Below, in pieces: positions 1-43,833 of a stretch of 43,833 nucleotides of DNA. Made by a program: the position numbers and the translations under genes. Within the stretch, counting starts at the first letter, position 1. Each line of letters begins with the position of its first letter. The stretch covers positions 1 to 43,833 of the forward strand of contig CAIWRB010000095.1 in NCBI GenBank assembly GCA_903914955.1, given 5' to 3'. The notes under the pieces were generated by a model that worked only from the letters and a program-made list of their open reading frames with translations, was not told where the DNA came from and ran no database searches. The stretch comes from an uncultured Chloroflexota bacterium. Its GTDB lineage: Bacteria; Chloroflexota; Anaerolineae; Anaerolineales; Villigracilaceae.

Positions 1-234
1 AGAATGGGCTGGTCGTGCAGTCGTATTGGTTGATCCGCGCGGTACTTCGCAACGATGCTCTGGCTGTGGTTGGGTTGTTCAAAAAGATTTGTCAGTTCGT
101 GTCCATGATTGTCCTTCGTGTGGTTTGATTCTTGATCGTGATTTGAACGCTTCGCTAAACATAGAAGCTCTCGGACTAGAGAGCCTGGGCCTTGCCCTGG
201 AAGCCCCCGCCTTTAGGCGTGGGGAGTAGTCACG
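1..234 (+). mobile_element. IS200/IS605-type element, right end
   Basis: The 3' part of tnpB is followed at 204-224 by an imperfect hairpin (CCCCCGCC, loop TTTA, GGCGTGGGG) and then AGTAGTCAC, the usual arrangement at the right end of these single-strand-transposing elements. Such ends lack terminal inverted repeats. The exact right boundary is inferred to lie around 230-234. The 3' region of tnpB together with this hairpin is also where the element's guide RNA (omega or reRNA) scaffold is normally encoded. The left end is outside the window. The element lands only a few bases upstream of the next gene. Confidence 0.75.
2..229 (+). CDS. tnpB: TnpB C-terminal fragment (IS200/IS605 family), cut by window edge
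   Basis: The reading frame is open from base 2 and ends with TAG at 227-229, so only the last 75 or so residues of the protein lie in the window. They hold the TnpB zinc-finger with two CxxC pairs (CSGC and CPSC) followed by DRDLNASLNI, the last RuvC-like aspartate block of TnpB proteins. TnpB is the RNA-guided nuclease carried by these elements (family knowledge). The apparent TTG at 26 is internal, because the frame continues upstream with residues typical of TnpB. The tail after the RuvC block is rich in Leu, Ala and Gly and overlaps the structured right end of the element. Whether the full gene is intact cannot be seen here. Confidence 0.88.
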   Translation, partial: EWAGRAVVLVDPRGTSQRCSGCGWVVQKDLSVRVHDCPSCGLILDRDLNASLNIEALGLESLGLALEAPAFRRGE

Positions 235-237
235 TTA

Positions 238-642
238 ATGAATTCCCTCACCCTCACAACTGAACAACTTCAAAAAATGATCGCGCATGTCCAAGCCCAT
301 GCGCCACTCGAGGCTTGCGGTCTTTTGGCAGGGCGAGGCTCAACAGTGGAATCTGTGCTTGCGGTGGCGAATCAGGCTCAAAGTCAGGTGAGATTCGTGA
401 TGGATCCCATCGAGCAGTACCAAGCATTCGAATGGATCGACTCAAATGAACTGGACTTGATCGGGATCTTCCACTCGCATCCAAAGGGACCCGAAACTGT
501 TTCGCCAACTGACATAACGCAGGCCGCCTATGCTGTCGTGCAGATCATCCTCGCGCCCGTGGAAAACGCGGAAATGTGGCGCGCCCGCGGTTTTTGGCTG
601 GAGGCTGACTCCTATCGTGAAGTGATTTTACAGATTATCTAA
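238..642 (+). CDS. M67-family (JAMM/MPN+) metallopeptidase
   Basis: A 134-residue single-domain protein with a complete JAMM zinc site: Glu25 in LEACGLLAG, then His79, His81, Ser89 and Asp92 in the HxH(x7)SxxD pattern (HSHPKGPETVSPTD). Bacterial stand-alone JAMM proteins of this size remove C-terminal residues from ubiquitin-like sulfur carriers such as CysO, or cleave related isopeptide-type bonds in the cytoplasm (family knowledge). No sulfur-carrier or E1-like gene is next to it, so the substrate is unknown. The start ATG lies 4-8 bp past the tnpB element end and I see no convincing ribosome binding site, so the insertion may have replaced its promoter. Confidence 0.85.
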   Translation: MNSLTLTTEQLQKMIAHVQAHAPLEACGLLAGRGSTVESVLAVANQAQSQVRFVMDPIEQYQAFEWIDSNELDLIGIFHSHPKGPETVSPTDITQAAYAVVQIILAPVENAEMWRARGFWLEADSYREVILQII

Positions 643-716
643 GCAACCTTATTTCATTTTACGTGTTTTTATCACTACATTTCATCATATAGACATAATT
701 CTCTGGAGGAGTTTCA

Positions 717-1382
717 ATGCAAATCGCATTCAATATTGGGGTAATTTTTCTGGCTTATTTACTTGGCTCAGTCCCCTTTGGATTGCTAATCGTTAAACTA
801 AAAACAGGAAAAGATATTCGTGAAGTGGAAAGCGGCCGCACCGGCGGAACGAATGCCATGCGCGCGGCAGGTTTTTGGGCTGGCATTTTCACCGCTATTC
901 TCGATATTTTGAAAGGCGCTGCCGCCGTCTGGCTGGCTCAATGGCTTATAAAAGATAACCAGTGGGTGCATGTGATTGCGCCAATTGCTGCGATTCTCGG
1001 ACATAACTATTCCATTTTTCTTGCGGAACGGACTGACAAGGGAAAATTCCGTTTACGCGGCGGCGCGGGCGGCGCGCCATCCATCGGCGGCGCCATGGGA
1101 CTTTGGCCCGCTTCAGTCCTGATCATTCTGCCACTCGGCATGTTGACCTTCTTCACTATCGGTATCGCATCCATTACTACTATATCAGTGGCGTTATTTG
1201 CCATCATTGTCTTTGCAGTCCGGGCATTACTGTTTGGTGGTCAATGGGTAGATGTTTGGTATGGCGTCGGCGCGGAAATTTTACTCATGTGGGCATTGCG
1301 TCCAAATCTCAAAAAATTATTCGAAGGTAATGAGCGCGTGGTGAAATATAGTCTGAACGGCTGGTTGAGAGCGAAGCGTTAA
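717..1382 (+). CDS. plsY: Glycerol-3-phosphate acyltransferase PlsY, divergent
   Basis: A 221-residue polytopic membrane protein with the PlsY layout. PlsY transfers the acyl group of acyl-phosphate to glycerol-3-phosphate, the first step of phospholipid synthesis. Visible landmarks are LLGSVPFG, then SGRTGGTNAMRAAG in place of the usual GSGNIGATN, LDILKG, and GHNYSIFLAE. The third motif, usually GGKGVAT, is replaced by RGGAGGAPSIGG. The divergence is consistent across all glycine-rich loops, suggesting a subfamily and not a decayed gene. A good ribosome binding site (TGGAGGAG) lies at 703-710, about 6 bases before the ATG. It is convergent with the SDR gene that follows. Confidence 0.82.
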   Translation: MQIAFNIGVIFLAYLLGSVPFGLLIVKLKTGKDIREVESGRTGGTNAMRAAGFWAGIFTAILDILKGAAAVWLAQWLIKDNQWVHVIAPIAAILGHNYSIFLAERTDKGKFRLRGGAGGAPSIGGAMGLWPASVLIILPLGMLTFFTIGIASITTISVALFAIIVFAVRALLFGGQWVDVWYGVGAEILLMWALRPNLKKLFEGNERVVKYSLNGWLRAKR

Positions 1383-1518
1383 GAGAAGAACGTCAGTGAT
1401 CAATGAAAAATAGTGATTTGAGTCCTTGTCCTCTGACGCAAATAGCGCGCGTGAAACGATCTGCTTCTTTCGAATTATGTACAGACATAAGACTTATATT
1501 GACTTCTCAATATTCCCG

Positions 1519-2532
1519 CTACTTCCCATACCTCTTCTTTATCTCCGGCAGGAAATAATCATCGAAGAATCTGTCCACATCATAATCAGGTTTCCAGTTC
1601 CATTCGGAGCGGGCTAGTGAATCATCCACATCTTCAGGCCATGAATCAACGATGCCCTGTCGGCGCGGATTTGAGTCAAAGGTGATATTCGCATCGGGGA
1701 AAGCCTTGAGCGCGCGCTGACGGAATTCTTCGGCAGTGATGGCGAAGGCCGCAATATTGTAAACACTATTGGAAAGTTTCTCGCGCGCCACATCCATCAG
1801 CATCAAAAGGGATTTGATCGCATCCGGCATAGCCATGAAGGAAATTTTCGTGTCGGCGCGCACAAAACATGAATACGGTTTACCCTGCGTCGCAGCATGA
1901 AGCATCTCAGGACCGTAGTCACTGGTTCCACCGCTGGGCAGGGTGAAGGCGCTAACCAGCCCAGGAAAGCGAATCGCCCGAAAGTCGAGCATGACCGGCG
2001 GGTTCGCGTCCAAATGTTTTTGACCATAATATTTCCCGTAATACATCCCCAATTTTTCACAATACAATTTATTGCATCCGTACATGGTGTGCGGCATATT
2101 CCAATCATCTTCTTTAACCCCCCCCGCTTTGTTTTTCTCTACAATACTCGGCATCCCATAGGCGGCGATGGAACTTGGAAATAAGAACTTGACAGCCTTG
2201 CCATATTTTTCAGAACGATAGGCCGCCAGCATCAGCAGCTGCATCGTGCCTTCCACATTGATTCGATGCGCCTCTTCGGTTGCGACCTCAGCCTTTGATG
2301 AAAGCGAAGCCGCAAGATGAAAGATAACATCGAAATCGTAATCATAAAAAGTTTTGATCTTATAAACCAGATCCCCCTGTACATGCTCCGCCGAAAGTGT
2401 TTTGATCGAATCCGGCAGCGGCATAAAATCTGCAGTCACAATTCGATAGCCGCCCCGTTTCGCCAGTTCCTGTACGAGCGCCTGACCAATTTCACCGCAC
2501 GCGCCTGTCACAAGCACTTGTTTTTCGCTCAT
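1519..2532 (-). CDS. NAD-dependent SDR, L-threonine 3-dehydrogenase-like epimerase family
   Basis: A 337-residue extended short-chain dehydrogenase. The N-terminal Rossmann motif is GACGEIG (Gly10, Gly13, Gly16), with the catalytic Ser near 120-121 and YGCNK (Tyr151, Lys155). The second half (RFPGLVSAFTLPSGGTSDYG, MAMPDAIKSLLMLM, YNIAAFAITAEEF, DSWPEDVDDSLARSEW) follows the pattern of SDR-type L-threonine 3-dehydrogenases, which oxidise threonine to 2-amino-3-ketobutyrate. A nucleotide-sugar epimerase function cannot be excluded because both share the fold. It is preceded (reading leftward) by GGAGCGAAC just before its ATG and transcribed divergently from the lipoprotein gene at 2585 over a 52-bp gap. 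Confidence 0.8.
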   Translation of the reverse strand: MSEKQVLVTGACGEIGQALVQELAKRGGYRIVTADFMPLPDSIKTLSAEHVQGDLVYKIKTFYDYDFDVIFHLAASLSSKAEVATEEAHRINVEGTMQLLMLAAYRSEKYGKAVKFLFPSSIAAYGMPSIVEKNKAGGVKEDDWNMPHTMYGCNKLYCEKLGMYYGKYYGQKHLDANPPVMLDFRAIRFPGLVSAFTLPSGGTSDYGPEMLHAATQGKPYSCFVRADTKISFMAMPDAIKSLLMLMDVAREKLSNSVYNIAAFAITAEEFRQRALKAFPDANITFDSNPRRQGIVDSWPEDVDDSLARSEWNWKPDYDVDRFFDDYFLPEIKKRYGK

Positions 2533-2584
2533 GTTCGCTCCTTATATGCTAGAATAAAGTTTACATTATTTTACGACACAATCC

Positions 2585-3418
2585 ATGAAAGCCTGTTATC
2601 AAAAATATCTTATATCATTACGAAGGCCTTCGTCATTGCGAGGACTATGCTCTGTTCTCGCAATGACAATGATCTTCACATCCTGCACCTCATTGGATTC
2701 TTTGAATGTTACGCCTGTTGAAATTCCTGCAACTGAGACAGTGCTTCCCTCACCGACCATAGACTGGTTCCCATCAACAGCCACTCCTACGCCGGGAGTT
2801 TTTGCCACCCACCCAGCCACCCCAGAGATGCGTCCCGGCCTCGGCGAAACCTCGGTCACTGACGATTTCTCCGACCCATCCATTTGGGACATTGCCGCAT
2901 CTGATGAAGCCAGCGCAGCCATTGAAAACAACAGACTGGTCCTCGCCGCGCAAAGCGGAGTATATATGCTCAGCTTCCGTCACGATCTTGTACTGGATGA
3001 TCACTACGCAGAGATCACCGCACGCCCAAGTTTATGCCGCGGCAATGATGAGTATGGAATTTTAATACGCGCCAGCACAGCTGCATATTATCGCATTGCA
3101 TTATCGTGCAATGGAACAGTTCATGTTGACAGGCTGAACCATGGAACAAAACTGACTCTGCAAAAGCCACTTCCCAGCGGAGATGTGCCTCCGGGCGCGC
3201 CGAGCGAAGTCCGTATTGGGATATGGGCGGTCGGTGCAGAAATGCGTCTATTCCTGAACGGACGCTATCAGTTCAGCATCCGCGAGCCAAGTTTCCCAAG
3301 TGGAACGATCGGGGTCTTCGTTAGCTCAGCCGGTGACACCGCCGTAATCGTATCGTTCTCGAATCTGGTGATCCAAAATGTGGATTACATCCTGCCAACC
3401 AGAACACCGCTGCCATAA
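2585..3418 (+). CDS. Predicted lipoprotein with a concanavalin-like beta-sandwich domain
   Basis: A 277-residue protein. A hydrophobic segment ends in IFTSC, a lipobox with acceptor Cys at about residue 34, followed by a Thr/Pro/Ser-rich linker and a domain from about residue 95 to 265. That domain (DDFSDPSIWDI, NRLVLAAQSGVYMLSF, YGILIRASTAAYYRIAL, VRIGIWAVGAEMRLFLNG, GTIGVFVSSAGDTAVIVSFSNLVI) has the strand pattern of LamG or 3-keto-disaccharide-hydrolase-like beta sandwiches. These bind or process carbohydrate in other proteins, but no catalytic residues can be assigned here. Part of the signal sequence is encoded by the dispersed repeat at 2621-2667. A later ATG at 2664 would leave only MTMIFTSC, too short for a signal peptide, which favours the upstream start. 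Confidence 0.7.
   Translation: MKACYQKYLISLRRPSSLRGLCSVLAMTMIFTSCTSLDSLNVTPVEIPATETVLPSPTIDWFPSTATPTPGVFATHPATPEMRPGLGETSVTDDFSDPSIWDIAASDEASAAIENNRLVLAAQSGVYMLSFRHDLVLDDHYAEITARPSLCRGNDEYGILIRASTAAYYRIALSCNGTVHVDRLNHGTKLTLQKPLPSGDVPPGAPSEVRIGIWAVGAEMRLFLNGRYQFSIREPSFPSGTIGVFVSSAGDTAVIVSFSNLVIQNVDYILPTRTPLP
2621..2667. repeat. Dispersed palindromic repeat, short copy, inside a signal-peptide coding region
   Basis: A perfect palindrome CGAAGGCCTTCG (2621-2632) is followed by an inverted repeat GTCATTGCGAG (2632-2642) and CTCGCAATGAC (2657-2667). Related sequence is found at 29226-29332 and 34297-34377. The copy lies in frame inside the first 30 codons of the lipoprotein gene. Confidence 0.7.
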
Positions 3419-3445
3419 TAGATTGGTGATTTTGGATTTCCAACA

Positions 3446-4438
3446 ATGATCAACTCTTCGAATTTCATCCATATCTCATATACCCCTGACCTTACTGAAG
3501 GCGGGATCGCGTATGCGCTGCGGTCTTTGCTTTATTCTATTGATGATACAAGCGAAAACATCTACGACCGGCTGCGCCGCTTGGTGGCAGAAGCGGCTGT
3601 GGAACTGGCGTTTCGGCGCCATCTTTCACAGCAGGCTGTTCCCTTTGACGTAACATCTGCAATGCCATTCACCAACCCGGGCAAATTTTTTGTTGAACTT
3701 GGCAGACATCGCTGTGATATAAAATCGTTTCTTGTTTCACGTCGCGATCAAATTTCAGAAATACATCGCAACCCAAACGTGATCTTGAACGCGCCCGCGC
3801 TTGTGCTGTCAGATCATCACATGATCGATGGGCATACAGATAACGATCTTTATTTATTCGCATTTCTTTCAGGGGTGATCGCGGCTTCGCAGGATGATCT
3901 TAAAAAAGTAATTAAAACAAACCAACCGCATTATTTGATGTATGCCATGCCGGCAGCGTGGCGCAAACCGTTGAAATGGAATCCACTTGGGCCGCTAGTT
4001 TTGAAGTCCGAATCAGAGGCACAGCTGCTGATCAAAATCAGCGGGCAGGATGGGGCGCGGGAGTTTTTTACGCGGCTGGTTAATCTGCCGTCGAAAACAC
4101 GTGTTACCATCGAAGATCCTTTTTATTCGATCACATCGGTTCATGCCAAAAATATGCCTTCGGCGCGTTTGGGAATTCATAGTCGGGCATATCCGCAAAC
4201 GCATATGATCTCAGCGTTTGATTGGGGTAATATTTGGGTGTACGGCATGCAGATCATCCTGACGGGTTTTATTCCACGCGGCGAGTTTCGGCAGCGCGCG
4301 AAAATGCTCGCGCCGAATTCGCATGTCTTCCAATATGATCATACAAAAACAAAGAATCTGGCCGTGCCGGTCTCAAATTTGAATCCATTAGAGGATCGGT
4401 TCACGCGTGTGCAGGAATGGAAAGCCGCCCAGGCGTGA
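3446..4438 (+). CDS. Conserved-looking protein of unknown function
   Basis: A 330-residue protein with no recognised domain. It has no signal peptide or membrane segment, so it is probably cytoplasmic. The N-terminal part (SYTPDLTEGGIAYALRSL and then FDVTSAMPFTNPGKFFVELGRHRCDIKSFLVSRRDQI) is rich in charged residues and contains a D-I-K triad after a beta-like stretch. This is faintly reminiscent of PD-(D/E)xK nuclease cores but is not enough to assign one. The remainder looks mixed alpha/beta with a few aromatic clusters (FDWGNIWVYGMQI). It follows the lipoprotein gene by 27 bp on the same strand with no clear ribosome binding site. Coding is supported by length and by the codon use shared with its neighbours. 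Confidence 0.6.
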   Translation: MINSSNFIHISYTPDLTEGGIAYALRSLLYSIDDTSENIYDRLRRLVAEAAVELAFRRHLSQQAVPFDVTSAMPFTNPGKFFVELGRHRCDIKSFLVSRRDQISEIHRNPNVILNAPALVLSDHHMIDGHTDNDLYLFAFLSGVIAASQDDLKKVIKTNQPHYLMYAMPAAWRKPLKWNPLGPLVLKSESEAQLLIKISGQDGAREFFTRLVNLPSKTRVTIEDPFYSITSVHAKNMPSARLGIHSRAYPQTHMISAFDWGNIWVYGMQIILTGFIPRGEFRQRAKMLAPNSHVFQYDHTKTKNLAVPVSNLNPLEDRFTRVQEWKAAQA

Positions 4439-4522
4439 AAAAATTGACCAGTAATTGACCATGAATCTGCATGATTTTCCCCTTGCTTATTCGTTTTTAA
4501 GGTAATATTATGAACATAGAAC

Positions 4523-5347
4523 ATGGAATCTACAAAACAAGAACCTATTCCCAAACCTGACCCAAGACCTGCGCGAAAAACAACAGCCAAACCGCGCATC
4601 TCAAACGCGTTTACAACCACATTGGGTGTTGCGATCCTGGTCGCGACTCTCTTTACCGCGTGGACTCCAGCGAGTATATTCTCAAACAACTTTGAAGAGC
4701 AATTGCTTTTGATGCTCACACCGCAAGTGGAAAAGAATCCAATCATCATTACCTCTCAGCCGCAGTTGCGCATTGGCATTGTCGCGGGACATTCCGGCAA
4801 CGACTCGGGCGCTGTGTGCTACGACGAAAATGGGCAAGTGACGCTTACAGAAGCCGATGTGAATAGCAAGATCGCCAACCTCGTGAAGGATAATCTGGTC
4901 GCGGAAAGCTATCAAGTTGACCTACTCAACGAGTTCGATACGCGCTTGAACGGGTATCGCGCCGTGGTGCTTCTTTCCATTCATAATGACTCCTGTGAAT
5001 ATGTAAACGACCAGGCGACAGGTTTCAAGGTGGCTTCATCGCTTGATACGCATGATATCAACCGAGCGCAGCGTCTCACCGCATGTCTGGTAGATAGGTA
5101 TGAACACACCACGGGAATGACCTTCCATGCGGGCAGCATCACCGGCGATATGCGCGAATATCATGCCTTTTCTGAAGTTGACCCGAATACGATCACAGCA
5201 ATTATTGAAACCGGATTTTTATATCTCGACCGTGAAATACTTACCACCGAAACTGAGCGGGTGGCACAGGGAGTAACTCAGGGGATCCTGTGTTTCCTCA
5301 AGAACGAAAGCGTACCGCCGACACCACTCCCGACAGTTGCACCATGA
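4523..5347 (+). CDS. N-acetylmuramoyl-L-alanine amidase (Amidase_3), membrane-anchored
   Basis: A 274-residue protein with a short basic N-terminus, a transmembrane or signal-anchor segment at about residues 32-50, and an Amidase_3 domain from about 80 to 260. Zinc ligands are visible as His90 (AGHSG), Glu110 (LTEADVN) and His154 (LSIHNDS), and the catalytic Glu229 sits in IIETGF. The enzyme cleaves the bond between N-acetylmuramic acid and the L-Ala of the peptide stem. Its stop overlaps the start of the next gene (ATGA at 5344-5347), which indicates translational coupling with the L,D-transpeptidase and a shared role in peptidoglycan remodelling. An N-terminal catalytic site facing outside is inferred. 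Confidence 0.88.
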   Translation: MESTKQEPIPKPDPRPARKTTAKPRISNAFTTTLGVAILVATLFTAWTPASIFSNNFEEQLLLMLTPQVEKNPIIITSQPQLRIGIVAGHSGNDSGAVCYDENGQVTLTEADVNSKIANLVKDNLVAESYQVDLLNEFDTRLNGYRAVVLLSIHNDSCEYVNDQATGFKVASSLDTHDINRAQRLTACLVDRYEHTTGMTFHAGSITGDMREYHAFSEVDPNTITAIIETGFLYLDREILTTETERVAQGVTQGILCFLKNESVPPTPLPTVAP

Positions 5348-6066
5348 ACAATTCGCCCGATTCTCCACGACGAGGCAAGTTATACCCAGCGTTGATCATT
5401 TTCCTGATCTGTACTGTGGTCGGAGTTGCGGCATGGACGGCAAGTTCATCCCCTGCATTTGGTTTGACGAGCGAGGCGCCAACCCCCACGCATTCAAGTC
5501 CGTTTGCATTGGCGCAGATCGCAAAACCTACCTACACACCATCCCCAACCATTCCGCCCTCTGCGACCCTCCAGCCGACAAACACACCCGAATCATTGGC
5601 AATTGCAGAGATCGTGCTAGATACGCCAACCACCGAATACACCGCGCCGATAAATCCATCCGCCGCAATCTCAGCTCCATCTTATAGTGGAAACAAATAC
5701 ATTCTGGTGGACATCTCTGAACAACACATGTATGTATATGAAGGCGATACGATTATTTATAGCTTCGTCTCGTCCACTGGAATGGGAAACGCCACACGCG
5801 TTGGATTGTTCAGTGTGTTGGATAAAATCCCGAGCGCTTACGGAGCCACCTGGGATATCTGGATGCCGAACTGGCTTGGCATTTACTACTCTGGCAGTTT
5901 GGAAAATGGGATTCACGCCCTGCCAATCCTTCCAAACGGAGCAACTTTATGGGAAGGATATTTGGGTGTGCCAATTTCCTTTGGATGCGTGGTGCTCGGA
6001 ACGTATGAAGCTCAACTCCTCTATGATTGGGCAGAGCTCGGCACACCTGTTGAGATTCAATGGTAA
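5344..6066 (+). CDS. L,D-transpeptidase (YkuD), membrane-anchored
   Basis: A 240-residue protein starting at ATG 5344, inside the ATGA overlap with the amidase gene; the in-frame upstream start at 5290 is less likely because it would overlap by 58 bases. It has one membrane anchor (YPALIIFLICTVVGVAAW), a Thr/Pro-rich linker from about 45 to 100, and a YkuD domain from about 115 to the end. The domain begins KYILVDISEQHMYVYEG. The catalytic Cys215 lies in SFGCVVL, where most family members have SHGCxRL, so the histidine next to the glycine is replaced by Phe. A second conserved His is present in GIHALP. L,D-transpeptidases form 3-3 cross-links in peptidoglycan or attach proteins to it. Confidence 0.85.
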   Translation: MNNSPDSPRRGKLYPALIIFLICTVVGVAAWTASSSPAFGLTSEAPTPTHSSPFALAQIAKPTYTPSPTIPPSATLQPTNTPESLAIAEIVLDTPTTEYTAPINPSAAISAPSYSGNKYILVDISEQHMYVYEGDTIIYSFVSSTGMGNATRVGLFSVLDKIPSAYGATWDIWMPNWLGIYYSGSLENGIHALPILPNGATLWEGYLGVPISFGCVVLGTYEAQLLYDWAELGTPVEIQW

Positions 6067-6156
6067 CCAACAGATCTTTTCGAAAGTCTAAGGCTTTTAA
6101 TTTAACCTTGATGGCTCCTAATTACGTCTATATGCTTACTTTACCGAAGGTGACCC

Positions 6157-7353
6157 ATGAATGATCGTTTTATCGAATCTCGTGAAGCTTTATCGTACGC
6201 CCGCCAGGCTTTGAAAAATGGATCCATGGCAGAAGCGCGTCAATGGGCGGAACGCGCTGCCGAGCTTGCCCCTCAGAGCGAAGATCCGTGGCTGGTGCTT
6301 GCGGCGGCGGTCAGCCCGTCCGAAAGTATGGAGTACATCCGCAAGGCGCTGGAGGCTAATCCGGATAGTCTGCGCGCAAAGAAGGGGATGGAATGGGCCA
6401 TGCAAAGGGTCAACCAGACTCCAAAAGATGGGGCCAGCCCAAGGAAACAGGAGCAGGTCAGGGAGCCGGTAAAGAACGGAAATGTAAAAAATCCCAAGAA
6501 GCGTAAGCTGCTCCCCATCCTGTTGATCGTGATGGGATGCGCTGTCTTTTTATTTGCGGCATGGTCGGCGGTGACTTCGCCCGTACTTGCATCCATTATC
6601 AACATGGCGGCGCCAAAGGCAGAGCAAGCGCCTACGCATCTGCAATCGTTTGCACAGGTGGATATTGCAAAATCAGTCGCGGTGGATGTGCCTGCAATAT
6701 CACAACCAACAGCCCAGGCAACAATACCAACAGCGACGAGTCAACCACTGATCGCCAGCGTTGCTCCGACAAATACACAACAAGCAGTTCAGGCGGCAGT
6801 TGTTCCAGTAGACACGCAAATCACTGAAGCGACGGATGCGCCGACGAGTACTCCAATTGTCGCGCCGACTGAAGCACTGCCCGAAACAACGAGCATACCC
6901 GGTGTGGTATTTGCCGAGATCGTTGCAGATACCCCGACATCAGAATTCGCTGCTCCAACGGCTGCGGCTATTATTCTCCCATCAACCACCGGGAGCGGTG
7001 GTGAGCATTGGATCGATGTTGATCTTTCACAACAGCGCGTGTATGCATATGAAGGCGATACTGTCGTCAATTCCTTTATTGTTTCAACCGGTACCTGGCA
7101 GACACCGACCGTGACCGGTCAATACCATATTTGGATCAAGCTGCTTTCGACGCCAATGTCTGGTCCAGGATACTATTTACCTGGTGTTCCCTACACGATG
7201 TATTTTTATAAAGGCTATGCCCTGCACGGCACATACTGGCATAATAATTTTGGTACGCCCATGAGCCACGGCTGTGTCAATCTTTCAATACCTGATTCTG
7301 AGTGGTTATATAATTTTTCCTCCGTTGGAACATTGGTGAATGTACATTATTAA
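6157..7353 (+). CDS. L,D-transpeptidase (YkuD) with cytoplasmic TPR-like N-terminus
   Basis: A 398-residue protein. Residues 1-80 (ALSYARQALKNGSMAEARQW, SEDPWLVLAAAVS, EYIRKALEANPDS) look like two tetratricopeptide-type helical hairpins. A transmembrane segment follows at about 115-135, then a low-complexity Ala/Thr/Pro linker to about 280 and the YkuD domain to the end. The catalytic Cys373 sits in SHGCVNLS, with HGTYWHNNFG upstream, so the active site is complete. The arrangement places the helical repeats in the cytoplasm and the catalytic domain outside, which could couple an internal partner to wall cross-linking. The start has AAGGTG five bases before the ATG. Confidence 0.87.
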   Translation: MNDRFIESREALSYARQALKNGSMAEARQWAERAAELAPQSEDPWLVLAAAVSPSESMEYIRKALEANPDSLRAKKGMEWAMQRVNQTPKDGASPRKQEQVREPVKNGNVKNPKKRKLLPILLIVMGCAVFLFAAWSAVTSPVLASIINMAAPKAEQAPTHLQSFAQVDIAKSVAVDVPAISQPTAQATIPTATSQPLIASVAPTNTQQAVQAAVVPVDTQITEATDAPTSTPIVAPTEALPETTSIPGVVFAEIVADTPTSEFAAPTAAAIILPSTTGSGGEHWIDVDLSQQRVYAYEGDTVVNSFIVSTGTWQTPTVTGQYHIWIKLLSTPMSGPGYYLPGVPYTMYFYKGYALHGTYWHNNFGTPMSHGCVNLSIPDSEWLYNFSSVGTLVNVHY

Positions 7354-7391
7354 TGGGAAGGAAATAGGCAAAGACAGGTGAAAAGGCTTTA

Positions 7392-8417
7392 TTGTTGAAT
7401 ACTTTATCACGGCGAGATTTTTTGAAATTGAGCGGTTTTGGGCTGGCAGGCTTGCTTGCGCCTCCGCTCAATTTTCTTTTGAATGATCCATTCACCGCCC
7501 AACAAGGACGCATCACCACGCGTATGGTCTGGATGTTCGACCGTCCATCCTATGAGGCGCTACAAGTAAAAATATGTCAGCGTGATACGCTGGTGAATAT
7601 CACCAACACCGCCATCAGCAATGATGAAACCTCCCATAATCGTGTTTGGTATGAGATCGGCCAGGAAGGCTATTTGTATTCTGGAAATATCCAGCCCGTC
7701 CGCACGATCCTGAATTTACCGCGCATGGACATTCCTAAAGAAGGATTACTGGCCGAAATAAGCGTGCCTTATACCGACGCGCACGAAGCCGCAGACATAA
7801 CATCCAAAGTTGCCTACCGCATGTATTACGAAACCACACACTGGATTAAATCTGTGGAAACCAACCCGCAGGATGGACAGGTCTGGTATCAGGTACGCGA
7901 CGATAAATGGAATAATCTATATTACGCGCGCGCAGAACATATCCGCATCATCACGGCGGAAGAAATGGCTCCGATCACTCCGGAGATTCCCGCTGAAAAC
8001 AAAAAGATCATCGTACGCCTCAATGAACAGATCGTGGCCGCTTACGAAAATGATTCTCCGGTATTTGTAACGCCGGTTTCCACGGGTGGTATTTTACGGG
8101 TGGGCACATACACAACGCCGAAAGGCTCGTTCATCACGAATTACAAACGCCCCTCCCGCCACATGGCCGCCGGTGACATCGCGGCCAGCGGTTTTGATCT
8201 GCCCGGCGTGCCCTGGGTACAATACATTACAAAAAGCGGAATATCCTTCCACGGAACTTTCTGGCATAATGATTTTGGTCGTCCGCGCTCGCATGGCTGC
8301 ATTAACCTCTCCGCACAAGCCGCAAAATGGCTGTATCGCTGGACCTCTCCCGATGTTTCTCTGGCAAAGGAATTCTCCTACGGTTTCACAGGAACCAGGG
8401 TTGAGATCGTAGTGTAA
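7392..8417 (+). CDS. L,D-transpeptidase (YkuD) with twin-arginine signal, first copy
   Basis: A 341-residue protein. The N-terminus LSRRDFLKLSGFGLAGLLAPP matches a twin-arginine (Tat) signal, so the enzyme is probably exported already folded. Residues 40-210 form two SH3-like beta modules (RVWYEIGQEGYLYSGNIQPV and VWYQVRDDKWNNLYYARAEHIRII). The YkuD domain spans about 215-341, with FHGTFWHNDFG and SHGCINL carrying Cys303. The start codon is TTG, at 7392 or 7395, preceded by AAAGG; no ATG is available upstream of the Tat motif. It is followed 34 bp later by a paralogue of the same architecture. Confidence 0.86.
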   Translation: MLNTLSRRDFLKLSGFGLAGLLAPPLNFLLNDPFTAQQGRITTRMVWMFDRPSYEALQVKICQRDTLVNITNTAISNDETSHNRVWYEIGQEGYLYSGNIQPVRTILNLPRMDIPKEGLLAEISVPYTDAHEAADITSKVAYRMYYETTHWIKSVETNPQDGQVWYQVRDDKWNNLYYARAEHIRIITAEEMAPITPEIPAENKKIIVRLNEQIVAAYENDSPVFVTPVSTGGILRVGTYTTPKGSFITNYKRPSRHMAAGDIAASGFDLPGVPWVQYITKSGISFHGTFWHNDFGRPRSHGCINLSAQAAKWLYRWTSPDVSLAKEFSYGFTGTRVEIVV

Positions 8418-8451
8418 GAATCCAGATGCAAAAGAACGTCTGCTAAAAACA

Positions 8452-9480
8452 ATGATGAAAGACATTCCACTCTCCCGCCGTGATTTTCTAAAACTTTCCG
8501 CTTCGGGCGCACTCGCGCTTGTTCTATCCGAAATAGGCATTGACCGTGCCCTAGCCGCTCCACTCACATCGCAGGGACGCATCACCTGGAGCGGCATTCC
8601 GCTTTTCGACGCACCCTCATTAAATGCAAATAAACTACATCTATTCGGAATGGATCAGGTCATTGATCTCAAAGCCGAGGTGGAGGGTGACACAGGCTAT
8701 GGAAATCCGTTCAATCGGATTTGGTATCAATTGGATGGCGGATACACTTACTCAGGCTGGATCCAACCGGTTGAGACAAAATACCAAAAACCCGTTTATG
8801 AGATCCCCATCACAGGCAAGCTCGGCGAGATCACCGTGCCGATGAGTCTCACTTATGTTGACCCATTTTTTAACGCAAAGAACAAACATCGTTTATATTA
8901 CGGAACCACCCATTGGATAAAAAAAGTAGTAGTAACCCGTGAAGAGAAGAGCATTTGGTACCAGATATATGACAACGTGCTTAAGCGCTCTTTTTACGTA
9001 CCATCCCACAATATGCGCCTCGTTCCGCCCGAGGAACTGACCATGCTTTCTGCGGAAGTTCCCGCCGCTGAAAAATTGATCCACGTCGATCTTGCGACAC
9101 AAATGGTCACCGCCTTCGAAGGCGAAAAACTGGTGTTTTCATCTCGTTGTTCAAGCGGCCAGCAAGGGACGGCTACCCCGGTTGGGAAATACTCCACTTT
9201 TCACAAATGGCCATCCGTCCACATGACGAATCAAGGTGATGCCGTGAATAATATTTATAATCTGGCCGGCGTGCCGTGGTGTTCATTTTTTACAGGTTTC
9301 GGTCACGCTTTTCACGGAGCTTATTGGCATAACGACTATGGCCGCCCGCGCAGTCACGGTTGTGTGAATCTGCCGTCAGCGGATGCCAAATGGTTATATC
9401 GCTGGACCAACCCCCTGGTCCCGCCCGACGAGGATTATTTGTATTTGCCCGGCGAGGGGACACCGGTCATTATCGTGTAA
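8452..9480 (+). CDS. L,D-transpeptidase (YkuD) with twin-arginine signal, second copy
   Basis: A 342-residue paralogue of the preceding gene. The Tat signal is LSRRDFLKLSASGALALVLS followed by a likely cleavage near DRALAAP. SH3-like modules (RIWYQLDGGYTYSGWIQPV and IWYQIYDNVLKRSFYVPSHNMRLV) precede a YkuD domain with FHGAYWHNDYG and SHGCVNLPS carrying Cys304. The two Tat-type copies share the same domain order and an almost identical active-site region, so they arose by tandem duplication, but they differ throughout the beta modules. Two ATG codons, 8452 and 8455, could start it. Confidence 0.87.
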   Translation: MMKDIPLSRRDFLKLSASGALALVLSEIGIDRALAAPLTSQGRITWSGIPLFDAPSLNANKLHLFGMDQVIDLKAEVEGDTGYGNPFNRIWYQLDGGYTYSGWIQPVETKYQKPVYEIPITGKLGEITVPMSLTYVDPFFNAKNKHRLYYGTTHWIKKVVVTREEKSIWYQIYDNVLKRSFYVPSHNMRLVPPEELTMLSAEVPAAEKLIHVDLATQMVTAFEGEKLVFSSRCSSGQQGTATPVGKYSTFHKWPSVHMTNQGDAVNNIYNLAGVPWCSFFTGFGHAFHGAYWHNDYGRPRSHGCVNLPSADAKWLYRWTNPLVPPDEDYLYLPGEGTPVIIV

Positions 9481-9509
9481 CTCAATCATAAAGATCACAA
9501 GGAGTAGAA

Positions 9510-10085
9510 ATGAATCCAGCTTTTCAATTCAATCAATATGTACTCAAACGACAGGTGTTCGCGTTGGCCGGCAAATTCCGTTTCTACGACCCAAGTGGAA
9601 AACTAGTGCTGTTCAGCGAACAGAAAATGTTCAAACTGCGCGAGGATATCCGCGTGTTTTCAGACGAAACAAAAACGCAGGAAGTGTTAATGATCAAAGC
9701 GCGCCAGATCATCGATTTCTCCGCCGCCTTCGATGTTGTAGACAGCGGCATGGGGCAAAAAATTGGTGCGTTACGCCGCAAGGGACTTGCTTCCCTGCTG
9801 CGTGATGAATGGGAAATTCTCGACACAAGTGACAATGTGATCGGGTCGTTGTTTGAAGACAGCATGGGACTGGCATTGATACGCCGCTTTCTTAGCAACC
9901 TCGTTCCGCAAAATTATGACATAACCATGGGCACCGAGCGCGTGGCGGATCTTAAACAAAACTTCAATCCATTCACCTATCAATTGAACCTGGATTTCAG
10001 CATGGATATCAATAAACGACTCGACCGCCGTTTGGGAATCGCCGCTGGAATTTTGTTGGCCGCCATTGAAGGAAGACAGAGTTAA
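9510..10085 (+). CDS. LURP-one-related / tubby-C-like fold protein
   Basis: A 191-residue protein without signal or strong membrane segment. Its pattern (YVLKRQVFALAGKFRFYDPSG, LVLFSEQKMFKLREDIRVFSDE, LMIKARQIIDFSAAFDVVD, IGALRRKG, DEWEILDTSDNVIGSLFEDS, NYDITMGTERVADLKQNFNPFTYQLNLDFS) is that of the LURP-one-related or scramblase-like family, a beta barrel with a central C-terminal helix. Functions in bacteria are not settled. The C-terminal helix LGIAAGILLAAIEG could pass through the barrel. An AGGAG ribosome binding site is at 9500-9504. The stop overlaps the next start in TAATG. Confidence 0.78.
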   Translation: MNPAFQFNQYVLKRQVFALAGKFRFYDPSGKLVLFSEQKMFKLREDIRVFSDETKTQEVLMIKARQIIDFSAAFDVVDSGMGQKIGALRRKGLASLLRDEWEILDTSDNVIGSLFEDSMGLALIRRFLSNLVPQNYDITMGTERVADLKQNFNPFTYQLNLDFSMDINKRLDRRLGIAAGILLAAIEGRQS

Positions 10086-10513
10086 TGCCAAGCCAACCTC
10101 TCTTCGCCGGTCTTGTGATAGACGAATCAGGCCGCCCCGCCGAATCTGCTTTCATTGGAAATGAGCCTTGCTACGTTGTGGATGACTCGGGATTCCGCCG
10201 CCACATCCCTGCCGAACAGGTGGATCGCGCAGTACTCGCTCATATGGCAGAAATGATGAAAGGCAGCGAGGAAATACTTTCAGAGCAAACCGCCAAAATG
10301 CTCGGACAGGACGACCCCTTCTCGAAAGCGATCATCGAACATCAACTCAAACACATCGACAAACAATTCGAAGCACTCATGAAAACCGGCATCCCGGAAG
10401 ATATGCGCGCTTACCTCGGTATGATGGGATTCAAAGTGGTCATCAATTATCACGGCGAGATCGTGCAGGTAGAACAGCCCGGCAGCGCAGGCGGCGAAGA
10501 CGGCGATGAATAA
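10085..10513 (+). CDS. Small protein of unknown function, coupled to the LURP-one-like gene
   Basis: A 142-residue protein that I do not recognise. The first 45 residues (FAGLVIDESGRPAESAFIGNEPCYVVDDSGFRRHIPAEQV) look beta-rich, the middle is helical and charged (AHMAEMMKGSEEILSEQTAKML, AIIEHQLKHIDKQFEALMKT), and the C-terminus ends in a beta hairpin (FKVVINYHGEIVQVEQ) and an acidic tail. No signal peptide or membrane segment is present. Its ATG overlaps the stop of the upstream gene by one base, which argues for translational coupling and for a joint function. Confidence 0.65.
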   Translation: MPSQPLFAGLVIDESGRPAESAFIGNEPCYVVDDSGFRRHIPAEQVDRAVLAHMAEMMKGSEEILSEQTAKMLGQDDPFSKAIIEHQLKHIDKQFEALMKTGIPEDMRAYLGMMGFKVVINYHGEIVQVEQPGSAGGEDGDE

Positions 10514-10519
10514 AATCTT

Positions 10520-10582
10520 TTTGCCACAGAGATCACAGGGAATATCCTTTTCACAAAAGTCTCTGAGCTCTCTGTGGCTGAT
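10520..10582. repeat. Degenerate inverted repeat, dispersed-type
   Basis: TTGCCACAGAGATCACAGG near 10520 and CTCTGAGCTCTCTGTGGC near 10562 face each other as an imperfect inverted repeat with a CACAGAG/CTCTGTG core. It lies outside any gene and resembles short dispersed repeats, as does the TCTGCGTTCTCCGCGTCTC stretch at 27594-27612. Confidence 0.4.
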
Positions 10583-10651
10583 TATTCCAGGAATATAAAA
10601 ATAAATTCATCCGCGAATAGAACGATAATTGGTGATAGAATAACCGAAATG

Positions 10652-10676
10652 AAAAAAGCCCCTAACGGGGTTTTTA
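10652..10676 (+). terminator. Intrinsic terminator, short
   Basis: AAAAAGCCCC, loop TAAC, GGGGTTTTT. The short GC stem with A and T tracts can work in both directions. It closes the LURP-one-like operon and lies 36 bp before the sulfotransferase gene. Confidence 0.65.
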
Positions 10677-10712
10677 TATGTAAGCGTAAAACGCAAGGAT
10701 ATCCACTCGTAA

Positions 10713-11897
10713 ATGAAATATAATTTTCGCCTTTTTTGGCGCACCTTCTATCGCTCATTCTTCGCCGCAAAAAACACGACCGCCCGACTCACTCGAAAAC
10801 GCAGTATCTTTCTTGCGCTGTTCTACATCGTCTGGCCGCTTGGTTCACTCATCCACTGGTTTTTCTTTTGGCTGGATGACATCCTCTTCCCCGCCTACAA
10901 AGATCACCTCATCGAAAAACCGTTATTCATCCTCGGCAATCTGCGCAGCGGATCAACCTTCCTGCACCGCCTGCTTTCACGCGACTCGCAAACCTTCACC
11001 AGTTTAACCACGTGGGATATTTATCTGACTCCGTCTGTCACACAGAAGAAGATAACGCAATTCTTCGCGCGGCTTGACACAAAATACATCAACAACACCT
11101 TCCATCGTCTGCTCCACAAATTTGACGACGCCACGCTCGGCAAATTAAAGATCCATCCCATTTCCTTCTTCCAACCCGAAGAGGACGAAAATATCCATTT
11201 GCATATTTGGGATGGCTACTTCGTCACATTTCTTTTCCCCTTCATGGACGAGATGCCAAACTATCAGCATTTCGACGAAGCGCTCAGCCCCGAACACAAA
11301 CGCAGCATCATGACATTCTACAAGTCGATGGTACAGCGCCACATGTATGCAACGGGCAAGAAATATTATGTTGCGAAGAACCCCGCCTTCAGCGCGAAGA
11401 TCGAAACAATGGCAGAATTCTTCCCTGAGGCGCGCATCATTTACATCGCACGCAATCCATTAGATATGCTTCCATCCACTGTATCCTGGATCAATTATGC
11501 GCGGCGGCAATTCACAGATCCTGTTGACGGATTCCATTATTTGGATGAGATCGTGGATATGACCAAACACTGGTACAGTCATCCGCTTAATTATTTGGAT
11601 GCGCACCCATCGCCCCGCCACCTGATCCTGAAATACGATGACTTGATCCAGCGCCCGGAGCATGTCATCCGCGCGTTCTATGAGCAATTCGGCTATCCCG
11701 ATAAACCTGGTCTGCCTATTATCATTGACCAGGCTGTCAAAGAGACACTCACCTTTAATAGCGACCACACTTATTCATACGAAGAAATGGGATTCACCCG
11801 CGAGCAAATCCTGGAAATGTATCCTGAAATATTCAAACGATTCAATTTTGAAACACGAGAACCGGCAATTAATAAAAACATCAAAGTGGAAATATAA
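10713..11897 (+). CDS. Sulfotransferase family protein
   Basis: A 394-residue protein with the PAPS-binding signatures of sulfotransferases. The 5'-phosphosulfate loop is LGNLRSGSTFLHRLL at about residues 73-87, and the 3'-phosphate motif is IIYIARNPLDMLPSTVSW at about 238-255. It would transfer a sulfuryl group from PAPS to a hydroxyl or amine acceptor; the acceptor is not known. The hydrophobic N-terminal stretch (IFLALFYIVWPLGSLIHWFFFWLDDILF) suggests membrane association, as in Golgi-type or lipid-modifying members. No PAPS synthesis gene is nearby. The gene stands alone between two terminators. Confidence 0.82.
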   Translation: MKYNFRLFWRTFYRSFFAAKNTTARLTRKRSIFLALFYIVWPLGSLIHWFFFWLDDILFPAYKDHLIEKPLFILGNLRSGSTFLHRLLSRDSQTFTSLTTWDIYLTPSVTQKKITQFFARLDTKYINNTFHRLLHKFDDATLGKLKIHPISFFQPEEDENIHLHIWDGYFVTFLFPFMDEMPNYQHFDEALSPEHKRSIMTFYKSMVQRHMYATGKKYYVAKNPAFSAKIETMAEFFPEARIIYIARNPLDMLPSTVSWINYARRQFTDPVDGFHYLDEIVDMTKHWYSHPLNYLDAHPSPRHLILKYDDLIQRPEHVIRAFYEQFGYPDKPGLPIIIDQAVKETLTFNSDHTYSYEEMGFTREQILEMYPEIFKRFNFETREPAINKNIKVEI

Positions 11898-11902
11898 AAC
11901 AG

Positions 11903-11947
11903 GAATCAAAAAAGAGAACTTCAAACAGAAGTTCTCTTTTTTGATTC
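11903..11947. terminator. Bidirectional intrinsic terminator between convergent genes
   Basis: A perfect 20-bp inverted repeat (11903-11922 and 11928-11947) with loop AAACA. The GAGAACTTC/GAAGTTCTC stem is flanked by A and T runs on both sides, so it serves the sulfotransferase gene on the plus strand and lgt on the minus strand. Confidence 0.9.
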
Positions 11948-11959
11948 TTCCTTACCTGC

Positions 11960-13306
11960 TTATTTCGTGCTCTTGCTTTTTGTCTCTGTTCGCTTTGCAG
12001 GGGCTTTTTTATTTGTCGGCTTCGTTGCAGGAGCGATCGCCCTCACAACTGGTTTCTTTGTAGCGGGTGCTTTCGTAGCCGAAACTTTCTTTACGGCCGT
12101 TTTCACCTTGACGGCAGGCTTCTTCGCGGCAGGTGTTTTCTTTCCCTGCAATGGTTTCTTGTCTGGCGCTTTCTTTACAGGCGCTTTTGCCTTCACAACT
12201 GGTTTCTTTCCGGCGGACGCATTCGCCTTTACAATACGTTTCTTCTTTTCGGGCACTGCAACCACTTCTTCTTTCGCTTCGAGAATTACAGACACACCCT
12301 CCGGAATGGCCAGATTTATAGCGGGTTCTGCAGTCGCACCTTTATCCACTTTCTCTAAAACAGCCACACCCTTAACAACAGCCTTCTCGTGATGTACGCG
12401 TGTTTCCTTCCCAATTCGTTTGATCTGATATTTTTCTTCCCAACGATCTGCAATTGTAAAAGCCAGTTTTCGATTTCGTACAAGCAACATCACCACGCCA
12501 GCGACTGCCATTAAGAACGAAACAAGCATTGTATAACTAATAAATGAAGAACCAATACGCGGCTGATCTGGACGGAAAATTTCTATGAACGCGCGCGCCA
12601 ACCCTGCAAGTACCAGCCAACCCGATAAGATCGCACCGGGCTTTATCTTATCCTTATATTGACGGGCGATCCATAATAGCAGCAAAGCCAGCAGAATATT
12701 CAAGATCATCTCATAGGCGAAAGTTGGGTGAAACCGAGTCACCTTGATGTAATCGAGAACTTCCTGCTGAGTATGGCCGATCATATTGACTGGTGTCTGA
12801 TACAGTTGACTCGGATCGATCTTGATTCCCCACGGAAGACTGGTCGGCGGACCATATAATTCCTGATTAATGAAATTCGCAGGCCTCGCCAATGCCTGAC
12901 CTATAAATACAGCCGGGACGATCGAATCCAAAAAGAGCCAGACATCATATCCATTTTTTTTCAAGTAAATAATCAGGGTTATTCCACCAAACAGCAATCC
13001 ACCAAAAAAATGCAAACCGCCGTCAAGGGTGTTGATGACCTGCCAAAAGCTTGGATTTTCGGTGTAATAAGTGCTACCGCTCAATACATTACTCGCCACA
13101 TACCATAAACGCGCGCCTAGTATCCCGAAAGGCAAAACCCACACCATCGCATCCCAAATTACATCGCCATTCTCACCACGACGCTTGATCTCACGCTCTG
13201 CAATAAAGGCGCCTACAACTGCACCGAACATGACCAGCACACCATACCAGCGCAGTACGATATTCCAGTTAATTAATTTAAAAGAAAAGATGATCGGGTC
13301 TATCAT
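11960..13306 (-). CDS. lgt: Prolipoprotein diacylglyceryl transferase Lgt with a Lys/Ala/Pro-rich C-terminal tail
   Basis: A 448-residue protein. Residues 1-280 are the multi-spanning Lgt core that transfers diacylglycerol from phosphatidylglycerol to the lipobox cysteine. Visible motifs are GGLHFFGGLLFGG (97-109), Arg141-Pro-Ala-Asn144-Phe-Ile-Asn147 in the signature loop (usually GRxGNFxN, here with Ala in place of the Gly before Asn), HPTFAYEM (193-200) and EIFRPDQPRIG. Residues 353-448 add a basic low-complexity tail of repeated AKKP, KAPVKK and ATKKP blocks, similar in composition to histone H1 tails. Such a tail is not part of the usual 260-300 residue family. Several lipoproteins in the window would be substrates. 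Confidence 0.88.
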   Translation of the reverse strand: MIDPIIFSFKLINWNIVLRWYGVLVMFGAVVGAFIAEREIKRRGENGDVIWDAMVWVLPFGILGARLWYVASNVLSGSTYYTENPSFWQVINTLDGGLHFFGGLLFGGITLIIYLKKNGYDVWLFLDSIVPAVFIGQALARPANFINQELYGPPTSLPWGIKIDPSQLYQTPVNMIGHTQQEVLDYIKVTRFHPTFAYEMILNILLALLLLWIARQYKDKIKPGAILSGWLVLAGLARAFIEIFRPDQPRIGSSFISYTMLVSFLMAVAGVVMLLVRNRKLAFTIADRWEEKYQIKRIGKETRVHHEKAVVKGVAVLEKVDKGATAEPAINLAIPEGVSVILEAKEEVVAVPEKKKRIVKANASAGKKPVVKAKAPVKKAPDKKPLQGKKTPAAKKPAVKVKTAVKKVSATKAPATKKPVVRAIAPATKPTNKKAPAKRTETKSKSTK

Positions 13307-13665
13307 TTATTACCTCTGATTTAAGTTTTGGCGATTATATCATCCAAATATGAAGAATTTTATCCGTCCCTGAAGACTCAGATCGAATAGATGTATAAAG
13401 ATGATTTCCTTGACGAATACTTTTTTTCTACGTAACCACGAAACCTACAGATGAATAAAAACTAAAATCAGAATCGCCAGCCAGACTGGATCATATACAG
13501 AATGGATAAATAAGATAAAAACTGTAATAAATATTCATATTGCACAACAAAAGAAGGGATGTTTGTCATTCCGCAAAGTGACCAATGACACATCAAAAAA
13601 TAAGACGATATTCTTACAATAGCCGTCAACGTTGACTCCTGCAATCAAGATTACTGGATAATTTT
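13307..13665. other. Gene-free intergenic region upstream of the rrf2 cluster
   Basis: No convincing gene in these 359 bases. It separates the divergent lgt and rrf2 genes, so it should hold promoters for both. It contains two inverted repeats: TGTCATT (13564-13570) with AATGACA (13584-13590), and the palindrome at 13625-13636 listed separately. Confidence 0.6.
13625..13636. promoter_or_regulatory. Candidate operator: perfect 12-bp palindrome upstream of rrf2
   Basis: GTCAACGTTGAC is a perfect palindrome 29 bp before the rrf2 start. It overlaps TTGACT (13632-13637), which with GATAAT (13657-13662, 19-bp spacer) could be a weak promoter. A dimeric Rrf2 regulator binding here would block it; this is inference. 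Confidence 0.45.
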
Positions 13666-14169
13666 ATGCTTCGAATAAACCGACAAACCGATTACGCTGT
13701 TCGCGTCATACTTTCCCTCTCGAAAAAGGCTCAAGGAAGCCGTGTATCAACATCCAAGATCGGCCGCGAAATGCTCATCCCACCCGCACTTCTCCAGCGC
13801 ATCGTTGCTCAGTTGGCAGGCGGCGGATTCATTAATACCCAAGCCGGGCGCGATGGCGGCATCACCCTCGCTCATGAACCAAAAGAGATCAGTCTGCTTG
13901 AAGTTGTTGAACACTTTGAGGGCGAACTTTATCTTTCCGACTGCATCCTAAAACCCGGCGATTGTCCATTTGAAATGCGCTGTCCAGTCCACTGTCAATG
14001 GGTACGGCTGAAAAATATGCTCCGCGATGAAATGGCGCGCATCACTTTTCAACAACTTGTGGAGGAAGGCAGCCTGATCGAATCTAATCTGACAAAAAAC
14101 ACTTCAAACCGCCCGAAACCTGTTCCAATTACGAACAATATTTTGCTTCCCGAAGAAACTCCTGCATGA
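13666..14169 (+). CDS. Rrf2-family transcriptional regulator, likely Fe-S sensing
   Basis: A 167-residue protein with the Rrf2 winged-helix N-terminus (MLRINRQTDYAVRVILSLS, ISTSKIGREMLIPPALLQRIVAQL, GGFINTQAGRDGGITLA). Cysteines at 93, 100, 106 and 110 sit in the wing-to-helix loop, close to where IscR and NsrR bind a 2Fe-2S or 4Fe-4S cluster. The stop overlaps the next start (ATGA at 14166-14169), so it is the first gene of the oxidase operon and probably controls it in response to NO, oxygen or Fe-S status. No Shine-Dalgarno sequence precedes the ATG, and a -10-like GATAAT only a few bases upstream suggests a leaderless message. Confidence 0.85.
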   Translation: MLRINRQTDYAVRVILSLSKKAQGSRVSTSKIGREMLIPPALLQRIVAQLAGGGFINTQAGRDGGITLAHEPKEISLLEVVEHFEGELYLSDCILKPGDCPFEMRCPVHCQWVRLKNMLRDEMARITFQQLVEEGSLIESNLTKNTSNRPKPVPITNNILLPEETPA

Positions 14170-14840
14170 ACAAGTATTTGCTAAACGGCCTATATTTTCT
14201 GTTTGCCATTATCATAATTTCAGCTTTTGCATTCAAACTATTCCAGCCGATAAAAGTTTTACCGCGCATGCAACTTGCGCCTGCTTTTAACCTTACAGAT
14301 CAAAACGACGCCCGCCTCACCAGCGAAGAATTGCGTGGAAAATTCGTTCTTTATAATTTTACATATGTCAATTGCCCTGCTCCCTGTTACAACCTCAACA
14401 AAACCATGCAGGAAGTGCAAACTCGTTTAAGTGAAGCGGAACTGGGCGACATTCAGGTTGAGTTCATCACGATATCATTTGACCCGGACCGCGACACCTC
14501 CGCAGTTTTAAGAACCTACGCTGACTCGATTGGCGCAGATACAAAACAATGGAGTTTTGCCACCAATACAAACAAAGCCCTGCTAAAAACCATCATCGGC
14601 TCTGGCTTTGAAACCTACTATGAAGACAAAGGGGATGGAAAATTTGCATTCGACCCATCTTTTGTGCTTGTGGATGGCTGGGGCATTGTACGCGCTGAAT
14701 ACCGCTATCAAACAGAAGTTTCTGATGCAGATCGAATCATTCGCCACCTAAGCGTACTTGCAGAAGAAGTCCGTAACAGCACTGGCACGGCGAAATTGGC
14801 ATATGAAGCTGCTCACTTATTTTTATGTTACGCACCATAA
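14166..14840 (+). CDS. SCO1/SenC-type protein with incomplete copper site
   Basis: A 224-residue membrane-anchored thioredoxin-fold protein (N-terminal anchor YLLNGLYFLFAIIIISAFAF). The CxxxC copper-binding pair is Cys70 and Cys74 in NCPAPC. SCO proteins carry copper to, or reduce cysteines of, the CuA site of oxidase subunit II. The distal histidine, normally just before the LxxD strand, is absent: the sequence there is FAFDPSFVLVDGWG. It may therefore act as a thiol reductase and not a copper donor. It is translationally coupled to rrf2. Confidence 0.82.
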   Translation: MNKYLLNGLYFLFAIIIISAFAFKLFQPIKVLPRMQLAPAFNLTDQNDARLTSEELRGKFVLYNFTYVNCPAPCYNLNKTMQEVQTRLSEAELGDIQVEFITISFDPDRDTSAVLRTYADSIGADTKQWSFATNTNKALLKTIIGSGFETYYEDKGDGKFAFDPSFVLVDGWGIVRAEYRYQTEVSDADRIIRHLSVLAEEVRNSTGTAKLAYEAAHLFLCYAP

Positions 14841-14858
14841 TCAGGAACCAAATCATTA

Positions 14859-15446
14859 ATGAAGCTCAAAATTGGAATTGCCATCACTATCTTTTTCACA
14901 GGACTGGCTCTGGGTGTTTACTTTTTCAGCCCGCACACTTTCCACGGGACGGTCATTCAATCGCCAAATCCATCCTTTGATTTCACGTTGACTGGCGCGG
15001 ATGGCGATGTTTCATTAAGTGATTTTCGCGGCAAGCTTGTTGTTATATATTTCGGTTACACCTTCTGCCCTGATATTTGTCCCGCCACATTAGCCAATGT
15101 TGGACAAGCATTGCGCCGCATGAATGAAAATCAGTCAAAAAATGTTCAATTAATAATGATCTCGCTCGACCCGGAACGTGACACACCGAAGAAACTGTCT
15201 GAATATGTTGTGCATTTTTATCCATCCTTTATTGGTATCACTGGCTCAAATGAAAAACTGGCAGAGGTCACATCTCTTTACGGCATTTTCTACGAAAAAA
15301 GCGCGGGCAGTACAACAGAAAACTATACGATAGATCATACTGCCACCCTCTTAGTAATTGACCGTGAAGGGTATCTAAAATTAGTATTTCCATTTGGCGT
15401 GACCGTGGATGAGATCGCCGATGATCTGAAATATATGTTAAGGTAA
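14859..15446 (+). CDS. SCO1/SenC copper chaperone for cytochrome oxidase
   Basis: A 195-residue membrane-anchored protein with a complete SCO copper site: Cys70 and Cys74 in FCPDIC and His160 in IDHTATLLVID. The N-terminal anchor is GIAITIFFTGLALGVYFF. This is the likely CuA-site metallochaperone for subunit II three genes downstream. With the preceding SCO-like protein it forms a pair, one with and one without the distal histidine, suggesting a division of labour between copper delivery and disulfide reduction (inference from SCO/TlpA pairs in other bacteria). Confidence 0.88.
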   Translation: MKLKIGIAITIFFTGLALGVYFFSPHTFHGTVIQSPNPSFDFTLTGADGDVSLSDFRGKLVVIYFGYTFCPDICPATLANVGQALRRMNENQSKNVQLIMISLDPERDTPKKLSEYVVHFYPSFIGITGSNEKLAEVTSLYGIFYEKSAGSTTENYTIDHTATLLVIDREGYLKLVFPFGVTVDEIADDLKYMLR

Positions 15447-15481
15447 TAACGGAGGTGTCACTGCAACAGCTTAAGAGAATC

Positions 15482-15530
15482 CACTTTTCAAATCCGCAGT
15501 TTGAGTGGCCGCATGAAGCGGCAGTTTTAA
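15482..15530 (+). other. Hairpin in the intergenic region before the oxidase subunits
   Basis: GCCGC (15508-15512), loop ATGAA, GCGGC (15518-15522), followed by AGTTTTAA. A second pairing, CCACT near 15480 with AGTGG near 15504, is possible. It may be a weak terminator or an RNA processing site between the chaperone genes and the oxidase structural genes. Confidence 0.35.
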
Positions 15531-15559
15531 AATCCATTATTTCATAAGGAGAATGAAAC

Positions 15560-15700
15560 ATGGCAAAAAAAGAGCACGAAAATAATGATGAGTTTCGCCC
15601 AAACGGAACCATAGCGATCCTGGTCGTTTTTGTGATCACTACCCTTCTAATTTGGGGCACGATCTACATGATCCTGATCAGCAGGGGGAGCACAATATGA
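15560..15700 (+). CDS. Small CoxIIa-like subunit of ba3-type cytochrome oxidase
   Basis: A 46-residue gene: ATG at 15560 with AAGGAGA at 15546-15552, TGA at 15698-15700. It encodes a charged N-terminus (MAKKEHENNDEFRPNG) and one membrane helix (TIAILVVFVITTLLIWGTIYMILI). This is the size and pattern of the single-helix subunit IIa of ba3 oxidases such as that of Thermus, which supplies the helix missing from the shortened subunit II. Its stop overlaps the subunit II start (ATGA), and its place directly before subunits II and I agrees. Confidence 0.8.
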   Translation: MAKKEHENNDEFRPNGTIAILVVFVITTLLIWGTIYMILISRGSTI

Positions 15701-16197
15701 GCGCGCAACCAATGCATATTCATCCGTACGAACGCAATTGGATGGTCTTCAGCGCCGTTATGCTGGTGCTGTTTGCGACTGCGGTGAGCGTCGCGGCTTT
15801 TGGCATGGGGATTCAAGTCCCTGCGCCTGAACAACGCGTTGACCCGCGAATCGTGGCAACCGACCCCAACAGCCCATGGTCAAACCCAGGGTTACGCGAG
15901 GTCTCGCCTGGTAAATATGATGCCTATATTTTGGCTCACGCGATCCCGGTCTGGGAATACCTGCCCAAGGAAATCACAGTACCCGCTGGCTCCAGCGTAT
16001 CCTTCTATGTGACATCATCTGATGTACAGCATGGTTTCAAGATACAGGATACAAATGCCAATTTTATGGTTATTCCTGGCCAGGTTTCCAAGTTGACCAT
16101 TAAATTTAACAAACCCGGCACATACAATTACATTTGTACTGAATACTGTGGCAGCGGTCATGGAATTATGTACGGTGCAATTATCGTTACGCCATAG
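15697..16197 (+). CDS. Cytochrome c oxidase subunit II, ba3 type, CuA-binding
   Basis: A 166-residue protein starting at ATG 15697 in the ATGA overlap; an in-frame TTG at 15652 exists but would overlap the small subunit gene. It has a single membrane helix (WMVFSAVMLVLFATAVSVAAFG), as in ba3-type subunit II, and a cupredoxin domain. The CuA ligands are all present: His112, Cys147, Cys151, His155 and Met158 (Glu149 providing a backbone carbonyl). The domain accepts electrons from a cytochrome c or a small copper protein on the outer face and passes them to subunit I. Confidence 0.92.
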   Translation: MSAQPMHIHPYERNWMVFSAVMLVLFATAVSVAAFGMGIQVPAPEQRVDPRIVATDPNSPWSNPGLREVSPGKYDAYILAHAIPVWEYLPKEITVPAGSSVSFYVTSSDVQHGFKIQDTNANFMVIPGQVSKLTIKFNKPGTYNYICTEYCGSGHGIMYGAIIVTP

Positions 16198-16215
16198 GCT
16201 AAAAAGAGAGATACC

Positions 16216-17865
16216 ATGAAACAATATCAATTATCCACTGGCGAAAAGAAATTCATTGGCTCACACCTTTTGGTAGCCATCCTCGCGCTTTCTGTTGGCA
16301 GTTTGTTCGGCCCCTTGCAAGCCTTTGAACACGCGGGCTGGGATATTTATCCCTATATTAAGCCCTTGATCAAGTCGTATTATCAAGGGCTTACTGTGCA
16401 CGGCGTATTGAATGCCTTGGTTTGGACAACCTTCTTCATCATGGGTTTCTTGACTTTCAATGTGATGTTCGGCTTGAAGCGCCCCCTCAAGAACCCGACC
16501 CTGAACAAGGTTGGTTTCTGGCTTATGGTGGTCGGCGTGGTTGCTGCGGCGATCCCGATCCTTGCCAACCAGGCTACTGTACTCTTCACCTTTTACCCTC
16601 CACTGAAGGCAAACTGGGCTTTTTATCTTGGTCTGACTCTTGTGGTGGTAGGCAGTTGGGTGGAAGGCTGGGGACTTTTCATGACCTATTTCGCCTGGCG
16701 AAAGGAAAACCCAAAAGAACTCACTCCATTTATAGCTTTTGCCAGTCTTGTCACAGCCTTGCTTTGGCAAATTTGTACGATCGGGGTCGCTACTGAAATA
16801 CTGACCATGCTTTTACCGTGGTCGCTCGGCTTGATCGCGGGAGTTGATCCACAACTAGCCCGCACCTATTTCTGGTTCACCGGCCACCCGCTTGTATATT
16901 TCTGGATTCTGCCCGCCTACATTTCGTGGTATGCCATGCTTCCCAAGCAGGCTGGCAATGGCAAGATGTTCAGCGATTCGCTCGCCCGTCTTTCCTTCTG
17001 GATATTCCTCGTTCTCTCCACACCTCTTGGTTTCCATCACCAATATGTGGATCCTGGCATTCCTCCCGTTTGGAAGTTCATCCACTCCATGCTCACCTTC
17101 AGTGTATTCTTCCCCTCGATGATGACCGCCTTCACCGTGATCGCTTCCCTTGAACACGCTGGGCGCAAAAACGGCGGTAAAGGTACTTTCGCCTGGATCG
17201 GAAAATTGAATTGGAGTGACCCCTCGGTCGCCGCTCAACTTTTAGCCGGCATCCTCTTCTTCTTTGGCGGTATCGGTGGTTTGGCAAATGCTTCGTACAA
17301 TGTCAACCTGGTTTTGCACAATACCGCTTTCATTCCCGGCCACTTTCACCTGACCGTTGCAACAGCCGTCACCTTGAGTTTTATGGGCATTTCCTATTGG
17401 CTGCTGCCCTACCTCACCGGCAAGAAACTTTGGATGCCCAAGTTGGCAGTTGCTCAGGCATGGATCTGGTTCGTCGGTATGATCATCTTCTCCAATGCCA
17501 TGCACGTATTGGGATTGCTCGGCGCTCCACGCCGTGTACCGCTCGGTCTGGCTCCCTACGTTCCCCCTGAATGGAACAGCCGCCTCTTCCAGGTCGGCGT
17601 TGGCGGCGCGATTCTTTTCGTCAGCGGTGCCTGCTATCTCACAGTCATGCTCATGACCGCCTTGAGCAAGGAAACCGTCAAGGAAGAAGTGGAAGTACCT
17701 GTTGCCGAATCGATGCAGGATCTCGCACTGACTCCTGTCTGGCTAGATCGTTGGGCTCCCTGGATTTACGGCGCCCTCGCATTGATAGTGCTCGTATATG
17801 GGCCTGTGCTTTTTGACTTGATCAAGAACATCGCACTCACCTCACCTGGCTTTAGAGTCTGGTAA
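16216..17865 (+). CDS. Cytochrome c oxidase subunit I, B-family (ba3-type) heme-copper oxidase
   Basis: A 549-residue membrane protein. The low-spin heme ligands are His62 ([12 protein letters not shown]) and His378. CuB ligands are His224 (GHPLVYFW, with Tyr228 four residues on for the His-Tyr crosslink) and His274-His275 ([10 protein letters not shown]). His376 ([11 protein letters not shown]) is the high-spin heme ligand. The long non-canonical loops and the absence of a D-channel Asn/Asp pattern fit the B family, which has high oxygen affinity. It is preceded by AAGAGAG and closed by a strong terminator. Confidence 0.93.
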
Positions 17866-17873
17866 TTAAACAA

Positions 17874-17918
17874 ACAGGTGAGAGTCACCCATAGGGCGGC
17901 TCTCACCTGTATTTTTTT
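17874..17918 (+). terminator. Intrinsic terminator after oxidase subunit I
   Basis: ACAGGTGAGAG (17874-17884) pairs with CTCTCACCTGT (17900-17910), followed by ATTTTTTT. The 11-bp perfect stem separates the oxidase operon from the cytochrome b fusion gene, which begins 37 bp later and so may need its own promoter or readthrough. Confidence 0.88.
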
Positions 17919-17954
17919 GTTTCGAAAAATGATCTGTAGTAACCTGCCATACAA

Positions 17955-20285
17955 ATGACATCTTCCCCTTCCAAAAAACAACTAACTGATTCTCTTTCTG
18001 AACGCAATCCCAGCGTGGACTGGGATGCGCGTCTCAATTCTCCAAGCCGACGACTGCTAAATTTTTTCGAGGGGATTTCTCTGCGCCTCGAAGCCCCTAT
18101 CAACTGGCTGATCAACGACCCACGCTTCAATCCTCTCTATCACACGGGAACGATTACCATCTTCCTGCTGGTCGTCATCCTATTGACAGGCATCTACCTG
18201 ACCATGTTCTACCCGTTTGGATTCTCGATCTCATATCAGGCTGTATCCAGGATCGAAGCCAACTTCATCGGACGTATCATGCGCGCCATGCACCGCTACG
18301 CATCTGACGCGGCGGTTATCTTCGCGCTTCTGCATGGCTGGCGCACCTTCTTCCAAGACCGCTTCCGCGGCCCGCGCTGGCTGGCATGGATCACAGGCGT
18401 TGGCATGGCGGTTGTGGTGTGGGTCATCGGCATCACAGGCTACTGGCTCATTTGGGATAACCGCGCACAGATCCTGAACCAAAGCCTTTTCGACATCCTC
18501 GGCAATTTCAAAAGCGGACAAAATTTTATCGTCAAATTTATTGTCGGCGAATCCGCAGGCAACGGTTGGGTTTTCATGATAACCGTCATTCTTTTGCATG
18601 TTGGTCTTTCGGCGCTGACCGCCTACTTCCTATGGCTGCACCTAAAACGCATGAGTCGCGCAAAATGGATGCCGCCCAAATACTGGATGGTCATTTCGAT
18701 CTTCGTGCTCCTGCTTTCAGCGGCGCTCTTCCCGCTCGGCATGTTGCCACCGCTCAACACCACACAACTTCCTGAAAAAACCCCCATTGATTTATTTTAT
18801 TTATTCTATCTGCCCACCTTTCTGCGCGGACCTCAGGCGTTTTTTTGGAGCGTCCTGCTTTTCGTTCTTGGCTTATCCATTGCCCTGCCGTGGATCATGC
18901 CCCGCGTAAAAAAACTTGACCCGATCAAAGTAGACCTGGCCAACTGCGACGGCTGTACTCTCTGCGAACGTGATTGTCCCTATCTAGCCATTAAAATGAT
19001 TCCCCGCACAGATGGCGCGCGCCCAAAATTCCAAGCCGACATAGATTCCGATCTATGCGTCTCATGCGGCGTGTGTATTGGAAGTTGTCCCGATAACGCA
19101 CTCACCTTCGCCGACCTTCCGCTGAATCCACTTTGGAAAATTACCCTCAGCGAAGTTGCGAAAAACAAAAATATAAAAGTTGTTTTCACCTGCGAACGCC
19201 ACGCTTTGCACGGCGCAGAAAAACACTTCGGCGATCCCAACACTTACATTGTTCCACTCACCTGCGTCGCCATGGCAAACCCAAATCTCATTGCGCAGGC
19301 GCTCGAAGCAGGCGCAAGCGCCGTTCAATTCATCGGCTGCCCGCCCGAAGACTGCGCGAACCGCGAAGGCAATCTCTGGTTGAATGAGCGGGTTACGGGT
19401 GCACGGCTTCCCAAATTAAAACCAAACTTCATTCCGCTCGTTCACACCGCCTGGGTGGCTCCCACTGAATTTGGCAACGCGCTCAAATCACAGATTAAGT
19501 CCGACCCGAATACATACACCTTCGCCCCCAACAAAACTCATATCCGTTATATTCTGCCCTTGCTGGGAGCCATGGCAATTGTCACTGCTTTTCAAATTTG
19601 GTTTAGCGACAGGCCGATTCAATTCTTCAGCGCAGATTCAGTCACACTCGCCATTCAGATGACTCACCACAGCGGATATGCCATCCACGACAAAGCAGAT
19701 CAAGCGCCGCTCGAAACTGGTCTTGACCATCCGACACGCCTCACACTGGAAGTGGATGGAAAACTCGTATTCGATGAAACATACAAAGATCAGGATAATG
19801 ATATCAATCAAGGCGTGCGCATCTTTGAGCAAATCAGAATGCCTGTTGGTAAACATCACATCACGATAAAAATATATGATAGACCTGACGAAAATATAGC
19901 CCAGATTCTTTTCGACAAAACCATTCCCCTTACAGCACGGCAATCCCTGACCATAAACTTCAGGGACGTGCACATTCCCGACCCAAAGGCTGGCGAAAGC
20001 ATTTACTATGAAACCGCCGCGGGCGTAAACGCAGGCTGCCAAATTTGCCACTCCCTTGAAAAAGATGAAACCATCATCGGCCCATCCTTTTATGGAATTG
20101 CAAGCCGCGCAGGCGACCGCGTTTCAGGCCTGACAGCGGAAGAATATCTACACCAATCCATCGTTGACCCGAACGCCTATATCGTGCCTGGTTTTCCAAA
20201 AGGACAAATGATCCAAAATTTTGGAAAGATCCTCACGGAAGAGCAGGTCAATGACCTGATTGCGTTCTTGATGACGATGAAATAA
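17955..20285 (+). CDS. Cytochrome b / 2x[4Fe-4S] / MvhD-like / cytochrome c fusion protein
   Basis: A 776-residue single-chain redox protein. Residues 40-320 are a cytochrome b (b6-like) region with about six membrane helices and four heme ligands, His113/His127 and His215/His229, each pair 14 apart as in bc complexes. Residues 331-341 (CDGCTLCERDC) and 368-378 (CVSCGVCIGSC) bind two 4Fe-4S clusters. Residues 408-515 resemble the MvhD/FlpD iron-sulfur subunit family, with Cys413, Cys437, Cys462 and Cys467. A seventh helix (532-550) leads to a beta-rich linker and a C-terminal cytochrome c with CQICH (695-699) and probable ligand Met752. Helix count puts Fe-S domains inside and the heme c outside. 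No Rieske gene is nearby, so this may replace a bc complex as electron donor to the upstream ba3 oxidase; that is inference. Confidence 0.85.
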   Translation: MTSSPSKKQLTDSLSERNPSVDWDARLNSPSRRLLNFFEGISLRLEAPINWLINDPRFNPLYHTGTITIFLLVVILLTGIYLTMFYPFGFSISYQAVSRIEANFIGRIMRAMHRYASDAAVIFALLHGWRTFFQDRFRGPRWLAWITGVGMAVVVWVIGITGYWLIWDNRAQILNQSLFDILGNFKSGQNFIVKFIVGESAGNGWVFMITVILLHVGLSALTAYFLWLHLKRMSRAKWMPPKYWMVISIFVLLLSAALFPLGMLPPLNTTQLPEKTPIDLFYLFYLPTFLRGPQAFFWSVLLFVLGLSIALPWIMPRVKKLDPIKVDLANCDGCTLCERDCPYLAIKMIPRTDGARPKFQADIDSDLCVSCGVCIGSCPDNALTFADLPLNPLWKITLSEVAKNKNIKVVFTCERHALHGAEKHFGDPNTYIVPLTCVAMANPNLIAQALEAGASAVQFIGCPPEDCANREGNLWLNERVTGARLPKLKPNFIPLVHTAWVAPTEFGNALKSQIKSDPNTYTFAPNKTHIRYILPLLGAMAIVTAFQIWFSDRPIQFFSADSVTLAIQMTHHSGYAIHDKADQAPLETGLDHPTRLTLEVDGKLVFDETYKDQDNDINQGVRIFEQIRMPVGKHHITIKIYDRPDENIAQILFDKTIPLTARQSLTINFRDVHIPDPKAGESIYYETAAGVNAGCQICHSLEKDETIIGPSFYGIASRAGDRVSGLTAEEYLHQSIVDPNAYIVPGFPKGQMIQNFGKILTEEQVNDLIAFLMTMK

Positions 20286-20305
20286 ACAGCATAAAAAGAG
20301 GAATC

Positions 20306-20731
20306 ATGAAAAAAATCAACACATTAATTTTTGTATTCGCCATAGCCCTCTCGGCCTGTGGACGCAAACCTCCCGCAGCATTAGGCGCGGATGCCCCAGC
20401 CGATAATGTCCCAAACATCGTCGGTTCATACGCACTCAATGCAATTGACCCAACAGGTGAGCAATATGGCGGCACACTCACCATCACTAACGGTGAACAG
20501 CCAAACGAATACGAATTTCAATGGCTGGTCTCGGGCGGCATCCACCAGGGGACGGGCATCCTTGAAGGAAATCAATTAACCGTGGTCTGGCACAGTTATT
20601 CAGAAACAGATGCTCCCGTTTCAGGTACTGCGAGCTATACCGTCACAGTCAATGGAGAACTTTACGGAACCCGAACCATTGATGGATTGGAAGCACCCGG
20701 CAACGAAACTGCTTATCCGAATCCAGGGTAA
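20306..20731 (+). CDS. Small lipoprotein linked to the cytochrome fusion gene
   Basis: A 141-residue protein with a classical lipoprotein signal (MKKINTLIFVFAIALSAC, lipobox Cys18). The mature part is a small beta-rich domain (IVGSYALNAIDPTGEQYGGTLTI, YEFQWLVSGGIHQGTGILEGNQLTVVW, GTASYTVTVNGELYGTRTIDG) that looks like a lipocalin-like or fibronectin-binding-like sheet, with no cofactor motif. It follows the fusion gene by 20 bp with GAGGAATC before the ATG, so it is likely co-transcribed and may stabilise or cap the exposed part of that protein. Confidence 0.7.
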   Translation: MKKINTLIFVFAIALSACGRKPPAALGADAPADNVPNIVGSYALNAIDPTGEQYGGTLTITNGEQPNEYEFQWLVSGGIHQGTGILEGNQLTVVWHSYSETDAPVSGTASYTVTVNGELYGTRTIDGLEAPGNETAYPNPG

Positions 20732-20774
20732 AAAAGGATGGATGAGTTTTTATTATGACTCTTCCCATCCTTTT
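20732..20774 (+). terminator. Probable intrinsic terminator
   Basis: AAAAGGATGG (20732-20741) pairs with CCATCCTTTT (20765-20774), with an inner GAGT/ACTC pair, followed by GTAATTTTTTATT. It closes the respiratory cluster. Confidence 0.6.
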
Positions 20775-20806
20775 GTAATTTTTTATTCCCTTCCATATAT
20801 TTTAGG

Positions 20807-20829
20807 ATCTGCACGCTTCGCGTGCAGAT
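20807..20829. repeat. Perfect 10-bp inverted repeat
   Basis: ATCTGCACGC, loop TTC, GCGTGCAGAT. No T tract follows directly, so it may be a protein binding site or a residual repeat and not a terminator. It lies 63 bp before the -35 box of the rho promoter. Confidence 0.5.
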
Positions 20830-20891
20830 TATTGATCTTTTCAGCGTACGAGCAGATTTTGCATGGCGATATTTTTTTTGTAAAACTCATA

Positions 20892-20920
20892 TTGCATCAT
20901 ATTAATGTGCGTGCTATAAT
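20892..20920 (+). promoter_or_regulatory. Sigma-70-type promoter for the rho leader
   Basis: TTGCAT (20892-20897) and TATAAT (20915-20920) are separated by exactly 17 bp. Transcription would begin near 20927, giving a leader of about 187 bases before rho. Confidence 0.75.
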
Positions 20921-20926
20921 GACGGC

Positions 20927-21075
20927 ACTTCCCCTGATGTTTGACAATTGAATTCCAAATCACGCAATAAAAGCACGTGGAAGAACGTAACGAGAACCTT
21001 GACCGTAACCCCTGATTCACCAACAACATCCTAAGGAAATTCACCAGCCCACAACAAGGGGCGCTGGTTTTTTTT
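20927..21075 (+). ncRNA. rho leader with attenuator-type terminator (candidate regulatory RNA)
   Basis: From the predicted start near 20927 the transcript has about 115 bases without a gene, then a terminator hairpin: ACCAGC (21043-21048) pairs with GCTGGT (21063-21068), with an inner CC(C)/GGGG pair, followed by a run of eight T. The terminator lies 38 bp before the rho ATG, so most transcripts would either stop at about 150 nt or read into rho. In other bacteria rho autoregulates by terminating in its own leader; an intrinsic terminator here is a different device. I do not recognise a known riboswitch. Confidence 0.55.
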
Positions 21076-21113
21076 GCATTCATATTCATAATCCCCCAAA
21101 GAGAAAACACAAC

Positions 21114-22391
21114 ATGAAAATACTCGAGCTAGAGAACGAACCGCTGTCGAAACTTCGCAGCATGGCAAAAACCCTTAATATTCCAAATTTCAACCGCATG
21201 AAGAAAGAATCGCTCGCGATGAATATCCGCGAGGCCGAGGCTCAAAAAGAAGGCATTGAACTACGCGGAGGTATTCTGGAGATCATGAGCGAAGGGATTG
21301 GTTTCCTGCGAGCCACCAATTACCGTATCAGCGACCAGGATGTTTACGTGTCACAGGCGCAATTGAGAAAATACGATCTGCGCGCTGGGGATCTCGTCAT
21401 TGGGCAAGTCCGCCCGCCGCGAGAAAGTGAAAGACACTTCGGGCTGCTCAAAGTGGAATCAGTTAATGGGTTGGAACCAGAAGTCGGTGTAAAAAGAGTT
21501 ATTTTTGAAAATCTAACCCCTATTTTTCCAGAAGTACGTTTTGATCTTGAAATTGAACATGATACCCTCGCCCCCCGCCTCATCAATTTAATTGCACCTA
21601 TCGGCAGAGGTCAGCGCGGATTGATCGTTTCTCCACCCAAGGCGGGCAAGACCACGATCCTCAAACAAATTGCGAATTCGATTTCAACCAAATATCCCGA
21701 TGTGCATCTTATCATAGCGTTGATCGGTGAACGCCCTGAAGAAGTGACCGATATGGACCGCTCCGTGGACGCGGAAGTGGTGGCGTCTACTTTTGATGAA
21801 CCCGTTACGGCCCACGTCCGCACGGCTGAGCTTGCCTTAGAACGCGCTAAGCGTTTGGTGGAGATCGGCCGACACGTGGTAATCTTGGTGGACTCGATCA
21901 CCCGCCTGGCTCGCGCCTATAACCTGGTGGTCAACCCGTCAGGGCGCACACTCTCTGGCGGTATGGATCCTTCAGCCTTGTATCCGCCCAAACGATTCTT
22001 CGGTGCGGCACGCAACGTGGAAGATGGCGGCTCGCTTACCATCATCGCCACTTGTCTTGTAGACACCGGCTCCCGCCTCGATGATGTGGTGTACGAGGAA
22101 TTCAAGGGCACTGGCAATATGGAATTGATCCTTTCGCGCAAATTGCAGGAGCGCCGCATCTTCCCCGCAGTGGATATCGAACGCTCGTCCACACGCCGCG
22201 AAGACCTGTTACTTGGACCCGATCTTCTCCAACGCGTTTGGTTGATGCGCCGCATGTTCATTCAAATGATCTCCCCCCCGCCCCAGGGTGCAGGCATGGA
22301 CAACGCTGTCGCCACCGAAGCCATCATCACCCGTATGGAACGCGCGAAAAATAATATAGAATTTCTTGAAAACCTGACAAGAGACGCTTAA
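21114..22391 (+). CDS. rho: Transcription termination factor Rho
   Basis: A 425-residue ATP-dependent RNA helicase. The Rho_N helices (PLSKLRSMAKTLNI) are followed by the cold-shock RNA-binding domain (GGILEIMSEGIGFLRATNYRISDQDVYVS), the Walker A motif (PPKAGKTTILKQIA, around 176-189), Walker B (VVILVDSITRLARAYN) and the Q/R loops (SGGMDPSALYPPKRFFGAARNVEDGGSLTI). Length and motifs are complete, with no large insertion. Rho hexamers end transcription at untranslated RNA. It is preceded by a promoter and a leader terminator (see those entries). Confidence 0.96.
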   Translation: MKILELENEPLSKLRSMAKTLNIPNFNRMKKESLAMNIREAEAQKEGIELRGGILEIMSEGIGFLRATNYRISDQDVYVSQAQLRKYDLRAGDLVIGQVRPPRESERHFGLLKVESVNGLEPEVGVKRVIFENLTPIFPEVRFDLEIEHDTLAPRLINLIAPIGRGQRGLIVSPPKAGKTTILKQIANSISTKYPDVHLIIALIGERPEEVTDMDRSVDAEVVASTFDEPVTAHVRTAELALERAKRLVEIGRHVVILVDSITRLARAYNLVVNPSGRTLSGGMDPSALYPPKRFFGAARNVEDGGSLTIIATCLVDTGSRLDDVVYEEFKGTGNMELILSRKLQERRIFPAVDIERSSTRREDLLLGPDLLQRVWLMRRMFIQMISPPPQGAGMDNAVATEAIITRMERAKNNIEFLENLTRDA

Positions 22392-22434
22392 TAGCTCACT
22401 GCGATCTGTGAGCCTCCAGAATACTTTATAAAGA

Positions 22435-23514
22435 ATGAAAAATATTTTAGAAAATATTAAAGTGAATCGCTTCACAATTACAAGTTGGATCATGACTGTT
22501 TTTGTAGTCGTTGCCTTATTAGGCTCGACGCTCTTTTACAGGAACTCACGCGCTGCAACTTTACCACCCGTGGTCCAACCGACTCCTGAATCAGGCACTG
22601 GTCAAGTTCAACCTGGCGTACCAGTTATCGTCGCAAATAATAGCGGGGTTTCATCCATCAATCGCGAATTGCAATTAAAGACGAACATCCCCGAACGGCC
22701 GCGCTACGAATCCATCCTCTATCGCGTTTCGCGCGGCGATGCCATGCTGTCCATCGCGGATGAATTCAAAGTTAAACCTGAGACCATTCTTTACGTCAAC
22801 AAACAATTGGAAGATAACCCGCACAACCTGAAACCCGGCATGGAGTTGACCATTCCGCCCGTGGATGGGGTGTATTATGAATGGAAAGACGGGGATACTT
22901 TTGAGACCGTTGCCCAAAAATTCTCGGTTGAGTCGCAAGCGAAGGCCGAAGATATTATCAACTTCCCCGGAAACAAGATTGACCTCACCGATCCGAAAAT
23001 TGAGCCGGGCACATTGGTCATGATCCCCGGCGGATCACGCGCATTAAGAAATTGGGCGGCAGATCTGCAAACTGCAGGCCGCAGCAATACTGGCAGTACC
23101 GGCACATCCGATTTTGGAAGTAATTCATGTGGCGGCGGACCTGTGGCCTCCGGCTTTGGGTGGCCCGCCGATGATCATACTCTTTCAGGAAATCCTTATG
23201 GGCCAGGTCATCTTGGCATTGATATTTCAGCTCCGGAAGGTTCCAATGTTTACGCGGCGGGCAATGGTGTTGTAACCATGGCACAAGGCGGCTATAACTA
23301 TGGTTATGGCAATGTCATCCAGATCGACCATGGCAACGGCTATGTGACTGTGTATGCCCACTTAAGTCAGATCAATGTCAGCGTGTGCACACCTGTGGGG
23401 CAGGGCTCATTGATCGGATATTCAGGTAATACAGGCAATTCATTTGGCGCGCACCTGCACTTTGAGATCCGCATTGGCGGCACGAACGTCAACCCGTATG
23501 ATATTGTTCAATAG
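22435..23514 (+). CDS. LysM-M23 peptidoglycan peptidase
   Basis: A 359-residue protein. An N-terminal signal anchor (SWIMTVFVVVALLGSTLFY) is followed by a disordered Pro/Gly-rich stretch, two LysM modules (YRVSRGDAMLSIADEF...MELTIPP at about 97-142 and YEWKDGDTFETVAQKF...LVMIPGG at about 145-200) and an M23 domain from about 250. Zinc motifs are HLGID (HxxxD) and HLHFE. M23 enzymes cut peptide cross-bridges; many also serve as division activators. It follows rho by 43 bp and ends in a strong terminator. Confidence 0.9.
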   Translation: MKNILENIKVNRFTITSWIMTVFVVVALLGSTLFYRNSRAATLPPVVQPTPESGTGQVQPGVPVIVANNSGVSSINRELQLKTNIPERPRYESILYRVSRGDAMLSIADEFKVKPETILYVNKQLEDNPHNLKPGMELTIPPVDGVYYEWKDGDTFETVAQKFSVESQAKAEDIINFPGNKIDLTDPKIEPGTLVMIPGGSRALRNWAADLQTAGRSNTGSTGTSDFGSNSCGGGPVASGFGWPADDHTLSGNPYGPGHLGIDISAPEGSNVYAAGNGVVTMAQGGYNYGYGNVIQIDHGNGYVTVYAHLSQINVSVCTPVGQGSLIGYSGNTGNSFGAHLHFEIRIGGTNVNPYDIVQ

Positions 23515-23520
23515 CAAATC

Positions 23521-23555
23521 AAACCTGACAGGTCTTTAAGATCTGTCAGGTTTTT
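23521..23555 (+). terminator. Intrinsic terminator after the M23 peptidase gene
   Basis: AAACCTGACAG (23521-23531) pairs with CTGTCAGGTTT (23543-23553), with a T run. Perfect 11-bp stem. Confidence 0.88.
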
Positions 23556-23561
23556 AATCAC

Positions 23562-24344
23562 ATGAACGAAAACTCCCTCAAAAAAAAACTTTCAAAATTA
23601 AACATTGGCGGCTTGCGATATTTTGATTCAATCGGCTCCACAAATGATGAAGCGCTGGCTTGGGCAACCGACAACGCGCGCGATCTTTCCATTGTCATCG
23701 CGGATGAACAGACGCAGGGCCGCGGCAGACTCAATCGCAAATGGTTCACACCCCAGGGAAGCGCCCTCGCTTTTAGTTTGATCCTGCGCCCCTCCGCCTC
23801 CCTGCGCCCGCATCTCTCGCGGACTGTTGGACTGGCCGCGCTTTCAATCGCAGAATCCTGCCGAATGCTCGGACTCGCTCCGCAAATTAAATGGCCGAAT
23901 GATATTTTATTGAATGGAAAAAAAACAGCCGGTATTTTGATCGAAACTGTTTGGTCCGGCGAGCATGTGGATTCAGTTGTTGTTGGAATGGGGATCAATA
24001 TTCAATCTGATTCAGTTCCGCCAGAAGAATTTCTGCAATTTCCCGCCACTAGCCTTGAAGATGAAATTAAAAAAGAAACTCCTGCGCGGGAGGATATTTT
24101 ATACAACATCTTAAGTTCATTCATCAACTGGCGCGCCCGGTTGGACACAAATGAGTTGATGAATGCGTGGGAGGAAATTCTCGCTTTTCGCGGAGAGCAG
24201 GTTCAAGTTAGCGGAGGGAGCGAAATTGTCGCCACAGGCAAACTGCTTGGACTTGAATCCGATGGCAGTTTGTGTCTACTTGATGCCAATGACAATTCCA
24301 TAACAGTCCGATTTGGAGATGTCAGCCTGAGACCCGCCGCGTGA
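23562..24344 (+). CDS. birA: Biotin--[acetyl-CoA-carboxylase] ligase
   Basis: A 260-residue biotin protein ligase that activates biotin to biotinyl-AMP and transfers it to the carrier lysine of acetyl-CoA carboxylase. Visible motifs are GSTNDEALAWA, the biotinyl-AMP loop GRGRLNRKWFTP, KWPNDILLNGKKTAGILIE and VVVGMGINI, followed by the small C-terminal SH3-like domain. It lacks the N-terminal DNA-binding domain of E. coli BirA, so it is a monofunctional enzyme. The ATG lies only a few bases after a terminator; no clear ribosome binding site is seen. Confidence 0.94.
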   Translation: MNENSLKKKLSKLNIGGLRYFDSIGSTNDEALAWATDNARDLSIVIADEQTQGRGRLNRKWFTPQGSALAFSLILRPSASLRPHLSRTVGLAALSIAESCRMLGLAPQIKWPNDILLNGKKTAGILIETVWSGEHVDSVVVGMGINIQSDSVPPEEFLQFPATSLEDEIKKETPAREDILYNILSSFINWRARLDTNELMNAWEEILAFRGEQVQVSGGSEIVATGKLLGLESDGSLCLLDANDNSITVRFGDVSLRPAA

Positions 24345-24371
24345 TATACTTTTGAAAAAAGAGAGGCTGCC

Positions 24372-24590
24372 ATGTTTGATAATCTCCGCGAAGAAGCGTC
24401 AAAACCATTCTACGAAGAAGAGGAAAAATTCCAACCCGCCTTGGGAACTACATCAGATGAGCCCGCCAGCCCCAGCCGTTTCCTAGGCATGTCATCCATG
24501 CAAAGATTCGTCATTGCCGTTATTCTGATGCTGGCAGTGTGCATGATCGGGTCTATGGCTTTACTTGTGATGGGCAAGATCGGGTTCTAA
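24372..24590 (+). CDS. Small single-pass membrane protein, unknown function
   Basis: A 72-residue protein with an acidic, probably disordered N-terminal half (NLREEASKPFYEEEEKFQPAL) and one membrane helix near the C-terminus (RFVIAVILMLAVCMIGSMALLVMG). A GAGAGG sequence precedes the ATG by about six bases. It follows birA by 27 bp and is closed by the bidirectional terminator shared with gyrA, so it may be co-transcribed with birA. No recognised domain. Confidence 0.68.
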   Translation: MFDNLREEASKPFYEEEEKFQPALGTTSDEPASPSRFLGMSSMQRFVIAVILMLAVCMIGSMALLVMGKIGF

Positions 24591-24628
24591 GTCAAGCGGA
24601 ATGCGGATTTAAGTCCGTGCTCCTTAAA

Positions 24629-24667
24629 AGCAAAACGGGCGCAGCTGATTGCCGCGCCCGTTTTGCT
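24629..24667. terminator. Bidirectional intrinsic terminator between the small membrane protein gene and gyrA
   Basis: AGCAAAACGGGCGC (24629-24642) pairs with GCGCCCGTTTTGCT (24654-24667), a perfect 14-bp stem. It directly abuts the gyrA stop codon on the minus strand. Confidence 0.9.
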
Positions 24668-27199
<2,532 letters not shown>

Positions 27200-27235
27200 A
27201 AAAAATCCTTATTCTGGTCAAAATGGCACAAAAAG

Positions 27236-27264
27236 ACACGAAGATGGGGAAAAACTTCGTGTCT
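27236..27264. repeat. Inverted repeat upstream of gyrA
   Basis: GACACGAAG and CTTCGTGTC with an 11-base spacer, 37 bp upstream of the gyrA start. It could be a leader hairpin of the gyrA message or a small dispersed repeat. Confidence 0.5.
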
Positions 27265-27404
27265 GCATTAGATGAAAGGAACTCGTTTTGTTAGTGCAAT
27301 TATACCACCCGCAGCCAATATTCTACTGAGTTGAAGGTTTACTATTTTAGTTGGATCACATAAAATCCAACTGTGCTCTCTTCTTCAATTTTGAGGTTAT
27401 AAAT

Positions 27405-27437
27405 AAAAATAGACCCGCGTAAAGCGAGTCTATTTTT
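27405..27437 (-). terminator. Terminator of the tRNA-Leu gene
   Basis: AAAAATAGAC (27405-27414) pairs with GTCTATTTTT (27428-27437), just beyond the 3' end of the minus-strand tRNA, with a T tract in that direction. Confidence 0.8.
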
Positions 27438-27440
27438 GTG

Positions 27441-28051
<611 letters not shown>

Positions 28052-28080
28052 TTGACAACAATATTGTTATAGTATTTATC
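28052..28080 (+). promoter_or_regulatory. Promoter with overlapping palindrome for the 38-residue peptide gene
   Basis: TTGACA (28052-28057) is a perfect -35 box; a -10 box is probably TATTTA or TTTATC within 28073-28080. The perfect palindrome AACAATATTGTT (28057-28068) starts at the -35 box and fills the spacer, a typical repressor position. Confidence 0.55.
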
Positions 28081-28098
28081 AACAGAAAGGAGTTGCCA

Positions 28099-28215
28099 AT
28101 GTTTATAATTTCCGCAATCGTTTCTACCTTGTTGCTCTTTCTAGCCGGCTCAAATTTTTTCGTTGACCAGTATGACCCGGACGAACTCAGCAACATGGGT
28201 ATCCAACAGAGATGA
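28099..28215 (+). CDS. 38-residue hydrophobic peptide
   Basis: ATG at 28099 with a perfect AAAGGAG ribosome binding site at 28086-28092, TGA at 28213-28215. The peptide has a hydrophobic helix (FIISAIVSTLLLFLAG) followed by a polar acidic tail (DQYDPDELSNMG). The helix could be a membrane anchor or a signal peptide; if cleaved, the tail would be a short secreted peptide. A promoter lies directly upstream and a terminator directly downstream, so it is a complete transcription unit. No known family recognised. The strong initiation signals are the main support. Confidence 0.55.
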   Translation: MFIISAIVSTLLLFLAGSNFFVDQYDPDELSNMGIQQR

Positions 28216-28237
28216 TGGAAACCCACCCAACCCATTA

Positions 28238-28277
28238 GCCCCACGCAAACTAAAAAACGCGTCGGGCTTTTTGTTTT
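28238..28277 (+). terminator. Intrinsic terminator after the 38-residue peptide gene
   Basis: GCCCCACGC (28238-28246) pairs with GCGTCGGGC (28259-28267) with one mismatch, then TTTTTGTTTT. Confidence 0.72.
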
Positions 28278-28287
28278 AACAAACGTG

Positions 28288-28293
28288 TATAAT
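28288..28293 (+). promoter_or_regulatory. -10 box (TATAAT) upstream of the small gene at 28323
   Basis: TATAAT preceded by TG, 29 bp before the ATG. No good -35 box is visible, so activation or an extended contact may be needed. Confidence 0.45.
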
Positions 28294-28322
28294 TAGAGAA
28301 AAATTTCACGGAACAAAATTTT

Positions 28323-28565
28323 ATGCGCTTTCCCCTATACCAAAAACATGCCATGGCTCAATTAATGGTTCGAGATCTCGTCCAAAAGGAGGTCGCACCT
28401 GTCATTAATGGATTTGACCGCAAACAGGGGCTGATTAGTTTCACCTGCGAAGAACTCGCAACAAAGGGCGCTTCCTTTCGTGTGGCGGTAGATGGTTCCG
28501 AAACTCTGGGTATCATTCAGGCAAGATATAAGTTAGGCCGATTGCCTGCCTATAAGCAAGGATAG
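28323..28565 (+). CDS. Small protein of unknown function
   Basis: An 80-residue protein, MRFPLYQKHAMAQLMVRD at the start, with a beta-rich centre (GLISFTCEELATKGASFRVAVDG) and no signal or membrane segment. Not recognised. It is followed six bases later by a second small gene, and the two probably form an operon driven from the TATAAT at 28288. No clear ribosome binding site precedes its ATG. Confidence 0.5.
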   Translation: MRFPLYQKHAMAQLMVRDLVQKEVAPVINGFDRKQGLISFTCEELATKGASFRVAVDGSETLGIIQARYKLGRLPAYKQG

Positions 28566-28571
28566 GTAGCC

Positions 28572-28862
28572 ATGGAAGTTAATCCGCTTCACACAAAAAT
28601 TGAAAAAACGATCCAGGTCAACGCTGGTTTAATTTTGATGGAAAATTCAACAGGATTTCCTCACAACGAATCCAATCTTTATTTAATTGGCCTTAACGGG
28701 AAGATCATTTGGAAAGCTGAAAAGCCTGACCCAGGCACCTTCTTCACCCGTGTCAAACTTAATGATGATGGACGGACCATCTCTGCCTATACCATCAATG
28801 GCCACGCCTGTGAACTTGAATTAAAATCAGGAAAGTTAATCAGCTTCACAACTTTTCGGTGA
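28572..28862 (+). CDS. Small beta-rich protein of unknown function
   Basis: A 96-residue protein whose centre (NLYLIGLNGKIIWKAEKPDPG, FFTRVKLNDDGRTISAYTINGHACELELKSGKLISF) reads like one or two blades of a beta-propeller of the PQQ or WD type. It is too short for a full propeller and may be a small stand-alone domain. It follows the previous gene by six bases. Its last codons and stop form one arm and the loop of a 15-bp hairpin. Confidence 0.55.
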   Translation: MEVNPLHTKIEKTIQVNAGLILMENSTGFPHNESNLYLIGLNGKIIWKAEKPDPGTFFTRVKLNDDGRTISAYTINGHACELELKSGKLISFTTFR

Positions 28863-28916
28863 CGAAAAGTTGTGAAGTTTACAGGTTGATACCTTCAAAC
28901 CCGCCAACCTGTAAAC
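28844..28916 (+). terminator. Two tandem hairpins at the end of the small-gene pair
   Basis: First: CTTCACAACTTTTCG (28844-28858) with CGAAAAGTTGTGAAG (28863-28877), loop GTGA, whose last three bases are the stop codon. Second: GTTTACAGGTT (28877-28887) with AACCTGTAAAC (28906-28916). Neither has a long T tract. They may slow termination or protect the 3' end. Confidence 0.55.
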
Positions 28917-28931
28917 CTCAAGGTAAACTAA

Positions 28932-29225
28932 TTGAACTTTTCAAACTTTGACAAGCCTCCGCTCGGATTTGTACTTGTATTCCTGCTTTTCAGTGGACTG
29001 TTCCTCTCGAACACCTACAAGCTATGGTTCAAGACGGACTCGTACTATCAAGATGTTTACAACAGCCTCACCCGCTCGCCATCTTTGTATCCATTCAAAG
29101 AGTTCTTTCTAAGGCGACTGGAAAATAGAAAACGCTGGGAAGTGGAGCAAAAGATTTTTAGCGCGCTCGGATTTGTAGCAGTGATCGGCGCGGATGTATT
29201 GGTGGTAATGGCTTTCATACAATAA
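28932..29225 (+). CDS. Small two-helix membrane protein of unknown function
   Basis: A 97-residue protein with TTG as the likely start. It has two membrane helices (GFVLVFLLFSGLFLSNTYKLW and IFSALGFVAVIGADVLVVMAFI) joined by a charged loop (SYYQDVYNSLTRSPSLYPFKEFFLRRLENRKRWEVEQK). The loop is probably cytoplasmic by the positive-inside rule. Not recognised. It lies between the small-gene pair and the etf operon, from which it is separated by a dispersed repeat. Confidence 0.55.
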   Translation: MNFSNFDKPPLGFVLVFLLFSGLFLSNTYKLWFKTDSYYQDVYNSLTRSPSLYPFKEFFLRRLENRKRWEVEQKIFSALGFVAVIGADVLVVMAFIQ

Positions 29226-29332
29226 TTTCCGTCATTTCACGGGCGACGTTCTTTCACCCGAAGCAGTCTCCGGCACGGCAAATAGGATTGCTTCGTCGAG
29301 ATGCTTTGCAAACCTTCTCGTAACGACGGAAA
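29226..29332. repeat. Dispersed palindromic repeat, long copy
   Basis: TTTCCGTC (29226-29233) at one end and GACGGAAA (29325-29332) at the other, with inner arms CGAAGCAGTC and GGATTGCTTCG. The whole 107-bp unit can fold into a long imperfect hairpin. It shares the GAAGCA/TTGCTTCGTCG core with 34297-34377. Confidence 0.65.
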
Positions 29333-29353
29333 AAATAAACAAGGAGCACTACG

Positions 29354-30124
29354 TTGAAAATCATCGCATGTATCAAGCAGGTACCCGACTCGGAGGCGAA
29401 AGTCAAAACCGAGGGCGGGCAGGTATCGTGGGGGGACGCGCCGCTGGTCATCAACCCGTTCGACGAGTACGCTGTCGAAGGCGCGCTTCAGCAGAAGGAA
29501 GCCTCAGGCGGCACAGTAACAGCCTTGTGCGTCGGCGGCGAATCAGCTAAGGATGCGCTCAAGCATGCACTCGCCATGGGCGCAGATGATGCAGTACTCG
29601 TCTCAGATGCCGCGCTCAACGATATTGACACTGTCGGGGCGGCGCGTGTTCTGGCGGCGGCCATCAACAAGATCGGCGGCGCAGACATGGTCATCTTTGG
29701 CCGTCAGACTCTCGACAATGGCGCAGGCCTCACGCCCGCGCAGACCGCCCGCATTATCGGGTGGCCGATGCTTGGGCTGGCAGGTCAGATCAAAGTCGAC
29801 GCTGGCAGCGTTTCCGTTGAACGAGTCCTCGAAGAAGGCAGGCAAACTGTCAGCGCGAAAATGCCGGTTGTGTTGAGCGTCGTCCAAAGCATTGGCGAAC
29901 CGCGCTACCCGTCGTTCATGGGCATCCGCAAAGCGTCAAAGGCAACTATCCCCGTTTGGTCACTGGCAGATATCAACACCGCCGCGCCCGCGCCAGTCAT
30001 CACGCGCACCGAGTTGACGACCCCGCCCGCGCAGGAAAAAGAAGTTGAAATGATCACAGGCGAAAGCGCCGCTGATATCGCGGACAAACTCGCCGACAAA
30101 ATTCTCGCGGAGAAAGTGCTATGA
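29354..30124 (+). CDS. etfB: Electron transfer flavoprotein beta subunit
   Basis: A 256-residue protein with the EtfB pattern: MKIIACIKQVPDSEAKV, INPFDEYAVEGALQQKE, TVTALCVGGESAKDALKHALAMGADDAVLVSD and the signature VVLSVVQSIGEPRYPSFMGIRKASK. It binds AMP and, with EtfA, carries electrons from acyl-CoA or other flavin dehydrogenases to the quinone pool. The start is TTG at 29354, supported by AAGGAG at 29341-29346. Its stop overlaps the etfA start (ATGA at 30121-30124). Confidence 0.93.
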   Translation: MKIIACIKQVPDSEAKVKTEGGQVSWGDAPLVINPFDEYAVEGALQQKEASGGTVTALCVGGESAKDALKHALAMGADDAVLVSDAALNDIDTVGAARVLAAAINKIGGADMVIFGRQTLDNGAGLTPAQTARIIGWPMLGLAGQIKVDAGSVSVERVLEEGRQTVSAKMPVVLSVVQSIGEPRYPSFMGIRKASKATIPVWSLADINTAAPAPVITRTELTTPPAQEKEVEMITGESAADIADKLADKILAEKVL

Positions 30125-31134
30125 AAACTTTTGTTTACATTGACCATTTCAAAGGCGAGGTACAGCCTGCTTCATGGGAGGCGATCGGCCTCGCGAAAAA
30201 TTATGGTACAGCCGTAGCCTTGGTGTTTGGCGCGGATACGGACGAGATCACAAAGGCCGCTTTTGAATATGGCGCCGATGAAGTGATCGTCGTGGATGAT
30301 GCAGCGCTGACAGACTATCTCGCTGAACCGTATGCATCGACCCTCTCGGCGCTCGCTGCTTCTTCCAGCCCGGACCTGATCCTGTTTCCGACAACTGCTC
30401 GAACCCGTGAGATGGCCGCCATGTCCGCAGTGGATTTATCCACAGGCGTGTTGACCGATGTCACAGGTTTCGAAATGAATGGCGATCAGTTCGTTGCCAC
30501 CCGCCCCATTTACGAAGGCAAGCTATTGGAGAAAACTGTTTGCTCCGGCAAACCCGTCATGGCCACCATTCGCGGACGTGTATTCCCCAAACCAGCGCGT
30601 GAATCTGGTAAGACTGGCACGCTCACAAAAGGTGTTGCGAAGACTGACACGCTCTCGACCGCGCATGGCTACTCTGCCGCTGAAAGCGCAGTAAACCTCG
30701 GTGACGCGGCTGTCATCGTCTCTGGTGGACGTGGCGTCTCAAATAACCCATCCTTAACCCCACCCGCGGGAATGGATGAAAAACAAGCCGAGGTCTGGCG
30801 CGCCCAGCAAGGCTTCGCGCTCATCACCGACCTCGCTGTTTTACTTGGCGGCGCAGTTGGCGCATCCCGCGCGGCAGTGGATGGTGGATACATCACCTAT
30901 GCTCATCAAGTCGGACAGACAGGCAAAGTCGTCACACCTGATCTTTATATCGCCTGCGGCATCTCCGGCGCGATCCAGCACCTCGTTGGGATGAGAAATG
31001 CCAAGGTGATCGTGGCGATCAATAAGGACGCAGATGCGCCCGTTTTCAAGCAGGCGCGTTATGGCGTAGTTGGCGATCTATTTGCGATCGTCCCCGCGTT
31101 GACCGAGGCAATGAAGAAAAAAATGGGGAAGTAA
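30121..31134 (+). CDS. etfA: Electron transfer flavoprotein alpha subunit
   Basis: A 337-residue protein with the N-terminal Etf fold (TFVYIDHFKGEVQPASWEAIGLAKNYG) and the C-terminal FAD-binding domain (IVSGGRGVSNN, LGGAVGASRAAVDGGYITYAHQVGQTGKVVTPDLYIACGISGAIQHLVGMRNAKVIVAINKD). The FAD signature is complete. No dehydrogenase or ETF:quinone oxidoreductase gene lies beside it, so its partner is elsewhere. Coupled to etfB and closed by a strong terminator. Confidence 0.94.
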   Translation: MKTFVYIDHFKGEVQPASWEAIGLAKNYGTAVALVFGADTDEITKAAFEYGADEVIVVDDAALTDYLAEPYASTLSALAASSSPDLILFPTTARTREMAAMSAVDLSTGVLTDVTGFEMNGDQFVATRPIYEGKLLEKTVCSGKPVMATIRGRVFPKPARESGKTGTLTKGVAKTDTLSTAHGYSAAESAVNLGDAAVIVSGGRGVSNNPSLTPPAGMDEKQAEVWRAQQGFALITDLAVLLGGAVGASRAAVDGGYITYAHQVGQTGKVVTPDLYIACGISGAIQHLVGMRNAKVIVAINKDADAPVFKQARYGVVGDLFAIVPALTEAMKKKMGK

Positions 31135-31157
31135 GGAAGTAGGCAGGTAAACAAGTA

Positions 31158-31195
31158 AAAAAGATCTCCGAGTGAAATGGCTCGGAGATCTTTTT
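31158..31195 (+). terminator. Intrinsic terminator after etfA
   Basis: AAAAAGATCTCCGAG (31158-31172) pairs with CTCGGAGATCTTTTT (31181-31195), a perfect 15-bp stem. Confidence 0.92.
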
Positions 31196-31214
31196 ATGTG
31201 GCAGTGAGTAAGAT

Positions 31215-31238
31215 TGTTGTAATCTATTTTTTACAACA
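31215..31238. promoter_or_regulatory. Candidate operator upstream of the lipoprotein gene
   Basis: TGTTGTAA (31215-31222) and TTACAACA (31231-31238), an 8-bp inverted repeat with an 8-base spacer in an AT-rich region. Confidence 0.35.
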
Positions 31239-31422
31239 CATAATATTTTTTACGAATATTGATCTTCACCTTATTTATTAACCACTTGTGAAATCAAAGC
31301 CATTTTTAAAATTCACTTATTTTTTATGGGATTTATAGATGATATGGCTATACTGGGAAAAATATTCATACTGGTTTCCATACTTTTCGATTTATTTTTG
31401 CAATACTATAAAGGAGAATGCA

Positions 31423-32514
31423 ATGAACGTACGACTTATAAAAGTTTTGTTCATCTTGGTCAGTCTGATCTCAATCCTCCTCGCGTGCAGCCTTCCTGGC
31501 AGCGCGACAGAAACCCCAGTACCAGTAGTTCAAGATACTGTCCCACCAGCCACAGAGATCGCCCCACCACCGCCGCCAACTGAGGTAGTTATTCAACACG
31601 CGTTGATCCCGGCAGACCTGCCTGCCGATCGCAGCAGTCATGCGGGTGATTATGACTCTTCCACTACTGCGGCAAAAAAGACATCCGCCGGGGGCGACCG
31701 CTTCACTTTTGAACGCTTTGAACGTCCATTCAATGCGAACACGATGGATGTCTATTTCTCACAGCTCGACATCGTCGATACCCTGGTCTTTCAAGATGAT
31801 TCTTGGATCTATGGGTCTATCACACTAAAAGGACCAGATGCGAGCAACGCGCTGGCAGGAAGATACGCTCTCGAACTCGACCTGGACCTGGACGGGAAAG
31901 GCGACTGGTTGATCATCGCCGCCAACCCCGCTTCCACAGACTGGGGCGTTCAAGGAGTTCAAGCTTTCCAGGATGCCAACAAGGATGTCGGATCGAAGCT
32001 GCCCATGCTCACGGATGAAGGCGTGGCGGGCGGGGATGGATTTGAAGTCCTTGTTTTTGATCAGGGAAATGGCAAAGATCCCGACACTGCCTGGGCGCGT
32101 GTCTCTCCCAGCGATCCCAACACGGTCGAGATCGCCGTCAAACGTTCCGTGCTCGGTGACCCTGCTAAATATTTGATCAATATGTGGGCGGGCAACTCGC
32201 TGTTGAACCCGGCCTTATTCGATATCAACGATCATTTCACACACGAACAGGCCGGCGCAGCGGATGTTTCCCTTACATTTTTCTACCCTGCTAAAGAAGT
32301 TTCTGAACTTGATAACTCCTGCCGCATGGCAGTTGGCTTCCAACCCACTGGTCAGGAACCTGGATTATGCGAAGTGTTTTTTCCAGATGTCTCAGGAGGA
32401 GACCCAGCCCCGGGGCAACCCCCTCCACAAGGTTGCCCAAGACCTCAATCTTGCGTTGGCAATGGTGACTACTGGGATTCAATTAAGTGTGTTTGTAACC
32501 ATATAGTTCCATAA
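31423..32514 (+). CDS. Large predicted lipoprotein of unknown function
   Basis: A 363-residue protein starting at ATG 31423 with AAAGGAG just upstream; an in-frame start at 31339 is less likely because it has no binding site and spoils the signal peptide. The lipobox is ILLAC (Cys22), followed by a Pro/Thr-rich linker to about 60. The mature domain (FTFERFERPFNANTMDVYF, DDSWIYGSITLKGP, GRYALELDLDLDGKGDWLIIA, WARVSPSDPNTVEIAVKRSVLGDP, YLINMWAGNSLLNPALFDIND) resembles CBM9 or DOMON-like sandwiches. The C-terminus is Cys-rich (CPRPQSCVGNGDYWDSIKCVC). No function is assigned. Confidence 0.7.
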   Translation: MNVRLIKVLFILVSLISILLACSLPGSATETPVPVVQDTVPPATEIAPPPPPTEVVIQHALIPADLPADRSSHAGDYDSSTTAAKKTSAGGDRFTFERFERPFNANTMDVYFSQLDIVDTLVFQDDSWIYGSITLKGPDASNALAGRYALELDLDLDGKGDWLIIAANPASTDWGVQGVQAFQDANKDVGSKLPMLTDEGVAGGDGFEVLVFDQGNGKDPDTAWARVSPSDPNTVEIAVKRSVLGDPAKYLINMWAGNSLLNPALFDINDHFTHEQAGAADVSLTFFYPAKEVSELDNSCRMAVGFQPTGQEPGLCEVFFPDVSGGDPAPGQPPPQGCPRPQSCVGNGDYWDSIKCVCNHIVP

Positions 32515-32586
32515 TTCAGTTTTTGACTAACCAGAAAATTTCAGTCTTCATAAAAAACTACATAACTTCCTCTAAATACTTAATCA

Positions 32587-32627
32587 AGACACCTCCGAGC
32601 TCTATAAAGAACTCGGAGGTGTCTTTC
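32587..32627 (+). terminator. Intrinsic terminator after the lipoprotein gene
   Basis: AGACACCTCCGAG (32587-32599) pairs with CTCGGAGGTGTCT (32612-32624), followed by TTC and pyrimidine-rich sequence. Confidence 0.82.
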
Positions 32628-32726
32628 TATTTCTACTTCCTTCAAGATTATTGACAGTTATTTGCACGAACAAGTGATTGGATCCCATACAAGTGGTTTA
32701 ATGCGCCTAACGCAAACTTGCGAGGA

Positions 32727-32819
32727 ACATCCATATACCATCCAAATAGATGGTATTTCCCTTGACGTATTCATAAAAACATGTAAAATACATCCATATA
32801 ACATCCATTTGGATGGCAA
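32727..32819 (+). promoter_or_regulatory. Promoter with two operator repeats for the RHH gene pair
   Basis: TTGACG (32762-32767) and TAAAAT (32784-32789) with a 16-bp spacer form the promoter. Direct repeats ACATCCATATA at 32727-32737 and 32790-32800 bracket it, each followed by a CATCC inverted repeat: ACCATC/GATGGT at 32737-32754 and CATCCA/TGGATG at 32802-32815. One operator lies upstream of the -35 box and one overlaps the start of transcription, a layout that fits autorepression by a ribbon-helix-helix protein. Confidence 0.65.
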
Positions 32820-32831
32820 AAGGAGAAAAAG

Positions 32832-33215
32832 ATGTCAAATCTAGATAAAATTATCATTGATTTAGGTTCGGTTAAGCTTGACTTGTTCATTGAACCTGAA
32901 TATTGCCCGACCTGCCGGAATTCCAAACTCGCAGAGATTCTTTCGCAAGAAGATAATTCCGTGCTGGTAAATTCTCAACCTAGGGTAAGGTCTTCGTTCG
33001 GATTGGGTGCGTTCAACTACAATCGCGCTGATCTTGAGAAATATAAATCACGCCACGAGCGGGTCAAGATAAACGCCGTGGGCATGTTCAGCCTTGCCAA
33101 CGATGTTCTCCCTACCCTCGCAATGAAGGTGGTAGAGTCTATTAAAGTGTACGGCGTCTTTCAGGCGCAAAGCGACGTAAAGAATGCATTGATACAAGCG
33201 GGAAGAATTTCATAA
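32832..33215 (+). CDS. RHH-regulator paralogue with altered DNA-binding region
   Basis: A 127-residue protein with AAAGGAG upstream. Its C-terminal part (LGAFNYNRADLEKYKSRHERVKINAVGMFSLANDVLPTLAMKVVESIKVYGVFQAQSDVKNAL) is clearly homologous to the same part of the next gene. Its N-terminus begins with a ribbon-like strand (KIIIDLGSVKLDLFI), but the helix-turn-helix part is replaced by EPEYCPTCRNSKLAEIL, including a CxxC. It may bind a metal, or form mixed oligomers with the intact protein and change its DNA binding. First gene of the pair. Confidence 0.65.
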   Translation: MSNLDKIIIDLGSVKLDLFIEPEYCPTCRNSKLAEILSQEDNSVLVNSQPRVRSSFGLGAFNYNRADLEKYKSRHERVKINAVGMFSLANDVLPTLAMKVVESIKVYGVFQAQSDVKNALIQAGRIS

Positions 33216-33242
33216 AGCTCAATGACACACGAGGAGATAAGT

Positions 33243-33629
33243 ATGTCTGATACCGAGAAAATTACCATCAATTTGGGCGCCGTTGACCTTGGGAAGATAG
33301 ACCTGCTGGTTGAGCATGGGCATTATTCCAATCGCACGGATTTTATCCGCACAGCGATTCGATCCCAATTAGAGAAGCACACAATTGATGTGCAGCAATC
33401 TGTGGTGCGGGACTCATATGCGATTGGCGCGGTTATTTATAGCAGATCTGATTTTGAAAAATTCAAGGCAAAGGGAGAAAAAATCAAAATCAAAATAATG
33501 GGAATGCTCCACCTTGATAAAGATATTCCTGCTGATCTGGCAGTACAAGTCGTGGAGTCTATAAAAATCCTCGGCATCTTTTCTGCAAGCGAAGAGGTGA
33601 AAGCAGCGTTGGCTGAAAAGGAAAAATAG
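33243..33629 (+). CDS. Ribbon-helix-helix (CopG-like) transcriptional regulator
   Basis: A 128-residue protein starting at ATG 33243 with GAGGAGAT upstream; an in-frame ATG at 33222 would put the ribosome binding site inside the gene. Residues 1-46 (KITINLGAVDLGKIDLLVEHGHYSNRTDFIRTAIRSQLEKH) form a complete ribbon-helix-helix unit. The C-terminal domain (residues 55-128) is shared with the preceding gene and is not the NikR ACT domain; it probably forms higher oligomers. With the two operators upstream it is the likely autorepressor of this pair. Confidence 0.78.
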   Translation: MSDTEKITINLGAVDLGKIDLLVEHGHYSNRTDFIRTAIRSQLEKHTIDVQQSVVRDSYAIGAVIYSRSDFEKFKAKGEKIKIKIMGMLHLDKDIPADLAVQVVESIKILGIFSASEEVKAALAEKEK

Positions 33630-33674
33630 AATGGAAATTTTTAATTCAAAATAAGGAAAATTATTTGTAAAAAG

Positions 33675-33707
33675 AGACCTTCGAGTTGATATGACTTGGA
33701 GGTCTTT
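33675..33707. terminator. Bidirectional terminator between convergent genes
   Basis: AGACCTTCGAG (33675-33685) pairs with CTTGGAGGTCT (33695-33705) using G-U pairs. On the minus strand it is followed by CTTTTT, so it serves the AhpD-like gene best. Confidence 0.65.
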
Positions 33708-33710
33708 GAT

Positions 33711-34250
33711 TTACTCTCCATATCCAGCAGGCGGAATTCCCAATGCGTGAATCAATCTCGCCCAATAATTGACTTGCGCGGCAGTGCTGGCCAGGATCAC
33801 AAACTCACGTTCGGTGAATGTGGACTTTACACGTTCAACCAAGTCAGGTTGAAATTTCAAAGGCGTTTGCGAGATGACTCGCGTGTATTGAATCGCCAGT
33901 TTTTCACGTTCGGAAAAAGTTTTCACCTTTTCAAGATCTCCGCGTAATGATTCAGATTCTTCGTCGGTGATACCCACATCACGATATTCATACGAGTTCA
34001 TGTCAATACAAAATGGACAGGCTACCGCGTGCGAAGCGGTCATGCGGATCAGTTTGAGCATACGCTGAGTCATCGCGCCGTCTTCGTGCGCGACAAGTGA
34101 TTCCATGACGCCTGAGCCAAATGCGGCTTTGGGATACCAGGCTAATATCCGCGCGGGGAGCATGGTTTTGCCAGTTATTTTTTCCGATGCCCAAATTCCA
34201 AGTTTAATAATGAGCGAGATTCGTTTTGGTTGTTGAATGAATGCTTGCAT
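33711..34250 (-). CDS. Carboxymuconolactone decarboxylase / AhpD-like family protein
   Basis: A 179-residue protein if started at ATG 34250; an upstream in-frame start at 34325 would place the first 25 residues inside a dispersed repeat and is rejected. The AhpD-like redox motif is CPFC in AVACPFCIDMNSYEYRD, with a conserved nearby His (TASHAVA). Such proteins act as alkylhydroperoxidase or peroxidase partners, or as decarboxylases; the CxxC motif favours a thiol-redox role. It follows the terminator of the RHH pair in the convergent direction. Confidence 0.8.
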   Translation of the reverse strand: MQAFIQQPKRISLIIKLGIWASEKITGKTMLPARILAWYPKAAFGSGVMESLVAHEDGAMTQRMLKLIRMTASHAVACPFCIDMNSYEYRDVGITDEESESLRGDLEKVKTFSEREKLAIQYTRVISQTPLKFQPDLVERVKSTFTEREFVILASTAAQVNYWARLIHALGIPPAGYGE

Positions 34251-34296
34251 AATTTGTCTCTGCGTTAATTGTACGACCTTGGTATTATGTCTTTGT

Positions 34297-34377
34297 GAGA
34301 GCGTTCTCCCCGAAGCAACTTCCAATAAATTGGGGATTGCTTCGTCGGAAAGAACAAGAACTCTCCTCGCAATGACG
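34297..34377. repeat. Dispersed palindromic repeat, medium copy
   Basis: CGAAGCAA (34311-34318) and TTGCTTCG (34337-34344) face each other, and CTCGCAATGACG at the right end matches the arm at 2657-2667. It lies between the AhpD-like and dienelactone hydrolase-like genes. Confidence 0.7.
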
Positions 34378-34387
34378 TGAAATTGTT

Positions 34388-35302
34388 CTAATGCTGTTGA
34401 TGGCTGGCTGTGCCGAAGGCGTGTTCGTAAACGAGCATGATGTAATATTCCCAGTTGAATGTATCTTCATAAGCAATGGACTGTCCCATTCGCGCAGATG
34501 GGGCGTTCTTGAGATTCTTTTCAAGGAACGCGAGCATCTGGTTCCATGCGTCACCTTGCGCGCCGCCGGCCTGGATGCCAGCTACATCTTCTACGAAGGC
34601 GTGCGGCTGACCATCATAGACAGTGATTTCATGCGGGATGTTGGCCGTGGTCAAAGCCGCATCAAATAAATTGACATCTTCAACAGAAATGGATTGGTCG
34701 GCACTGCCAAAAATTCCAAGCAGCGGGCCGGGCAACGCCTTCAACACTTGCGGATCAATTTCGGGCGAGCCGTAAAAAATAACAGTAGCGGCTAATTTAT
34801 TATTATGAAGGCTATACACCAATGAGGTCCGCCCGCCATAACAGAAACCTGCAATGGCAATGCGATTTGAGTCGACGTCAGGTTGAGTCTCAAGCCAAGC
34901 ATAAATCGAGTCTAAATCTGCATTTACATTTTCAGGTTTGGTGGTGACGACTTGATATATGGCGCGCGGAATCCATGAAGTAGCGGAACCGCGGAATGTA
35001 TCCGGAGCGATAACGAGATAGCCTTGCTGTGCGAGCAAATCCGCTTTGCCGACGATCGATTCGCGCAAACCATAGAATTCGTGGATCATGATGACGGTGG
35101 GAAATGGACCGTCGCCTGCGGGTTTGGCAATGTAGGCACGTACATCAGGGCCGCCGTTCGCTCCGGGGACGGTAGTGTTGATGAGGCTGTCGAGTCGGTT
35201 TGCGCCGAGCAGCGAATCCACAAAAATGCTGAGAGGCAGGAAAAGTATCAGGATCGCAAGAACAGATAAAAGACCAAGCAGGATGCGTTTGAAGGTTTTC
35301 AT
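34388..35302 (-). CDS. Dienelactone hydrolase family protein, membrane-anchored or secreted
   Basis: A 304-residue protein started at ATG 35302, which has GGAG six bases upstream; longer in-frame starts up to 35353 lack this. The N-terminus is a signal anchor (FKRILLGLLSVLAILILFLPLSIFV). The alpha/beta-hydrolase domain carries the nucleophile Cys in GFCYGGR, the acid Asp in FGSADQSIS and the base His in GQPHAFVED, the triad of dienelactone hydrolases. These open lactones in aromatic breakdown, but many extracytoplasmic members have other ester substrates. Its terminal residues end close to a dispersed repeat. Confidence 0.85.
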   Translation of the reverse strand: MKTFKRILLGLLSVLAILILFLPLSIFVDSLLGANRLDSLINTTVPGANGGPDVRAYIAKPAGDGPFPTVIMIHEFYGLRESIVGKADLLAQQGYLVIAPDTFRGSATSWIPRAIYQVVTTKPENVNADLDSIYAWLETQPDVDSNRIAIAGFCYGGRTSLVYSLHNNKLAATVIFYGSPEIDPQVLKALPGPLLGIFGSADQSISVEDVNLFDAALTTANIPHEITVYDGQPHAFVEDVAGIQAGGAQGDAWNQMLAFLEKNLKNAPSARMGQSIAYEDTFNWEYYIMLVYEHAFGTASHQQH

Positions 35303-35361
35303 AATTTTCTCCATATCGATAAGATGATCCATTATATTCGGGAACGCGGTCAAATCCTCTC

Positions 35362-35399
35362 AAAAATAAAAGCCCCGCATCCAAAATAGATGCAGGGCT
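35362..35399 (-). terminator. Terminator of the giant multiheme cytochrome gene
   Basis: On the minus strand AGCCCTGCATC pairs with GATGCGGGGCT (one G-U pair), followed by TTTTATTTTT. It lies 21 bp beyond the stop codon. Confidence 0.85.
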
Positions 35400-35419
35400 A
35401 ATTCCATTATTAGATTTTG

Positions 35420-38400
35420 CTAAGGCGTGCGTCCAGTGGCATGGCAATCCGCACAGGTGGTCGACGAATAATTACGGACATCAATATGTTTGGATGCCAT
35501 ATTGCTGATCGTATGTTCATGACAGCTAAAGCAGGTATAAGCCGAGGTTGTGCTTGGATGACAGGTTACACAGGCAACAATTGGGTTGAGACCATGAGTA
35601 AGCGGGAAGGTGTGTTTGAAGGTTGAAGGCTTCCAAGCAGTTGTGGTATGACAGGTCGCGCAATTGGTACCAGCTTTGCCGACGTGAACATCTTTTGTCT
35701 TATGGCACGAATAACAATCTTTGGGTGTACCCACGAAGACGCTGTTGATATGGCAGTTGGCGCAGACGACATTGATGTGCGCTCCGGTCAACGGGAATGC
35801 TGACAGGTTGTGATTGAAGGTGGCAGGTTTCCAGGCTGTGGTGGAGTGACATGCCGCGCAATTCGTCCCATACTTGCCGCCGTGATGATCATTCGCCGCA
35901 TGGCAGGCATAACAGGTTGTGGGCGTGCCTTTGAACTTAAGATCCGCATGGCAACTAGCACAGAGAACGGTGGTGTGCGCACCTGTCAGTTTGAAGATTG
36001 AGTTGGCATGGTTGAACGTGGTGGGCTTCCAGCCTGCAGTGGTATGGCATGTCTCACATTGAGCGCCAAGTGCGCCGGCATGCGGATCACTGCTGCCATG
36101 GCACGAAACGCAGGTGGCAGGTGTGCCAACAAAGAATTTATCTTTATGACATTGCGCACACGTTACAGCAGTGTGTTTACCCGTCAATTGGAAGCTTGAA
36201 TTTTTATGATCAAATGTGCTCGGCGTCCAGCCGCTGGTCGTGTGACACTGTGCGCACTGAGTGCCAAGTTTGCCGGCATGCGGATCGTTCTTGGTATGGC
36301 AGGATGCGCAGTCCATGGGAGTGCCTTTGAAGACACCGTTGATATGACAACTCGCACATAAAACAGAAGCGTGTTTACCCGTCAACTGGAAAGCGGAACT
36401 ACTATGATTGAACGTAGATGGCTTCCAGCCGCTGGGCGAATGACAGATCGCGCATTGTGTGCCAAGAGTGCCTGCATGAGCATCATCCTTGGTGTGACAT
36501 GAGGCGCAGGCCATGGGCGTACCTTTGAAGACACCATTTATATGGCAGGTTTCACAAGCGACCACTGAGTGCTTACCATCCAGATGGAACGCGAACTTGG
36601 AATGATCCACTTTAGCGAGTTCCCAGCCTTCGGGAGAGTGACAGCCGGCACATTCTGTCCCAAACTGACCGTTGTGATGGTCATCCTTTAAGTGACAGGA
36701 GACGCAGGCTTGTGGGGCTGACTTCAGCTCGCTCAGTGTGTGGGCATTGATATGACACTTCGAGCAGGCCAGCGGCGCATGTTTGCCGGCCAATTTGAAT
36801 GAAACCAAATTATGGTTAAAGGCCGAGCCGAGAGACTCCACTCCATTATGACAGGCCATACAATTCGTACCAAACGTCAGGAAGTGTTCGGTCGAAAAAG
36901 CCTGGTTGATCTGCAAATGGCAATTACCGCACGTATCCTGATCGAACGGCGAGGTGTATCCATTTACGTGACAATCTTTACATGCAAATGCAGTGTTATC
37001 CGTCTTGGTCTTATGCGAGGTCAGTTTGAAGGAAACTTTGCTGTGGTCAAATGTGGAAGGACTCCAGCCTGCGGGACTATGACAAGTTCCGCATTGGTTG
37101 CCAAGAGTACCTTTGTGCGGATCATTCTTGGTGTGGCACGAGGCGCAGTCCGTAGGCGTACCTTTGAAGACATTGTTGATATGGCAACTCTGACAGACTA
37201 CGGCCGAGTGTTTACCGGTCAAGTGGAATGCCGAGTTGTTATGATCAAATGTGGATGGCTTCCAGCCAGCCGGCGAATGGCAGGTTGCACATTGGCTGCC
37301 AAGAGTACCCGCATGAACATCATCCTTGGTGTGACATGAAGCACAGTCCGTAGGCGTACCTTTGAAGACATTGTTGATGTGGCAGCTCTGACAGACAACG
37401 GCTGAGTGTTTACCGGTCAAATGGAATGCCGAGTTGTTATGATCGAACGTGGATGGCTTCCAGCCACTGGGCGAATGGCAGATTGCGCATTGTGTGCCAA
37501 GAGTGCCTGCATGAGCATCATCCTTGGTGTGACATGAGGCGCAGGCCGTGGGCGTACCTTTGAAGACACCATTAATATGGCAGGATTCACAGGCAACCAC
37601 TGAGTGCTTACCATCAAGATGGAACGCGAACTTGGAATGGTCCACTTTTGCGAGTGCCCAGCCGTCGGGAGAGTGGCAGCCGGCACATTCTGTCCCAAAC
37701 TGACCGTTGTGATGATCATCCTTTAAGTGACAGGAGACGCAAGCCTGTGGCGCTGACTTCAAGTCGCTCAACGTGTGTACATTGATATGACACTTCGAGC
37801 AGGCCAGTGGCGCATGTTTGCCGGCCAATTTGAATGAAACCAAATTATGGTTAAAGGCCGAGCCGAGAGACTCCACGCCATTATGACAGGCCATACAATC
37901 CGTACCAAACGTCAGGAAATGTTCGGTCGCAAAAGCTAGGTTGATCTGCAAGTGGCAATTACCGCACGTATCTTGATCGAACGGCGAGGTGTAGCCTTTT
38001 ACGTGACAATCTTTACATGCAAATGCAGTGTTATCCGTCTTGGTCTTATGCGAGGTCAGTTTGAAGGAAACCGAGTTGTGGTCGAATGTGGAAGGACTCC
38101 AGCCAGCGGGACTATGACAAGTTCCGCATTGGCTGCCAAGAGTGCCCGCATGAGCATCATCTTTGGTATGGCACGAAGCGCAGTCTGTGGGTGTGTCCTT
38201 GAAGATATTATTTTTATGGCAACCCGTACAAGCAACAGCAGAATGTTTCCCGTCCAAATGGAAGGCGAATTTCGAGTGATCGACCGTGGCAGGTTTCCAG
38301 CCAGCCGGCGAATGACAGGTTGCACATAGCGTCCCAAGTTGACCGGCATGCGCATCATCTTTGATATGACACGAGGCACAGTCGGTGGGCGTGCCCTTGA

Positions 38401-41400
38401 AGACTCCATTGATATGGCAACTCTGACAGACAACGGCCGAATGTTTACCGGTCAAATGGAAGGCCGCGTTGTTATGATTGAATGTGGATGGCTTCCAACC
38501 AGCGGGTGAATGGCAGGTTGCGCATTGATTGCCAAGAGTGCCCGCATGAGCATCATCTTTGGTGTGACACGAGGCGCAGTCTGTAGGCGTGCCTTTGAAG
38601 ACACCATTGATATGGCAGTTCGTGCAGGCAACAGCAGAATGTTTCCCATCCAGGTGGAACGCAAATTTCGAGTGATCCACTGTGGCAGGTTTCCAGCCAG
38701 CAGGCAGATGGCATGCTCCGCACTGCGTACCAAGCTGACCCTTATGATTATCATCTTTTTCATGACATGAGAAACAATCTTTTGGTGCGGCTTTCAGATC
38801 AGCGATAGTACGAGCGTTGATATGACAAGCTGAACATTTCGCAGCGATATGTTTCCCACTCAGTGGGAAGGCTACTTTGGCGTGGTCAAAGTTGGAACCG
38901 CGTGATTCGACGCCGTCATGACAGGCCATACAATTCGTGCCAAACGCCAGGAAGTGTTCGGTCGAAAATACCTGATTGATCTGCAAATGGCAATTGCCGC
39001 ACGAGTCTTGGTCAAATGGCGCAGCATAACCTTTTACGTGACAATCCTTGCAGAGGAATGCGGTGTTATCCGTCTTGGTCTTATGCGAAGTTAGTTTGAA
39101 GGAAACCGAGTTGTGATCAAATGTGGCAGGACTCCAGCCCGCGGGACTATGACAAGTTCCGCATTGGGTGCCAAGAGTGCCCGCATGAGCATCATCTTTG
39201 GTGTGACATGAGGCGCAGGCCATGGGCGTACCTTTGAAGACACCATTGATATGGCATCCTGTACAGGCAACAGCAGAGTGTTTCCCATCCAGGTGGAACG
39301 CAAATTTCGAGTGATCCACAGTGGCAGGTTTCCAGCCAGCGGGCAGATGGCACGCTCCGCACTGCGTACCAAGCTGACCCTTATGATTATCATCTTTTTC
39401 ATGACATGAGAAACAATCTTTTGGCGCAGCTTTCAGATCAGCGATAGTACGAGCGTTGATATGACAGGCTGAACATTTCGCAGCGATATGTTTCCCACTC
39501 AGTGGGAAGGCTACTTTGGCGTGGTCAAAGTTGGAACCGTGTGATTCGACGCCGTCATGACAAGCCTTACAATCCGTACCAAATGTCAGAAAATGTTCGG
39601 TCGAAAATACCTGGTCGATCTGCAGGTGGCAATTACCACATATATTTTGGTCGAATGGCGCGGCATAACCTTTTACGTGACAATCCTTGCAGAGGAATGC
39701 GGTATTATCCGTCTTGGTCTTATGTGAGGTTAGTTTGAAGGAAACCGAGTTGTGATCAAATGTGGCAGGACTCCAACCTGCGGGACTATGACATGTTCCG
39801 CATTGGTTGCCAAGAGTGCCCGCATGAGCATCATCTTTGGTATGACACGAGGCGCAGTCTGTGGGTGTGTCTTTGAAGATATTATTTTTATGGCAACCCG
39901 CACAAGCAACTGCTGAATGTTTCCCATCCAGATGGAACGGGAATTTCGAGTGATCGACCGTGGCTGGTTTCCAGCCCGCGGGACTATGACAGGTTGCACA
40001 TAGCGTACCAAGCTGACCGCCATGCGCATCGTCTTTGATATGACACGAGGCACAGTCGGTGGGCGTGCCCTTGAAGACTCCATTGATATGGCAGTTTGCA
40101 CAAATAACAGTGGAATGCTTCCCATCCAGATGGAATGCGAATTTCGAGTGATCCACTGTGGCAGGTTTCCAGCCAGCGGGCTGATGACATGCTCCGCACT
40201 GGGTACCTAGCTGACCCTTGTGGAAATCATTTTTTTCATGACAGGAGAAACAATCCTGCGGCGTTCCTTTGAAGACGCCATTCTTATGGCAACTTTCACA
40301 GGCCACAGCGGCATGTTTACCGTCCAGATGGAACGCAAACTTGGAATGATCTACCTTTGCAAGACTCCAGCCTTCGGGCGTATGGCAGGATGCGCAGTTG
40401 ACTCCAAACTGACCGTTATGATGATCATCTTTTTGATGACAGGAGACACACGCCAGTGGAGTCGCTTTTAAATCCTTAAGCGTGCGCGCGTTGATATGGC
40501 AGACAGAACATTTCAGTGGGGCATGTTTTCCGATCAGGTTGAACGCCACCTTGTTATGATCGAATAGCGTGCCATGCGACTCGACACCGTCATGACAAGC
40601 CATGCAATTCGTGCCAAACGCCAGGAAGTGTTCGGTCGAAAACACCTGATTGATCTGCAAATGGCAATTGCCGCAAGTATTTTGGTCAAATGGCGCGGCG
40701 TAACCTTTTACGTGACAATCTTTACAAACAAATGCGGTGCCATCTGTCTTGATCTTATGCGCGGTTAGCTTGAAGGAAACCGAGTTGTGATCAAAGGTGG
40801 CAGGACTCCAACCTAACGGGGTATGACAGGTTCCACACTGTGTTCCAAGAGAACCTGCATGCGCATCATCCTTGGTGTGACACGACGCGCAGTCCATGGG
40901 CGTACCTTTGAAGACACCATTAATATGACAGCTGGTACAGGCGGCGGTGGAATGTTTACCATCCAGATGAAACGCAAACTTCGAGTGGTCAACCTTCGCA
41001 GGTTTCCAGCCATCAGGTGTATGACAGGTTCCACACTGTGTACCAAGAGAACCTGCATGCGCATCATCCTTGGTATGGCACGAGGCGCAATCCATCGGTG
41101 TGCCTTTGAAGACACCGTTAATATGGCAGCTCGCACAGACTACGCTGGAATGTTTGCCATCCAAATGGAATGCGAATTTCGAGTGATCCACTTTGGCAGG
41201 TTTCCACGCTTCGGGTGAATGGCACGATCCGCAGCTTGTCCCAAATTGACCATTATGGAAATCATCCTTTTGATGACAGGAGAAACAGTCCTGTGAAGTG
41301 GCCTGCATGTCAGCGATAGTACGGTCATTAATATGACAAGTGGAACATTTAGCGAGGGAGTGCTTGCCGATCAGGTGGAAAGAGACTTTGTTGTGGTCAA

Positions 41401-42859
41401 ATGCCTTGCCATGCGAATCCAAACCGTCATGGCAAGCCATACAGTTCGTCCAAAACGTCAGAATATGATCCGAAGCAAATGCCTTATTTACATTCAAATG
41501 ACAGTTGGCACAGACTACCTGGTCAAACGGACTGGCATAGCTTTTTACATGGCAATCCTTGCAGACAAATGCTGTGCCGTCTGTTTTTGTTTTGTGAGCC
41601 GCAAGCTTGAATGAAACTGTGTTGTGATCAAAGGTAGCTGAAGTCCAATCAGCGGGAGTATGGCAAGTTTCACATTGAGTGCCAAATTGGCCGGCATGTG
41701 TATCATCCTTCGCATGGCAGGCAAAACAATTTGTGGACGTGTTTTTGAAGTCAGCATTTTTATGGCAGCTTTCACAGGCGACGGTTGTATGTTTGCCATC
41801 CAACTTGAACGCGAACTTCGAATGATCGACCGCCCTATTCCATCCATCGGATGTGTGGCAGGAGGCGCAATCAGTACCGAATTGACCGGCATGTTTGTCG
41901 TCTTTTGCATGGCATGAGAAACAATCGGATGGAATACCTTTGTATTTATTATTGATATGGCAGTCGGTACAGATTACTTTTACATGCAATCCTGTTAATT
42001 TAAAGCTCGCGAGGTTGTGATCGAATTGAGCAGATTTTCCCCATCCTTCCGCAGTATGACAGACTCCGCATTGTGTCCCAAATTGGCCGAGATGCTGATC
42101 ATCTTTTTCGTGGCAGGCAAAGCAATCTTGCTTTGTAGCTTGCAAGCTGGGCAGATCATGGGCGCCAATGTGACATTGCGAGCACAATGTCAAAGCGTGA
42201 ATACCAACCAGTTTGAACGGAACCTGATTATGGTCGAAGTTTGAACCGTGCGAATCCAATCCATCATGACAGGCCTGACAATTCGTCCAAAAAGTCAGGA
42301 TGTGATCCTGGGTGAATACCTGATTAACTTTCAGATGGCAGGTTGCACAGGTCATTTGATCGAACGGTCCGCTATAACCATTGACATGGCAGTCTCTACA
42401 TTCAAACGGAGTACCGTCCATTCGCAGACGGTGTGTTTTTAGAGAAAAGCCAAGTTGATCATGTGGATCCCAGCCGGGTGGAATTCGAGTTAGTGTTGCG
42501 GCCGGGCCATGATGTTCTGTATGGCAAGTTCGGCAGTTCAGATCCGTTTGACCAAAACGGACCACACTGTGCAAACTTGCCGGGTCTTGAAGTTGGGCTG
42601 TGATGTCGGAATGACATGCCAGACATCGGTCTGCCATCGTAGCGGTTTCCCAAGGACTTGTATGACACGCGCTGCACTGTTGGATATCAGAATGTGAAGC
42701 TATGCCGCCCAGAGGCGCGCCAACCTGATTACTAAGACTCCCCGGATTGAATATTGCACCGCCGCTGGCAAAGGCCACGCCGGTGATACCTAAAAGAGTC
42801 ACTACTGCGACTAATAGGCCTGAAAAAGAGGAAACCCACCCTTGAATTGTTGTTTTCAT
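35420..42859 (-). CDS. Giant secreted multiheme c-type cytochrome, about 105 heme motifs
   Basis: A 2479-residue protein starting at ATG 42859, which has GGGAGG about nine bases upstream; the in-frame start at 42880 would precede the signal peptide by seven residues and is less likely. The signal peptide is about 32 residues (GLLVAVVTLLGITGVAFA-S). By hand count the mature part has 105 CxxCH motifs, one per about 23 residues and no other heme-binding variant seen. The basic unit has three motifs, with consensus CASCHTKDDAHAGTLGTQ, CGTCHSPAGWKPATFDHN and FHLTGKHSAVVCQSCH, and supplies three further histidines (in DAH, FDH and GKH), enough for bis-histidine ligation of every heme. No membrane helix or sorting motif is visible after the signal peptide. 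It fits a long electron wire for extracellular transfer. The gene stands alone, with no maturation genes nearby. Confidence 0.92.
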   Translation of the reverse strand: MKTTIQGWVSSFSGLLVAVVTLLGITGVAFASGGAIFNPGSLSNQVGAPLGGIASHSDIQQCSACHTSPWETATMADRCLACHSDITAQLQDPASLHSVVRFGQTDLNCRTCHTEHHGPAATLTRIPPGWDPHDQLGFSLKTHRLRMDGTPFECRDCHVNGYSGPFDQMTCATCHLKVNQVFTQDHILTFWTNCQACHDGLDSHGSNFDHNQVPFKLVGIHALTLCSQCHIGAHDLPSLQATKQDCFACHEKDDQHLGQFGTQCGVCHTAEGWGKSAQFDHNLASFKLTGLHVKVICTDCHINNKYKGIPSDCFSCHAKDDKHAGQFGTDCASCHTSDGWNRAVDHSKFAFKLDGKHTTVACESCHKNADFKNTSTNCFACHAKDDTHAGQFGTQCETCHTPADWTSATFDHNTVSFKLAAHKTKTDGTAFVCKDCHVKSYASPFDQVVCANCHLNVNKAFASDHILTFWTNCMACHDGLDSHGKAFDHNKVSFHLIGKHSLAKCSTCHINDRTIADMQATSQDCFSCHQKDDFHNGQFGTSCGSCHSPEAWKPAKVDHSKFAFHLDGKHSSVVCASCHINGVFKGTPMDCASCHTKDDAHAGSLGTQCGTCHTPDGWKPAKVDHSKFAFHLDGKHSTAACTSCHINGVFKGTPMDCASCHTKDDAHAGSLGTQCGTCHTPLGWSPATFDHNSVSFKLTAHKIKTDGTAFVCKDCHVKGYAAPFDQNTCGNCHLQINQVFSTEHFLAFGTNCMACHDGVESHGTLFDHNKVAFNLIGKHAPLKCSVCHINARTLKDLKATPLACVSCHQKDDHHNGQFGVNCASCHTPEGWSLAKVDHSKFAFHLDGKHAAVACESCHKNGVFKGTPQDCFSCHEKNDFHKGQLGTQCGACHQPAGWKPATVDHSKFAFHLDGKHSTVICANCHINGVFKGTPTDCASCHIKDDAHGGQLGTLCATCHSPAGWKPATVDHSKFPFHLDGKHSAVACAGCHKNNIFKDTPTDCASCHTKDDAHAGTLGNQCGTCHSPAGWSPATFDHNSVSFKLTSHKTKTDNTAFLCKDCHVKGYAAPFDQNICGNCHLQIDQVFSTEHFLTFGTDCKACHDGVESHGSNFDHAKVAFPLSGKHIAAKCSACHINARTIADLKAAPKDCFSCHEKDDNHKGQLGTQCGACHLPAGWKPATVDHSKFAFHLDGKHSAVACTGCHINGVFKGTPMACASCHTKDDAHAGTLGTQCGTCHSPAGWSPATFDHNSVSFKLTSHKTKTDNTAFLCKDCHVKGYAAPFDQDSCGNCHLQINQVFSTEHFLAFGTNCMACHDGVESRGSNFDHAKVAFPLSGKHIAAKCSACHINARTIADLKAAPKDCFSCHEKDDNHKGQLGTQCGACHLPAGWKPATVDHSKFAFHLDGKHSAVACTNCHINGVFKGTPTDCASCHTKDDAHAGTLGNQCATCHSPAGWKPSTFNHNNAAFHLTGKHSAVVCQSCHINGVFKGTPTDCASCHIKDDAHAGQLGTLCATCHSPAGWKPATVDHSKFAFHLDGKHSAVACTGCHKNNIFKDTPTDCASCHTKDDAHAGTLGSQCGTCHSPAGWSPSTFDHNSVSFKLTSHKTKTDNTAFACKDCHVKGYTSPFDQDTCGNCHLQINLAFATEHFLTFGTDCMACHNGVESLGSAFNHNLVSFKLAGKHAPLACSKCHINVHTLSDLKSAPQACVSCHLKDDHHNGQFGTECAGCHSPDGWALAKVDHSKFAFHLDGKHSVVACESCHINGVFKGTPTACASCHTKDDAHAGTLGTQCAICHSPSGWKPSTFDHNNSAFHLTGKHSAVVCQSCHINNVFKGTPTDCASCHTKDDVHAGTLGSQCATCHSPAGWKPSTFDHNNSAFHLTGKHSAVVCQSCHINNVFKGTPTDCASCHTKNDPHKGTLGNQCGTCHSPAGWSPSTFDHSKVSFKLTSHKTKTDNTAFACKDCHVNGYTSPFDQDTCGNCHLQINQAFSTEHFLTFGTNCMACHNGVESLGSAFNHNLVSFKLAGKHAPLACSKCHINAHTLSELKSAPQACVSCHLKDDHHNGQFGTECAGCHSPEGWELAKVDHSKFAFHLDGKHSVVACETCHINGVFKGTPMACASCHTKDDAHAGTLGTQCAICHSPSGWKPSTFNHSSSAFQLTGKHASVLCASCHINGVFKGTPMDCASCHTKNDPHAGKLGTQCAQCHTTSGWTPSTFDHKNSSFQLTGKHTAVTCAQCHKDKFFVGTPATCVSCHGSSDPHAGALGAQCETCHTTAGWKPTTFNHANSIFKLTGAHTTVLCASCHADLKFKGTPTTCYACHAANDHHGGKYGTNCAACHSTTAWKPATFNHNLSAFPLTGAHINVVCANCHINSVFVGTPKDCYSCHKTKDVHVGKAGTNCATCHTTTAWKPSTFKHTFPLTHGLNPIVACVTCHPSTTSAYTCFSCHEHTISNMASKHIDVRNYSSTTCADCHATGRTP
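35600..42480 (-). repeat. Nested tandem repeats inside the multiheme cytochrome gene
   Basis: Three-heme units are arranged in higher-order repeats marked by a CKDCHVKGYAAPFDQ / CGNCHLQINQVFSTEHFL / CMACHDGVESHG block. This block occurs seven times, at heme numbers 4, 16, 28, 43, 52, 67 and 82, so spacings are 12, 12, 15, 9, 15 and 15 hemes, always multiples of three. At the DNA level near-identical segments recur with offsets of 639 bp (38812 against 39451, 213 codons, 9 hemes) and about 1035 bp (36781 against 37816, 345 codons, 15 hemes). These are recent in-frame duplications. Confidence 0.85.
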
Positions 42860-42880
42860 ATTGTAAAGCCTCCCTTCCAA

Positions 42881-43546
42881 GGTATGCCGCTCAAAAGTAC
42901 ATTAGCCGCAAACGATTGGAAGCATTTACAGTCGCAAAAAAATTCTGCTCAAAAATACCAAGTTTCTGCCCAATCAAATCTGATCAAAATTACTTTTTAC
43001 CGATCATTTTTAGTGCTTTTTGCCCATAGCTTTACGGCAAAGAGAAAAAAAATAATAAAGTCACAAAAAGCCCTGCTAGTAGGCAGTCGCCAAATGCCAA
43101 TAAAGGTTACCAATTACAATGTATTTGCAATACTTATACCGATGAGGTATAACTCCAATCGGTCAAAATACATAGCTCGCATTTCCCTATCAATTATCCA
43201 TTCCAGAGCGTTTCTGTGAACTTTGGGAAACAAAAAATTCATATCTAGAAATTTCAATCTTCTAGATCTTTTTTACTAAATTTGATGTATTAAAATAACA
43301 TGAATGGCTCTCATATTCCGTTATAAAAACATTGCGCGCACCTTTCTTTTTTGTAAGGAGTAAATTAGGCCCGCGCCTAACTTATCTTCTTTTAAAATCT
43401 ACAAATGAATCTTCTCAAAGCGGATTAATGAAATAGACCCCACAACCATTCTGGGGCAGGGTTTCCTCTTTTATGAATAGTTTTATCTACGGGGAAAATC
43501 GCTTCGCGAGATTGCCAATTCCAGCGAAATTTCATCAAAATCCTTG
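42881..43546. other. Long AT-rich gene-free region upstream of the cytochrome and tRNA genes
   Basis: No convincing gene in about 670 bases. It contains several short inverted repeats: GTATT/AATAC (43121-43133), TTATACC/GGTATAA (43134-43140 and 43146-43152) and ATCTAGAA/TTCTAGAT (43243-43250 and 43260-43267). The first two lie about 260-290 bp upstream of the giant cytochrome gene and could be operators in its control region. Confidence 0.5.
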
Positions 43547-43555
43547 TGGTATAAT
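43547..43555 (+). promoter_or_regulatory. Extended -10 promoter of tRNA-Ser
   Basis: TGGTATAAT is an extended -10 element (TGnTATAAT), 17 bp before the tRNA. No clear -35 box, which an extended -10 makes less necessary. Confidence 0.7.
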
Positions 43556-43572
43556 GTGCCCGTCCAAAAAAC

Positions 43573-43659
43573 GGAGAGGTCGCGTAGTCTGGCTTAGCGC
43601 GCACGCTTGGAAAGCGTGTAACCCACAAAGGTTCGCGGGTTCGAATCCCGCCCTCTCCG
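43573..43659 (+). tRNA. tRNA-Ser (anticodon GGA)
   Basis: Class II tRNA of 87 bases: acceptor GGAGAGG/CCTCTCC, anticodon stem CACGC/GCGTG with loop TTGGAAA giving GGA, a long variable arm, T arm CGGGTTCGAATCCCG and discriminator G. CCA is encoded directly after, at 43660-43662. It decodes UCC and UCU. Confidence 0.94.
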
Positions 43660-43833
43660 CCAGAAAAGACAACGTCCCTGTGCGGGACGTTTCGTTTTTA
43701 GGGTCGCGCGCCCCCATTGAGGGGATGAAATTCGGATCCCGCCCTCTCCGCCAGAGAAGACAACGTCCCTGTGCGGGACGTTTCGTTTTTAGGGTCGCGC
43801 GCCCCCATTGAGGGGATGAAATTCGGATCCCGC
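43646..43833 (+). repeat. 91-bp tandem repeat starting within the tRNA-Ser 3' end
   Basis: Units begin at TCCCGCCCTCTCCGCCAGA at 43646, 43737 and 43828, an exact period of 91 bp. Units one and two differ at one base that I could see (A at 43665, G at 43756). Each unit contains the last part of the tRNA T arm and acceptor with CCA, then an intrinsic terminator, then CCCC/GGGG hairpin sequence. The array runs past the window edge. Confidence 0.88.
43671..43699 (+). terminator. Terminator of tRNA-Ser (repeated in each 91-bp unit)
   Basis: AACGTCCC (43671-43678) pairs with GGGACGTT (43684-43691), followed by TCGTTTTT. The same hairpin recurs at 43762-43782. Confidence 0.85.

Follow-up and report, generated by a model that had tools for sequence, protein, structure and literature searches.

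A single-chain fusion of cytochrome b, ferredoxin, FlpD-like and cytochrome c modules encoded next to a ba3-type oxidase

The window analysed here is the whole stretch of 43,833 nucleotides of a Chloroflexota genome. It contains a run of genes on the same strand that encode an Rrf2 regulator, two SCO proteins, oxidase subunits II and I, a fusion protein and a lipoprotein, in this order (Table 1). No Rieske gene was found in this operon. The listed start codon of the subunit II gene is a TTG, and translation may start at the ATG at position 15697 instead; the CuA-type motif of this subunit is CTEYCGSGHGIM. Subunit I also matched the ba3-titled structure 1ehk_A (E 3e-143), and we take both matched ba3 structures to be of Thermus origin. 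These matches, the catalytic tyrosine and the CuA-type subunit II confirm the initial annotation of the locus, according to which the fusion gene adjoins a ba3 oxidase.

Table 1. Genes of the operon and modules of the fusion protein, with positions in the window.
Feature	Position	Strand	Evidence and remarks
Rrf2-family transcription regulator, operon head	13666..14169	+	PF02082, E 1e-29
SCO1/SenC copper chaperone, copy a	14166..14840	+	PF02630, E 9e-19
SCO1/SenC copper chaperone, copy b	14859..15446	+	PF02630, E 1e-39
Oxidase subunit II, CuA-type motif	15652..16197	+	PF00116; CxExCxxxHxxM in translation
ba3-type oxidase subunit I	16216..17865	+	E 2e-146 to 3eh3_A; motif GHPLVY, tyrosine kept
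Fusion protein	17955..20285	+	cytochrome b - 2x4Fe4S - FlpD - helix G - beta domain - cytochrome c
Cytochrome b helices A-F, residues 60-314	18132..18896	+	heme ligands H113/H215 and H127/H229; fold match to bc-complex cytochrome b
Two 4Fe-4S ferredoxin motifs, approximately residues 325-390	18927..19124	+	PF00037/PF12838; predicted insertion in the cytoplasmic F-G loop
MvhD/FlpD domain, residues 405-515	19167..19499	+	PF02662; C413xxH416, C437, C462, C467
Transmembrane helix at the position of cytochrome b helix G, residues 527-551	19533..19607	+	model alignments reach 554-559 in many rows
Outside-facing beta-sandwich domain, residues 552-675	19608..19979	+	model, pLDDT 88; without clear known relative
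Class I cytochrome c domain, residues 677-776	19983..20282	+	PF00034; CxxCH 695-699
Small lipoprotein, LIC10280-like, 20 bases downstream of the fusion	20306..20731	+	NF050085, E 2e-12, below its curated cut-off

The fusion ORF encodes a single chain of 776 aa in which all motifs noted earlier are present. Pfam matches over the cut-off were obtained for Cytochrome_B (residues 57-231, E 1e-11), Fer4-type motifs (approximately residues 324-384), FlpD (residues 410-481, E 6e-11) and Cytochrom_C (residues 692-776, E 1e-6). The ORF is not a product of chance, because near-full-length matches were found in 14 other genomes of the same genus (65-97% identity) and relatives at the 79 named loci listed. 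The match in one genome (G019) carries one in-frame stop, and in G003, G012 and G039 the fusion is in pieces or has a divergent form. When 57 relatives were aligned, the heme ligands H113, H127, H215 and H229 in helices B and D, which characterize the cytochrome b superfamily, were invariant (57/57), as were the ferredoxin cysteines C331/334/337/341 and C368/371/374/378. In the FlpD part, 51 of these relatives have the complete set C413, C437, C462 and C467. Thus the proposal of several redox modules in one chain is borne out by the Pfam matches and the conservation of ligands. Concerning the ligands that had been reported as visible, the heme histidines, the eight ferredoxin cysteines and the CxxCH stood, and one of the MvhD cysteines is in fact H416. 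MvhD has five such cysteines, of which the fusion keeps four; its CxxC reads C413xxH416, and all 21 rows of alignment A3 have this His. If His416 is a ligand, the FlpD cluster would belong to the Cys3His kind, and its potential would be raised. Apart from this substitution the assignment to the MvhD/FlpD family held, with PF02662 over the cut-off and a profile match to an MvhD-type chain in the PDB (9sw2_D, E 1e-9). A Pfam search of the chain found no flavin site.

An AF2 model of the fusion protein was obtained with a pLDDT of 88 and a pTM of 0.82. In structure comparisons, residues 55-318 of the model, in many rows extending to about 554-559, aligned with cytochrome b of bc complexes. All 50 of the 50 structural matches listed were of this type (Z 18.3-22.4, 254-265 residues, rmsd 3.1-4.8), the best being 9ftz_H (Z 22.4, 257 residues, rmsd 3.1), and mitochondrial-type cytochrome b chains aligned up to about residue 343. 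The membrane part is therefore predicted to have the cytochrome b fold. It would comprise helices A-F and probably G, and not a b6-like half alone. In the model, the Fe-S and FlpD block is an insertion after helix F that fills the cytoplasmic F-G loop; in cytochrome b this loop lies on the inner side. The distribution of Lys and Arg in the loops is consistent with this, as K+R amounted to 3/11 (B-C), 2/8 (D-E) and 4/12 (start of F-G) in inner loops and to 1/20, 3/38 and 2/35 in outer loops. Model and loop charges thereby agree with the initial annotation, in which the Fe-S modules were placed inside and heme c outside. Moreover, the model adds a fifth module that had been overlooked, a predicted beta domain formed by residues 552-675.

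In bc-type cytochrome b the ef-loop carries the motif PEWY, which is typical of the Rieske/cytochrome b (bc, b6f) complexes. In the fusion the corresponding stretch is D279-L-F-Y. Of the 57 aligned rows, 55 carry D at position 279 and two carry N, with x-x-[Y/F/L] following. An hhalign comparison of helices E-F with subunit IV gave a probability of 26% (E 7e-4) and put D279-LFY opposite PWYL/PWYF; because this probability is low, the claim for helices E-F rests on the fold match. H63 aligns with the Cys35 position of b6, which we take to be the heme ci cysteine, and is a His in 54/57 rows. Among the same 57 relatives R235 is invariant and R232 nearly so.

No sequence match to FixG_C (PF11614) was found for the beta domain in the 57 members, and the fold search showed no clear family; these searches do not support FixG_C as its identity. 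The best family, a weak one, was DUF4399, which matched in 10 of the 57 members. All matches in a profile search against the PDB had an E of 0.17 or worse, and Foldseek returned nothing under 1e-3. The best VIA match was a domain of HGSNAT (Z 7.8), which we take as a generic sandwich. In the C-terminal heme c domain, the GQM is likely the Met ligand; the region of the heme c motif is poorly modelled (residues 689-711, pLDDT < 50).

A scan of named genomes yielded at least 79 distinct named loci, and these are the basis of all counts out of 79. By title nearly all of the loci listed are from Chloroflexota, and a few are from Actinomycetota (L124, L126, L128 and L152). The nearest of them is a Chloroflexi MAG with 97% identity (L085). 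An RRF2-like gene is present on 32 of the 79 loci listed. When 400 genomes were drawn evenly from the phylum, 12 gave a match, and 11 of these belong to the family of the window; the fusion proper is present in five of the 12, and seven have only a paralogue. In a tree of the cytochrome b-Fe-S-FlpD part, the 29 rows with fused heme c form one clade (branch 100/99). In 18 of the 27 loci with the unfused form, a cytochrome c gene precedes the fusion gene and, where the contig includes subunit I, lies downstream of that subunit gene.

When the fusion was used as query over the window genome, only itself and one paralogue, FUS2, were found at E 1e-20. FUS2 (G000:C122, 686 aa, L033) is without heme c and keeps the b hemes and 4Fe-4S motifs, and the full set of FlpD cysteines is missing in 6/7 rows of its clade. 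Its operon reads COX2-COX1-DsbD_2-copper ATPase-FUS2, in which the ATPase was named from sequence alone. The subunit I linked to FUS2 carries GHPAQQ and is without the catalytic tyrosine, whereas that of the window has GHPLVY and keeps it; the FUS2-linked subunit II is of the CuA type. This partner of FUS2 resembles a degenerate B-family heme-copper enzyme, for which we assume the name sNOR-like. The tyrosine is kept in 64/64 subunits I of the window type and is a Q in 9/10 ORFs of the second type. One ORF labelled as second-type subunit I keeps the tyrosine. PMC6431628 describes tyrosine-less B-family enzymes as degenerate oxidases for which a nitric oxide activity is indirectly indicated. 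A split relative, with the beta domain as a separate gene, was found on an alphaproteobacterial plasmid of Defluviimonas (L172), where it adjoins a tyrosine-less subunit I, a CuA-type subunit, a heme o synthase and SCO. The core common to all forms is cytochrome b with inner ferredoxin clusters and an outer beta domain, each with one CuA enzyme.

The link to the oxidase was observed both at the loci and across the genus. By tblastn, a subunit I gene was found on 68 of the 79 loci listed, including one of the second type (L142); in 66 cases it lies upstream on the same strand and in two upstream on the other strand. Nine of the 11 loci without subunit I have less than 1.5 kb upstream (contig ends). 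At L135 a Rieske gene set fills the upstream stretch and no subunit I was found, and L117, where none was found either, is a real exception. Within the genus, the fusion and the ba3 subunit I occur together in 17 of 49 genomes, with one genome having each alone (p 5e-11, where Fisher p-values across related genomes overstate independence), so that 17 of the 18 fusion genomes have this subunit. FUS2 and the second subunit I are found together in 23 of the 49 genomes, with one genome having the second subunit I only. For the crossed pairs of fusion and oxidase, no significant link was seen (p 0.08 and 0.15). These presence sets were compiled by hand from separate searches: a 79-residue C-terminal match in G035 was left out of the fusion count, a 105-residue fragment in G013 was counted as oxidase, and G012, in which the fusion starts at a contig end and no ba3 subunit I was seen, is included with a short FUS2 match. 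The co-occurrence with the oxidase that had been expected is thus found at the loci listed and in the genus.

The fusion had also been suggested to replace a Rieske-containing bc complex. No match to PF00032 (the C-terminal domain of cytochrome b) was found in the window genome, a draft of 470 contigs, and of the two Rieske matches in it, one is an oxygenase resembling vanillate demethylase and the other a small Rieske protein. Some relatives carry the fusion together with a Rieske-cytochrome b set: a Rieske gene is on the same stretch as the fusion in 13 of the 79 loci listed, frequently accompanied by cytochrome b6 and subunit IV as well as a three-heme cytochrome c and a GltD-like flavoprotein. 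The step from quinol to cytochrome c is also served by alternative complex III. On contig C295 of the window genome, of which 8,000 of 13,441 bases were covered, ActD is encoded beside a five-heme cytochrome, molybdopterin-type, Fe-S and NrfD proteins and a one-heme cytochrome, and this gene set reads as alternative complex III. ActD is present in 46/49 genomes of the genus. PF00032 was matched in 10/18 genus genomes with the fusion and in 20/31 without it (p 0.56), which shows that the fusion does not track the absence of bc. Replacement of bc was therefore rejected as a general reading, and on this evidence the fusion is an addition to, not a substitute for, a quinol:cytochrome c complex.

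MvhD domains had led to the suggestion of docking to a hydrogenase or heterodisulfide reductase, and the window genome indeed has an HdrABC-MvhADG-like cluster. The FlpD part resembles MvhD/FlpD of HdrABC-MvhAGD in its profile match and its kept cysteines, and differs from it by His416 and by its position in a membrane chain. HdrA was present at E 1e-30 in 18/24 fusion genomes and was not found at this threshold in six (G003, G007, G012, G029, G030 and G039; 77-96% complete), where the FlpD matches are the fusion or its pieces alone. HdrA is thus not required, and HdrA/hydrogenase was rejected as obligatory partner. The GltD-like flavoprotein was rejected as a fixed donor, since no match was found in the window genome at E 1e-30 and only 4 of 25 genomes searched were matched, strongly in G039 and G055 and partially in G015 and G001.

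Compared with known systems, the fusion shares with cytochrome b of bc1/bcc/b6f complexes (PF00033/PF00032) the four heme histidines at the usual spacing and the fold. It differs from these in the ferredoxin and FlpD modules between F and G, in the lack of PEWY, in having a beta domain and heme c where helix H would be, and in the operon without Rieske gene. Alternative complex III consists of unrelated proteins (ActA-E/NrfD type) that are encoded elsewhere in the genome. Like the cupric reductase CcoG/FixG, the fusion combines a dicluster ferredoxin and an outer C-terminal beta domain in one membrane protein (Pfam and model), and copper-handling and oxidase genes are nearby in both cases, as far as the excerpt of PMC7558416 describes CcoG. 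The fusion is unlike CcoG/FixG in having b hemes and heme c and no FixG_C match. It is a variant within the cytochrome b kind that lies outside the Rieske/bc complexes. Each single module is already known; for the arrangement with the insertion in the F-G loop, no description was found in the open-access literature searched.

With slightly less than even confidence, we read the fusion as a transmembrane electron bridge dedicated to the oxidase, from a cytoplasmic Fe-S donor via the b hemes and heme c to CuA. The FlpD 2Fe-2S and/or both 4Fe-4S clusters would receive electrons from a soluble donor in the cytoplasm, either ferredoxin or a flavoprotein with Fe-S clusters. Electrons would pass from the Fe-S block to the inner b heme (H127/H229), on to the outer b heme (H113/H215), and from there via the C-terminal heme c outside to the CuA of the adjoining ba3 oxidase. 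Quinone could swap electrons at the remaining Q pockets. The modules, the ligands conserved in 57/57 relatives, the topology according to model and charge, the fold (Z about 18-22), the co-occurrence with the oxidase and the loss of PEWY all argue for such a bridge; the direction of flow, the donor, the loading with cofactors and CuA as acceptor are what we infer from them. In addition, heme c is fused or, at 18 of the 27 unfused loci, encoded nearby, and the CuA-type motif is present in both types of linked subunit II. The strongest point for the bridge is that a class I cytochrome c is fused to the chain, and the strongest against it is FUS2: because this paralogue keeps the b hemes and 4Fe-4S motifs without heme c, heme c is dispensable for the shared function. 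Further points against the bridge are that the operon has no constant donor gene (GltD-like not found here, HdrA not universal), that the copper-delivery genes in the operons fit an assembly role equally well, and that outward electron flow without proton pumping wastes energy at that step.

The main rival is such an assembly role. In this case the fusion would act as a CcoG-like redox factor, in which cytoplasmic electrons pass outward through the hemes and keep copper or SCO thiols reduced while the CuA/CuB sites of the adjoining enzyme are built. The two SCO genes in the window operon, the FUS2 operon with its DsbD_2 and copper ATPase genes but without heme c, and the heme o synthase and SCO beside the Defluviimonas relative all fit this role, and FixG_C is absent from the search matches in the window genome. 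CcoG itself has two 4Fe-4S clusters and a C-terminal Ig-like periplasmic domain and sits in the ccoGHIS cluster (PMC7558416, in excerpt). However, the beta domain showed neither a FixG_C match in the 57 members nor a convincing fold match, the excerpt of PMC7558416 gives no b heme for CcoG, and a class I cytochrome c as fusion partner points to respiratory electron transfer; we regard this role as unlikely. It is improbable that the fusion is a Rieske-free quinol:cytochrome c oxidoreductase, which would oxidize menaquinol at a Qo-like pocket and pass electrons to the fused heme c, with the Fe-S block as side entry. The cytochrome b fold including the ef-loop region would fit, as would the lack of any other match to a cytochrome b C-terminal domain in the window genome. 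This reading is countered by D279-L-F-Y instead of PEWY, by the genes for alternative complex III, by the Rieske genes on 13 of the 79 loci listed and by the fusion not tracking the absence of bc, and it leaves the invariant Fe-S cysteines unexplained.

A further reading is a ferredoxin:quinone reductase, in which cytoplasmic electrons would enter the inner b heme and reduce menaquinone near the inner face, as a hard-wired version of the ferredoxin route that has been proposed for b6f, and heme c would be a secondary exit. The insertion of the Fe-S block on the inner side of cytochrome b, H63 at the position of the b6 Cys35 and the conserved R235 and R232 are in line with this. Ties to CuA enzymes and cytochrome c are, on the other hand, unexpected for a general quinone reductase; we regard this reading as quite improbable. 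Electron bifurcation, which the initial annotation had mentioned, would send one menaquinol electron to heme c and CuA and the other via the b hemes to the Fe-S block and a cytoplasmic acceptor. A high-potential and a low-potential branch are combined within one chain, and 13 of the 79 loci listed carry a gene for a GltD/NfnB-like NAD(P)H flavoprotein. Yet this gene is mostly found with the Rieske set and was not found in the window genome, the chain has no flavin site according to Pfam, the low branch would oppose the membrane potential, and nothing found here points toward bifurcation; we consider it very improbable.

A bolder version of the electron bridge is doubtful. In this version the fusion would be a ferredoxin:cytochrome c oxidoreductase in a single chain, with the ferredoxin-MvhD block in the F-G loop and a His-substituted 2Fe-2S docking port. 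It would give electrons an entry to respiration around the quinone pool and feed CuA-type reductases of oxygen and, for the paralogue, possibly of nitric oxide, directly from the cytoplasm. If electrons do reach heme c and CuA, respiration would have a branch without the quinone pool. Cytochrome b is central to both respiration and photosynthesis, and it has long been debated whether ferredoxin hands electrons directly to its inner heme, as in cyclic flow in b6f. The fusion offers a self-contained protein in which the step from ferredoxin to heme b is measurable. Its ferredoxin clusters are tied to the inner side of cytochrome b in one chain, with all their ligands kept, alongside CuA enzymes.

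The genome to which the window belongs also encodes FUS2, a paralogue of the fusion that lacks heme c, at locus L033. The same locus encodes a second B-type-like heme-copper enzyme, in which the catalytic tyrosine is absent, together with a CuA-type subunit, a DsbD_2 protein and a copper ATPase, and is a candidate nitric oxide reductase operon. At locus L034 of this genome, the putative HdrABC-MvhADG type cluster was accompanied by genes for hydrogenase subunits and a maturation-protease-like gene; these genes, like the copper ATPase of L033, were named from sequence. The genome with this cluster also has an oxygen-reducing enzyme.

Coordinates of the loci and window genes described
Location	Position	Strand	Feature
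L033	2908-10417		heme-copper enzyme locus with FUS2
L034	4059-11148		HdrABC-MvhADG type cluster
L069	1993-9690		molybdopterin oxidoreductase cluster
Window	6157-9480	+	three consecutive L,D-transpeptidase (YkuD) genes
Window	29354-31134	+	genes for the beta- and alpha-type subunits of an electron transfer flavoprotein
Window	35420-42880	-	2486-aa ORF

In several relatives (loci L090, L097, L100 and L103), genes that, judged solely by the starts of their sequences, resemble those of sulfide:quinone-reductase-type flavoproteins, cytochrome bd oxidase subunits and CydDC transporters were found immediately 3′ of the fusion.

Within the window, the electron transfer flavoprotein genes lie 9 kb 3′ of the fusion. 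The 2486-aa ORF contains 105 CxxCH motifs and Cytochrome_C7/c3 repeats, and it encodes a giant multiheme cytochrome; the host genome appears to be chloroflexotal. Two of the three YkuD genes carry a Tat-like N-terminal SRRDFLKLS.

The L069 cluster includes NrfD and multiheme cytochromes c, and a single frame in it joins a nitrate-reductase-delta domain to a ferredoxin.
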